Assembly: GCA_014058105.1 (NCBI GenBank)
Contig: JACGCM010001927.1
Location: 1,116,001-1,180,000 of the forward strand
Origin: Kingdonia uniflora
Lineage: Eukaryota > Streptophyta > Magnoliopsida > Ranunculales > Circaeasteraceae
Length of the DNA stretch: 64,000 nucleotides
Reading direction: 5' to 3'
Position 1 is the stretch's first letter, and every line of letters starts with the position of its first letter. The notes beneath the pieces were generated by a model. The model was not told the DNA's origin. It saw only the letters and a list, made by a program, of their open reading frames with translations, and did no database searches. Shown here piece after piece: positions 1 through 64,000 of the stretch. A program made the translations under genes and the position numbers.

Positions 1-134
1 AACCTTTTTCTGAATGGTGCTGCTCGAATTTGATATCATGTTCTCTTAAAATGATGGACCATTGCTGCACTCTTCATGGCAGAAAAAAACTTCTCGTAGT
101 GGGTAATTTATTATAACTTTGACGGAATGAGCTT
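1..134 (-). pseudogene. pol: RNase H part of pol, element A' (left piece)
   Basis: This is the end of the RNase H region of a minus-strand Tat-type Ty3/Gypsy element. It matches 58800-58935 of element B over its whole length: both contain cctttttctgaa, ccattgctgcactcttcatg and actttgac(g/t)gaatgagctt. The reading continues directly at 13036 once element 1 and one copy of its duplication are removed, so element 1 cut this gene in two. The rest of A' towards its 3' end lies outside the window. Confidence 0.8.
130..134. repeat. Target-site duplication of element 1 (left)
   Basis: The five bases agctt stand directly before the LTR start TGTAGTAG and recur directly after the 3' LTR at 13036-13040. 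This is the exact duplication expected from integration and fixes the element ends. Confidence 0.93.
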
Positions 135-867
135 TGTAGTAGCCTACTCGCAGCCTCCGACCCCACTCAGACACTCGAAGGCTACTTCGCAGCCTACCCA
201 AATATATCGAAGCCCATTCAATCCTCAAAACAAGCCTTCTAGAGATCCCCTGAAGACGAAGCTTCGACTCTGAATAAGCCTCGAGGATAGACTATACACA
301 TCGCTGCAGAAACCCTTCGACCATATCTGTACATGGTCGAAGTATGATGGGATAGGCAGCCAGCTCATCAGACAAGACGGTGCAGTGATTGGTTCTTGCA
401 ACTACAGTGACAAGCTCAACCACTGCCATAGTACCAACGTACAGAGACATCTCCAGCAGCTGTTACAGTGATAGTACAAACATGTCCGGTGCCCATACCC
501 CCGCCGGGATATCCAGACAATACCCTTATAATCTGACCTAACCTTGGTGACTCAGCCCATCCTATGTTCTATAAATAGGAGAGATGGGGATCCAAGGAAG
601 GGTTAGAAAAATCCTCCCCAACCCCTTTGCAGTTTACCTTCGACCACCCTATAAAACCCAGTACTCGAACCTTCGATTACTCATCAGTAATAAAAACATA
701 CTTAAAAATCATCATCAGAGGTCGTAAAGCGTCACATTCGGGCCTCTACGCAAGTATTTTTATATAGATTGTCAGTTCTTTAGATTATTTACTTGCATTC
801 CTTTTATTGAAGATCAACCTCGTGTTGTAAGAGCCAACTTCCCCTCCAAAGAAGTTATGCACCTACA
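135..867 (+). repeat. 5' LTR of element 1
   Basis: This runs from TGTAGTAGCC to ACCTACA and pairs with 12303-13035. A TATA box lies at 570-577. The end is followed after two bases by the primer-binding site. Confidence 0.93.
570..577 (+). promoter_or_regulatory. TATA box of element 1 LTR promoter
   Basis: TATAAATA within tctataaataggag, about 300 bases before the LTR end, is the expected core promoter for the genomic RNA. The 3' LTR has tattaata at this position, so that copy of the box is damaged. Confidence 0.7.
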
Positions 868-869
868 AT

Positions 870-887
870 TGGCGCCGTTTGTGCTTC
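870..887 (+). other. tRNA primer-binding site of element 1
   Basis: TGGCGCCGTTTGTGCT begins two bases after the LTR. TGGCGCCGT is the usual start of primer-binding sites in Tat and Athila elements, complementary to the 3' end of a tRNA. I did not assign the tRNA species. Confidence 0.8.
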
Positions 888-1005
888 CCACCCTGCCAAA
901 CTCCTTTCCTTTTTCCCTCCCTTTGTTTTCAAATTCCACAGATTCTCCTTAATAATACCCACCTTCCTCTCCAGTTCAATCTATGCCGGTATCTCCATCG
1001 ATGGA

Positions 1006-2186
1006 GTGGCCACCCAAATAGCCTTACTATCTCAACAAGTCTCTCAAGCTGAGGAGCGCCACCATGCACAACATAACCAAGAGCGTGAAAACCACTGTCT
1101 CGAGCTGGAAACTGAACGAAACCGCCGTCTGAACGATGAGAACAGACAGAACCGGGCAATCGATGAATTATGCAATACAGTTCAAGAACTACAGAGACTA
1201 CAGCCTCTAAAACTTGTTCGCCCATCCCAAGCACCAGATCTGTCGCGCATGTCTGCCCGCGCCCGTCTGGGACCCTTACCCACTCATAAAGCAGCCTAGG
1301 GCCGTATTTCAAGTCAATGGTGCTCCCTATACTATTCCTCCTACCGGCTCCATCCATCTCGGCATTCACCCCACAGAAAATTCATCTGACTCAACCCTCC
1401 AATCCTCTAGACACCCCATACGCCGCCCTGCTCGAGAACGTCTCGGGGAGCGCAGCGGTGAACACATTCTGCCCGCTCAAATTCATCATCCTCGAAACCC
1501 GCGATCCCCCCCCCCATCCTGTCTATGCTGCGCAGCAGGACTTCGACCTCAAGGTACAACCTGCCATTCAGGGCTGTGCGATCCCGAAACCCAACTCTTG
1601 GAATTGACTAAATAACCCTATTTGCCCTAAACTTCTTGCTATCGAGATACCCCCTAATTTCCGTGCCCTCAAACTCATCAAATACCGCAATACAGACCCC
1701 CAATCACACATTCTCAAATTCTAAAATGTTTTGAGCCTTTATTCAACGGCTGACTACTTGTTATGCCACCTTTTTCCTACCAGCCTTACTAATAACCCCC
1801 TTCAATGGTATTACGACCTCCCAAATGGCACGACACGAAGTTTCGAGCAACTATCACAGCTTTTCCTTGCCCAGTTTGCTTTCAATAAGGACATAGAAGT
1901 CAGAGTTGATGCCCTATTCAATTTCAGAAAATCCAGCAACGAGACACTCGAAACCTTTACCAAAAGGTTCCTCGATGAATCACAGAAAATTGAGAACCTT
2001 GACTGCGGGAATGCTGTACTCGAATACTTGAATGCCCTACTTGACCACAGTCGAGTAAAAGAGAACCAAGTTTTCTACAAACCTCAAATAATCGAAGAGA
2101 TGTTCTCAAAGGTCAACGGGTATATTGACCTCGAGCGCCTCTGCGAGTCACAACATCAACAACAGCCATTCCATAAACAAACGTAA
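1006..2186 (+). pseudogene. gag: gag of element 1, broken
   Basis: Gag forms the virus-like particle. The first part (1006-1299) reads as a charged coiled coil containing ELETERNRRLNDENRQN, typical of Tat gag N-termini. The second part (1731-2186) is a Retrotrans_gag capsid domain: LQWYYDLPNG, then SFEQLSQLFLAQF, then a segment ending in YIDLERL. The two parts lie in different frames (1 and 3), so at least one frameshift separates them. The sequence in between (1300-1730) reads as low-complexity proline-rich coding in other frames. The true start codon is unclear; ATGs at 983 and 1000 run into stops. I see no CCHC zinc knuckle. Confidence 0.82.
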
Positions 2187-2334
2187 GCGCGTCGAAGAAT
2201 GTTGTAAACTCACCTATCCGGAGAAACTTTCCACCCTCCTGGCAGAATCAAGCCCTCATCCTCGACTCGAAGGCATTTCCTTCATCAACTGTGATACATC
2301 TCACGTCCGTTTTCCCCATTCCGATCTACTAGTT

Positions 2335-5300
2335 ATTATGATTAAGATCTAAAACCTTGTTCTCCACACAATGCCCATAGACACAGGGAGCGTAGCTGAT
2401 ATCCTTTTTCTCCCAACTGTCAAAACCATGAAGAAAACTGACCTCATAACCCCTGCCAACATTGAGTTAAAAGACTTCAATGGGGCCACATAAGTCGTTG
2501 TTGGTCGAATCGGCTTACCAGTCACCACAGGCCCTTTTACCCTTCAAACCAGCTTTCTTGCTATCGGCAAGAAATCAAAATACCTCGGTATCCTCGGGCG
2601 TGAATGGCTTCACGCCATACGTACTATACCATCGACCTACCACCAGACCCTTCGTTTTACCACTCTCGAAGGTACTTGGAACTTGAAAGGCTCCCAACAC
2701 CTCGCCCGTTCATGCGAGCACCCGGAGATCGATCAGAACCAGAAACTCGTAAGTCACCCATAGCAATCATTATCTCTTTCCATCCCCACACCTTCGATAG
2801 ATGCTACTTCACCCATCAAACCAACTATATATATTGAACTCGATGGTCCTGGTCGAGGTACATTCATCAGAACTTTTCTCGATGAGGCAGAACGCCTCGA
2901 GCTCACAGATTTCCTTTGAGCAAACAAAGATGTCTTTTCGTGGACATTCTAGGAGATGTCTGGTGTCGACCCCAACTTGGCGTGCCATTGCCTCGACCTC
3001 ATTCCCTATTCTTCAGCAGTCAAACAAAAGAAACGTAATCTGGCTACACGACTTCGAGAAGCATTGAACCTTGAAGTAGACAAGCTCATAGCCGCAAGTT
3101 TTATCGAAGAAGTGAAGTACGCCGACTGGATATCAAACATTGCGGCAGTTCCCATGAAGAACAGCAAGATCAGAATCTACGTCGACTTCACAGATCTCTG
3201 CAAGCACACACTGAAGGACAGCTTCCCCCTCCCGATCATTTCAGTACTCCTCGATGCAATTGCCGGACATGAGCGCCTATCAATGATGGACGCGGCTTCG
3301 AGTTACAATCAGGTGCCCCTCCTCCCTGAAGATCAACTTAAAACTTCCTTTATTACTGAACAAGGCCTTTATTATTTCAACATTATGCCCTTCGGCCTTA
3401 AAAATGCGGGAGCCACTTACCAACTCCTTGTCACAACCATGTTTAAACCCTTGCTTGGCAAGTCAGTCGAAGTCTACATCGACGACATGCTATGCAAAAG
3501 CCTTCAAAAATAGACCCACATACAAGACCTAGCTGAAGTCTTTTCGATACTTCGCAAGTATAACATGAAATTTAACCTCGACAAATGCCAATTTGGCATT
3601 TTGTCTGGAAAATTTTTGGGCCACCTTATCAGTAAACGAGGTATCGATATTGATCCCACCCATATTCGAGCCCTCATCGATATGCCTTCGCCCCGAACCA
3701 AAAAAGATGTCCAGAAAGTGGCTGGTAAGATAGCAGCCCTTTACCATTTTATTTTCAAGTCCTCAGATAGATGTGCTTGGCTCTTTTCTCTCTTGCGCGA
3801 CCTAGGCGTCCACAAAGAGAAAACGAAAAACAACCCCGAAATCGACTGGACACCCGAGAATGAACATGCCTTCCTTGAACTTAAAACTTATCTTGGCCGA
3901 CCACCCATTTTTAGCACCCCTATCGAAGGCAAAGCACTATCTTTATACCTCGCTGTTACAGGCACTTCTATCAGTTTAGTACTTATCCTACTCGATTCTA
4001 ACATTGAAAAACCTGTATATTTCATCAGCAAAACCCTCACACCTGTAGAAACCTGATATTCAAAGCTTGAGCGTTTACTCCTCACCCTTGTCTATTCAGC
4101 CCATAAAATCAAGCCATAATTCTAAGCCCACCCCATCCGTACTATAACAAGTTACCGCCTTCAAGAAGTACTCAGTAACAAAGAGAAGTCCAGAAGATTA
4201 CAACAGTAGTTTGTGTACCTTGGGGAACATGATATTATATTCGAGAAGCAAATATCCCATAAAGGCCAAGCAGTAGCAGACTTCCCGGTCGAAGATATCG
4301 ATTGGAATAAACATGAATATGACTTAACAGAAGACCAACCCGAACCAGCAGACCCCTGGGATTCTAACACTAGCTGACACTTATTCACAGATGGATCTGC
4401 TGGACCTAATGACTTTGGAATCGATATTGTCTTGGTCACACCCACGAATGATCGAATAGAGAAAGATGTCAAACTTACTTTTGAATATTCCAATAACGAA
4501 GCAGAGTATGAAGCTTTGATCCACGGCCTCGACCTCGCCCTTGACCTCGGCATTCCCAAACCTGTTGTCTTCACAGATTCCCAACTTGTTTAGAGACATT
4601 ATACAGAAAAAAATCAAGCCAATGGTTTCATGGCTGACTATGCTCTTCTCGTTAGACAGCGCATGGACCATTTTCCCGAAAAGTCTACTATCACTCATTA
4701 CCCTCGAGGAGAAAACCAACATGCAGATGCCCTCACCAATATTACAGCCATGCTTGGACAGTCAGAATCCTGAACCCTTCATATCAAAGTACTCGAACGC
4801 CCAAGTATCGACCAGATGGAAGTCAATGCCATCAATACTGGGGGCGAGAGTCTCGATCTAGATCACTGGAGAACACCATTCCTCCATTACCTCAACAATG
4901 CTGCCCTCCTAAAGGATCCCAAAGCCAGAAGATCATCATTAGAAACTTGCCGCAGATACACTATCCACAAAAATGAATTACATCGCAAATCCTCAAATGG
5001 CGTCCTCCTTTGATGCATATCCCAAGCCAAAGCCTCTTTAATCTTAACCGAACTTCATGAAGGAACCTGCGGCGCTCATACTGCTGGTCGTTCTATGGCC
5101 CTTCGAGCCGTCCCTCAAGGATTATTTTAGTCGAATATGAATAGACAAGTCGAAGAATATGCCAAACACTGTGATAAATGCCAACGTCACGTTCATGACA
5201 TTAATTTCCCTTCACGAGACCTCCATTTTAGTCAAGTCTCCTGGCCATTCAAAAGATGGGCCATCGATCTAATCGGCTCCTTCCCTAAAGCCTCAAGTAG

Positions 5301-6144
5301 TAGAGAAAATGTCCTTGTTGCAACAGATTATTTTACTAAATGGGTCGAAGATGTACCTTTGTGTTGAACCAGAGAAGAAGAAGTTATTAAATTTATAAGG
5401 GAAAACATTATCACACGCTTCGGCTGCCCCCATATGATTCGATACGATAATGGTCCCCAGTTCATCGGAAGCAAAGTCTAAAACTTTTTCAAAAAACACA
5501 ACATCATCCTCTCACCCTCAATACCCTACTATCCCTAAGGCAACGGTCAAGTTGAAGCAATCAACAAAACTATCGTCGACGGTCTCAAAAAAAGAGTTGA
5601 CGTAAAGAAAGGCATATGGGCTCAAGAGTTATAACATATCCTCTGGGCCTATCGAACAGCACCAAGAAAATCTACAGGCTCCACCCCTTTCCTCCTAGCA
5701 TATGGTACCGAAGCTGTGCTCCCTACTCAATTTGAAGTACCTACACGAGACCCTAATCTTCCTGACGAAGACAATGAGTTTGAACTCGCATGTAACATGT
5801 TATGGATCAGCGAAACCAGAAACTGAGTCATCGCCAACCTTGAACGCTACCACGCATCACTTCAGAAATCCTATAACAAGAGAGTTTGACAACGAAGTTT
5901 CAGCACCGGTGATCTAGTACTTCGACGTGTCAACCAATCCTTAAAACCTCAAAATGCTGGAAAGCTAGCCGAATCTTGGGAAGGACCTTATGTTGTGTAT
6001 GATAAAACTGATAAGGGTTCCTACAATCTGATGATAGAAGATGAAGAGCCTTTACCAAACCTGTGGAACACAATATAGCTGGACTCTTATAACAGGTCAC
6101 GACCTTTACATTGTACAACTGATGTAAGACAGAATTATCAATAA
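2335..6144 (+). pseudogene. pol: pol of element 1: protease, RT, RNase H, aRNH, integrase
   Basis: One reading frame (frame 1) runs from about 2335 to a TAA at 6142-6144 without frameshift but with about twenty stops. The protease has the active-site motif IDTGS at about 2374 and YLGILGREWLH at about 2580. RT spans about 2940-3560 and has DFTDL, FPLP, MPFGLKNAGATYQ and the catalytic YIDDM. RNase H follows (about 3750-4300). Then comes the archaeal-type RNase H with all four acidic sites visible: FTDGSAGP, AEYEAL, FTDSQ and HADAL (4387-4730). Integrase has the H-H-C-C finger (ELHEGTCGAH to CDKCQ) and the D, D, E residues in IDLIG, YDNGPQF and GNGQVEAINKT. The catalytic residues are intact, so the damage is mainly stops. 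Confidence 0.93.
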
Positions 6145-6189
6145 ACAACTTTTCAACCCATACTTCATCTCCTCTTTTCAGTGAATTTC

Positions 6190-6745
6190 TTGGTTTAACT
6201 TAGGTACCATGTCAACCCTTTGACCTGACTGATACTTAGGAGTGACCTTGAGGTTTTTCAAGCTCCCAATTTTGAGCAAACTCGAGGGGCAAGGATGGTC
6301 GAAAGACCGGACCCTCGAGAATGCATTGGAGGCGAACAGTTATGCATCGATCAGGCTCCAAAACCGTCAAAGTCCAGTCGATTCCGTGGTTTACCCTGAG
6401 TATAATGTCCACCCTCGCCCCGACTTATACTTGGGGGCGACCTTGGAATTTTCAAGCTCCCAATTTTGAGCAAACTCGAGGTGCAAGGATGGTCGAAAGA
6501 CCGGACCCTCGAGAATGCATTGGGGGCGAACAGTTATGATTCGATTAGGCTCTGAAGCTATCGTAGTCCAGTCGATTCCATGGTTTACCCTGGGTATCAT
6601 GTCCACCCTCGCCCCGACTGATACTTGGGGGCGACCTTGGAATTTCAAGTTTTCAGCATTCAAGCAAACTCGAGTGGAGCGAATGGTTGAAAGGCCAGAC
6701 CCTTGGGAATGTGTTGGGGGCGAGCACATTTTACATCGCTGTGGC
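6190..6745 (+). repeat. 194-base tandem repeat array of element 1
   Basis: Nearly three copies of a 194-base unit. The landmark gagcaaactcgag recurs at 6274, 6468 and, as aagcaaactcgag, at 6662. Each unit also contains ggtcgaaagaccggaccctcgag and a phrase like gtccagtcgattcc(g/a)tggtttaccctg. The array begins just after the pol stop and ends before the antisense gene, so it lies between converging genes. The small ORFs seen in it on either strand are by-products of the repetition. Confidence 0.9.
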
Positions 6746-7640
6746 TTCAGCCTTCGATGTTCAGCAGATCCTTCAATTTCATAAAAAAAGATATCACAAC
6801 ATCCTCGAAACTCTTCGGGGTCCGATCACTCTACAGACATTCGTCATAAGCAGTACATACAGATGCCATTGTACAAGTATATCTATAATACTACTAAGTG
6901 CCCAGAAGATTCAAAGTATCATACATCAGAGAGACAGTTGCATTACAACTCAAGTTTAGTAATCAAAAGTTCAAACACAAACCAAGACAATAGAATACGC
7001 ATCGATATTTCAATAATCCAGAATAAAGCAAGACTAGAACAAAACAACAAAGTCAGTCAAAAAATCAGGGATCAATTCAAAAGTTGGTCAGAATTAACTT
7101 CAGAAGTTCCACAAATAACCACCATCAGTACAGTACAACAGCTAAAAGACATACAAAGTTCAAAGACCAACGTAAAAAAAATAAACATGGTTCAAAAATA
7201 TTACAATTCAACAACAAATCAGAAGATGGAAGCATGGAACCCCAATACCAAATACCTCATATCGGCGCGGTTACACCTTCTTCCTCCACAAATCCCCCAG
7301 CGCCAACACCCTCAGCACCTTCAGTCGAAGGCCTCAACATCGCACCATCGACAGCCACATCGTCCACAGTTCCAACATCGATTGCTTCAATTACAGGAGC
7401 CTCCACACCACCCCCAGTACCTCCATCTGCTCCGTCAACAGCATCTGCCTCTCCTTCCTTCATCTACAAATCATCTACATCAAGAAGTTCGGGGGAAACA
7501 GGGAAAGGTTGCAGAGTATCAGGTTTATAACCCTTATCTTTTATAAACATTTTCAACCTGACAGTCACCTTACATTTATTATCAAACTACCGCCGGTAAG
7601 TCACCTTCTATTCTACCTTCTCCCTCTCTTTTGCCGTAAG
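6746..7640. other. Low-complexity 3' region of element 1
   Basis: No protein family is recognisable. On the plus strand it reads as Gln-rich, then Pro/Ser/Thr-rich (7250-7480). On the minus strand the same bases give an acidic Gly/Val/Glu-rich frame (7463-7257). The minus reading could be the acidic tail of the antisense gene c upstream, because it lies in line with that gene. This is inference only. Confidence 0.35.
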
Positions 7641-9412
7641 CTTTGCGGACCACTCTCACTCCTGCCTTGACCACTGAAAATCGAGCCTCTCATCAAACAA
7701 GTCAGTAATCACTGCCAGATCTCGCTTCCACTTCTTGACTTCAGATAACAATGGCGCCTCAGTCCCCCGAGAAAGATCCAGACTCTCCATTGCTTGTCAC
7801 AACTTCCCTTTTACTGACTTCACTGCCTTGCTGCACGATTGCACCCAAGCATCTGTCTGCTAGAATATTCAAACAGTCAGTACCCCTTAAAACTTGAAGA
7901 ACCTGCAAGAAATCTCAAACCCTCACAGAAGAAATTCATAGATAGTTACCTGAAACATACTCCTCTTTATTTCTTTCGATGCCTCGTCAGGGTCATCCTC
8001 ACAGAGCTCAACCATCAAGGCGTGCTTGGCCACCGCTTGCTCATGTTATTTAGCCTCCGTCAACTCTTCATCCTTATCTGTTACATCATCTTCCCCCAGT
8101 GCCCTACGCCGTTTGCTCTAACTAACCTTCGATTGCTGCACCTTCGGAGCTTCGGGAACCACCCGACCCTTCCCCTTCTCAATCTGTGTTGGTACCTACC
8201 TTGACCTCAATCTTGAAATATCGCCAGCCACTTCGGGTGCTGGCACTGCTTGCTTCGACCCCCCCTGCATTTTTGAAAAATACTAAAATTTCTTCTGGAC
8301 CCTTCGAATTACCTTCGCCTTTCCTTTGGCGTAACGAGTACGCTTCGAAGTAGGAAATCCGCCATCATCCTTCTCTGCCTCTTGATACCAAGACTGTCAA
8401 AAACAGAATTGACCCAATCCTCACTAGCTTCGAGCAAAGTATCAATATAGTTCCTCGGATTGTTCCAGGACAGATTATTCAGACCTGCAGAAAAAACAAA
8501 AATATAATTAACACCTATTCAAGACTTACATCAGCAGCAACCCTTCGACATCAAGCTTACTCTGATTATATACCCTATAATGCAACTTATAAAGGTCCCC
8601 CCCCCCTCAACATTCTCGTAGTTTCCTTGTACTGTCAATAAATCTTTATTCCACCCTCGACCCGTCGAACATAGATCAAAGAACCAGGGCTTTTATGTTT
8701 AATATTGGATGTGGTAGGTACCTGGGTTATGGCTCGCCTTCTTCGAGTAGAAGGTAATAATATCAAACCACTTAATCAAACCCCTCCCCTTATTGTTCAA
8801 CTTTACAATCATCCCCTCTATAACCCTCATCATCTCATAAAAATATCCATTTATTTGCACCGGAGCAACCTCCCAAAAATTCAGAACTTCTTTCTCTAGT
8901 CTGCGAAGAGGAAGTTCTATTCCTAATCGAATCTAACCTCTATAAGCCATTATCCCTTCCCCAGGGTCCGATTTGAAAGTTAACCCTACTCCCGCCATAT
9001 TCAAGAATACCCCAACTTTTGACAGGTCCAGCTTGGCAGCAAAACGATCTAATTTAACTCTATCTCTAGCCGAAACGGTACCTTCAAACCTATCCAACTC
9101 AGTCGAATCCTCACTTTTACCACTCTATCCCCGTTCTTCCTTTCTACCACCAGAAGGCCCCACATTACCCTCGCCCCTCTCCCCCTACACTATCTCCTTC
9201 TCTTTACTATCCTCAGTCACTACCGTCCTACGACATCTCGTAATCGGCAGCTCACAAGCGGGAAATACCATAGACAAAGGGGCTTAAGTTATAACATCTA
9301 ACACCTCTAAGTCATTGCCCTCATCCATTGGGGCACGACCAGAAACACTAGCTTTGAATGCTTCGATCTCTTCGTCTATCATCCTATGTCTCGAAGCTTG
9401 ATGGGTATGCAT
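7640..9412 (-). pseudogene. Antisense gene c of element 1 (Transposase_28-like domain), broken
   Basis: Reading the minus strand from an ATG at 9412 gives one frame to about 8730 with only four stops. After an acidic linker comes a domain with MAGVGLTFKSDPGEG, then RLGIELPLRRLEKEVLNFW, then VAPVQINGYFYEMMRVIEG. This pattern resembles the plant Pfam family called putative gypsy type transposon (Transposase_28, PF04195). After a frameshift, FFDLCSTGRGWNKDLLTVQG follows. The same string of blocks occurs in element 2 at 29291-28557 (SFPLTNLAKGIINAIGACPV and FFDLNSAGRTWNDNIIWVKG). Splice-like borders are visible: GTAAGT at 8529 to TTTTTTCTGCAG at 8485, and CAG/GTAACT to TTGCAG near 7950-7900. After the first, a short exon contains SWNNPRNYIDTLLEASEDW. 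A basic run SKRRRA lies further down. The function is unknown. A DNA-binding or gag-like role is a guess. Confidence 0.65.
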
Positions 9413-9847
9413 CTTACCTTACATAAGAAGAGGCATGCAATTAGATCGATATATTCGATAATTACATGTCAATAACTCATAGCCCATCTACCCACTTTAA
9501 CAGATTTACACACATTCGACACCTCGATCCTAAACCCAACACCTCCTTCAAAACCCCCAAAATCCCAGAATGGGTTGAAACCTAGACAAATAAATTCTCT
9601 TATCCTCGAAGATAATCCCCAAACCCCAAACGCAGACATTTTACTTTCAGACACACAAAAAAGTTCATCAAAACTAAGATTGGCAGAGTTCAAGTCACAT
9701 ACCTGTGTTAGAACCACTATACTCAGAACAACAAGATCAATAAAATAACTTCAACAACTTCTCTCAAAACACCAATGGCGTACGTTCTCTTCTCCTCACT
9801 CTCTAATTTTTTTCTCAGTAAACAGTACAGTAATTGCTCCTTTCACA

Positions 9848-9856
9848 CTTATATAC
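9848..9856 (-). promoter_or_regulatory. TATA box for antisense gene c of element 1
   Basis: GTATATAAG on the minus strand lies about 440 bases before the presumed coding start. It is followed by a purine-rich leader and an intron-like donor (CACAG/GTATGTG) near 9700. A short non-coding first exon would fit. Inference from position and sequence only. Confidence 0.45.
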
Positions 9857-10785
9857 TTTCTCTAAAAACCAAAACCACATCGATTTTCTCACCATTATCA
9901 TTACCCCGGCCCCACTACCCCGGCTTTTCGGCTACAATGTGTTTTAACTGACTTACCCCTCATATCCTTCACATGCGAGCAACACACTCACTTCAACTTA
10001 CCTGCAAAAACTAAAGCTTCTCAAACCCTTTCACCCTCACTCGAAGCTACACAGTCAAATCCAAGCGGTCAAGTCATAACTTTTTCCGTAATACGGGAAA
10101 AAATCATGATTACCCTTACGGTACACTGCCCCAGGTGTATGTACCATTCTGGCAGACCAGCCGTCTAGGCTATCAGTACGACCAGTCAAATCAAATAAGA
10201 CCTTTGATACATCCCTCGAATTCGAAGACTCGTCAACAGATAGCCTCAAATTTGGGTCCCTAATATATTGGCATTCGACCTACAACACATTCGTCGATTC
10301 AAAACCTTATGCCTCTATTATCTCGGCAGATCACCCTTTTTTCCTTCGGCAGATTACATTCACCCTTTGACAGATTACAATCATACATTTTGACAGTTCA
10401 AACATTTATGCTTACAGACCTAACCTTTTGCACCAACAGATCAATCTTTTCAGCTTCAACAGATAATACTCCCACTTCGACAGACTACAACCTTTTACTT
10501 CGGAAATCCAAGATTTTTCTATGACAATCCAAGCACTTTACTTCGACAGTTATATTGTTAATTCGACAGCTCACGATACTAGTTCAAGAATTCAGATTAT
10601 ACTATTACTTTCAGTTCGACAATTCAAATTACTACCAATGAAGTGCAAGAATACTACTATAATAGTACTTCCAAACACCAATTTCATTTAGAAAGATAAA
10701 ACATATTACAAGCCTCGTCAAAAGAAAAAGATCGAGTAAGAATAACAGAAGAAAGCCAACCAAAGCAACCAATAGATAGAGAACC

Positions 10786-11094
10786 TTAATTATCAGCGGG
10801 TTGCTCCTTTTTGACTATGGGAACAACACTAGCATCCCCCTCATCTACCATGTCTTTCACGAAGTCCTCAAGAAGAGACAACCGATGGCCGGGTAATGGC
10901 CCCATCATCTGCAATATTCCCCACCAGTACGCGAAGGGCATGCCACGAATTGGTTCCCTGGGTTCTGCCTCAAAAAGATTCGACATCTCAACATCAATGT
11001 CCTCTTCAATACTGAACCTCTGTCGTAGCTCCACAGCCTTCTCCCTTATTTGCCTGACCCTCACCGCTGCCTGGTTCTCTTGAGCAGGTTTCAT
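10786..11094 (-). CDS. Small antisense ORF b of element 1, intact
   Basis: An uninterrupted 102-residue ORF on the strand opposite to gag-pol. It is charged. It begins MKPAQENQAAVRVRQIREKA, has an amphipathic stretch IREKAVELRQRFSIEE, and then a block PFAYWWGILQMMGPLPGHRL followed by an acidic helix. The middle block resembles PYAYLWNRLKYNFATAEKRY of the neighbouring ORF a, suggesting the two arose by duplication. By shape and position it corresponds to 30541-30248 in element 2 and 47876-48229 in B. A TATA box (11186-11179) lies about 85 bases upstream, with a pyrimidine-rich leader. It matches no family I know. It is open while pol has about twenty stops, which may be chance at this length. 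Confidence 0.6.
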   Translation of the reverse strand: MKPAQENQAAVRVRQIREKAVELRQRFSIEEDIDVEMSNLFEAEPREPIRGMPFAYWWGILQMMGPLPGHRLSLLEDFVKDMVDEGDASVVPIVKKEQPADN

Positions 11095-11178
11095 TTACAA
11101 ACATCCTGATCCGAGCAAATAAGAAGTAAGATGAAGAAAGAATACAGAATGGTGAGAAATCCTCTCTACAACAGTCCC

Positions 11179-11186
11179 TTTTTATA
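11179..11186 (-). promoter_or_regulatory. TATA box for antisense ORF b of element 1
   Basis: GGGTATAAAAAGGG reads on the minus strand. The box is about 85 bases before the ATG at 11094, a normal distance for a plant promoter with a short leader. A CpG-poor T/C-rich leader follows. Confidence 0.5.
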
Positions 11187-11759
11187 CCCAAAATCCAATT
11201 TCAACTTTCCCTCTTACCTAGCCGTATTAATTGTGATCTGCAATTCCCTACCTCGAAAACTCAACAACCCAACCACTTCAACTTCCCAGACGTAACAGTT
11301 TTCGCCGCATACGCATGAACACACCATTTACGAGGATTTTCATCAAGCCTTTTTCATTAAAACTTTTTCATCGAACCTTTTTCATCGATCCTTTTTCATT
11401 GAACCATCGACATTTTCAATGCCTACCAGTTAATTACATTCGACCAGATCATTATACTTTGAGAACACATTTCGCAGCATTAACTAGCATTACCCGTTAG
11501 CATTCAATGAGAGAAGTTTGGCTATCATGACTACGAGCCTATTCATTTCCAATGCCTAGCAGTTACAAAAACTCAAAATGTAGTAAAATATTATTTTCAT
11601 TCTGTTCTACCACATACAACAACAGAACGGTAAAATTTCAAACCTAAATCCATTGCTACAGCCAACCCAAACAAAAACCTCTATAATACAAAGATACAAA
11701 TCATCAACACCTCAAACAACAGCCCTACTTCCAGAAGGCCCAACTCCACTCACCGCGCT

Positions 11760-12050
11760 TTATTCCTCAATCTCCTCCTCCGTACAAATGAGGCATTCGG
11801 CCAAAGCTAACAGAAAGAGGTAACGCTTCTCCGCAGTAGCAAAATTGTATTTCAGTCGGTTCCAAAGATAGGCATAAGGCTCCCCATTGATGAGCTCTCC
11901 AGACTCTACCTCCACCAATTCGGGCATGTCCCAGTCCAGATCATGATGCCCAAAAATATTTATATGCAGTTCACCCGTCTTCCGCCCTACGCAACGGTCC
12001 CGGGCGAGCCCCATCTTCTTTTGATATCGCGTGTTGGGCGTGGTATCCAT
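11760..12050 (-). CDS. Small antisense ORF a of element 1, intact
   Basis: The open frame extends back to 12149, but I prefer the ATG at 12050 (96 residues). The bases before it are CT-rich and leader-like, and the resulting length equals that of the sister ORFs. It begins MDTTPNTRYQKKMGLARDRC, continues with HINIFGHHDLDWDMP, then PYAYLWNRLKYNFATAEKRY, and ends in an acidic tail CTEEEIEE. The blocks FGxxxL and Y-x-x-W followed by a basic residue pair and Leu-rich helix also occur in element 2 (31766-31464: KYFGDRSLE, FYYKWRFHVFALTDKERW) and B (46635-46955). It is the first antisense gene inside the 3' LTR. Function unknown. A small helical, possibly protein-binding product is all that can be said. 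Confidence 0.6.
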   Translation of the reverse strand: MDTTPNTRYQKKMGLARDRCVGRKTGELHINIFGHHDLDWDMPELVEVESGELINGEPYAYLWNRLKYNFATAEKRYLFLLALAECLICTEEEIEE

Positions 12051-12287
12051 AGAAATTTCAAAATTTGTAGAGGAAAGAGAGAAGAATGAAAAGGAAGAAG
12101 ATTCTTCTGTATCCCTATTCAGTAACCCATACTTATTGCCTAATTTCATTTATTACCCAATAACCACCTATACCTCTTAATTACCCTCTTTTATTACTTA
12201 CCCGAAAACCAACAGTCAAACCGCTCAAATTCCAAGGCAAAATAGTTTTCTTAGCGAACGCCTCTCCACCAGGCTTCGAGATACTCC

Positions 12288-12302
12288 CTGAGAGGGGGCA
12301 AA
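12288..12302 (+). other. Polypurine tract of element 1
   Basis: ctgagagggggcaaa stands directly before the 3' LTR and would prime plus-strand DNA synthesis. Confidence 0.8.
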
Positions 12303-13035
12303 TATAGTAGCCTACTCGCAGCCTTCGACCCCACTCAAACGCTCAAAGGCTACTTCGCAGCCTACCTGAATATATCGAAGCCCATTCAATCCACAAAAAA
12401 AGCCTTCCAGAGATCCCCTGAAGACGAAGCTTCAACTCTGAACAAGCCTCGAGGATGGACTACAGACATCGCAGCAGAAACCCTTCGACCAAATATGCAC
12501 ATGGTCAAAGTATGATGGGACAGGAAGCCAGCTCATCAGACAAGACGGCGTAATGATTGGTCCTTGCAACTACAGTTACTGGCCCAACCACTGCCATAGT
12601 ACCAACGTACACATACATCTCTAGCAACTGTTACAATGACAGTACTGACATGTCCGGTGCCCATACCCCCGCCAGAATAACCGAATAAAACCCTTGTAAT
12701 CTGACCTAACCTTGGTCACTCAGCCCATCCTATGTTCTATTAATAGGAGAGATGGGGAATCAAAGAAGGGCTAGAAAAATCCTCCCCAGCCCCTTTGCAG
12801 TTTACCTTCGACCACCCTGTAAAACCCAGTACTCAAACCTTTGATTACTCATCAGTTATAAAAACATACTTAAAAATCCCCATCACAGGTTGTAGAGCGT
12901 CACATTCGGGCCTCTACGCAAGTATTTGTCTATAGATTGTCCATTCTTTAGATTATTTACTTGCATTCGTTTGATTGAAGATCAACCTCGTGTTGTAAGA
13001 GCCAACTTCCCCTTCAAATAAGTTAGGCCCCTACA
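12303..13035 (+). repeat. 3' LTR of element 1
   Basis: Pairs with 135-867. The first bases are TATAGTAG rather than TGTAGTAG, a G-to-A change in the terminal dinucleotide. The end is CTACA, followed by the agctt duplication. Confidence 0.93.
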
Positions 13036-13040
13036 AGCTT
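13036..13040. repeat. Target-site duplication of element 1 (right)
   Basis: agctt, identical to 130-134. Confidence 0.93.
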
Positions 13041-14337
13041 GGAAGTAGCGTTTGAGTTTCTGTGAAGTGTAAACTTGAGTTAGAAGGAGTCGCTCAATCT
13101 TGGAATATCTTGTTTTCGCTTGAGTAAAGGTTTTACTGATGAAATACACCAGCTTTTTAACCTTTCTTTCAAGTCGAATAAGGATCAAGCTAAGAAATTT
13201 TTTGTAACTGCGAGGTAAATGATCAATTCCTCATTATCTATCGAGGTGCTCATGATTGAAGACTTTCCCAAATAGGTTTTGAGTTCTTGAAAAGTGTTTT
13301 TGCATTCTTATATTAAATTAATCTTTTTGTTGAGCTGAACCTTTCCTTGTTTGGTACATCCTCAAAATAATAAGAGCAGCCACCGACATCGATCTGAAGA
13401 CTTAGAGACAAACCGATTAATTGCAGCGATCTTGCCAGTAAGATTCTGAACTTCTTTATTTGATTTTTTAGATGGCATATTAAGGAGAAATTGAATTTGA
13501 CCTGGGTCAGCCTCAATCCCTTTCTTGCTGACGAGATGTCCCAAGAACATACCTGAGTGCACTCCAAATTGATATTTATCAGGGTTGTGCCTCATCCTGT
13601 ATGAGCGTAAAATATGGAAGATCGTAGCGAGATCGGTGATCTGATCCATCGTTTGAAATCTTTTACATAGTAGATCATTGATGTATACTTTAATAATTTT
13701 CCCCAAGTGTGCTTTAAACATTGTTGTCATTAACCTTTGTTAAGTTTCTCTGGCGTTCTTCAGTCTGAAAGGTACGCATGACTCTGTAACAGTAAAGTCA
13801 CCTTTCAGTGATGAATGTGGTATTTTCCTGATCGTCATCTAGAAGGGGTATCAAATTATATCTAAAGTCAACATCTTTTATAAATAAGAGCTCGTGTCTT
13901 ACCGTTGAATCAAGAATTTGATGAATAATTGGAAGAGGAAAACTGTCCTTTGGAGTATATTTTTTTAGATCTATGAAATCCACGCAAACTCGGACCTTCC
14001 CATTCTTCTTTGGAATTATGACAATATTGGAGATCCAATCTGGGTACTTAGCTTCTCAAATGAATCCAACTTCGATCAATATGTCAATTTTAATGTTGAC
14101 TTTATCTCAGAGATGAGGTAAGAGCCTTCTCAATTTCTGTTTGACTGCCATGGCATTATTGTTGATACGCAATCTGTGACATGCTTTGGCTGGGTTGACT
14201 CCTGGCATTTCTTCGAAAGTCCAAGTGAAGATGTCTCGGTTCGGCTGTAAAAAGTTAACGGGGGACTTCTTTTTATGCTGGACCGGCTTGGTACCAATAT
14301 AAGTACCTCTGCTAGGTCCATCTAAATCTATGTATTA
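13036..14337 (-). pseudogene. pol: pol fragment of element A' (RNase H, RT, end of protease)
   Basis: This continues the RNase H cut at 134 and runs into RT on the minus strand. Visible pieces are VYFISKTF (RNase H), KCQFG-like YQFGVHSGMFLGHLVSKKG, the active-site block VYINDLLCK (about 13684-13667) and DSFPLPIIHQILDS. The catalytic aspartate pair is ND instead of DD, as in B. The piece ends near 14337 in the linker between protease and RT (matching 60230 of B). There it abuts the antisense gene of element A, in an order that no intact element has. A deletion or recombination therefore joined the two. Many stops and frameshifts. Confidence 0.85.
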
Positions 14338-15202
14338 TGTAGGCTCTTCTGTTGGGGCACGGAGCACGGATGATAAGCTGCTGGCTTTGGAGAATAAGTT
14401 TAAGACAACAGTGTTAGAGAATGTTGAGAAGGTGAACTCTGCAGTGCATGAGGAGTTGTGCAGGGTAAGTTTGATTTGTGTAATTAATGTGAATGACAAT
14501 TTCCAAAGATATGTGTAATGGTTATTTCAATTTCACAACGTAGGTTTCCTACGTTGTGAAAAGTATCTGCCTTGGATTTGTGGAAGGGAAAACAGAGCTG
14601 GAGAATCGGGTTGCCCAGCTCGAGAAAAAGCTAGAGGAAGCGAAGAGGCAATCGATTACAGAGATTACAGAGTTAAAGAAGTATTACCAAGCAGCTGTAG
14701 ACAAGGTCGTGCTAGAGGCCAAATAATAAAATATATAGTAAAGTGATTGATGCCCAGAATAATCCGGCGATTGTTGGATGATGGGTATGAGTTTGAGGAT
14801 GTAGAAGCTATAATGGAAAGGCAATCCGGCGATGTTCCTGGGTTAGAGGTAAAGGAAGTGGCAGAGATAAGGGGGACTCCGATTGACAAAGTTGTATAAG
14901 GGTTAAATCTTGTGTCTCCTAGTACACACCAGGAAAACTATGGAGTTGAAGAATCTGATAAGGTAAAGTAATATAGATGTTGAATGTTTGCAGAAGTCTA
15001 TTATTATTGATTGGCAAACTTTGTATGGGGATAGATTTGAGTTGCAAAACTTTGGAGTTTTAGAAGTTGTTTGATATGGAAATTGTTGTGTAGGAACTTA
15101 ACAAACTGCGTGCCATAATTGAGGGCTTAAATAATGAGTTTGCTAGGGAGAAAATTTTTGCATACGCAGTAGCTCTACTGACTGCCCGTACAGAGGTTAA
15201 GG

Positions 15203-15211
15203 TAAGAAAAT
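15203..15211. repeat. 9-base target-site duplication of MITE (left)
   Basis: taagaaaat occurs here and again at 15570-15578. It includes most of the intron donor GTAAG of antisense gene c. Confidence 0.8.
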
Positions 15212-15569
15212 GGGATATTTTGATTTTAGTCCCTCAGTCAAATTGGATATTTTCCTTTAGTCCTTAAGTTGTTGAAAAATGTACTTTTGGTCCTCAAATG
15301 GCCTCTGACCACAAGTGAACCCTAGTTAAAGTCTATTTTTTCCTTGAAGTACTTAATCTACCCTCAGGTGGGTTGCACGTGCAGACAACTTGTTACCTGT
15401 TATCTAAAATCATGTGAGGAAAGATTAGGTACTTCAAGGCAAAAGGAGACTTCAACTAGGGATGACCTATGGTCATAGTCTATTTGGGGACCAAAAGTGC
15501 ATTTTTTTAATAACTTAGGGACTAAAGACAAATATCTAGTTTGTAGACGGGACTAAACTTAAAAAATCC
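15212..15569. mobile_element. Mutator-like MITE with long inverted repeats
   Basis: A 358-base non-coding element. The first 80 or so bases read ggatattttgattttagtccc, then cctttagtccttaagttgttg and cttttggtcctc. They are matched by the reverse complement of the last 80 (ggattttttaagtttagtccc, ctttagtccctaagttatt, cttttggtcccc). A 9-base duplication (taagaaaat) flanks it, the length typical of Mutator-type transposons. It lies in the third recognisable intron of A's antisense gene c. It is absent from the matching intron of B (54777-55126). Confidence 0.82.
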
Positions 15570-16849
15570 TAAGAAAATATATATACCATAGTGAAAAGCA
15601 TTGGAGTGATTTATTTGTTTCTCGGTTAGGGGAACCAAAGAAAAAATAGAGAAAAATGAAGTGGTTAGAAAAGATAGGGGTAGGTACGTAAATTTTTACT
15701 GCTCATTTTGGTGTGTCGATGATATATATAATTGAGTATAAGAAATGGAAGGAATGTAGGTAAATTATTATATGAGCAACCTATTTATATGAGAAACATA
15801 TATTTTTGTTCCGTGTAATGAACTTCAAATTGAACTATTGTGCAGGCCAAGCTAGAAGCTGCACGATTAGGTGAGGAGGATGTTATCAAGTATAATCATG
15901 AGTTTAAGCTCGAATTAAGTAGGGTCCAACAGGCATTGAAAGAGACTTTAGATTAGTACTTAAAGTTGGGGCTGAAGTTGACGAAGTTAGAAGCGACTGT
16001 TATCGAGCTGACTAAGAAGATCGAGGAGAAGGAAGCTGAATTGGGTAGTGCTCAGGGTGAGATAGTGATCGCACAAACTGAGGTGGAGAAGTTGAATAGT
16101 ACTAAAAAAAAGATGGAAGGAGATGTTGAGAAAATGAAGGGGAAAGCAAAGATGTAGATCGTGCTCAATATCGTATTGGAGCCTTAGAGGCAGAAAGAAA
16201 GGGTTGAAGTAGAATCTTAGCAATGTTAGGGAGCAATTGAAGAAGAAGGAAGGTAAAGTGGTTATTGTACAAGCTAAATTGGCTCGTGCTCAGGTTCAAA
16301 TCAAAGTATTAGAAGAAGATCTAATTTATATTTGAGCTGCTATAAGGAAAGAAAATGAGCAAGCTAGAGAAAATGGAGATAAGTTGAATATTGCTCAAAT
16401 TAAGGAAAGAGATTTGGAGGAAGCTTTAAGGAAAAAGGATGACATGTTGAAGAATGATTCCTTCTGTGAACATAACGTAAATAAGGTTTTACAAAAAAGG
16501 TGGTGGAGTTGCTGGCATTACGAAGGGAAGTATAGAAGTTAAACGAGCATAAAGAAGAAAATAAGGTCGAGCAGGGTAAATCTGTGGAATCCCTGAAGGT
16601 GTTGAACAGTCTTGGAGTAGATTTGGAGGGATGCTTGGAAAGAGACAAGGCTCATTACATAAAGTTGAATAAAAATTATCAGATTATGCGTGAGAATTTT
16701 GTTGAACTGGCCGTACCAGATCAAAGTAAACTTTCCTTAGATGAGGTATACTCAAGGGAAATAATGGCAGTAATTGCCTATTTTATGAATATCGTAATCT
16801 CTCTTTTGAAATGTAAGGAAAAATATTAGATGTATCCTGTGTTTAAAAG

Positions 16850-18527
16850 GTTAGGAATTTAACGATAATATTGCTTCAATCTCCTAGTGTTCCAAAGGCT
16901 TGGTATTCTGATGTCGTCCTTTATCATGAGGTAGTAGGATCCAAGACCTATTCGTCCCACACCCAAAAATGGACCTTCCCAATTCTCTGCAAGCTTCCCA
17001 ACATTTAAACTTTTTTCCGCTCTTGGGGATCTCTCAGAGAACTAAGTCATTGACTTCGAGCTCGTGACTTTGAACTCTTCTCTTGTATGAACTAGCTAGC
17101 ATATGATGATATCAACCTAAATTGGCAACAACTCGAGCTCATGTTTCGTCGATCTAGTTCATGCTGCAGGCTAATTCAAACTTATTTTCTTCATCAGTGA
17201 GCTCGTGACCTATGACGGGGTAATGATAGGTTGTCGGGATTGCAACTTCTGTGTCATATGCAACTAAGAATGGAAAATATTTTGTTAACTGTCTTAGTGT
17301 CATGCAGTAAGCCCATAAGACATGTGGTAGTTCCTAATCCAATTACCCTTCGTCTTTAATTTGAGTCTCCTCTTAATTCTATCCACTATAGTCTTGATTA
17401 TGATCTCGACCTGCTCATTGCCTTGGGGGTAATATGGGCTGGAGGGTAAATAAATAATGGTGTGCTGGTTTAGAAATGCCACAACCTTCTCTCCAATGAA
17501 CTATGGGTTGTTATCGATCCGAATTAGGTGGGGGCAACCAAATTATGTGATGATATGTTTCCAAATAAATGAGATGACTTCTTCCTCTCAGGTCTGATAG
17601 AGGGGAACTGTTTCAACCCACTTAATAAAGTAATCTATTGCGATGAGTTAAAACCTTCTATTACCCAGTGTGTTAGGGAATTCCTCCACGAGATCAAGTA
17701 CCCATCGCTTGAAAGGCCAGAACACCTTACTTGCGTGAAGCTCGAGAGCAGGGGCTCATATTTGATTACCACGTTGCAGGCACGCATTGTATTTTAGTAA
17801 ATACACCTAAGCCTATTTTCATATTTTATGCCATAATACTCCTTGCTTAATTACTCTATTTGCGAGTGATCGACCTGCGGTATGGGAGCCACAAGTCCCA
17901 TCATGTAGATCCTTGAGCATTCAATCAGCTTCTATCTTTGAGAGGCACTTGAGGTATGGTCCAGTGACCGACCTTCTATATAATTTGATTTTATGAACTA
18001 TGTAATGCTTTAAGTTTTTAATCAACTGTCGGCACTCTTTTAGATTTTCTGAAAGGGGCCCATCACATTTGTTTCTTGGGCTGAGATATGTGAGGAAAGG
18101 CTTACTCCTCGTCATTGTCCCCAGTGTTGATCGCACATACCATTAGGAGATCAATGTTGGGGGTTAAAATTACTTCAATTTCGGGATACCTTGCTTTAAT
18201 TCCTAAGACCCCGGTTAAGTAAGCCAAGGAATCGGCGTATCAATTTTTGCTATGAAGTAAAAAATTAAGAGAAGCTTTATTGAATTTTCTCATCTTGTCA
18301 GCAACTAGGGCTACATAATCAACCATCTTCCCATTCTTCATGTATCGCTCAGAGTAGTGATGGACGATGAGGAAGGAATTGGTATAGACCGATAGTTCAG
18401 GAACTCCAATCTCCAATGCCATATCTAGGCCAAGAATTAATGTTTCGTTCTCTGTGACATTGTTGGAGGCTACAAAATTAAGGTGTATTAATTTCTTAAT
18501 TCTGTCGTTGGAGGGTGTAATCAGTAT
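16850..18527 (-). pseudogene. pol: Integrase and archaeal RNase H of element A (left piece)
   Basis: Minus-strand pol. It contains the integrase core (PSSPYYPQGNEQVEIIIKTI at 17460-17390, with the third catalytic acidic residue E present) and the segment LGPRNKCDGPL found at the integrase N-terminus of B. Then comes the archaeal RNase H: VTENETLILGLDMALEIGVP and YSERYMKNGKMVDYVALV. The bases after the end of antisense gene c (16840: tcctgtg, ctcctagtgttcc) match 56900-56960 of B, but B's tandem repeats are missing here. Element 2 entered in the aRNH codons that read ILITPS, and the gene resumes at 32643. Frameshifts and stops throughout. Confidence 0.85.
18523..18527. repeat. Target-site duplication of element 2 (left)
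   Basis: agtat, identical to 32643-32647. Confidence 0.93.
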
Positions 18528-19104
18528 TGTAGGGACTTATCCCTCGGCCTCACTCATAATCGAGCTCACACAGTTCAATTTACTTCAATCCAGGCTCACG
18601 AAATTTTAGCACTTAACACTCCAGTCAAACATTCCAACCACCCCCACGAACTACTCAACAATGTGGAACGAGCTAAACCAGGAAAACGCTATTTAGTCAA
18701 AGACACCTGTCTCACACGAACTCGTCAGTTATCCAATCAGCCGTCATTAACCACATTATTCAGAAGATGTGCTCCAGCACGACGAAGAGCTGTGGGAGAA
18801 GTCTATATAAAGGAAAAGTTCTAGAAGAGATAGGGACCAAGAAAAATTACTCACTTCTTATTTACGAGATCAAAAGCATTTCAATATTCTAGAGATCACT
18901 TGAAATAAAGATATCCACTCCAAGCAATAAAGATACTATTACAAAAATCCTCCATACGAGGTCTTTGTTTTTTACCTGTTTAGAGGTTTTCCATGCTAAA
19001 AACACCTGCCTCCAATTCTTGCTTAATATTAGCGTATTGTTACAGGATCATTGGTGTGATAGCTAATTCATAATCGAATCGAGCTACGGTATTTAGCCAT
19101 TACA
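18528..19104 (+). repeat. 5' LTR of element 2
   Basis: From TGTAGGGACTTAT to TTTAGCCATTACA. A TATA box (TATATAAA, 18804-18811) is followed by the R/U5 part. Pairs with 32063-32642. Confidence 0.94.
18804..18811 (+). promoter_or_regulatory. TATA box of element 2 LTR
   Basis: gtctatataaaggaaaag. The same box stands in the 3' LTR at about 32339 (cctatataaagg) and drives genomic RNA in such elements. Confidence 0.65.
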
Positions 19105-19106
19105 TT

Positions 19107-19124
19107 TGGTGTCGTCTGTGGGAA
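19107..19124 (+). other. tRNA primer-binding site of element 2
   Basis: TGGTGTCGTCTGTGGGAA. The intact form TGGCGCCGTCTGTGGGAA is seen in B (62585-62568). Here two CpG-type changes have altered it. Confidence 0.82.
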
Positions 19125-19176
19125 AGATTGTATTTCTACGATACCCTAAGGCAGTCTTTCATTATAATTTTCAACT

Positions 19177-20900
19177 ATGGTTTCTTCCAGATGAAAGGCC
19201 GCAGGAACTCAGCTCAAAATTTCGGTGGATCCGGGACAACTCACCGAGTTACGGGCGAATCATGACGCGGAGGCAGAGAAATGCGCCGAGCTCGAACTTC
19301 AATTGATAAAAGATCGCGAACTCTGAGAGAAAGAGCTCGATGCAGAACTACAGGCTCGTTTGACAGTTCTCAAACGGCACAAAGATTAGATGACGAAGAT
19401 GTAGACTGCACTCGAGGCTCTACAAAATACTCAACAGGTTCCCCCAGCCAGGGGTCACGATCATCTCCCAGAGACCTCTCGTATTTCGGCAAGGAAAAGG
19501 TTAGGACCTCGGGGAGTCACCAGTAAAGCAATCTCCAGAAATCTACCACATGGACCGCAACCCTCCATCCATTTGGGGGAGAAGTCCAATCAGAAGTTAG
19601 CCGGGGTCACCAGATTCCCGTCTATCAGGAGGAAGACCAGCGACCTCTCTATCAGATTCCATCACGAGATCGCTTGAGTGAAGGTATGGGAACTCATCAT
19701 CCCCTGCCAACACGTCTAGCAATTCAACCAACATGTCATTACGTCACAAAAGAACATATGGATGACCGAATTAAGGAGCTGATCGGGGTAGAAGTTCTGG
19801 GTACTGTCGGCGATACCACGACGTTACAAGGAAGTCTGATTGCCAAAGAACTATTCAATATAGAAATACCGAAAGGTTTCCATACTCCCCAAATTCATAA
19901 GTACAGAAGTACAGACCCGAAGGATCATATCCAGTAATACCGCAATTCATTGGTGTTGTACTCCAATCTCAACCACATTCTTTACCGTCTGTTTGCCACA
20001 AGTTTATAGGAAAAGCCACTCCGATGGTTTCACTCTCTTCCTGAGGAATCTATCTGCACATTTGATCAGCTAGAGAAGCAGTTCATCAAAATATATGCCC
20101 ACAACAGAGACATAGAGGAAAACTTGTATTCTCTTATCGGTCTTAAGCAGTCACATAGAGAAAAGCTCAAAGATTTTTCAAAGAAATTCCTAGAGCTCGC
20201 AAGAAAGGTAGATAACCTCGGCCAAAAGGCAGCTGTGGCCACTTTCACCAATGCTCTTCGGCCTGATTGCAAAGCCAAGGAATAACTCTTCCTTAACAAA
20301 CCTACGATGTTAGAGGAGATGATCACCAAGGTCAACGGTTACGTTGACTTAAAGTAGATGATGACTGAGCGATAAAAATCTACTAAGTCTGTTCTCTTCA
20401 CCAAATCCCCACCTACAGAGCAGACTAGTGAGCCTAAAGAGGAACAAAAAGATCATAAACGCACCAAGGGAAACACTTAGTACCCTCGGAAAAGAGGTCC
20501 ACAAAACAAACCTGTCCTCCCAAAGCTGAACGTCTGAATCTTCACACTTTTTCCACTATTGCTAAAAAATATGTTCTTTCGCGCCTCTCGACCACTGGAA
20601 CCCATCGAGAGTCGACCATTTTGCCTACACCATAAGGTAAATCATCATTCTATTGATAATTGCTAAGCTATATAGCGGATACTCGAGCTCATTTTTAAGG
20701 AAGGACGGATGCTCGAATACATTGTTGACCTGAAGCCTTTCTAAGATGGCAACCATAACAAACAACTTAAAGTTGTTCAGGTCAACGACAGAGCTGAGGT
20801 GAAGCATCTCTACTACATGCACCTCAGCAACATGATCGAAATCAACCAGATCAACAATTACAACCGATCATAGCGCTGAAGGCTCTCCGAATGCTGTGAT
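19177..20900 (+). pseudogene. gag: gag of element 2, broken
   Basis: The start ATG at 19177 is supported by the matching MVTSK starts in A (36527) and B (62507). The first frame gives an N-terminal coiled coil (EAEKCAELELQLIKDREL) with a few stops. A frameshift before 19674 moves it to frame 3. There MTHHPL-like linker sequence leads to the Retrotrans_gag domain: KPLRWFHSLPEESICTFDQL, then SLIGLKQSHREKLKDFSKKF, ending in YVDLK (20035-20355). Near 20610 follows a zinc-finger-like string C-x2-H-x5-H, as CLHHKVNHH, with the matching strings CLHHKVTYH in A and MHHKVTHH in B. The first cysteine is lost in B. From about 20000 gag and protease share one frame. Confidence 0.85.
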
Positions 20901-20989
20901 TTTACACCTCAAGACAAAGAAGCCAAACTTCTTCTCGAGTAGAGCAATCACCGACTTGGAATCTCTTTCGAGGATTGCGATACTAGCCA

Positions 20990-23900
20990 TGTCAAATTTC
21001 TACATCACGATGCATTAGTCATAATGCTCAAGATGAAACAGTTTGTCATGCACATAATGATGATCGATACTGGAAGCGGTATTGAAATTCTTTTTCAGAG
21101 TACGATCGACCAGATGGGTTTGGCTGACCAAGTCATTCAGAGCGACACCGACATCAGCGGGTTCAACGGCTCTAGGGTAGAACGAGTGGGCAAGATTATC
21201 TTATCTATTACTGCAGGACCAGCCACTATCGATGTTGTTTTCTACGTCATCAATGCCAAGTCTCGCTATCTTGGGATTATTGGCCATTGCTGGATACACA
21301 ATATGGAAGCAATTGCTTCCATCTATCAACAAGCACACTGGTTCAAGCACGATAACAGTATTTGCTGGATCAGAGGTAGTTAAAAAATTTCTCGAGCTTG
21401 TGAAAATACTGTCTCTGCAATCCTAGATACTTTAAATAGATTGGCCGCATAGCAATTACTGAAAATTGATCTCCTCGACGATCAATCACCTACAGAGGAG
21501 CCCATGGAATATGTCGGCATTGATGGACCTAGCAGAGGCACATTCATCAAAACTAATCTGATTTAGCACGATAAAGATGCTCTCATCCAGTTCCTGCAAC
21601 TCAATCGAGATATTTTTACATGGTCATTCGAAGAAATGCTCGGAGTCGATCCAGCTATGGCTTGCCATAAGTTAGCCATCAACGTCAACGCCCTAGTGGT
21701 CAAACAGAAACAGCGATAAATTTTACCTCGTCTTTGAGATGAAGTTAACACCGAGATCGAGAAATTGATCAAAGTGGGATTTATTCGAGAAGCTAAGTAT
21801 TCGTATTGGATATCCAACATTGTCACTATCCCAAAGAAGAACGGAAAAGTCCGCGTTTGCGCAGATTTCACAGATCTGAACAAACATACTCCAAAAGACA
21901 GTTTTCCTCTTCCCAACATTCATTAGATCCTCGATTCCACTGCAGGCCATGATCTTCTATCTATGATGAATACTACTTCACGATATAATCAAATCCCACT
22001 TCTGGAAGAAGATCAAGATAAGACAACATTCATCACCGAAAGTGGCATTTACTGTTACAAAGTCATGACCTTCGGGCTCAAGACCGCAGGGGCCACATAT
22101 CAACGATTGATGAATGCTATGTTCAAAGCACACCTGGGAAAAATTGTTAAAGTTTACATCGATGATCTCATGTGCAAAAGCATACAGTCAGTTAATCACA
22201 TCTCATATCTCAACACAATATTCAACATCCTTTGATCTTATAGAATGCGTCTCAACCCTGATAAGTGTCAATTCGGGGTACATTCTGGCCACTTTCTAGG
22301 CTACCTCATTTGCAAGAAAGGGATCGAGGCTGATCCAGATCAAATTCGAGCTCTCCTCGTAATGCCTTCTCCAAAGACAACGAAAGACATTCAAAAACTC
22401 ACTGGCAAGATTGTCGATATCAACCGTTTCGCCTCTAAATCTACAGACCGCTGCTGGTGGCTATTCCTATTACTCCACTGATGTACCAAATGAGGAAAGG
22501 TTTAGCCAACCGCAAAAGTCATATGGACATAAGAATGCGAAGCAACTTTTCAGCATCTCAAAATCTATTTGGGGAGGTCTCCCATAATGAGCACCCAGTA
22601 GGTAATGAGGAACTGATAATCTACCTAGCAGTCATAGATTCTTTTCTTAGTTTGGTTCTCATTCGCCTGGAAGGGAAATTAGAGAAACCGGTCTTCTTCA
22701 TCGGCAAAACACATTAACCAGCAGAAACAAGGTACTCTAAAATTGAGAAACTTCTTCTAACCCTTGTTTACACTTCACAGAAACTCAAACACTATTTTCA
22801 AGCACATTCCGTCAAAGTGATGACGAACTACCCACTTTGGGAAGTTCTGTCTAAAAAAAGGAAATCACGAAGAGTACAACAATGGTTAGTCTGTTTGGGC
22901 AAATATGATATCAAGTTCAAACAACGTCATTCCGAATAAGGTCAGGCCGTTACCGATTTTCTCATAGATTTTCCAGTGGAGGATCCCGAGTGGGAGGAAC
23001 ACAACCCAGACCATACCGAAAACACACCAGAGAATCCAACCCCCAAGCCATTCAATGAATGAGCTGACTCGATAACTACGTCAGGGTTGAGGCTTCTCAC
23101 AGATGGATTAGTAGGACCCGCAGGGTCAGGAATGGGATCATTTTGATTACTCCTTCAAATGTCAGAATTGAGAAATCAATTCACTTAGATTTTGAGGCCT
23201 CAAACAATGTCACCGAGTATGAAGTTCTTATTCACGGACTTGACCTCGCTCTTGAGCTCGACGTCCCTAAACTCTCAGTTTACGCAGATTTATTACTTAT
23301 CGTTCATCATTATTCCGAGCAATACAAGAAGAATGAGAAGATGATCAAATACCCAACCCTTGTTGCAGATAGGATGACTAAGTTTACGAAAGTAAATCTT
23401 AAATATCTTCCTTGAGGGGAGAACAGATGCGCCGATTCCTTGGCATATCTAGCCAGGGTCTTGGGTACAGAAACTCGATATCTCCAGATTAAAATCTTTT
23501 CCGCCTATCCATTATAAGGCCTTACCTCAAGTGCCTCTTGAAGTCAAAAGCAGACGAACTGCTCTGCGAATTATGTGAAGGAACTTGTGGCTCCCACGTC
23601 GTGAGTAGATCATTAGCGAACCGAATAATAACTCAAGGAGTATTCTGGCCCAGCATGTGCAAGCAATCATAAGAGTATTCCCGCAGATATGACACCTGCC
23701 AGAGATATGGAAATATGATATGCGCCCCTGCGCTCGAGCTCCATGCAAGCAAGGCCTTCTAGCCATTCAAAAGATGGGCACTAGACCTCATCGGCAAATT
23801 CTCTAACTCTCCAGGTAATCGCCGCCACCTACTCGTAGCTACCGATTACTTTATAAAATGGGTAGAAGAAATTCCACTATGTTGAACCAGAGAAGAAGAG

Positions 23901-24640
23901 GTCATCTCTTTTATCTGGAACCACATAATCAATCAATTTGGGTGCCCTCACCTAATTCGTATCGATAACGGGCCTCAATTTGTGGGAGATAAGGTCGTAA
24001 CCTTCCTAAATTACCACAATATCATCTATTTACCATCCAATCCATACTATCCTCAAGGTAATGGCTAAGCCAAAATCACAAACAAAACCATCGTGGATGG
24101 ACTCATGAAAAGGCTTCACTCACAGAAAAAAGTAAATTGGGTTCGCGAACTACCTCACGTCCTGTGGGTGTATCAAACCACTCCCCGACAGTCCACTGGG
24201 TGTACCCCATTCCTTCTTGCTTATGGTACTGGGGCAGTTATTCCTTCTGAATATCATTATCCAGTTCGTAATCACGAGCTAACTGACAAGGAAAATAAGT
24301 TTGAATTGGCTTGTAACCTTAATATGATAGATGAGACCAGGGAACGCGTTGTCGCTAGCCTAGGTCAATATCATCATATGATTGCCAGGTCGTACAATTA
24401 CCGAGTTTGGAGCCGAACTTTCCAAATCAGAGATCTCGTCCTCTGAGAAATTCCTCAACATCGTAAAGAGCCCCACGCTTGAAAATTAGTTGAAAATTGA
24501 GAGGATCCATTCATTATCACAGGTCTCTCAGGCCTGGGATCATACTATCTCATGACAGAAGAGGGAATCCCCGTTTCAAATCCTTAGAATACTAGACGAC
24601 TGAAATGGTACTATCGTTAGGCGTCTCACTACTTCATTCC
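20990..24640 (+). pseudogene. pol: pol of element 2: protease, RT, RNase H, aRNH, integrase
   Basis: Protease is open from 21024 to 21383, with the active site MIDTGSGIEILF and the later YLGIIGHCWIH. RT (about 21600-22480) shows DFTDLNKHTPKDSFPLP, FGLKTAGATYQRL and the catalytic VYIDDLMCK. RNase H shows LIIYLAVIDS and FFIGKT after a frameshift near 22480-22600. The archaeal RNase H (23095-23450) has TDG, TEYEVLIHGLDLAL and a CADSLAYLA end. Integrase has a zinc-finger remnant (CEGTCGSH to CQRYGN), WALDLIG and IDNGPQF. The third catalytic site reads GNG-stop-A-K (24063-24074): glutamate is replaced by lysine, so the enzyme would be inactive even without its stops. At least three frameshifts. 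Confidence 0.93.
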
Positions 24641-24754
24641 CATGTTTTGTTATTTGTTTTGCAATTCCAAAAGTGAGATTCTTATCTCCATCCAATGTAA
24701 AATTTAAACTTATCAATAAAAGTTTTTTTCACAATGTCGTTCTCTTCACGAAAT

Positions 24755-25600
24755 AGTTGTCCACATTCTACAGATTCAAGCATAGATAATACTAGCTTAC
24801 AATCAATATTTTCTAAGATCGGTCAAGAATATTACTTGATTGGCTTCTATTACTACATCTCTTCGAAGGTGGCAAGTGTAAAAAATTGTTCCACATCAAA
24901 GACTCTGCCAAACAAGAGATAAAACAAAGGTAATACTAGTCTTTATCTTTTATAACTTGTTTGGTTCACTTCAGTAGGCTGGATCAAGGATAACATTTGG
25001 TTCAGCTTAATCTTTACATCTCTACAAAGGTGGCAAGTGTAAAAACTTGTTCCACATCAAAGACTCAGCCAAACAAGAGATAAGACAAAGGTAATACTAG
25101 TCTTCATCTTTTACAACTTATTTGGTTCACTTCAGTAGGCTGGATCTAGGATAATACTTGGCTCAGCTTAATCTTTACATCTCTACGAAGGTGGCAAGTG
25201 TAAAAAGTTGTTCTACATCAAAGACTCAGCCAAACAAGAGATAAGACAACGGTAATACTAGTCTTCATCTTTTACAACTTGTTTGGTTTACTTCAGTAGG
25301 CTGAATCGAGGATAGCACTTGGTTCAGCTTAATCTTTACATCTCTGCGAAGGTGGCAAGTGTTAAAACTTATTCCACACCAAAGACCCAGCCAAGCAGAA
25401 GATTAGGCAAAGGGCATACTAGCTTTCATCTTTTTCAATATGTCTGTAACATTTCTATAGTTCAAATCAAGTTTCAACTTGGTTTAACTCAACCCGCTTC
25501 TGCGATTAAAGCAAATGTGAAAACTTTGTTTTATATCAAAGACACCGCCAGACACAAGATAAGGTAATGGTCATACTAGCTTTCATCTATAACAATGTGT
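24755..25600 (+). repeat. 161-base tandem repeat array of element 2
   Basis: Four good copies and a degenerate fifth. The landmark ggtggcaagtgt starts at 24868, 25029, 25190 and 25351, exactly 161 bases apart. Each unit also has ggttcagcttaatctttacatctct and agactcagccaaacaagagataag. It lies between integrase and the end of antisense gene c. Confidence 0.94.
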
Positions 25601-25632
25601 ATGCGATAATTCTATTTATTTTTAAGTCAAAA

Positions 25633-28600
25633 TCATACTACAAAAGATTCTTTTCCGCTAGTGTTAGCAATATTTTCCCCCACATCATCAAGAGATCTAT
25701 CTTTCAGTTTACGGGCCACAGCAGCTCTGCCTTGATATATTGATTCAGCAGTTCGAGGGCCCAGTTGGGTCTCCATGGCACCTAGACAGTTCCCTTGATC
25801 TACCTTAGCTCCACAGATACATCTCTTATCCGACAGAGTTTTGAGCAAGGTACCTCGTTCTGACTCAAATCTTTTAACTTCCTCTACAAAATATGCAATG
25901 ATCACCCTTAACAGGTCATTTCGAGACACACCAGGTACTATCACTACGGCAAATCTTGCCTTCAACCTCTCGAGACGTACCTTTAACCTAACACAATTGT
26001 CCTTCCATTCAATTATTTTCGCATCGAACTTATCATGATAAATGGAATCGTCTTTCAATTTGGCAATATACTGTGCCGACTCAGCTAGGTTTATGGCTTC
26101 TAAATCTACTACTCGGGCACAAAGTCTAACAATTTTTGCGTTCAACTCTTCCTTAGCCGGCAGATTTTTCAACAATTCCTCCTTCCTCTTCACTAGCAAG
26201 TTATTTGCTTTGATCTCCCCCACCAAAACTTTTATCCTAATAAGAGCAGTATCCAGCTTATGCTGGCATTCCCTTAAATTCATATTTCCTTTCTGAACAT
26301 ACCCTAAATTTGAGATACGTCACTTTCTAGCTCTCTAATGCGACTTGAGAGACTAACTACATCCCCTCGAACTAAAGGAGCCTTAACCTCAGTTTTACTT
26401 CCCCCAAAGCACTCTCTAGCCTCGGCTTTCTTGGCACGAGCAATGGCTTGATCCTTTTCGGCTTTAAGTCGAGCAACTCTCTCGCTTAAGTTATCACACA
26501 TACGCTGCATTTCTCAGAATTTCATATCCTTGGCATGGAGTGCTATTTGCAAATGTTCAGCTACGGCCTTCGAAGCCGATAGATTTTCTCGAGCTGGCCT
26601 CAGCTCGTCATCCTTTTCGATAAATTTTTGACTCATTCACTCCAGGTCGTTCCTACATCTTTAAAGATCATATCGACATTGTTTCTTAGACAGTTCCAGC
26701 GCTTGAATACGGTATTGAGCCGTGTCGGCCTGTTTACCCTTCATAGCCAACGCGTCGACCTGACGTTGGAGTTTATCGACACGTGTTATGGCCTCAGATA
26801 GATTTTATAATCCCTTCTTAATTTCATATTCTTTCTCCTCAACCTAGATAGTCAGGTAGGAAACGACCTGATTCAACTTCGTAAGTCTGAAATGCACTTT
26901 TACGTATTGATCCTCTCTGTTCTCGTTCACCTCCTTCATCCTTTCGAACTGCTCTGCAAATTCCCGATTGCACATGAGTACGTTGTCCTCAAGTGCACAA
27001 GATGAATCCAATTCGACCTAGGAAATATAACAAATTTTAGTACAGTTCGATTCGGGAAATTTAATGCCTAATATACACATACAGCATTCTACGGACTACG
27101 TGGTTTCAAACATCTGTTTCCAAGTACTTTTAGACTAAAAGCTTGGAGTCCATTCTCAGATGAACATTTCATGAATCTTCTTTCAGCGTACAAGGTACAC
27201 ACTTTCAATATCTTATTATGTATTCATAGCATTAGATTTTTGCTATGCATTTCTATCATATTTACGTGGTAACTTAACGTTGGTGTAACATGAAAGTTGA
27301 ATAACCTAAACAGATCTAACCTGCAGCTCAGCTTGCACAGGCAGCAAGGCTTTAGAGGTTTATCTTTCCCTAGCAATTCCATACTCTAACTCATTTATCT
27401 TGAGACTCATCTCTCTAACTACCTATAAAAGATTTATAAACAGAGCCAACATACAAAAGTTTCTTCCTCACTCAGAAGTTATACAACTTACAGATATTTA
27501 TACAATGCAACTACCCTACCTTTTCACTCCCACATTCTAGAAGCTCGACATCATCCCCTTGGTTGTCAAGAACTATATGGCGGGAGACACCATCCAGACC
27601 ATCCACGACTCTCACCACTTTCGCTTCCTCATCTTCCACCTTAATATAGGTGTCAGCCTTAATGGCATCCACCTCCTCCTGAGAATAGCCCTTCAGCATC
27701 AAGTGACAACCCAGTCTGTCACACTTCCTAGCAATCTCATCTAGGTTAGCCTTGGCCTCGACCTGTAGCTGGCCGATCGCCACGGTGTGAGTAGCCTTCA
27801 GCTGCCTGACTTCCTTCATGGCTTCAGTCTTAGCTAGAGCTAGGTCTTTCTCCAGCTCGCTCTTCACCTTCTTCAACTCGGATTTTTCATCTTCAATACC
27901 GAGCCAAATCCGCTTGATAAGACGAGCAACCTGCAAAAATTATATCGATCTCAGTTATTAGTTCGAAGTATGTTAAATATTTCCTTCTGATAACATAACA
28001 CTTACCATCCTGTTTGTGTCTTCCTCCCCATGGGAGCCGTCAACCTGGCCCTTTCCTCAACCTCCCTAAGCTCATCCACCGCAGAAGGTCGTACCTCAGC
28101 GACCTTCTCCCCAGAGGATTCGACCCATCCTCCTTTTCTCTTTAGCGACCTTACCACTTTCCGTGGCATCTGGGGCCAGCATAGTCTTTAGCATCCGTTT
28201 CTTCAGAAAGAGTTGAGCTACCTTGATCAACTTAACAGGTTTCGGCTAAGCCGAAATGCCAGTTCCAGGGGTCTTGGAAGGATTCGGTCGAGCATCCTCA
28301 CCACTTGTTTACCTTTTTCCTTCATCAACCCCCACCATCAACCTAGCAGACTGAGCCTTTCGAACCTTTTTTGACCTACTATCAACTCTCTTCATTATAC
28401 TCAGGCCGAGTTCCCTCAAGAGGAGTTTGAGTTTAGTCTCCTCCTCCACAACTTTGTCCAACAGGGATTCTTTCCATTCCACTGTGGATTTCACGCATGC
28501 AATAACACGCTTTACTATCAGCTACAGTTGTCAACAAAATATAACAATAATTCTATCTACACATGTCCATACTTACTTTGCTTTACAGATCTAAATTGAA

Positions 28601-29391
28601 GGTCCAAAGGTTCTTCAACATCTCTTTGAAGGCAATTACCCTTTACCCATATGATGTTGTCATTCCAGGTTCGACCTGCTGAATTCAGATCGAAAAAATG
28701 ATGCCGAGTTACACTCGCACAGATATACAACCCCCCACTGGCCTTAAAATTCTTCACCTCATAAAACTACAGAACGTCGACAAGGGTTATCCTCCGCACA
28801 TTTTCTTACCTTTCATTCAGATGGTCACATACACTTATTACCTCCCTCATGTTCTCGTTCATTTGAACAGGACATGCCCCAATTGCATTAATAATCCCCT
28901 TCGCCAAATTGGTGAGGGGAAAACTCAACCCATACTCTAATTGAAAGAGGTCACTCTGGACATCACCATCGAAATACTCTAACAAGATCGATTCATCTAT
29001 AGCCCTATCTTGTTTTTCTACGTCCAAATCTGCCAAAAGGTAAAAATACTCTTTCCCCTCCACTACCGTACAACCCCTAAATTGCCTACCGACAAACTCT
29101 ACACATTTACCCCACTTCCCTCCTACAGCCTCCTTGACTTTACAAAATTCTCTAAAGGCATCAGAACCCAGAGGATACGACACCAACTGACCAGGGAAAC
29201 CTGGGAATTGTTCCAGTCCTCCTTCCTCTTCATTATCAGACTCATTCGTCTGACCAGAGGTCAAAACCTCATTAACAGATAAACTACTCATCTAAAAAAC
29301 AAATTCTACAGGCTCGTTTTCGACCTACAAAGATGCCTCTCACACTCAACCTTCATACAGGTTAAGGTATGTATCATTTTCCCATCTATGT

Positions 29392-29448
<57 letters not shown>

Positions 29449-29923
29449 CAATCATTCACGTATAACACATATCTTTAAACTATAAAAAATCAAAAATAAT
29501 TGCATGCACCTCTACTAACCTTCCGTATCCGAATAAGAATCGGCAGTAGAATCAAGCTTTTCTCTTACAATGCTGTTGTGCTGCCACCTACGAGATCCCG
29601 AATCTTTTGCCCTCTTCAATCGTTTATCGCCTTCAGATAACTCTTTATCGACTCCCCTGATTTTTCATCTTTCTCTCTGAGATAAAACGTTTGTTTGGAG
29701 ACGAAGATAAACTATTTATCCTTTCTCTCTCATGCAGCTGGCATTTTTTGCTCTTCGCACGAACTGTCCTCGATTCCAGAACCGAGGCATCCTTTCCACT
29801 CTCCATGTCAGATGCCTTATACCTTTTTGATAAAACCACATTTCCATCATTACAATCCCCCTTATTTTTTAACATATTTTTTTCTCTTATTTCTATATCT
29901 TCCTCTGACCTTCCTATACTCAT
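25633..29923 (-). pseudogene. Antisense gene c of element 2: Transposase_28-like plus coiled coil
   Basis: The gene is read in exons from 29923 down to 25633. Exon 1 (29923-29645) begins MSIGRSEEDIEIREKN and has a counterpart in B at 48496. An exon at 29291-28806 (161 residues, uninterrupted) carries SYPLGSDAFREFCKVK and LFQLEYGLSFPLTNLAKG, resembling the Transposase_28 family. A likely intron (AAAG/GTAAGA to TTCTGTAG) leads to FYEVKNFKASGG and FFDLNSAGRTWNDNIIWVKG (28757-28557). Coiled-coil exons follow (28494-28309, 27936-27511, 26510-26304). The last exon (26283-25633, 216 residues open) has IAYFVEEVKRFESERGTLL, a C-x-C-x8-C group (CICGAKVDQGNC) and AMETQLGP. The (TA)n run at 29389-29444 lies in the first intron. 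Few stops and long open exons suggest it decayed less than pol. Function unknown. Confidence 0.68.
29389..29444. repeat. (TA)n microsatellite
   Basis: About 28 TA units in an intron of antisense gene c. Such runs are common in plant introns, and nothing suggests a special role. Confidence 0.95.
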
Positions 29924-30247
29924 GATGACTCACACTGTTCGATGTCAGAGCTCAATTTCATTTTGAATACAAAACAAAACTAGAAGCTTCTGCTTTTTCA
30001 TATTTTTGTTTCATAGTCCTTGTTTATCATACTTATAGTGATTGACGTCATTTTCAAAATTGTACAAATATTAAAATTTATTCAAAATATTTGCTAAACA
30101 GTCTCAAAACAGATTCGCCTCTATAGAGGATCCGATTGAGTTATATTATTTATGTTTCTTTCACAACATTTATGTTATTCATAAGACATACTTTACGCAG
30201 CATCCCTCACAGCTTTGGTACACTTAAGCAACCAGTATCTAATCACA

Positions 30248-30541
30248 TTATTCGTCGATCCACATATCTTCAAATTTGATCTCTACTCTAGGGATCAAAC
30301 CCACCAACCTTTCTAATTCTACCGAATCACTCATGAATACACGAAAGAATACTTCATAAAAATAATGAACATACTCAAGATCTCTGTTCCTTATGTCTAA
30401 TCCTTCGACCTGACATTCCCTCACTGGCAACTCAGCATTGTAACCAAGCAAACCGAAGATCCTTTCCTGCACTTCAGCAGTTTTTATAGCCAATCGTCCT
30501 TCTGTGGCATGATGAATCCTCTAAGATCGAGTCTGTACCAT
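30248..30541 (-). pseudogene. Small antisense ORF b of element 2 (one stop)
   Basis: The start ATG at 30541 is chosen because B has the same opening: MVQTRS here and MVRTRSER there, followed by HHATEGRLAIKTAEVQERIF here and HHAAEGRLAIRISEVRERIF in B. The frame then runs to 30248 (97 residues) with one stop at the seventh codon, a G-to-T or similar change of GAG. The middle reads GLLGYNAELPV and the end YFYEVFFRVFMSDSVELERL. The protein is predicted all-helical and fairly acidic. A TATA-like run (30571-30565) lies only about 25 bases upstream, close for a promoter. Homologous in position, and weakly in sequence, to element 1 ORF b. Confidence 0.6.
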
Positions 30542-31463
30542 CCTAACCTTCCCCCGTATATTTTTTTTATACAAATCGTATTACTCATATATATAAATTT
30601 CTCGATCACTTCCCCCTTTTGACGTGGTTTATACCTAGTATCAATGAGCAGAAAACCTAAACTATTTGAACTTATCTCCTCAGCCAAACCTACACTATTT
30701 ACCATTTCGACCTCATACAGCGAAGAGTTGTTCCTCTATAGACCTATAATAGTTCAAATTTTCAATTTCGTATTTCCTACAATTTCTATCCCTCACCTAT
30801 TGAACATAAATCAATTATAATTGTACGACATTGACATCACATATTTATCTCAGTTCGAACAGCATTGCAACATTGCTTCATCCCTTATCAGCAGTTATTC
30901 AACTAACACCCAACATAATTAAGTTCGATTCAAGACATTTTTCTGTATACAGTTTAGTAAATATCAACTTTTATTCATATCAAAAACATAGTACATACGA
31001 TTTACAGATAACGTATTTTCACACAGGAATACAATAGAATGTTATCCATCTAGCACCGAACTCTAGATATTTTACAGATAACGAGTTTTCCCTGTTTGTT
31101 TAAAGCTATAGGTCATTCTGGTATGGTAAGGCATCATGTTGTCCAGTTCTTCTTACTTCAGTAATTTTTCAACCTGATGCAAAGAAGACAGTGGAACCAA
31201 CCAAAAATTTTCCTCACATGGCTCGGTTGAAGCCCAGTTGAACTCCAAGCGAGAACTATGTAAGCAGTGAACTCAGTGTTGGTACCCACAAAACAAGATG
31301 AAAGGTCTTCTGAGCACAGAACCACGATGGTAATGCGTCAGGAGGACCTCCCTTCCCATCCACCTCCTCCACTGCCATCACCACCTCTACTATAACCACC
31401 ACCACCGTAGAGTTGGTAGAGATGAAGAGAACCCAGCCTTAAAATCCCTGGCAACACATAAAA

Positions 31464-31766
31464 TCAGCATATCAGCCCCGCAGATACACCTTTCCCTACA
31501 TATAAACCCCTAACCCTATCTTCCGTAAGGGTGCGGAGACAGGCCCAGCGTTCCTTGTCTGTCAAGGCGAAGACATGAAATCTCCACTTATAGTAGAAAT
31601 CTTCCTCAGCTTCAACCGCTTCCACTCCCGACAAGCCTTGGTATGTCAGAGGAATAGGGGCTGGGATTACCATTTCCAAGGAACGATCACCAAAGTACTT
31701 CAACTTCAACCTCTACATTTCAGATGCAATCCTCTCTTCAAAAACCATACTCCAAGTTTTCACCAT
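31464..31766 (-). pseudogene. Small antisense ORF a of element 2 (one stop)
   Basis: From ATG 31766 the frame reads MVKTWSMVFEERIASEM, one stop, then RLKLKYFGDRSLEMVIP, TYQGLSGVEAVEAEEDF and YYKWRFHVFALTDKERWACL, ending at 31464 (100 residues). B has the same start (MVKTR) and order at 46635-46955. Element 1 ORF a shares the FG and Y-x-x-W blocks. A TATA box (TATATAA, near 31829-31820) is about 55 bases upstream, so the gene probably has its own promoter just inside the 3' LTR. No known family. Confidence 0.62.
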
Positions 31767-31819
31767 CTCAGAGAAATTTACGCATGCAAGAATTGTTCCA
31801 AAGAATTGATCAAGGTACT

Positions 31820-31829
31820 CTTTATATAA
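31820..31829 (-). promoter_or_regulatory. TATA box for antisense ORF a of element 2
   Basis: GGGTTATATAAAGAG on the minus strand, about 55 bases before the ATG at 31766. Confidence 0.5.
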
Positions 31830-32051
31830 CCCTAACTTTATTGTGCAGGTACGTTTTCCCAAGCGTCATCATTTATTACAGACGCGATTATTCAAATACA
31901 ACCTTCATAAACTTCCACATCATCATTTAATACCCATCACTTCCCAATATCACATAACTTCTATCCAGTCAAACGCAATCATTGCTCTGTTTTGAATTTA
32001 CAACTTTTAACCTATTCCTTCTCAACCAAAACTACTCGTGACTTTGGTTGC

Positions 32052-32062
32052 AAGGGGGTGAT
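32052..32062 (+). other. Polypurine tract of element 2
   Basis: aagggggtgat directly precedes TGTAGGGA of the 3' LTR. B has the counterpart gagggggcgat on the minus strand (46309-46299). Confidence 0.85.
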
Positions 32063-32642
32063 TGTAGGGACTTATCCCTCGACCTCACTCATAATTGATC
32101 CCACACAGTTTGATTTACTTCTATCTCAGTTTCATGCAATTTTATTACTTAACACTCCAGTCAAACATTCCAACCACTCCCACGAACTACTCAAGAACGT
32201 GAGTCAAGCTAAATACAGAAAATATTATTTAGTCAAAGGCACCTGTCTCCCACGAACTCGTCAGTTATCCAGTCAACTGCCATTAACCACGTTATTAGGA
32301 AGACGTGCTCCAGCACGACGAAGAGCTGTGGGAGAAGCCTATATAAAGGAAAAGTTCCAGAAGATATAGGGACGAAGAAAAATTACTCAAACTTCTTATT
32401 TACGAGATCAAAAGCATTTCTATATTATAGAAATCGCTTGTAATAAAGATATCCACTCCAAGTAATAAAGATACTATTACAAAAATCCTCCATACGAGGT
32501 TATGGTTTTTTACCTGTTCATAGGTTTTCCACTCTAAAAACATATGTCTTCAATTCTTGCTTTATATTAGCATATTGTTATAGGATTATTGGTGTGATAG
32601 CTAATTTCTAATCGAATCGGGCTACGGAATTTAGCCATTACA
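32063..32642 (+). repeat. 3' LTR of element 2
   Basis: Pairs with 18528-19104 and is followed directly by agtat. Confidence 0.94.
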
Positions 32643-32647
32643 AGTAT
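32643..32647. repeat. Target-site duplication of element 2 (right)
   Basis: agtat, identical to 18523-18527. A's aRNH frame resumes here. Confidence 0.93.
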
Positions 32648-34730
32648 GATTCCAATCCCTGACCATGCGGGTCTTGCTGATATATCTATAAGAAGTTTGG
32701 ATCCCTTCTGTGTAACCCATTCGGCATATTCTTCAAATGGTTTTAGAGGTGGATCATCTTCAAGTTCTTCTGCTAGATTTGGATTGTGCTCCTCCGAGTC
32801 TAGGTCGTCGAATGGGAAGTCAACTAAAAAAATTAGCTACTACTTAGCCTTTTTTGAGGTTCTCTGTTCGAACTTGATATCGTATTCTCCCAAAGCGACA
32901 GACTATTGTTGTACTCTATGTGATTTCTCTTTCATAGATAGTACTTCTTAAAGGGGATAATTGGTCATAACTTTGACTAAATGTGCTTGAAAATAGTATT
33001 TAAGCTTATGTGTAGTGTAGACGAGTATGTGGAGTAGTCGTTCAATCTTAAAATATCTTGTTTTCACCAGTGTGAGGGTTTTGGTTATAAAATATACTGG
33101 CTTCTCAATCTTTCCTTTAAGCCGAATAAGAACCGAGCTGAGAGAGTTATCTGTAACTGCGAAGTAGATGATCAATTCCTTATTATCTATTGGGGTACTC
33201 ATTATGGACGATTTTCCCATATAGGCTTTGAGTTAATAAAAGTTGTTTCAGATTCTATTGTCCAGTTGATCTCTTCAGTCTGTCATCATACGCCCTTTCT
33301 GGTGGATCCACGAAGTAGCATGAGCAACCATCGACATCGATCTAAAGATTTTGAGATGAATTTATTAATAGCTCCAATCTTACCAGCGAGTTTCTGTACA
33401 TTTTCTTTTTTAAGGTGAAAGCATAGAGATTAAAGCTCAAATTTGATCTGGATCAGCTTCGATTCCTTTCGTGCTAATAAGATGTCCCAGGAAGTTGCCA
33501 GAGTGCACTTTGAATTGACATTTATCTAGATTGAGCTTCATGCGGTATGACTGTAATATGTTGATGACTGTATCGAGATGTGTGATATGATCTTTCTTCT
33601 ATAAGCTTTAAAATATCGTCAATATATACTTCAATGATCATCCCCAAGTATGCTTTGAACATGCTTATTACTAACCTTTGGTAGGTTGCGCCAGCATTCT
33701 TTAGACTGAAAGGCATGACTTTATAATAGAGTCATCTTTTAGTGATAAAGGACATCTTTTCTTGATCCACGTCTAAGAGGGGTATCTCGTGACTTACTGT
33801 ATAGTCAAGGATTTGATTAATGATGGGAAGGGGAAAACTATCTTTTGATGTGTGTTTGTTTAGATCTGTGAAATTTATATAAACTCAGACATTTTCATTC
33901 TTCTTTAAAATTGGTACAATATTCGAGATCCACTCCGGGTATTTGGCTTCTCAGATGAATCCGACCTTGATCAATTTATTAATTTTAATGTTAACTTCAT
34001 CTCTAAGATGAGGTGACGCCTCCTCTATTTTTGCTTGACTGTCGTAGCTTTATCTGTGATGCTCATTGTATGGCATGCCTTGGCTTGGTCAACTCCCGGC
34101 ATTTCTTTGAAACTCCAAGCAAAGACATCTCGGTTCATCTATAGAAAATATATGAGAGCTTCTTTCTCCTATTGAACTAGCTTGGTACCAATATAAGTAC
34201 TCCTGCTAGGTTCATCAATCTCAATGTACTTTGTAAGTTATACAGTGGAAGGCTTATCATCGATGTGATCAGCTTTCAGCAATTACTATGTAATAAATCT
34301 AACAGATATATCAAATATGGCAGATACGGTATTTTTACAAGCTCGCGAGAACTTTTGACATCTTTTGTTCTCATAGATTCCATCGTTGTACTTAAAATGA
34401 AGTGTTTGATGGTATGTGGATGGAATTGCTTTCATGTTATGTAACCAGCAGTAGCCCATGATTCCCAAGTAACAAGATTTGGTATTGATAATGTAGAAAA
34501 CAACATCGATAGTGGTGGGTCCTGCAGTGATGGGTAGGATGATCTTTTCAACTCATTTTTCTTTAGAGCCTTAAAAGTACTGATATCAATGTCGTTTGGC
34601 ACACCTTGGTCTGCTAGTCCTATTTGGTCAATTGTGCTCTAAAAAAAATCTCAATACCGTTGTCGGTATCGATAATCATGGTATATATAACAAATTTCTT
34701 CATTTTAAGCATAATAACCAGGGCATTATG
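32643..34730 (-). pseudogene. pol: pol of element A (right piece): aRNH start, RNase H, RT, protease
   Basis: Continues the gene interrupted at 18527. Read on the minus strand from the right: protease (the active site reads IDTDNGIE instead of DTGS at about 34665, then MGIMGYCWLHN at 34468), RT with MPFSLKNAGATYQRLV and VYIDDIL (33716-33600), RNase H with LIIYFAVTDNSLSSVLIRL and PVYFITKTL (33190-33050), then the start of the archaeal RNase H with SGIGIIL at the break. The protease active site is altered, and stops and frameshifts are frequent. Confidence 0.87.
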
Positions 34731-36527
34731 ATGCAGAAACTTAGCATGACCGATGCCGCAATCTCTAAATAAAACCCCAATTCGTCGATTACTCGATTCA
34801 GAAAGGAGTTTAGCTCTTTTATCCTGATCAGTGAGGTCGCAACATTCCGTTAATCTCTACCTTTTAAATCTGGTAGAATTATTGATCTGAAAGATCTCGA
34901 TCATGTGACTATGGTTAATGTGGTACAAATATTTTTCTTTGGATTGATCTTCGACCTGAACTACTTCAACTTGCGTCTTATAGCTTCCATTTTTATATCC
35001 CTCCATGTCGATAATGTGTTTGTGCATTCTCCCATCTTTGAAAATGCACTCTAGTAATCTCTGTAAAGTGAAATAGATGTCAGTTTCATGATAAGTTACC
35101 TTATGGTGCAAACAATACGGTGTACCTTTGATTAGTTCTAGAGGCTGAGATACATTGTAGAATTTATCTTTCTCCAGTATAGGATAGATCGTTGAGATTC
35201 GGACATTCATCGATAGAAAGACTGGTTTGGGTAATAAATTGCTTTATCGAGAGTTGCCATCATTTGCTTTACATAACTTTTAATCACCCTGGCCATCCTT
35301 TTGTTCATTGTTTCTATATGTATTTTGATCTTTCGTAGTTAGGACATTTTTAGTAGATTTATGCCTTTTGATCATCATCCTTTCCAGGTCGACATACACA
35401 TTGACCTTGGTAATTATGTCTTCCAAAGTCGAGGGTTTATTCAAGATCACAGATGTACCTTCGCTTTACAATTGATCTGTAGTGCATTGGTAAATGTTGA
35501 AATGGCTATCTTCTGACTGAGACTATCAACTTTTCGAAGAAGTTCCAAAATTTTTTTTGCAAAGACCTCGAGCTTTTCCCCCTGAGATTGCCTGAGACTA
35601 ATAAAAGTGTATAAATTATCTTCCTTGAATTTGTTCTGAGCGTATATTTTGACAAAAATCTTCTATAGTTGGTCAAATTTGAGGATGAAATCTTCTGGTA
35701 GAGAACGGAACCACCGGAGCGGTTCTCCCCGTAGGCTTGTAGTAAACATCGGACACAGAATGTGGTTCAAATTGGAATACAATCCCATTGAGTCTCGAAA
35801 TTGCTAAATTTATTCTTTTGGATCGGTGCCTTTATACTTACGTATCTTCGGAGTATGGAAACCTATCAGTACTTCTATATCAAACAACTCTTTGGCAAGT
35901 GAACTACCGTACAGTTTGGTCAAATCGTTCTTATTATCAAGAGCTTGACCTTCAATTAATTCCTTGATTCACTGATCCATGTGTTCCTGTGTGACGTACT
36001 GGCGTGGTACTTGAGTGACTTAGCGTACAGGTCAGAGGTTATGAGTACCACTACCCTCGCTCAAACATTCATGAGCTAGTATCCTTGATTGAGGTCACGA
36101 ATCCTCTTCTTGACATTTGGAGGGCCTGCGTCCACTACTAATTTATAATTTATCTTCCCGCCCCAAATGAATTGAAGCTTCTGGTGGATGTAGATCATTA
36201 CTTAGATGTCTGGAAGATCCTTTGCTAGTTTGTTGGTATCTAATCATGTTCCCTGGGAAGGAGAACCTGTTGATTATCTTACAAGGGCTTATAAGGTAGT
36301 TTGCATCATTGTCATCTATTCTTCATATTGTTAGAATTTTGTTTGACGAGCTTGAAGTTCACCTTCAAGTTCTTGTTCGCAGAGCTTGCGGTCGAACAAC
36401 AACTGACGTTCGAGCTCATTCTATTTCACTATTTCAGCATAGAGCTTCACCCTTAATTTTGCGAGCTGATCTGGCTTGACTAAAATTTTATACTGAACTC
36501 TGTGGCAGGTCGCTTTGAAGTCACCAT
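34731..36527 (-). pseudogene. gag: gag of element A, broken
   Basis: Start ATG at 36527 (MVTSKRPAT). An N-terminal coiled-coil region follows, then the capsid domain (mirrored in B at 61750-61330), then the zinc-like string CLHHKVTYHETD and the segment LLECIFKDGRMHKHIIDMEG (35130-34980). One 117-residue stretch (35210-34857) is open. The rest has stops and shifts. It would encode the particle protein. Confidence 0.82.
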
Positions 36528-36588
36528 GATTGAAAATTGATTGTTGAGTAACTATAGGCCTTAGAATTGTATGGGAAATGTCTTCCTT

Positions 36589-36606
36589 CCCACAGATGGT
36601 GCCAAA
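36589..36606 (-). other. tRNA primer-binding site of element A
   Basis: On the minus strand it reads TGGCACCATCTGTGGGAA, a two-base variant of the site in B. It lies between gag and the LTR. Confidence 0.75.
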
Positions 36607-36840
36607 TATAAGGGCTTAATTTCATAATAGCTCGAAAGGCTTTTACACCAAATGTACATGTTGCCATAAATAGAATAAGAATAGAAATTGACAGAGGATT
36701 TAACGTAGAAAACCTTTAAATAGGTAAAAACCACGACCTCAACTTGAGGATTTTAGTAACTATAACTTTATTGCTTGATTGAGATTGATATTTTGATTAC
36801 AAGTTATAATCTCTTGAGCTAGAAAAACTTGGTCCCTTCT
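36607..36840 (-). repeat. 5' LTR of element A, truncated
   Basis: Only the last 230 or so bases of the LTR remain. They match 62586-62830 of B (for example acaccaaatgtac and aataggtaaaaaccacga, and atctcttgagctagaaaaactt). The match stops near 36840, and the U3 part and the far duplication are missing. Confidence 0.82.
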
Positions 36841-38383
36841 TCTTCTGTGTTTTGTTCATCTCATCATTTACTTTAAAGAACACCCATCTCATCATCATCA
36901 TTTGCTTCTACTAACTTCAAATCTAAACTAAAAATTATCGATTTACTTCAATTTTAACAATATTTAAACTTAAAAATTATCGATTTACTTTAACTTTAAC
37001 AATTAGTCACTGCATACAATATTGATCTAGAAAATACAGACTGCACAAACTCGATAATATTTTTTGTAAAATTTAGAATGAGAATATCTTCAATCTATGA
37101 TTTTGCTATTTTCTTCTTCGAGAAAAAGAGACTAAGAAAGGGAGAGAAAGATTTGATAAAATTATATATGATGAAAACAGTGTGAGAGACGAATTTAGAC
37201 CGCTTTAATTAATGATTTTTGCCATTGTTATATATAGAGAGATCGAGTGAGAAGGTTTAGTTTTCCGATCTAGACAAAAGTGAGGAAAAAAAGGTTTGGT
37301 TTCTAAATATACGGAAGATTAGAGAGAGAGAAAGAGAGAGAGACAGACAGACAGATAGACAGAGAATAAAGAGAGATACAAATTCAAAATGATTTTTATA
37401 GTGAGAGAGATAGAGAAGAGAGATATGTGATTTTAAATTGGTTTTTACAATAAGAGTGATAAAGAAGAAAACGGATTTGTGTAAGGACACGTGATGTGAA
37501 GAGGTGATGAGAGAGAGAGAGAGGACAGGTCTGAGGATACCTGGCTGCCACAAAAATAAATTTTACCACCTCATCCTATATAGGAAATCGCAAATTTTAA
37601 GAGCCACTCATCTAATAGAGATGAGTAGTTCCTATTGAGTGAGACTTTAGTGTCTGAGTTGTGAGTGTATTTAAGTCCTTCCCCTTTTTAATATGTTCAT
37701 ATCTACAAATTAACAATAACAACAACAACAACCAAAGAATTATAAGAGGCATATCATTTATTGTCACATTTTGTTATTAAAAAAAACCTTAAAAACTATA
37801 TTCGCCCGTAACTTCCAGGTCACTTGTTTAGATCCCATCAAATTACCAGCTTGTGCAATAATAACTTTGCCAAATACCTCAATTTTTTTGCAATCTTCTA
37901 CAACTGCAATGAGAACTTCTCATTATATAGAATGAATATTGTTTGCCAACTATTAAATTATAATGCATTCTTACCAGCTAGATAATCAGATACATTGTTT
38001 GGATCGTAGTCTGTGTCATCACAGTATTGACTAACTCTTCACTTTTTGATCGGATCATAGTCATCTTGCGGGTCACTCGTCTTTCACAATCCCTTAAAAT
38101 TTATTTTTTCGTCATCAATGGTGGTTCGTGATCTGTTTGCCTCTTCGTCAATGGGGTTCAAGTGGATGATCTACTTTGTGGTCCCGTTTTTTACTATGGG
38201 ATATCAGCTAAATCAAATCCTGTGAAAGTTAATGACCAAAAAGAGATGGTTTTAATGAAGAGGAAGGTATTTAACAGATAATCTTAATTATCTCAACAAA
38301 ATAGAGTTCTTATTTCAATCATACCAAAAGAAAGGTATTGTTAACTTTATCGATATCATGATAATGCTTAAGGATTTAGATAT
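36841..38383. other. AT-rich stretch without recognisable gene
   Basis: No ORF here looks like a gene. It holds a purine-rich microsatellite (37321-37377) and scattered GA runs to 37525. On the minus strand at 37925-37810 there is a short coding-like reading (VLIAVVEDCKKIEVFGKV) bounded by stops. It vaguely resembles VSIAVVEGCGVYQMFGEV in the antisense ORF of element C and could be a remnant of such an element. Confidence 0.4.
37321..37377. repeat. GA/GACA-type microsatellite
   Basis: agagagagagaaagagagag followed by acagacagacagatagacag. A minus-strand ORF across it encodes only Leu/Ser runs and is not a gene. Confidence 0.9.
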
Positions 38384-39392
38384 TGTTGAAAATTTTAATC
38401 ATTTGATATTAACCGATTTTGATTAATTTAGGTCAAAATCAATAGGTCTGAAAAACCTTGAATTAACGGTCTAACTCTAGCCTAATTCAAGTTAGTCCAA
38501 TATTCTAGTGATAACAAGCAAAAGTAAATCAAGCACAAAAAAATCAATTTTAACATTGTAGGAAACATTTATCATAAGAAAAACCCACAGGTCGCTGCCG
38601 AATCGCCCGACAGCTAAACAATCCAATATTAAAACAAAATTAAAAGAATTCAATTACTTACAGACTCGATAAACACATCCCATGGTTACCTCCCTTCTAA
38701 CTGAACTTATCCTCGTAATCTATTTCTTACTCTCGCAGCGCCATTCGTTCTCGCAACGTTTCGCTTCAATCTCCTGTCAAAGCATCCAAGCTTGTAACTC
38801 ACAAGCTTTTTAATTTAAGATTAGGTTTTCTAAATCTTCGATTAATTCAATTTGAGTTTTACCTTTCATTGAATCACTCGTTGAAATCTCTCTTCTCTCT
38901 AAATATCAAGCCCTAGAAAAAAGTGTTTTGGAAGAGGTGAGAAGTTAAATAAGAAAGGATGTCTTTTATTAAAAAACTAAAAATCCAAAGTCTGTTCGAA
39001 CAGAAAAATAGTCTGTTCGAATAAAAAAATATTCTGTTCGAATAGACAATGTTTTATTCGAACAAAACCAATATCCTATTCGAGGAAACAAGGTTCTGAG
39101 TAACCTGTTCAAACAGATAAAAAATCAGTTCGAGCAGGGTCTGCACTAACAGAAAAAAGTATATTCTAATAGAAGCCTATTTTCTTTAAAAAAACATGAT
39201 TCATTTTTAACCTTTTGTAAAATATTAAGGGCTTGCTATTTTTTAGTGAAGAGGTACAAACATATGTACTTGTTCCGTGTCAGTCATGTTGTAGTTGCTC
39301 CATGTAGAATATTTAACAACGAGTAACCACGAGGTAGTGCTGACACCTATTCGAGACACAGAATAAAGCAAACTCTAAATATGGATAATTCA
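38384..39392 (-). repeat. 3' LTR of the Copia element
   Basis: Pairs with the right copy from 38650 on. The boundary at 39392 (aattca) is shared exactly with 42559. The outer end at 38384 is less sure. A cluster of CTGTTCGAACAG-like palindromes lies at 38990-39140. Confidence 0.7.
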
Positions 39393-41461
39393 ATCTTCCC
39401 CTTTGGTTTATTTCATGCCAAAACTAGAACTATAAGAAATAAAAATACATCTCGATGGACTGACTCAATCGCTGAACATCCATACTCAAAGCTCCACTTT
39501 CATCCTATAGCATATACTCTAAAATCCATGGCTTACCTGTCATGATCACCTCTCCCCCTTTTTGGCGTAGATGAACAAAGGGTAAAAGAAAAATACAATA
39601 GGAAATAAAAATGAGAAGCTGACCAGGAAAACAAAATGTATAACAGTCATGAAATAAGTTAAACACAGAATAAATGAAAAATATATATCAGGAAATATCA
39701 GAGCAACTATTCTAAAAAAGGAAACTCTCAATATATAGCAGATTCAAAAGTTAAATTAAACAAAACGAACATGCAGTAAGGATATCACTAAACACCAATA
39801 CCCCAAAATAAGATGCAACTCCCCCTCAAAATAATGGTAACCCCCTTAAAATAAAATAAAAGGAAAACACATACGAGAAGTATCTTCGAAATAAGCAAGC
39901 AAAAGAAGACAACACTCCCCCTGACATAAGGCATAATAGAAAGACAATGAATCTAAAATATTTTATAAAGACCAAGACATCACCCATGTATTATAAAATA
40001 ATCACTAAATGAATTAATTGGTATTTGTGTGAGCATAGTCAGATGGATACCTAGTTTTTAACGTATTACTCAGCCGCAGTTAGAATACTATATTAGAAAG
40101 TTGTTTTAACTTAGGCCTCACTAGGGTGGTCACTCAAAAATTACTGAGAATTGACGAGCAGACAGTCTATGTGAAATGTAAATAGAAAAATTCAAATTTC
40201 ATCAAATAAACTGCGCATTGTAAATTGAAAGGTCTCACAGACAGAAAATCAATTGTCATAGATGGTGTCAAGTTAACTAACTTAGAATCTCTATCTCTCA
40301 TCTCAAATAAAATGACTGTGCTAAACTCAAGATAAAAGAGGTCTTAAAAAGGTTATAATGCAAAAAAGGGAAGGGACATTACAGAGTAGTTATTTTGTTG
40401 GTATTCTGAGACTATAGTTTATACTTTCTCCCCCTCTTTCTACAAATTGAGTTCACCTCCCATCCTTTTTTCTTATTAAGTACACATGGAATATAATACG
40501 TCTTCCCTTCTTCTTTTTTTCATATTCTTGCAAGACTCAGATTGATATACTAGCAAAGATATTGGGAATACTCACTCTATTCTTATATTCATCTTTCCAC
40601 CAAAAATCACTTCTTATTCTTTTTTTTCTTTCACTGAAAAGCCTCAGAACATACGGGTAAACTAATAAAAGATTTAGGTAGATAAATGAATGACATATTT
40701 TAAGGCACAATGGGCTGCAAGTGGATAAAACTTTGGGTAAGTACAAATGAAAGCTAAAAAAGGTGCAACAATAAAAATATCTATTATCATATCTTCGGTC
40801 TCACATAATATTTTTTTCGTCACGAATCAAGTATAGGGAATATTCTATTAGACTAATATAAACTTGATGTTACTATCGACAATTTATTATAATAAATAAG
40901 ATCATGAAAAGATGCTGAATCTGGAAAGAATTTATGAAATAATACTTGAAGCTTGCAAAAAGGTTAGATCCTCTCATAGCATTAGGTACAAAGTCTCTAC
41001 AATTATCCTCACCTAGTTCTAATCACGATGAGCTTTTAGTTTAAAGAAGAAGATCACTGACTATTATGAACAGTAATTTTACCAAATAAATATTCCAGGA
41101 ATGAATATAACACAAAAGAACAGTCTAACTCTAGCAAGAATATTCCACAGACTAAAGCTCCTAAAGTGCAAAGTAAAAATTGTAAATAAAAACCAAAGAT
41201 ATGCCCTACTGTCATAAAAATACAAAAAGAATAACATAATAGAACAGAGGGTCAAAAATATACCTAATCAATAGAGCATACATAGATAACTCGCCTCAGT
41301 TTAGATTTATTACCTATCAAAGTAAAATTGCACCTTATCTGTGGTGACGGATCATCTTTTCACACCCAAATAGACCGAATAGCTGCCAGTGCCACAATAC
41401 ATATTAACAGAGGTGTCAACTCATCCTTACACACCCAAATAGCTCTGATAGACTTTTGATA
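39393..41461 (-). other. 3' non-coding interior of the Copia element
   Basis: No pol domain is found on either strand. Directly inside the LTR the minus strand reads AAACCAAAGGGGAAGAT (39409-39393), a purine tract. A second tract, GCCAAAAAGGGGGAGA, lies at about 39565-39549, and more purine-rich blocks follow near 40440. Such repeated tracts are usual between pol and the 3' LTR of SIRE-like elements. An ORF at 39731-39546 is hydrophobic but is only AT-rich noise. Confidence 0.55.
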
Positions 41462-41860
41462 TTAAGCTTTTTGAGTGAGCATTGAAGATTTCTTGATCAT
41501 CATCTTATTTTCCTTGATAGGGAGCCAATTAATCCGTCTATTATATGAAAAAAATCTACAATACAAAGTATAATGTCCCCTTCTATCACAAGCATAACAA
41601 TAAATCACTTTTGGATAGTGTGGCTTACTAGCTTGAGTGCAAGTATTAGACACTATATTATGTTTAGGCAACACTGTGGCTTTAACAAATTTTGTAACCA
41701 ATGAGGATCTTTTAATTAAATCAAAGTTTTCATATCTAAACCCCCTTTTGTCACTTTTAGATTTGCCCATACTTAACATTTTATTAATGTTTATCGCTCT
41801 ATGAGAAAGCATTTGAAGTTTCTGTTCAGATAAGACTAAATCAAGTTTGGCTTTATCCAA
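41462..41860 (-). pseudogene. gag: gag fragment with CCHC zinc knuckle (Copia)
   Basis: 132 codons are open on the minus strand. They begin inside gag, with LDLVLSEQKLQML, then SMGKSKSDKRGFRYENFD, the region that in SIRE-type Copia gags precedes the zinc knuckle. The knuckle is complete: CYACDRRGHYTLYC, that is C-x2-C-x4-H-x4-C (41600-41540). The first two thirds of gag are missing at the LTR junction, and nothing of protease follows. Confidence 0.78.
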
Positions 41861-42559
41861 TTACTTATAGACCCGATAAGTACATCTTGTGGTTACTTCT
41901 CTTCTAATTGAACTTTTCGCAATCAATTTTTCATTCTCGTAATGCCCTTTGTTATTGCCATGCCTCCCTTCAACCTCCCGTCAAAGCATCCAAACTTGAA
42001 ACTCACAAGCTTTTCAATTTAAGATTAGGTTTTCAAAATCTCCGATTGATTCAATTTGAGTTTTACCTCGCATTGAATCGCTCGTTAAAATCTCTCTTCT
42101 CTCTAAATATCAACCCCTAAGAAAAGTTCTTTTGGAAGAGGTGAGTAGTGAAATAAGAAAGGATATCTTTTATTAGAAAACTGAAAACCTAAAGTCTATT
42201 CGAACAGAGAAATGGTCTATTCAAACAGAACCAAGATCATATTCAAATAAACAAGGCTCTTTGTAACATGTTCGAACAGAGAAAAAGTCTTTTCGAATAG
42301 GGTCTGTTTGAATTGGGTCTGTTTTAACAGAAAAAAGTTTGTTCTAATAGAAACTTATTTTCTTCAAAAAACATAATTCATTTTTAAAATATTAAGGGTT
42401 TGATATTTTTTAGCGAATAGGTACAAGTCCAGGTACCTGTTCAGTGTCAATCCAGATGTAGTCGCTCAATGTGAAATCTCTGACGATGAGTAACCATGAG
42501 GTAGTACTGGCACCTATTCTAGACACGAAATAAAACAAACTCCAAATATGGATAATTCA
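41855..42559 (-). repeat. 5' LTR of the Copia element, truncated at its inner end
   Basis: Aligned with 38650-39392: for example tcaaagcatccaa, actcacaagctttt, ctctcttctctctaaatatcaa and ggtacctgttc. The inner end passes straight into gag without a primer-binding site, so a deletion removed the LTR end and leader. Confidence 0.8.
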
Positions 42560-42801
42560 ATTGCATGTAATGAAGAGGAATTGAGAAAACTGTATAAAGA
42601 TTTTTGTATTGATATTAATAGTAACATTAATTTCTATGAATTTAATGTTTATGTGAGGAAGGTAAGGAAATTAGGCAAGTAATAAGTTTAGAGGGGTCGT
42701 TGGTTGGATGTGTTTAATCGTTAGAAGAAGAGATTCTAAACTGGCTGGGTGCAAATTTTCAAAAGGGTGTTCGGATATTCTAAAGACTGTGAAGGAACTA
42801 A
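42560..42801. other. Short unassigned stretch
   Basis: About 240 bases between the Copia element and the MITE. No gene or repeat seen. Confidence 0.4.
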
Positions 42802-43309
42802 GAGCATCTGCAACATCTAGGTGAAGGATGATGTGGCAAAGGTGGATTGTATCCTTCACCTTCCTCCACCTTCAATCCACCCATAGTAGCTAGGTAGATT
42901 GGCTGAGCTGTTCACCCTAAACCCACCTCACCACCCTCAGGGTAGATTTTTACTTTATTGATGCTCCACACTTCTGAACTACGGGGCATTAAAACCCAAT
43001 TATATTATGACACTTGTCAAGATTTAAGTAGCTCTCATGCCCCACAATTCAGAACTGCAGGGCATATATTATCCTAAAATTAATTAATTCAAAACAATTA
43101 CGTGACATCATTTAATTGGCTTTCATGCCCCACACTTATGAAATGTTAGGTATGTTTAGATATTGGATTTGTGATACGTGGAAATATCTCGACTGTTCTT
43201 TATGCCCCGCAGTTCTGAACTGCAGTGAATAATATTCGCCTTGTTTTAGCCTTCAACTGTTGTGGGGTGGATTTGAGTTAATTTACCCACCTTATTGTTG
43301 TGGATGCTC
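42802..43309. mobile_element. PIF/Harbinger-like MITE
   Basis: A 508-base non-coding element with ends GAGCATCTGCAAC and GTTGTGGATGCTC, which are inverted copies of each other with one internal mismatch. It is flanked by TAA on both sides (42799-42801 and 43310-43312). A three-base TAA/TTA duplication is typical of the PIF/Harbinger group. Inside, a motif (g)ccccaca-ttctgaactgc-gggcat recurs three to four times at about 42965, 43038, 43125 and 43205. Confidence 0.82.
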
Positions 43310-43312
43310 TAA

Positions 43313-45587
43313 TAGACTGCAAGCATGAAGTGTTGAGTGCAGATGGTGAGGGGCAATTTTGCCAGATTCTTTAAGTGATCAAGCTACAACTAACTGATGG
43401 TGCATTGACGTTTAGTGATCAAACTACAACTCCGATTTGGATTAATTTCTCTCATGAAATAATTAATTTGTGTTTCGTGTTATTAGTCCCTGGACTCGGA
43501 GTGGTAGTTTAACTAGAGAAAAGACCAGCATTTGCTAAGAAAAAAAAAGTAGTAGTTGTAGCTATATGTTAAATATTTACGCATGGATGTGGTATTTCTA
43601 GGCATTTGAACCCTCCCTTAGGCATTAGATAACGCCAGTTGAGTTTTGGATTGCATGTTGCGAATGGTACACCTTCTAGACTATAATCTTGTTATTAACT
43701 CTCAACTAGACCCAATTGGAAATGATATGCAGATTCAAGTGAAGTAGCTCTGGGCTTAGTGAATGACAGTTTGAGACAAGCACACAAGTAATTTCAGTTA
43801 GAAGAGATGACAATTGGTTATAAAAAATCTAAATATTTTTGCTGAACATGATATTGATACTGCCGCAGAGGCCTTGAATGAGATACCGATCAAGAACTCT
43901 GTATGCAACTTGATATGTTAGCCCAGGGAGAAAAGGGTGGTACTGCAAGGGCAATATATACTGGTCAACTGAAGATTAACATGTTATTTCTTTGATTATC
44001 TTGGTTTTACTGTCAGATTAATTTTGCTCGCGTTGTACTTTCTACACAGGTTCAAAATTTGATAGTGACAGTTTTAGCCACAAAAAAAATAGTCTTCTTC
44101 CTCATAAGAAGGACGTAGATGTTGTTCTGCTTCCAATGTTCACAAACCCAATTAGTAAAAGTGAAATGGAAAGAAGGAAGCGGGGATGAAGTTCTAAACT
44201 TCAGCTTTTTAGTATCTAATTTTCATGGAATACAAAAGGGGGTCTTGGCATAAAAAAAGTAATATTTCAAGAAATATTTATAGTTTATTCTTTCATTGAT
44301 AGGGCCCTTCAAATAAAAAAAAGGAAGAAAAGAGGGGACCCCACTGGGAAGAAGAACCTACTCCTTGTCTCCTCCTCACAGAAAATCAAGAGATATGATC
44401 CATGGGGAATGAAGTAGGTTTTGTTCCAAGATTTTTGTTATCATTGAGTATGTTGAGAGCATACTTCTGTTAACATAAGAAAATGCCCTTTGGTAATCGA
44501 GCAACTTTAATACCCAAAATATATTAGAGTAAACTAAGATCTTCGATGTGGAACTTTGTATAAAAAAATCCCTTCAATTAAGATATAGTATGGGCATGAT
44601 TTCACGCTACAATGACTTTGTCCCACACTTTCAAATATACAACGAAAGCAATTTTTCTCTCTGTTTACAGCAGTTTTTGCCACCTCTTCTCCCCACTGTC
44701 GAATTCCCAGGTGAGATCGAAAGGCTTGGTTCGACGTACTCAACGTTAATGTTGCAAAATTATTGCAGTAAGTTACTAATAATGTAGATGCTCACTGTAT
44801 CTTAGGAGAACACTCGACAAGCAAACCTGTATAATCAGATAAGATAGTCGAAATAGTTCTTAGAAAATGTGTTCCACGCCTCGAGCTATTATTCATTTTT
44901 ATAGTTTTAGTGACATTCAGCTTTCACCTACAATTCATCTTCAATACGGTGCTTGGGCAATATTCAGGTTTATTACTCTAATTTTATAACTCTCCAACCA
45001 CTAGGATTCCTCATTATCATGTCTCAGTGACCAATCTCCGGCTACTATGGTTCCCTAAAATCGTGCCTTAGTTGACCCATTTACGGCTAATAGCTCATTG
45101 AGCTTAAACTGCTCATACACTGTATTTTGCTCAACATCATGTAACATGCTCACATACTCTTAGTCCATTCACTAACATGGGTGGGTAAAAAATAAAAGAT
45201 TTAGGTCATTTAGTTGCAAGCATTTGTTAATGGTGTATGTCCATATCTAGTTACTTACTTTTCTTAATATTACTTTTACGTCTATACATGGTTTGCATAT
45301 CTCGGTGCATTGTTGCCCAACCTATATTGTTCATGATGCCTAAAAGTCAGGTCATACATAAACTCTATTTAAGCCAATTGACATTGCATACTTTTTTCTT
45401 GCACTCAAGCTGTATTTTACCTCATTGTGATATCGAAGAAGAGACAAAAAATTTACTATTGAAAAAATAGGGAGAAAAACATGAGAGTTAATCATAAATT
45501 TTCATCTTTATTTTGTGAGAGATCAAGACTCAAGCGTGCTTCGATCACGTTGAAGCAAAGATGCAAATCCGATGTTCTTCTTGCCGC
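43313..45587. other. AT-rich stretch without recognisable gene
   Basis: 2.3 kb with no protein domain, RNA gene or repeat that I recognise. Frames longer than 60 codons (44548-44787 plus strand, 45237-45470 plus strand) have no family-like motifs and look like chance. It is probably old host sequence next to the insertion site of element B. Confidence 0.45.
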
Positions 45588-45592
45588 AATAG
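45588..45592. repeat. Probable target-site duplication of element B (left)
   Basis: aatag here against aagag at 63120-63124, four of five bases equal. Confidence 0.6.
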
Positions 45593-46298
45593 TGTAATGG
45601 CCTAATTCATAGTAGCTTGAAAGAGCTTGAAATAGTCCTTACACCAAATGTACATATGAAAAGAATTAGTATAATAAAATAACACAGGTGATTAGCATTG
45701 TAATGGCCTAATTCCGTAGCTCGAAATAACTTGAAATTAGCTCCTACACTAAATGTACATGTGATAAAAATTAATGTAAATCAAGAAAAGACACAGGTAT
45801 TTTAGCTTGGAATTTGTTTGAATAGGTAAAAAACCATAACCTCGAGTTGAGGGTTTTAATAACAGTAAATTTTATTGCTTGAGGCTGATATCTTATTACA
45901 AGTGATCTCTCAAACTAGAAATGTTTAATCTTGTAAATAAGAAGTTTTTTGGTATTCAGAATCTTGAAATTCCTGTGTTAGAGTCTAGAAAATTTGCTTT
46001 TTCTTAGTCCATATCTTCTCTGGAACTTTTTCTTTATATAGACCTTACCCGCAACTTGTTATCGTTCTAAAGCACATTCTCAGAATAATGAGGTAAGTGG
46101 TAGTTGACTGTATAACTGCTGAGCTCGTGAGAGGCAGGTGTTTTTGACTTGTTCATATTTTTTATAGTGCTCGATCCACGCTCTTTACCAGATCGTGGTC
46201 TAGGTGGCAATGCTAACTGTTCATGTCACGTATAAAATGCACAAATCTGATACTGAAGTATTTCAAATTTGGGTTAGGTCGAGGGATAGGTCCCTACA
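45593..46298 (-). repeat. 3' LTR of element B with a duplicated end
   Basis: The LTR proper is 45699-46298. A further copy of its outermost 106 bases stands in front of it (45593-45698): both begin tgtaatggcctaatt and contain acacnaaatgtaca. The outer copy resembles the right LTR more closely than the inner one does. A slippage duplication, or the remnant of another copy, are both possible. Confidence 0.8.
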
Positions 46299-46311
46299 AT
46301 CGCCCCCTCAT
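46299..46311 (-). other. Polypurine tract of element B
   Basis: Minus strand: TGAGGGGGCGAT directly before TGTAGGGA, matching element 2. Confidence 0.83.
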
Positions 46312-46634
46312 AACTGAAGGTACGGGTGGCTTTGGTTGAGAAAGAACCTATGGATTGTGGTGTCGGAAGTTGAAAAGATATGATATATTAATACGGATTT
46401 GACTGGCTGGGTACCCGGTATTTTTTAATGGTGGGATATATATGATATTTATGACTATGGAAAGGATTGATGTACTTGACGCTCGGGGTTTCGAGAGTAC
46501 CGTTGTTTTGAATGATGACTGCTTAGGAAACATACTTGCGCTTTAAATGTGAGTTTGATATAAATAGTACCTGTACTGGAGTTTCTGGAAAAGTACGTTG
46601 TGGTTGTAATATTTTTTATAATTTCTGAGTGATA

Positions 46635-46955
46635 ATGGTGAAAACCCGGTGAATGGTTCTTGAAGAGAGAGTGTCTGCTAAAATACAAAGGTTAAAGTTG
46701 CAATATTTTGGGGAATAATCGTTGGAGATGCCCACCCCAATTTTTGTACCACCGACGTATTAGGGTATGTCGTAAGACGAAGCGGCTGAAGTTGAGGATG
46801 ACTTTTACCACATGTAAAGATTTCATTACATTGTCCTGGCAGGTGACTAACGTCGGAGGTGTCTTCGCATCCTTGTAGAGGACAAGGTTGAGGAGATAGA
46901 TGTGTGGGCCGACGTATATGGAAGGCATTACTGTCAGTATCCTGCAAGGGACTAG
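46635..46955 (+). pseudogene. Small antisense ORF a of element B, broken
   Basis: The frame from ATG 46635 to a stop at 46953-46955 has 106 codons with about six internal stops, most of them TAA or TGA in place of CAA or CGA. It aligns from start to end with element 2 ORF a: MVKTR against MVKTW, VLEERVSAKIQRLKLQYFG against VFEERIASEM, AEVEDDFYHM against AVEAEEDFYYKW, and RCLRILVEDKVEE against ACLRTLTEDRVRG. The lack of frameshifts over 320 bases supports it as a real gene that decayed by point changes. Confidence 0.62.
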
Positions 46956-47828
46956 ATTCTAAGGTAGGACTCCCTTTGATCTCTACCAACTCTCTGTTGG
47001 TAGAGGTTAAGGAGGAGGAGATGATGTTGGTGGAGGAGGAAGATGGATATTTAAAGTCTTTCTGTTGCACTGTCATCTTCTCTTGTCGTGAATAAAGTTT
47101 TATCACTGAAGGCTGGTTCAAGCACTAACACCTTTACTTCCTCAGCTTTTTGTGGAAGTAAATAGTATGAAGGAGGGATCAGGCTCTGTAATTTCTAGTT
47201 CTAAGTTTACTTCAGAAGATTCTCGGGGTGAAACAGCATTGAAAATTGACATGATTCCTGTAGAATGATCTGTAATAGTATTTGAAAGACTTGCTATCTA
47301 TAACGTATCTATCATTGATATTCGAGTTAATAAAAAAAAAATTGTTCAAACTCTGTGTTGATATATAGAATTAGCCCTTTTGACCGAAATCGAGATAGAA
47401 GAAGTATAAATATGTATGCAGAGGACGAAAATATAATATTGGAAGTCAAACTAAAAAATATAGTTTTATTTGGTTGAACTTTTTAAAATATTTGGTAATT
47501 CATGTGAAAAATGTATGTGTAAATATGTAGATGTGTGAAAATATGTTTCGAACTGAACAAATTATAGAATCATGGGGAAGAATATCTTTCAAGATATAGA
47601 ATGTGCAGAAATTGAAAATTTTGAGCTTATGGAGTTCGTCTTCAAAAATATTTTATAGGTGAAGAGATTGTAAGGTGTAGGTCTAAACAGGATAGAACGA
47701 ATCCCAAAAGGTCAATACGTACAGATATGTACAAATTACTTTCTATTATGATCTTAGGGTTTCCAGTTATGGAAAACAGATTATAATATATACGGAATAT
47801 GAGGGATTTGAATTGATCTTGAAAAGTG

Positions 47829-47836
47829 TATAAATA
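47829..47836 (+). promoter_or_regulatory. TATA box for antisense ORF b of element B
   Basis: gtgtataaatatgtgg: TATAAATA, about 40 bases before the ATG at 47876. Confidence 0.5.
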
Positions 47837-47875
47837 TGTGGGGAATGTGATTGAAAGAGTAGGAAGAATGAGAAT

Positions 47876-48229
47876 ATGGTGAGGACTCGTTCGGAGAGAG
47901 TTCATCATGCTGCTGAGGGACGATTGGCAATTAGGATTTCAGAAGTGCGGGAAAGAATTTTTTATTTATTAGGTTATGATTCTGGCTTGCCTGAATCTTA
48001 AATCCAACTCGAAGGCTTAGATGCGAGGGTGAGGGAACTTAAGATCAGACGTCACTTTTACTCGGAGATATTCTGTGAAGTAATTCTAAAGCCTGCAGTT
48101 CAAAAAGAGGTCGTAAGGAAAATTACTGAGGAAGAGATCGAGGAGGAAGATATGAGGATTATTGGGGGCGAACTGAATAGGTGTAGTTCTCCAGGACATT
48201 TAGTATATTTTATGAGTAATTATATGTGA
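47876..48229 (+). pseudogene. Small antisense ORF b of element B (one stop)
   Basis: Begins MVRTRSERVHHAAEGRLAI and continues ISEVRERIFYLLGYDSGLPE, followed by one stop at about 47998. It stays in frame as LEGLDARVRELKIRRHFYSE and EEIEEEDMRIIGGELN to 48229. It matches element 2 ORF b (30541-30248) almost residue by residue at the N-terminus and more loosely at the end. It differs from element 1 ORF b except for the general pattern (RVRQIREK-like helix, then an aromatic block). Confidence 0.65.
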
Positions 48230-48388
48230 AGAAGAAAATTGAATGAGGTCAAATAATTGTAATCGAAATGTAGGTAGAATGTTTGCTTAAATCTATTCTA
48301 CTTTGTTGCAAATATTGTTTGGAACTGTTTGTGAATAAAAAGTTTGAATTTTGAAATGTGAAAGAGTTGGAAATAACATAAATAGTTC

Positions 48389-48396
48389 TATAAATA
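48389..48396 (+). promoter_or_regulatory. TATA box for antisense gene c of element B
   Basis: gttctataaatagtag: TATAAATA, about 100 bases before the first exon at 48496. Confidence 0.5.
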
Positions 48397-48495
48397 GTAG
48401 AAGTCGGAATAAAAAAGGAGAGTAGCTTTGATTTTTATCTCTTGTGCTCTTGCAGGGAAAGTTTGATTGCATGTGAGTATTAAGTCATCATAAGT

Positions 48496-49287
48496 GTGGG
48501 GAGGTCAGAGAGGAATTTGTGTAGGAGATATGAGAATATATTAAAATATAGAGTTAGAGGTAATGATGGGAAAATATTTTCACCAAAAATGTGCAAAATG
48601 TCTGACATTAATTGTGGAAGGGACGCCTCAGTTCCAAAACTGAGGGTAGCTCGTGCGATCCCAATAACTGCCAACAGTTATAGAGAAAAAAATAGTTCAT
48701 CTTCCACATTTGAGCGTTTATCACCTTCTGAAAAATGGGAGAACAGTGGGAAAAAAGAGAAAAAAAAATTGCTGAGATTTACATAAGAGATTAGACGAGA
48801 GTGATCATCCCACAAGGAGAGAAAAAGTTACAGAGACAGAGTCATGACAGTGGTTGCATAGCAGCATTGCGAAGGAAGGATTTGGCACTGCTTGAGAATC
48901 GTATTCGGACGTTGAAGGTTAGTAACAAATTTATGATTATATGAATGTAAGTTTTAAAGATTTTATAGTTTTTTTTCCAAATTTTGAAAGATTACTATTT
49001 ATAGTAATTTATAAAAATTTGTTTAATTTATGTGTAAAAAGATATATGTATATGATAGAGGTATATGCATGATGGATGTATGGTAGGTATGTGTATGTAT
49101 GTGTATAAATAAAAGATAATTATAAGTTGACAGAATACCTGAACCTTTATGTATGTTGGGCATGAGGAATGTTTGTTATAGATTCAAACCTCATCTTTAA
49201 GCCTATAATTGAGATAGAGACTTCACCTAATATGGAGACATCGACCTCTGGTCGTACGATTGAGTCTGAGACTGCAGAATCTATAAA
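48496..49287 (+). pseudogene. Antisense gene c of element B, 5' part
   Basis: Exon 1 (48496-48786) reads MGRSERNLCRRYENILKYRV and SDINCGRDASVPKLRVARA, matching element 2's MSIGRSEEDIEIREKN and SDMESGKDASVLESRTVRA. After an intron, TSTSGRTIESETAES (49240) matches VLTSGQTNESDNEEE at the start of element 2's Transposase_28-like exon. The match then breaks off at 49287, where element C begins. The rest of that domain is missing and the gene resumes in its coiled-coil part at 54337. Confidence 0.6.
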
Positions 49288-49768
49288 TGTAAAAGTAATG
49301 GCGTGTTTTCCGAAAGGATAATCTTTGTCATTACTTTTAGTAAGGATGGTGCAATAATAAGCTTAAACGAATAAGATTTTACGTGAAAATTTAGTAAAGT
49401 CTGAGAAAAACCACAACCCCGAAGAGGATTTTGATAGAAAATCCAATAGGTTGCTAGTTATTATAATTTGTTGGGTGATAGTACAGTAAGGAAGAATGAA
49501 TAGTCAATTTGCAGATCTGAATAATCTATTCTATGCCTATATTTATAGTAGATACAGACATTTTACAAAAGGAAAAATAGTTTCCTATTTCGGGGGTAGT
49601 GGGAAAACTTTATGGATCTCCAACGACTCTCTTTGACCATGCACAACGGCTACTTCTAGTAGGCCGATGACTTGTGGTTGTAAACGTGGCATCTTCTCAA
49701 TTGATGGGCTGTCTTTGACTAGGTTATACTGGTTTATCCTTGTCGAATCTGGGAAATATGCTACTACA
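49288..49768 (-). repeat. 3' LTR of element C
   Basis: Minus strand from TGTAGTAGCATATTTCCC (49768) to about TTACTTTTACA (49288). The purine tract GAATGGGACGAT precedes it on the minus strand (49780-49769). The outer end is fixed only by the end of similarity to element 2's gene c and a TG/CA end, because the partner LTR is missing. Confidence 0.7.
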
Positions 49769-49964
49769 ATCGTCCCATTCTCGACATAAGTACTTGTGGT
49801 TGTGTCGAGATGAAATTAGAAGCTGAAGAGGTTGTCGAATGTTACACAAGTCTTCATTCTGTCATTTCTGAGGTTAAAGTCAAGTGAATATGGTCATATT
49901 TTTCCCAAGGAGCATTAAATGCAAAATATTAGACTATGCACTTGGAAGGTGAGGTTATAAATAT

Positions 49965-50402
49965 ATGGAGAAAGAAGAAGTTGTTTGGTGGTTGAATGGT
50001 GTGGAAGCCATTTTAGTAAAGATGTCACTCCAGGCATGGCGTAGTAAGTGGTTGGAGGGTGTAGATGGTAACTATCACGACAATACAGAGGTAAAGTTTA
50101 ATGGTAAGTCTCTGTTATTATTTAATTTTGTACCGGTGGTCATGATGGTTGGGTTAATTGGGGGAAGTAGAGGTAGAGAGTGTTTATACACGGTATACCC
50201 ATTGGAATTAGTATCAATTGCTGTAGTAGAAGGCTGTGGAGTTTATCAAATGTTTGGAGAAGTGGCCACTGCCCATATTGAAGATGATAAAGTGAAGGAT
50301 GGTTTGACGTCCCGTGGATATGGTCGACCCAAAGAACTTCTTGCAATTTTTTGCTACTGCCTTTCTGCACAGGCAGCTCTATTTAAAAGTTCACTGACCT
50401 AA
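49965..50402 (+). CDS. Antisense ORF of element C, intact (145 codons)
   Basis: An uninterrupted ORF opposite to C's pol, directly inside its 3' LTR, the same place where ORF a lies in the other elements. A TATAAATA box at about 49952 would place transcription start after the first ATG, so the start at about 50022 (MSLQAWRSKWLEGVDGNYHD) is more likely. It further contains LLLFNFVPVVMMVGLIGGSR, LVSIAVVEGCGVYQMFGEV and RPKELLAIFCYCLSAQ. It does not clearly resemble ORFs a or b. No known family. It is open while the pol of the same element is full of stops. Confidence 0.5.
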   Translation: MEKEEVVWWLNGVEAILVKMSLQAWRSKWLEGVDGNYHDNTEVKFNGKSLLLFNFVPVVMMVGLIGGSRGRECLYTVYPLELVSIAVVEGCGVYQMFGEVATAHIEDDKVKDGLTSRGYGRPKELLAIFCYCLSAQAALFKSSLT

Positions 50403-50779
50403 GATTCATTGAGTTTCTTAGGATATCGTTGTCATTTTCGTCAGAGGAAATGTCAAATCCTGGTGAAAAGAAGTATATAACATTGAGTCCTTCATGTCGA
50501 ATAATATAATGTAAATGTAGCCTGATGTAATGTAATCGAAGGATTGAATTGTTGAATATAATATGTAACAGAGTATTGCTTTGAGGCAAGTATTCGTGAT
50601 GATTGAAAGATGGCCATGGAATGGCTAGCATCTGGAATGTTTTCCAGATGTTAGTCCTTAAATGGATATCTGGGTTTGGATTAAAAAGAACAAAACATGA
50701 TATATTTTATTCGATAAGTAATGAATACAAATAAGATTATCCTGTAATTGGATAGTGTTTGTCGAAGAATTGAATGTTA

Positions 50780-50905
50780 GTTTGCATGCACTTATCAAGT
50801 ATGGATCGAGACTATGTAAAGATAGTAAAGATGATTGCTAGTTTTAATGCATACTTATCAAGTATGGATCGAGACTAAATAAAGATAGTAAAGATGAATG
50901 AAAAG
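50780..50905. repeat. 63-base tandem repeat of element C
   Basis: Two copies: cttatcaagtatggatcgag starts at 50791 and 50854, followed in both by actan-taaagatagtaaagatga. It lies between C's antisense ORF and integrase. A further decayed copy may precede it. Confidence 0.8.
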
Positions 50906-50999
50906 ATAGTAAAAATGTAATTAAAAGTAAAGATAGTTGTATGGAATCGTCGAAAGCGGTGACAGTTGTCATCTGTAAAACATTATCAGTTTTGGGCTA

Positions 51000-53970
51000 T
51001 ATTTTATCGATATTCGAACTGTATTTCCTCTTCAGTCATTAGCCAGTAAGTCCCGCTATCAGTTTTGTCACTGACAATATATGGTTTTTCCTAGTTTTCT
51101 GACAATTTGCCAGAATTCTTAGGTCAAGTACTATCCTAAATTCGTTGAAGGACAAGGTCGCCAATGCCAAAAAATTTGCTTTCGAACCATTTTGTTGTAA
51201 GCTTTCTTGAGCATGCCATGGTACCGTCTCAAGTTCCTAATGGCTTTATCTCAGGTTTCTTCGATCTAGCTGAGCTTGCAGAGGAGACCTAGTTCATTAT
51301 CTTTATCTATGTTTTTTCTTCGATTACTCATTAAATCAAAGTCGGAAGGTATGATAACTTCAGTGCCAAAGGCCATCATAAATGGAGTACAACATGTAGA
51401 TGTTTAAGGAGTTGTCAGGTATGCGCATAGAACGCTTAGTAATTCATCAACTCACCTGCCTTTCTTCTTGTCGAGGCATTTGCGTAGTCCTAATTTGATG
51501 CTTTTGTTGATAGCTTCAGCTTGTCCGTTACCCTGAGGGTAGTATGGTATCGAAGTAGATAGTTGAATTTAGTATTTATGGAGGAAACAAAGAACTTTAT
51601 TGTTGATGAATTGTTTGCCATTATTATATCGTATCATGTGTGGGCAGCCAAATCTGGTTATGATGTACTCCCAAAGAAACTTAATGACTTTATTTTCGTC
51701 AGTGTGACATATAGGAACCACTTCGACCCATTTGGTGAAATAGTTTGTGGCTACAAGAATGAACTTTTGATTTCCCGATGCTGGGTAGAAAGGTCCAACA
51801 ATATCGACCCTCCATCTTTTGAATGGCAGAGGACATTATTTATATGCAAGTCGAGTACTGGGTTTTTGATGTCTTGAGCGTGGATTTGTCATTTGTAACA
51901 CCTGGGAAAAAAGTCTTCGCAATCTTATCGCATCTTCGGCCAGCATAACCCTTAAGTAAATGCTCGTTGGGCTAATAATCGTCCTAAAATGTGGACTGCG
52001 TAGATCTCTTCATGAAGTTCTTTGATTTTTAGTTGGTCCTATTACTAAGAGATCCATTCAATATGAGGTCCTCCCCCTGTAATGCGATAGAGGAATTTAT
52101 CTTGAACTGTAAATCTTGGGCATCTGGCCAAGAGTGATCGGGCCTCTTTTTTGTTACTTGGGAGGATGTTGAAATCGAGGTATGCATAAAAAAGTCTTCT
52201 CCAACCGTCTTTATCTTCATCTTCGGTAGCAGTGATTTGCATCGTATAGCTTTTGTCGAGACTGGAATATTCAATAACCTCGATATCCAAACTTCTCTTT
52301 TTACTATCTTCGAGCATTGCTGCAATGTATGCTAACGCGTCAGCGTGGCGATTTTTGGCTCGAGGAAGGTAAGAGATTGTTGTTGATTTGAATTTTTTCA
52401 TTTTTTTTCTTCGACTAAGGCTGCATAATCGACCATCTTGCCTGATGTCTTGAATGTTCTGCTATAGTGATTGGCGATGAGTAAGGATTCAACGTATACA
52501 ACCATATCTTCTACTTTAAGTACTATAGCAAGATCGAGTCCATGAAGGATAGCTTCGTATTCTGTTTCATCTTTGGTGGCATAGAATTTGAGTTTAATAG
52601 CTTTCTCGATGCGATGATTGGAAGGTGTAACGAGGATGATGCTGATTCCAGATCCTCGCGGTCCAGTAGATCCATCCATGAAGAGTCTCCATCTTATGCT
52701 TTGTGACCATACGTTTGGCCCTGTAATTGAGTCATCAACCAATACTTCTTTGAGTTCCTCCCAATCGGAGTCCTCGATTGGAAAATCTACCAAGAAATCA
52801 ACTACTGCTTGTCCTTAGATGGATATCTGAGGCCCGAATGAGATGTCATATTCGGCGAGGAATACGGACCATTGTTGAACTCTTTGAGATTTTTCTTTTT
52901 TAGAGAGTACAAGTTTGAGAGGATATTTGGTAATGATTTTGATGGGATGAGCTTGGAAATATGGTCAAAGTTTCTGAGAGCTATAGACCAAGGCGAGTAG
53001 TTGTTTTTTAGTTGTTGTATATCCTTTCTCAGTAGGCATGAGGGTTTTGCAGATGAAGTAGATTGGTTTCTCCATACCTGAATCTTTTCGAATAAGGACA
53101 AAGCTAATGGAATCATTAATTTTTGATAAGTACATTATCAGTGCTTTGCCATCAATTAGAGTACTCATTATAGGAGGATGCCCCAAGTATCGTTTAAGAT
53201 CTTGGAAAGCCAATTCACAGTCCAGAGTCCAAGAAATTTCCTTAGGCTGCTCTTTGGATAGTAGAATTGGATTTCCACGAAGATGGAGGTAAAGAAGTTT
53301 GCATCGATCAGATAACTTGGAGATGAACTTGTGAAAAGCTGCAATCTTACCAACAAATTTTTGTAATTCTTTTTTGGTTCAAGAAGATGGTATTGCTATG
53401 AGTGCCTTGATTTGTGCTAGATCGACTTTGATTCCCCTCTTACTAACTAGGTGTCCCAGAAATTTGTCAGATACGATACCGAATTGGCATTTTTTTGGGC
53501 TGAGTTTCATCTTGTAGGTGCGAAGGATATCAAAGATGATTTGGAGGTTGTTGCAATAATTTTTGCGCTTCAAGCTTTTGCCGATGATCTCATCGATGTA
53601 TAGATCCATGATTTTGCCTAAATGATCTTGGAAAAAATTTGCGACAAGCCGTTGGTAAGTGGCTCCTGCATTTTTTTAACCCAAAAGGCATTACTGTGTA
53701 ACAGTAAAGACCTCTTTCTTTGATAAAAGTTGTCTTTTTTTATCTTCTTCGGCCAGGTGAACCTGATTATAACCAAAAGCTGCATCCATCATTGAAAGAA
53801 GTATGTGCCATATGACAGAGTCGAGGAGTTGTGGGATCAGTGGGTAAGGAAAGTTATCTTTTAGGGAAAACTTATTGGGTTCTGTGAAATCAACACAAAC
53901 TCTGATTTTTTCCTTTTTTGGGGGACCGCTACTATGCTAGAAACCCATTTTGGATACTTTGTTTCCCTAA
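51000..53970 (-). pseudogene. pol: pol of element C: integrase, aRNH, RNase H, part of RT
   Basis: From the right on the minus strand: RT remnant with ENDPI-like N-part, KCQFGIVSDKFLGHLVSKRG and the active-site line LYIDEIIGKSLKRK (YIDE instead of YIDD, 53600). RNase H has LIMYLSKINDSISFVLIRK and PIYFICKTLMPTEKGY. The archaeal RNase H is open for 131 codons (52793-52398): FMDGSTGPRGSGI, ETEYEAILHGLDLAI, VVYVES, and HADALAYIAAM further on. Integrase (52330-51000) has its finger region and core in broken pieces, for example QIHAQDIKNPVLDL and FGTEVIIPSDF. Confidence 0.85.
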
Positions 53971-54336
53971 TTGCAATAAAAGAAGATATAGTTCTCTTCT
54001 ACAACAAGCCATCTCCCTCTCTTCTTCCTCTCTTCACAGAATCAGCCTAAGTCTCCTATCTCCCAAAGACTCTCCCCAACTCTCTGTTAAAACGATACCA
54101 ACAACTCTATCTTCAGAAAACAGATAGTTAAGGTAGAGTGATTCTATACTATGGCAACCCCAAACTTAGATAAACCCCACCTATATAAGTGAGAAACGAA
54201 ACGACCTCAAGCGATAAAAAAAACATGGACTAACTACAATCTAAGATGCATGACTCAATATGATGTAAATAGTTACTCATGATGCAAGAATAATAGATAT
54301 GGATAAAAAGCAAAAAAATACATACGGGATATTACA
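53971..54336 (-). repeat. LTR fragment or solo LTR of an unrelated Gypsy element
   Basis: On the minus strand it begins TGTAATATCCCGTATG, a start typical of chromovirus-type Gypsy LTRs. It contains a TATA box (CACTTATATAGGTGGG) and ends in a CT/GA-rich stretch near 53971. No gag or pol of this element is present. It sits exactly between truncated element C and the resumed antisense gene of B. No clear duplication was found, so I cannot say whether it is a solo LTR or a broken one. Confidence 0.55.
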
Positions 54337-56440
54337 GTTGCTTGTAACAATCTCGGTCTAAAACTTTAAGAGATCGGTTACTCTGGGGAGGATGTCCAAG
54401 CTATAATGGAAGGACAATTTGTGGAGGCAGAGGAGCCCGACCAAGAGGATGACCCTGAGGCTGGTAGTACTCCTCCCCGTGATACTGTTAATTATTTGGA
54501 TGAGGTCTCTACTAGGGTAGAGTTTAAGAATCGGGGAGAAGACGATAAGGTAGAGTAAAACTGTAGTAAAGTTATTTGTGGAATGAAACTATTTGTTGTA
54601 TGGAATATATTTAAGTACATTAAGGATCGGTCTATGATATAGTGATGTATAAATATTGATTTGTAGAAGCTTAAAGATTAGCGCCTCATAATTGAGGATT
54701 TAGAAAAAGAGCTCGCTAAGGAGAATTTTTTTACAAATGCAGTAGCTCTCATGGCCCCTCGTAAAGAGTTTCAGGTAAGAAAATATAAAGGAAATAACAA
54801 AAAGCACTGAATTGATATAATTGTAGCTCGTTTAGGATCGATCTAAGATAAAAGATAGGATTAAGTCCAAAAATGTGACCTGTTATTTGAAATATTAGAA
54901 AATCGTTGTATTAATCCAATCCTGAGATTGCAAAGTGTATGGTCACCAGGACAAGAAGTCATCAGAGCTTGAAAGCTAAGTATGAACTCGTACTGGCAGA
55001 TATATGATATATAATATATCTGTGATAGATGTAGTAATGTATGCAAACTGTTGTATATTGAACTATTTATATGAGAAATATAAAAATATTCTCAATGTTT
55101 TAAACTTGAAACGAACTGTGGTGCAGGCCGAGCTGGACGCCACACGATCTCGTGAGGAAGATGTGTTAAGATGTAATTATGATTTTAAACTTAAATTAGA
55201 TAGGATCGAACAGGTACTTGAAGAGAGCGCAGATCAGTATGTAAAAGTAGACTTAGGACGACTATGTCAAAAAAGATAGTTAGCGAGCTGAGCCAAAAGA
55301 TCGAGAATAAGGAAGCGAAGTTAAAGAAAGTTCAAGGTGAGTATGTATAGTGGAGTTGAGATGTTAAAGAGCACGTTAGAGTGTGTAAAGGGGAAGTGCA
55401 AAGAGACGGATACCTCACAATATCGTATTAGATCGTTAAAGGCAAAAGTGTTGCAATTAACAGGGTATCTAAATAATTTGAGGGGGGAATTGAGGATGAA
55501 GGAGGACGAACTAGTGAAAGCGTGGGCAGATTTATCAATTGCAGAAAGTGATGTGGAGAAGCTGAATGAGACCGTAAAGGTAAAAGAGGTTAGTCTTCGG
55601 AGTGCTCAGAATCAATGTGATAAGCTTAATGAACGGGTGGAGAAGCTGAGGGCTGACCTGTCAAGTACTCGCGGCAGTAAGGTGGAGGTTTTGGAGAGAT
55701 CAAAGAAGAAACAGAAGGATATCGAAGCTGTTAATGTTAATGATGAATTTGCTTGTACCCAGGCCCAAATCAAAGAATTAGAGGCAGATTTGATTTATGT
55801 TCGAGCTACCGAAAGGAAAGCTAATGAGCGAGCTAGAGAGAATAGGGATAAGTTGGACATTTCTCGAATCAAAGAAAAAAAGTTGGATGAATCTCTCAAG
55901 AAAAAGGATGAAATATTGAAGAATTCTTTTTTCATGGGAAGTAAAGTCAATGAGGCTTTATAGAAAAAGGAGGAGTTTCTAGTATTGCGAAGGAATGTAG
56001 AGGAGCTAAACGATGATAAAGGGAAAAGTAAGGTTAAAAAGGGTAGGTTTTTGGAACTGACAAAGTCATTGACCAGTGTTGTATCAGATCTTGCAGGACA
56101 CTTGGAGCGAGCCAAGATTTTCTATACAAAGTTAAATAAAATATTTATGAGTATACGTAGTAGTTTTATTGACCTGGTCGTACATAATCAAAGCAGACTA
56201 TCTACGAATAAAGTTCATTCATAGGAGATGACAGTAGTAATTGCATATTTTGTGGAGGAAGTGAAGAGGCTTGAGCTCGAAAGGGACACGTTGCATGATT
56301 GTCTAGTTTTCAAAGGCTGTATGTACTGTCAGACTAAAGAGGATCGAGGTAACTGCCTGAATTCTATGGAAACCAAAATTGGCCCCATTATAGTAGAGCC
56401 AGTAGAGCGAAGAATGGAGTTTATTGTTGCTCGAGCATAA
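54337..56440 (+). pseudogene. Antisense gene c of element B, coiled-coil and C-terminal part
   Basis: Resumes with a block like GYSGEDVQAIMEGQF (54375), which is GYSQEEVDAIKA in element 2 and GYEFEDVEAIMER in A. An intron (about 54777 GTAAGA to 55126 GTGCAG) is followed by AELDATRSREEDVLRCNYDF. A 208-codon open stretch (55337-55963) is almost pure coiled coil (LRGELRMKEDELVKAWADL, LKKKDEILKNSFFMG). The end (56228-56440) has VIAYFVEEVKRLELERDTL, CMYCQTKEDRGNC and SMETKIGP, the C-terminal motif shared with element 2. Only a few stops separate the long open pieces. Confidence 0.68.
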
Positions 56441-56543
56441 GATTTTATGGCTTCACGAGCTCCGATTGTAGGGGAAAATTAATCTGCTGTACCGCAAAAA
56501 AAACTTGTATAAATAAGTAAACTATTTTTTTGCTTATGTATTG

Positions 56544-56830
56544 TAGATGCTTGATAGATGAAAGCTAGTTTTACTTTGGCTTTATCCAACAGCTTAGAGA
56601 TAGTAGAGATCATTGAATGAAATTTAGTATTACTTTTGCTTTAATCTGTAATATTTAGTAGATGTGTAGCGATTGAAGACTTTGCTTACCTTTGCCTTAA
56701 CCGCTGAGATTTAGTAGATGCTAGATGTGTATCTATTGAAAGCTAGTATTACCTTTGCTTTTAATCTTTGAGATTTAGTAGATACTACATATATGCCTAT
56801 AGAGAATAATGTAGGAAAAACTTAAAAGTT
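56544..56830. repeat. 56-64-base tandem repeat of element B
   Basis: About five degenerate copies of a unit containing agatttagtagatg, ctagtattacctttgctttaatc. Landmarks recur at 56544, 56597, 56653, 56709 and 56773. It lies between the end of antisense gene c and integrase. Element A lacks it at the same point (16830-16850). Confidence 0.75.
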
Positions 56831-56899
56831 TTCATTGAGTAGAAAAGAATGTACACTGCTAGAGAACGTAATCTCACTTTTGGAATGTAAAAAACAATA

Positions 56900-59800
56900 A
56901 TAGATGTATCCTATGCTTGCGAACTAGGGATTTAGCGATAGTATCATTTTAATCTCCTAGTATTCCAGGGGCTTGGTATTCGGATGCCTTTCTCAATCAT
57001 GAGGTAGTAGAATCCAAATCCAATTCGTCGAATGACCAAAAATGGACCTTCCTAATTCTCTGCGAGCTTCCCAGCATTTAACTCTTTTCTGCTCTTGGGG
57101 ATCTCTCTGAGGACTAGATCATCAATTTGGAACTCATAACTTTGGTCTCTTTTATTGTACGAACTGGCTAGCATATAATGATATCAACCCAGGCTGGCAA
57201 TAACTCGATATCTCAGGTCTCATCGATCTAGTTCATATTGTAGGCTTGTTCAAATTTATTTTTCTCATCTGTTAGCTCGTGATCTTTGACAGGATGGTGA
57301 TATTCTGTTGGGATGACGGCTTCAGTTCCATAAGCAAGGAGGAAGGGGGAGCGTCCAGTTGATTGTCTTGGAGTAGTGTGGTACACCCATAAGACATGTG
57401 GCAGCTCCCTTATCTAATTTCCATTCTTTTTTTATTTAAGTCACTTTTTAATTCCATCAACTATCGTCTTGTTTATGATTTCAGCCTACCCATTTCCTTG
57501 GGGGTAGTATGGATTGGAAGGAGATTGAGAAAAGCAACTACCTTCTCTCTAACGAGTTGTGGCCCGTTATCGATCTGAATCAGGTCGGGGCAATAAAATC
57601 TTGTGATGATATGTTCCCAGATAAAATAAATGACTTCTTCTTCATGATTTCGGTAAAGGGGAACTACTTCTACCCATTTCGTAAAGTAATCTGTTTAAAC
57701 AAGTAAGAACCTTTTGTTACCTAGTGTGTTTGGGAATTCCCCCACCAGATCGAGTGCCCATCTCTGAAAAGGTCAGAATACCTTATTGGCATGGAGCTCG
57801 AGTGCAGGTACTCGTATTTAATGACCATGTCTCTAACATGCACCACATTTGCGTGAGTACTCTTCTATTTGCTTTTGTCTCCCTAGCCAGAAGACTCCTT
57901 GTGCAATTATTCCATTATCAAGGGATCTTCCTGCTGCATGGGAGCTACATGTTCCTTCATGTAATTCTTTTAGCATTCCATCTGCTTATTAATTTAAGAG
58001 GGACTTAAGATAAGGTCATGTCGCTGATCTACAATATAAATGGCCTTTTTGTACTGTGTACCGCTTGGAGTTTTCAATCAATTGCCTGTGTTCTTTTGGA
58101 TCTTCTGGAAGTGGGCCGTCACACTTATTCTTTGGGCCAAGGTATACGAGGAAAGGCCTCCTCCAATCGTTGTCCCCCTCTTCATTACCCCCGGTGTTAA
58201 TCACTCATACCAAGGGGAGATCATTGTTGGGGGTTAAGATCACTTCGATTTGGAGATATCTTGCTTCTATACCCAAGACCCCGGCTAAGTAAGCTAAAGA
58301 ATCGGCGTGTCAGTTTTCTCTTCGAGGTAGATAATCGAGAGTAGCATTAGTGAATATGCTCATTCTATCAACAACGAGTGCTGCATAGTCAACCATCTTG
58401 CCATTCATCTTGTATTGCTCGAAGTAATGATGGACTATTAGTAATGAATCTGTATAGACTAATAGCTCGGGAACTCATTTTTCCAATGCCAAATCGATCC
58501 CATGTATCAAGGCCTCGTACACTGTGACAATTTTAGAGGCTTCAAAATGGAGGAGTATAGACTTCTTAATTATGTCATTTAAAAGAGTAATTAGTATGAT
58601 TCTAATCCCTGACCCTGCGGGTCCTGTTAATCTATCTATAAAAAGACTTCATCCCATTCGTGTAACCCATTCAGCTCTTTCGTCAAAAGGCGTGGTAAGT
58701 GGATCTTCTACGAGGTCGTCTGTGAGATCAGGATCATGCTCTTCCCAATTTGGATCTTCTATTGGGAAGTCTGCTAGAAAATTAGCCACTACTTAACCTT
58801 TTTCTGAAGTTTTTTGTTTGAATTTAATATCATTTTCACCCAAACTGACTAACCATTGCTGCACTCTTCATGATTTCTCCTTTTTAGATAGAACTTCCCA
58901 AAGTAGGTAGTTTGTCATGACTTTGACTGAATGAGCTTGAAATAGTATTTAATTTTATGTGAAGCATAACCAAGGGTCCGAAGGAGTCGTTCGATCTTGG
59001 AATATCTTATTTCGGCTATAGTAAGGGTTTTGCTGATGAAATACACTAGTTTCTTAATTTTTCCATCGAGTCGAATGAGAACCGAGCTGAGAGAGTTATC
59101 TATAAATATGAGATAGATGATCAACTCCCCATTGTCTACTGGGGTACTCATTACAGGAGGTTTCCCAATATAGACTTTGAGTTCTTGAAAAGCTGTTTCA
59201 CATTCTTTTGTCCATTTGATCTCTTCGTTTGGTCGAACTTTGCCTCTTTTGGTACATCCTCGAAGTAACAAGAATAACCATTAACATCAATCTGAAGACT
59301 TCAAGATGAATCTGTTGATAGCTGCAATCTTTCCAACGAGCATATGTACGTCTTTCTTTGTTTTTGGAGATGGCATGCTGAGTATAGATCGAATCTGATC
59401 TAGATCAGCTTCAATTTCTTTTATGCTGATCAAATGTCTTAAGAATTTTCCCGAATGCACTTCAAATTAAAATTTATCAGGATTAAGCTTCATCTGGTAT
59501 GATCGCAAAATGTGGAAGACTGTATTAAGATCTGTGATATGATCCATCTTCTATAAGCTTTTGCAGAGCAGATCGTTGATGTATACTTCAACGATTTTCT
59601 CCAAGTGTACTTTGAACATAGTTGTCATTAACCTTTGATAAGTTGCTCTAGCGTTCTTCGGTCCGAAAGGCATGACTCTGTAGCAGTAAAGTCCTCTTGT
59701 AGTGATAAAAGTGGTTTTTTCCAGATCTTCGTCTAAAAGGGGTATCTTGTTATATCCTAAAGCTGCGTTCATCATAGACAATAGCTCATGACCTGCTATA

Positions 59801-60760
59801 GAATCAAAAATTTGATAAATGATTGGAAGAGGAAAACTGTCCTTTGGCATGAATTTGTTTAGATCTGTGAGATCTACACAAACTCAGACTTTCCCATTCT
59901 TCTTTAGAACTACGACAATGTTGGAGATCTAATATGGGTACTTTGCTTCTCGAATAAATCCGACTTCGATCAACTTATTGATTTCATTGTTGACTTCATC
60001 TCTGAGATGAAGCAATAACCACCTTTATTTATGTTTGACTGTCGTGGTTTTGTTATTGGTGCTCAATTTGTGATACGCCTTGGCTAGGTCGACTCCTGGC
60101 ATTTTTTTTAAAAGTCCAAGTGAAGAAGTCTTGATTCATCTGTAAAAAAATATACAAGAGTGACCTTCTCTTGCTGGACTGGCTCGGTACCAATATAAGT
60201 ACCTCTGTTAAGCCCATCGATGTCAATGTACTCTGTAGGTTCTTCTATTGAAGGTTGATCATTAGTTTAACCAGCTTTCTATAATTGCTATCCAGTAAAT
60301 TTGTTGGATGTATCTAGTGTGGCAGAGACGGTATTTTTGTAAGCTCGCGAGAGCTTTTGACTGCCTTTGATTTTATAGATGCCACTGTTGTGTTTAAAAT
60401 GAAGTACTTGATGGTATGTGAATGCGATTGCTTCTATCTTGTGTATCCAGGAACGGCCCATGATCCCCAAGTAACGGGATTTGATATTAATAATGTAGAA
60501 AACAACGTCGATAGTGATAGGTCCCAGCGGTAATGGATAGGATGATCTTTCCTACTCATTCCTCTTTAGATCCATTAAATCTATTGATATCGATGTCGCT
60601 TGGTATAACTTGATCTATCTACCAATCCCATATGCTCGATTGTGCTCTGAAAAAAGATTTTGATCCTGCTGCCGATATTGATCATCATGGTATGCATGAC
60701 AAATTTCTTCATCTTAAGCATAATAACCAGAGCGTCATGATGTGGAAACTTGATGTGACT
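56900..60760 (-). pseudogene. pol: pol of element B: protease, RT, RNase H, aRNH, integrase
   Basis: Minus strand, from the right. Protease has a changed active site (INIGSRIKI at about 60690), then MGIMGRSWIHK. RT has DSFPLPIIYQIFDS, MPFGPKNARATYQRL and VYINDLLCKSL (59580), with ND in place of the catalytic DD. RNase H is open for 118 codons (59271-58915: LIIYLIFIDNSLSSVLIRL, VYFISKTL). The archaeal RNase H (58800-58250) is in pieces. Integrase has the N-terminal segment WRRPFLVYLGPKNKCDGPLP and a core with WVEVVPLYRNHEEEV (57640), ending in the region 56900-57100. Many stops and several shifts. Confidence 0.88.
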
Positions 60761-62507
60761 AATATCACAATCCTCAAATGAAATCCCAGTTTGTCGATGG
60801 CCTGATTCAGGAAGGAGTTTAATTTCTTTATCCTAAACTGTGAGGTCGCAGCATTCCATTGACTTCCTCTTCTTAAATCTGGCAAAATTATTAATTTGAT
60901 GGATCTCAATCGTGTTGCTGTGTACATATGGTACATGTGTTTTTCCTCGGATTGATCTTCGACTTGAACTACTTTGACTTGTGTCTTATAGCTTCCGTCT
61001 TTGAAAATGTATTTCAGCAACCTCTATAAAGCGTAATAGTTGTCAGTTTTATGATGAGTTACCTTGTGATGCATATAGTATGGATTGCCTTCTATGGGTT
61101 CCAGCGGTTGAGATACACGATAGAACTCGTCTTTCACCAGTATGGGAAAAGCTGTTAAAATCTGAACATTCATCTTTAGGAGGACCAGCTTGGGTAATAA
61201 ATTTCTTATTCGAGATTTGCCTGTATTTTCTTTAGCACATTTTTTATCACCCTGGCCATCCTTCAGTTCACTGTTGTGATCTGTATTTTGACATTTTGTG
61301 GTTAGGACATTTTTAGTAGATTTATGCCTTTCGGTCATTATCATTTCCAGATCGACATACCCAGTGACCTTAGTAATCATATTTTCCAAGGTTGAAGGTT
61401 TGTTCAAGAAGAGATGTTCCTTCACTTTACAATCGATCTGCAGTGTATTAGTAAATGTAGAAACAGTTATTTTCTGATCGAGATTGTCAACTTTCCGGGC
61501 GAGTTCCAGAAACTTTTTTGCAAAGACCTCGAGCTTCTCTCCTTGAGACTGTTTAAGACTAATAAGAGTGTACATATTCTTTTCCTTGTCTTTATTGTAA
61601 GCATATGACTTAACGAAAAACTTCTGTAGTTGGTCGAATGTAAGGATAGAATCTTCAGGCAGATAATGGAACCACTGGAGGGGTTCTCCCTAAAGGCTTG
61701 TGGTGAACAAACAACAAAGATGGTATAAATTTGAATGTAATCCCAATGAATCACAAAATTGTTGAATGTGTTCCATAGGATCAGTGCCCTTGCATTTATA
61801 TATCTTCAAAGTATGGATACCTGTCAGTATTTCCATATCAAATACTCCTTAGCGATTGAACTACCTTGTAATTTGGTCAAATCATCCTTATTGTCGAGAG
61901 CTTGAACTTCGATTAATTCCTTGATGTGTTGATTCATATGTTCCTGTTTGACGTACTATGATGGTGCTTGAGTGACTTGGCATACAGGTCGGGGGTTATG
62001 ACTACCAGTACCTTCACTCAAACGTTTACGAGCAGGTATCCTAGATTGAGGTCATGGCTCCTCTTCTTGACGTTTTGAGGGCCGACGTCCTCTACTAATT
62101 TTAAATTAAGCTTCCTGTCCCAAATGAATTAAGGCTTCTAGTATGTGAGGATCATTACGTAGATGTCTAGAAGTTCCTTTGCTAGTTGCCCCTCAAGGTC
62201 CCAACCTGTCTCAGAAGTTCATTGGTATTTGATCACGTTCCCTTGGAAGGGGAACTTGCTAGTTATCTTGCAAGGCAGACTACATCGTTGTCATATGTTC
62301 TTTATGTCGCTTAAATTATGTTTGACGAGCTTGATGCTCACTTTTTAGTTCCTGTTCATGGAGCTCGTTGTCAAGCAACAACTGACGCTCGAGCTCATTC
62401 TGCTTCTCTATTTTGGCATTAAAGTTTACCTGTAATTCTGCGAGTTGATATGGATCGATTGAAAAATCAAGCTGGACTCCTGTGGCTAGTCACTTGGAAG
62501 TCACCAT
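60761..62507 (-). pseudogene. gag: gag of element B, broken
   Basis: Start at ATG 62507 (MVTSK). The coiled-coil N-terminus is broken. The capsid domain then has one good stretch of 183 codons (61575-61024) with SLKQSQGEKLEVFAKKFLEL, DNLDQKITVSTFTN and YVDLEMIMTERHKS. A zinc-like string follows, MHHKVTHHKTDNYYAL, where the first and last cysteines of the family pattern C-x2-H-x5-H-x4-C are lost. The tail is FKDGSYKTQVKVVQVEDQSE. Confidence 0.85.
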
Positions 62508-62567
62508 GATTGGAAACTGATAGTTGAGCAACTATATGCCTTAGGGATTTGTGGAAATTTCATCTTT

Positions 62568-62585
62568 CCCACAGACGGCGCCAAA
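62568..62585 (-). other. tRNA primer-binding site of element B
   Basis: Minus strand TGGCGCCGTCTGTGGGAA, directly inside the LTR. This is the best-preserved copy of the site in this family. Confidence 0.88.
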
Positions 62586-63119
62586 TGTAATGGCCTAATT
62601 TCATAGTAGCTTGAAATAGTCCTTACACCAAATGTACCTATAACAAGAATTAGTATAATAAAATAATGGAGATGATTAGGGTGGAAACCTTTGAATAGGT
62701 AAAAACCACGATCTCAATTTGAGGATTTAGTAACTGTAACTCTTATTGTTTGAGGCCGATGTTTGATTAAAAGTTTATGATCTCTTGAGCTAGAAAAACT
62801 TGCTCCTATTAGCTAAAAAAATACTCGATTCTTTCTCCTTTAGAACTCATCCTTTTTATAAACCTCACTCTCAGTTTGTTTACGTGTGCAAGTACATTCT
62901 CCTAAAAATAGGGGCAAGTGGTAGTTGGACTCGCAACTGCTAGTTCGTGGGAGATATATATCTTTAACTTGTTCTATTTCATCTGTAGTGCTCGAGCCAC
63001 GTTCTTCATCAGTTTGTGGTACATGTGTCACTTCTGCTAGTGTATGTCACGTGTATATTACGTAAGTCTGGTATTAGATCAGTTCAAGTTTCTCACAACT
63101 CAAGGGACAGATCCCTACA
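62586..63119 (-). repeat. 5' LTR of element B
   Basis: Minus strand from TGTAGGGATCTGTCCC (63119) to GGCCATTACA (62586). 534 bases, shorter than the left LTR because of small deletions. It is followed outside by aagag. Confidence 0.88.
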
Positions 63120-63124
63120 AAGAG
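63120..63124. repeat. Probable target-site duplication of element B (right)
   Basis: aagag, four of five bases like aatag at 45588-45592. Confidence 0.6.
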
Positions 63125-63448
63125 TGCATAACGTTGTGCTGCAGCCTGCACCAAAGTCCTATCCCACCATCCCATGGTAAACTTGTAAAAACCATCTCTA
63201 ACAATGTCATTTGAAGTTCCACACCAACAAAAGTTTCATTAATAGTACTTGAGGCTGGTGCCAAAACTCCTTCAATATCAAGATCCGACCTCTCTAAGAA
63301 ATCACAGAACTTGAGCTTAAAGTACTATTGGGGTACAAAACTGTCAAATGCCCCTCTTATATTTTAAGAACCACATTTTAATAATGAGCTTATCACCATC
63401 TTTCAGTGGGTTTCACGCAAATTTTGCAAAAAATGTTGGTGGGGGTAC
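63125..63448 (-). other. Flank of element B with coding-like sequence
   Basis: The minus strand can be read as coherent protein over 100 bases (SNDIVRDGFYKFTMGWWDRT, then LVQAAAQRYAL, 63240-63130). The same frame would run on into 45587 if element B were removed. Another frame upstream gives EGVLAPASSTINE. I do not recognise the protein. It may be part of a disrupted host gene or of another element. Confidence 0.3.
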
Positions 63449-63809
63449 TGCAAAAAACTCTTGTAAGCTTGATTCTTTGATGATAAACATGAACTTATGC
63501 GAAAGCAAATAAGTGAATTAAATAAAACAAAACTTGATTAATTACTAAAAAATAAAATAAAATTAGGTCTTTTACAACCTCTCTCTATACCCAAAACTAG
63601 GGCTCTTCACACAAAACTCAACCTACTAAATCTACTAACCAATATGCCCTTTTATAGAGGAATGCCCCACCTTCTAAAATCTCTCCAAGATAAACTAGGA
63701 AAAAAAATAAAGATAAACTAGGAAACAAATAACATAAAATATTTTAAATAAAAGGGGATGCGCCAACTAGGCATGTAGGCCCCAAAGTGCGGGAAAATTA
63801 TTCCTATCA
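63449..63809 (-). repeat. 3' LTR of element E (Ty3/Gypsy)
   Basis: Minus strand from TGATAGGAATAATTTTCCC (63809) to GTTTTTTGCA (63449). A TATA box (CTCTATAAAAGGG) lies at about 63655. A polypurine tract (AAGAAGGGGAGAGT) stands directly before it on the minus strand. 361 bases. The outer end is judged from the TG/CA ends only. Confidence 0.6.
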
Positions 63810-64000
63810 ACTCTCCCCTTCTTTGAAGAGTTCAACCACAAACTCTTTCACGAAAATCTTCAAGACATCAATCTCAAACCGGAAGAGTGTACTTATATAA
63901 TTTGGAAAACACCCACAAATTTTTTTGTAACTTGTAGAAATACCCAATAGAGGAAGTACTATATCATTTTTAAAACTGCATCCCTTAATTGGATAAAACG
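63810..64000 (-). pseudogene. pol: 3' end of pol of element E
   Basis: The last 190 bases of the window read towards the LTR on the minus strand. They end in a stretch like LNSSKKGRVD just before the purine tract. Chromovirus-type Gypsy pols often end with a similar short charged tail next to the purine tract. Several stops are present. Too short to identify a domain, so the assignment rests on the tract and LTR. Confidence 0.4.

What the first reader, a model, noticed from the sequence alone, without database searches (positions are those of the whole stretch)
7640..12050. A conserved set of three antisense genes (c, b, a) between pol and the 3' LTR in three Tat-type elements
Element 1 (9412-7640, 11094-10786, 12050-11760), element 2 (29923-25633, 30541-30248, 31766-31464) and B (48496-56440, 47876-48229, 46635-46955) each carry a large gene and two small ORFs in the same order, all opposite to gag-pol. 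A/2/B are one family and element 1 is another, so the set is older than the split. Between element 2 and B the small ORFs align from start codon to stop without frameshift. Antisense ORFs in Tat elements are known as a class. I do not know of a described function for this three-gene set.
Basis: partly seen in the sequence, partly recalled or inferred. Interest (0 to 1): 0.85.

Follow-up and report, generated by a model that had tools for sequence, protein, structure and literature searches.

The report
Antisense gene trio in plant retrotransposons
Two families of jumping genes in one plant genome carry, on the strand opposite to their replication genes, three extra genes with promoter-like starts of their own, kept by selection, two of them small duplicated copies of one another; such extra genes are known in this class of elements, but the small duplicated pair appears to be undescribed.

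Summary
Elements 1, 2 and B each carry c, b and a in the same order, antisense to gag-pol. The window copies are decayed. Across genomic copies the frames are under purifying selection: median pairwise dN/dS is 0.27 (a), 0.23 (b) and 0.28 (c) in family 1, falling to 0.14-0.19 between distant copies and 0.58-0.81 between near ones. Between elements 2 and B it is 0.25 (a) and 0.13 (b).
New here: (1) a and b are paralogues (profile E 1e-10). (2) The genes have TATA boxes of their own at near-fixed places. (3) c is intron-containing, with a leader intron, and its core is TRP28-like. So these look like three separate transcription units, not exons or chance ORFs.
That the whole set predates the family split is supported only for a. 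Trees mildly favour separate a/b duplications, or concerted evolution, in each family.
Antisense TRP28 genes between pol and the 3' LTR are a documented hallmark of Retand elements, so c is a known kind. For the small pair I found no relative outside Kingdonia uniflora and no known fold. Function is inferred: nuclear accessory proteins acting with c.

The parts
137..868 (+). 5' LTR of element 1 (90.3% identical to 12305-13036)
12305..13036 (+). 3' LTR of element 1
11715..12050 (-). gene a of element 1 (112 codons in relatives; window copy has TAA at 11762-11760)
12131..12137 (-). TATA position of gene a, about 87 nt before ATG (mutated in the window copy; TATAWR in 19 of 21 family-1 copies, 18 of them at -86 to -91)
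10786..11104 (-). gene b of element 1 (family ATG at 11104-11102 is one base out of frame here; frame open 11094-10789, stop 10788-10786)
11180..11186 (-). TATA box of gene b (GTATAAAAAGG in the window; TATAWA in 17 of 19 aligned copies)
7640..9412 (-). gene c of element 1: TRP28-like region, basic region, coiled coil (the last two by eye from translations); decayed and intron-containing.
9850..9855 (-). TATA box of gene c (TATAWA in 19 of 19 aligned copies)
9415..9702 (-). leader intron of gene c: donor CAG|GTATGT at 9702 (GT in 95% of 19 copies), pyrimidine tract and AG just before the ATG (same place in 16 of 20 rows; one base shifted in the window copy)
8485..8560 (-). probable intron inside gene c (donor GT 0.95 of 19, acceptor TTTTCTGCAG|G 0.89 of 18)
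31464..31766 (-). gene a of element 2 (one in-frame stop); TATA about 62 nt before ATG
30248..30541 (-). gene b of element 2 (one in-frame stop); TATA about 54 nt before ATG
25633..29923 (-). gene c of element 2; TRP28-like part 28943-28572 (33% identical to c of family 1, E 2e-15), coiled coil 26319-25636
46635..46955 (+). gene a of element B (6 in-frame stops over the 85 codons aligned, 46635-46889); TATA 76 nt before ATG
47876..48229 (+). gene b of element B (aligned 47876-48160; 1 in-frame stop); TATA 47 nt before ATG
48484..48919 (+). first part of gene c of element B, with CTATAAATAG upstream
55004..56437 (+). coiled-coil end of gene c of element B (open frames; parts 55130-55249 and 55814-56404 matched by E2's c), separated from the first part by sequence similar to pol of other elements

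Best explanation
The region is an accessory gene module of TRP28-type (Retand-like) Ty3/gypsy elements: three independent protein-coding transcription units, read antisense to the genomic RNA, each from its own TATA promoter between pol and the 3' LTR. c encodes a spliced, TRP28-like, coiled-coil protein. a and b encode about 100-residue helical paralogues born by gene duplication. All three are kept by selection while elements transpose and drift after insertion (shown, from sequence). Inferred: because the genomic RNA is made from the other strand, the introns and promoters of these genes survive reverse transcription, so the antisense orientation lets the element carry ordinary nuclear genes that stay expressible apart from the LTR promoter. 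Inferred function: nuclear accessory factors, with a and b as the two unlike subunits of a small regulatory or adaptor complex working with c on the element's chromatin (transcription control, anti-silencing, or preintegration-complex targeting). Probability of the three-separate-genes part about 0.9; of a nuclear regulatory role about 0.4; of a/b as partner subunits about 0.3.
For: Purifying selection on all three frames, repeated with single natural copies as queries: family-1 pairs with dN/dS<1 are 351 of 353 (a), 374 of 376 (b), 189 of 190 (c); the median falls from 0.58-0.81 at dS<0.2 to 0.14-0.19 at dS>0.7, the signature of selection before and drift after insertion. Seven copies chosen by DNA of the mostly non-coding a-b spacer, not filtered for stops, give 0.43 and 0.42 among themselves (21 of 21 pairs <1 each) and 0.14 and 0.19 against a distant clade. 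E2 versus B: 0.25 (a), 0.13 (b). Of 20 copies chosen on b alone, 20 carry a upstream (some in pieces) and 19 carry c. Starts: ATG in 25 of 27 (a1), 21 of 22 (b1), 14 of 15 (a2), 11 of 12 (b2) copies that cover the codon. TATA boxes at near-fixed places: a1 19 of 21, b1 19 of 21, c1 19 of 20, a2 15 of 15, b2 13 of 15, against shuffle expectations of 10.2, 2.0, 6.3, 5.1, 5.6. Conserved leader intron and inner intron of c. Paralogy a1-b1: E 1.1e-10, 0 of 60 controls as high. A joint a+b alignment gives a model of a with pLDDT 81.7, pTM 0.71.
Against: No transcript, protein or localisation data. The TATA evidence for a1, a2 and b2 is modest by count alone (10.2 of 21, 5.1 of 15, 5.6 of 15 expected in shuffles); it rests on the fixed distance, and related copies are not independent. 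For three b1 copies (L020, L025, L027) I moved the assumed start 24 nt upstream before measuring. The TATA boxes of c in family 2 were seen by eye in two elements only. b1 alone folded poorly (pLDDT 45.6). In family 2 most pairs are young, so median dN/dS is only 0.56 (a2) and 0.70 (b2). c matches PF04195 only below the curated cut-off (E 0.017 and 0.07 in two of four c pieces, not in the other two). Of the 28 family-1 copies 20 were chosen for having no stop in b. The functional role is by analogy only.
Confidence: 0.7

Rival explanations
1. a, b and c are exons of a single spliced antisense gene, like HTLV HBZ, and only look like separate ORFs.
For: Same strand and order; introns exist in c. 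One gene model in the public set, GIB67_000332, joins remains of a and b.
Against: b ends at a stop right after the same codon in 17 of 21 copies and a at the same stop in 16 of 20 rows; conserved ATGs and TATA boxes of their own; the stretch between a and b is among the least conserved (0.56-0.76) and lacks codon periodicity (19 of 21 copies).
Confidence: 0.06
2. The antisense strand is transcribed for RNA reasons (small-RNA decoy or self-limiting double-stranded RNA), and the ORFs are incidental.
For: Antisense transcripts of other elements can act as RNA; raised for this class in PMC7264820 (section read).
Against: Codon-level constraint in three separate frames, with 0.49-0.51 of differences at third positions in family 1.
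Confidence: 0.06
3. a and b are one ancient duplicate pair that predates both families, with b changed beyond recognition in family 2.
For: Same order in both families; a1-a2 homology; in two of three alignments this tree is not rejected at 0.05 (AU p 0.06 and 0.23).
Against: a1's best partner is b1, and a2-b2 scores above all 60 controls while b1-b2 does not; ((a1,b1),(a2,b2)) is best of the three topologies in 3 of 3 alignments; a2 and b2 share the start MVxT.
Confidence: 0.35
4. a and b are captured host genes or passenger sequence.
For: Some elements in plants carry captured genes (PMC7264820).
Against: No host homologue found in 5.8 billion proteins (word-limited sensitivity); presence of a in 20 of 20 copies chosen on b, constraint in two families.
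Confidence: 0.04

Closest known systems
Retand lineage antisense TRP28 ORFs (PMC11963269)
   Same: Antisense ORFs between pol and 3' LTR; TRP28-like core in c, with a coiled coil (the paper lists SMC-like domains in some clusters); tandem repeat arrays (194-bp and 161-bp units in elements 1 and 2).
   Different: That survey counted ORFs of 600 nt or more, and shorter ones only if they held TRP28. In the parts read it does not treat about 100-codon genes, paralogous pairs or a promoter for each ORF; a find for Ranunculales and Kingdonia gave no occurrence.
Grande gene23 (Gomez-Orte et al. 2013; known here only through the review PMC7264820 and reference lists)
   Same: Antisense accessory gene in the 3' region, own promoter.
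   Different: One gene is described; its protein was located in the nucleus. No sequence comparison with gene23 was made here.
Retand of Silene latifolia ORF3/ORF4 (through PMC7264820 and passages of PMC11728184)
   Same: Antisense ORFs, TRP28 in ORF4.
   Different: No statement seen that its ORFs are paralogous small proteins; its sequence was not compared here.
HBZ of HTLV-1 and other retroviral antisense genes (HBZ details recalled; antisense genes of HTLV are discussed in PMC11963269)
   Same: Antisense accessory gene of a retroelement; splicing.
   Different: No homology implied; recalled as one spliced gene from the 3' LTR, whereas here three genes with internal TATA boxes are inferred.

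Membership tests
Retand-type antisense accessory gene (TRP28 aORF), for c | ORF antisense to gag-pol, between pol and 3' LTR | tested here: met
Retand-type antisense accessory gene (TRP28 aORF), for c | TRP28 domain, PF04195 | tested here: inconclusive
   Best E 0.017, 15.8 bits against cut-off 26.2, positions 7-41 of 69; 2 of 4 c pieces matched at E<=1
Retand-type antisense accessory gene (TRP28 aORF), for c | Element falls in the Retand clade by RT phylogeny | not tested
   No named reference RT sequences were aligned
Retand-type antisense accessory gene (TRP28 aORF), for a and b | TRP28 domain | tested here: not met
   No Pfam family at E<=1 for one natural a and one natural b; window pieces of a and b gave none at E<=0.1 except DUF6381 for b (E 0.048, 13.9 bits against 26.6); a and b profiles do not match the c profile
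Grande gene23-like accessory gene | Transcribed from its own promoter | tested here: inconclusive
   Conserved TATA boxes only; no transcripts
Grande gene23-like accessory gene | Nuclear protein | not testable with these tools
   Basic N-terminal halves in one a1 (pI 9.7) and one a2 (pI 9.3); the b1 tested is acidic in both halves
Envelope-like sense ORF (Athila type) | Sense orientation after pol | tested here: not met
   All three genes are antisense

The most novel reading that the evidence does not exclude
Two families of one retrotransposon lineage have each duplicated a small antisense gene into a standing pair of unlike paralogues, each with its own promoter, working as a two-subunit accessory complex beside the TRP28 protein: a convergent, previously undescribed protein family and a fully three-promoter antisense regulatory module in a plant retroelement.
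Probability: 0.3. Interest if true: 0.7.

Novelty: new variant of a known kind. Interest (0 to 1): 0.52.

Why it matters
Antisense genes are a hallmark of a large group of plant retrotransposons, yet their function is unknown. The existing survey (PMC11963269) passed over small ORFs without TRP28. Here small antisense genes show codon-level constraint as strong as the long TRP28-like gene, come as paralogous pairs, and sit behind separate TATA boxes. That gives testable units (two 11-13 kDa proteins and a spliced coiled-coil protein), and suggests that other Retand-type elements should be re-read for small antisense genes. The conserved splice signals indicate that the antisense strand is expressed, and offer a reason why the orientation is kept: introns on that strand survive reverse transcription of the sense RNA.

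Tried and rejected
One spliced gene: I looked at the ends of a and of b for splice donors and found conserved stops instead. The strong acceptor upstream of c pairs best with a donor 288 nt above it (9702, the best-scoring conserved donor of the scan).

Apparent acceptor at 12289 reads as the antisense of the polypurine tract beside the 3' LTR, so it was discarded.

Conserved GGGTAAGT-like donor near 12201 upstream of a: no partner acceptor picked out; left open.

Homologues outside the host: b1 1 hit among 13 candidates, a1 1 among 395, family 2 none among 136; both hits are Kingdonia uniflora proteins. The search needs shared 5-residue words, and plant gene sets tend to drop element ORFs (recalled), so absence elsewhere is not shown.

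Papers: five answered searches listed no title or abstract start on small paralogous antisense ORFs in Tat or Retand elements; of the listed papers I opened three (PMC11963269, PMC7264820, PMC11728184), each in part. One search (Kingdonia genome and retrotransposon) listed 5 papers, none on this. The library holds open-access papers only; Steinbauerova et al. 2011 on extra ORFs in Ty3/gypsy elements is recalled, not read.

PF04195 count in the whole genome: not completed.
Full report
Setting. The window is 64 kb of a 1.0-Gb plant genome (G000). The public protein that matches b lies on a contig of 3,189,232 bases, the same length as contig C966 of G000, and is named Kingdonia uniflora; so the host is very probably K. 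uniflora (Ranunculales). Element 1 has LTRs at 137-868 and 12305-13036 (90.3% identical), element 2 at 18526-19104 and 32061-32642 (88%). gag and RT domains are on the + strand in element 1, protease-like (below cut-off) and RT domains on + in element 2, RNase H on - in B.

Observation. On the opposite strand, between pol and the 3' LTR, each element shows c, b and a. With natural copies as queries: a of family 1 at 12050-11715, b at 11088-10789, c at 9418-8708; family 2 a at 31766-31467 and 46635-46889, b at 30541-30251 and 47876-48160. The a and b copies in the window are all decayed, and so is c of element 1; the relatives tell the story.

Copies. b of element 1 as protein query gave 7518 first-look candidates, of which 150 were scored and listed, nearly all matching from about residue 3 to 102 without length change. 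I took 20 that had no stop in b (6.4 kb each), so this set is biased for b. I added 7 copies, the loci given for the best non-self hits of the DNA search with the mostly non-coding a-b spacer (7 of 40 non-self rows; the query holds the last part of a), not filtered for stops, and 13 family-2 copies chosen by DNA (13 of 40 non-self rows, fetched). Of the 20 chosen on b, all 20 have a upstream (some in pieces) and 19 have c.

Selection. With single natural copies as queries, median pairwise dN/dS (Nei-Gojobori) is 0.27 for a1 (353 pairs used of 378; 24 saturated, 1 too short), 0.23 for b1 (376 of 378; 2 saturated), 0.28 for c1 (190 pairs, 20 of 28 copies matched; the 7 added copies are too short to reach c), 0.56 for a2 (105 pairs) and 0.70 for b2 (67 used of 91; 11 saturated, 13 too short). 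In every gene the ratio falls with distance: 0.58, 0.37, 0.25, 0.14 for a1 over rising dS bins, 0.81, 0.42, 0.29, 0.19 for b1, 0.60, 0.40, 0.30, 0.14 for c1, 0.75, 0.52, 0.33, 0.27 for a2, 0.79, 0.43, 0.41, 0.35 for b2. Nearest pairs range from 0.13 to 1.66, several near 1, as expected for copies that drift after insertion. The seven unfiltered copies give 0.43 and 0.42, and 0.14 and 0.19 against the distant clade L021/L024/L029; E2 against B gives 0.25 (78 codons) and 0.13 (92 codons, dS 2.9, near saturation). Codon bootstrap of a deep comparison (300 replicates): b1 0.17 (0.10-0.26), c1 0.11 (0.08-0.16); for a1 (0.13) the bootstrap failed through saturation. Many copies are broken: stop-free over matched codons 11 of 28 (a1), 21 of 28 (b1, biased), 4 of 20 (c1), 5 of 15 (a2), 2 of 14 (b2).

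Genes, not exons. b ends directly at a stop after the same codon in 17 of 21 copies; a ends at the same stop in 16 of 20 rows, one codon later in 1, out of frame in 3, and 4 of the 16, the window among them, have an earlier stop too. Upstream of the genes is a TATA box at a near-fixed distance: a1 19 of 21 (18 of them at -86 to -91), b1 19 of 21 (mostly GTATAAAAGG at -81 to -86; -58 to -64 in the three copies with another N-terminus, after moving their start 24 nt up), c1 19 of 20 (GTATATAAGTG-like, -422 to -452), a2 15 of 15 (14 at -59 to -62, B at -76), b2 13 of 15 (-43 to -57). Shuffles of the same stretches would give 10.2, 2.0, 6.3, 5.1 and 5.6, so for a1, a2 and b2 it is the fixed place more than the count that speaks. 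In the family-1 alignment of 19 copies, TATA[AT]A is kept in one column in 19 of 19 (9855) and 17 of 19 (11186); of 21 AT-only patterns of like make-up, 17 had no non-coding column at 17 of 19 or more, and the other three beside TATA[AT]A hit shifted readings of 9855 (two) or one column at 12155. c of E2 and of B also have CTATAA-type boxes about 110 nt upstream (by eye). c of family 1 has a leader intron: donor CAG|GTATGT at 9702 (GT in 95% of 19) and a pyrimidine-rich acceptor just before the ATG (AG in 16 of 20 rows; shifted by one base in the window copy and L014, absent in L021 and L029), and at least one inner intron (about 8560-8486). Splice signals kept on the antisense strand imply that this strand is expressed and spliced while the genomic RNA is made from the other (inference).

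Relationships. a1 and b1 align over 87 columns with E 1.1e-10 (score 60.8; best of 60 column-shuffled controls 24.1). a1-a2: E 5.5e-6 (36.2 against 22.5). a2-b2: E 0.0012 (23.6 against 18.5), and a1-b2: E 0.0065 (20.3 against 18.5), both weak but above all 60. b1-b2 and b1-a2 are within controls (5 and 19 of 60 as high). Of three constrained topologies ((a1,b1),(a2,b2)) is best in three alignments, with the rivals not rejected at 0.05 in two of them. So either each family duplicated the gene by itself, or the two copies evolve in concert; a single old duplication is not excluded. c of family 1 and of E2 share the TRP28-like core (33% identity, E 2e-15); c pieces match PF04195 below cut-off.

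Proteins. The joint a/b alignment (18 rows) gives a confident helical model for a (pLDDT 81.7, pTM 0.71: helices 7-33, 59-69, 73-102 and a short one at 47-50) without a match of note. Of four natural proteins tested, pI is 5.9 (a1), 4.1 (b1), 7.8 (a2), 6.3 (b2), size 11.5-12.9 kDa; the first half of a is basic, pI 9.7 and 9.3 in the two families, whereas b1 is acidic in both halves.

What is known. PMC11963269 (abstract, results on species and structure part 1, discussion, passages) reports antisense TRP28 ORFs in 97% of recently active Retand clusters, suggests DNA binding and a regulatory role, and surveyed ORFs of 600 nt or more. PMC7264820 (abstract and four sections) reviews antisense ORFs, Grande gene23 (nuclear, own promoter) and the possible RNA or protein roles. 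PMC11728184 was seen in passages only. So c and the architecture are of a known kind; the small paralogous pair and the three-promoter arrangement are, as far as the named searches go, not described.

Mechanism. Shown from sequence: three coding units, constraint, promoter-like and splice signals, paralogy. Inferred: nuclear accessory role with a and b as partner subunits. The interest is moderate: a clear extension of a known class that makes its open question (what do the antisense genes do) testable with small proteins, but without functional evidence.

Noticed in passing
window 6227-6723 and 24854-25438: Tandem repeat arrays (194-bp unit x 2.6, 161-bp unit x 3.6) on the gag-pol side of c in elements 1 and 2; [quoted passage not shown]
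   Followed up: partly
L020, L025, L027 (b region): A sub-family of element 1 has a different b start: an earlier ATG and a serine-rich N-terminus in place of the usual leader, with the TATA box kept.
   Followed up: partly
P0001 (GIB67_000332) and P0002 (GIB67_000393): Public Kingdonia hypothetical proteins that match these element genes; P0001 joins what look like remains of a and b.
   Followed up: partly
window 38648-39394 and 41855-42561: A 75.6% identical direct repeat pair about 3.2 kb apart, perhaps the LTRs of another old element.
   Followed up: no
window 10360-9860 and 12310-12150: Non-coding stretches about as conserved as the coding ones (0.68-0.83) without codon periodicity; the first is upstream of the c TATA box, the second between 3' LTR and a, with a conserved GGTAAGT-like site near 12201.
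   Followed up: partly
L017:5319-6399: Sequence like a LINE reverse transcriptase next to the c gene of this copy (by eye from the translation).
   Followed up: no
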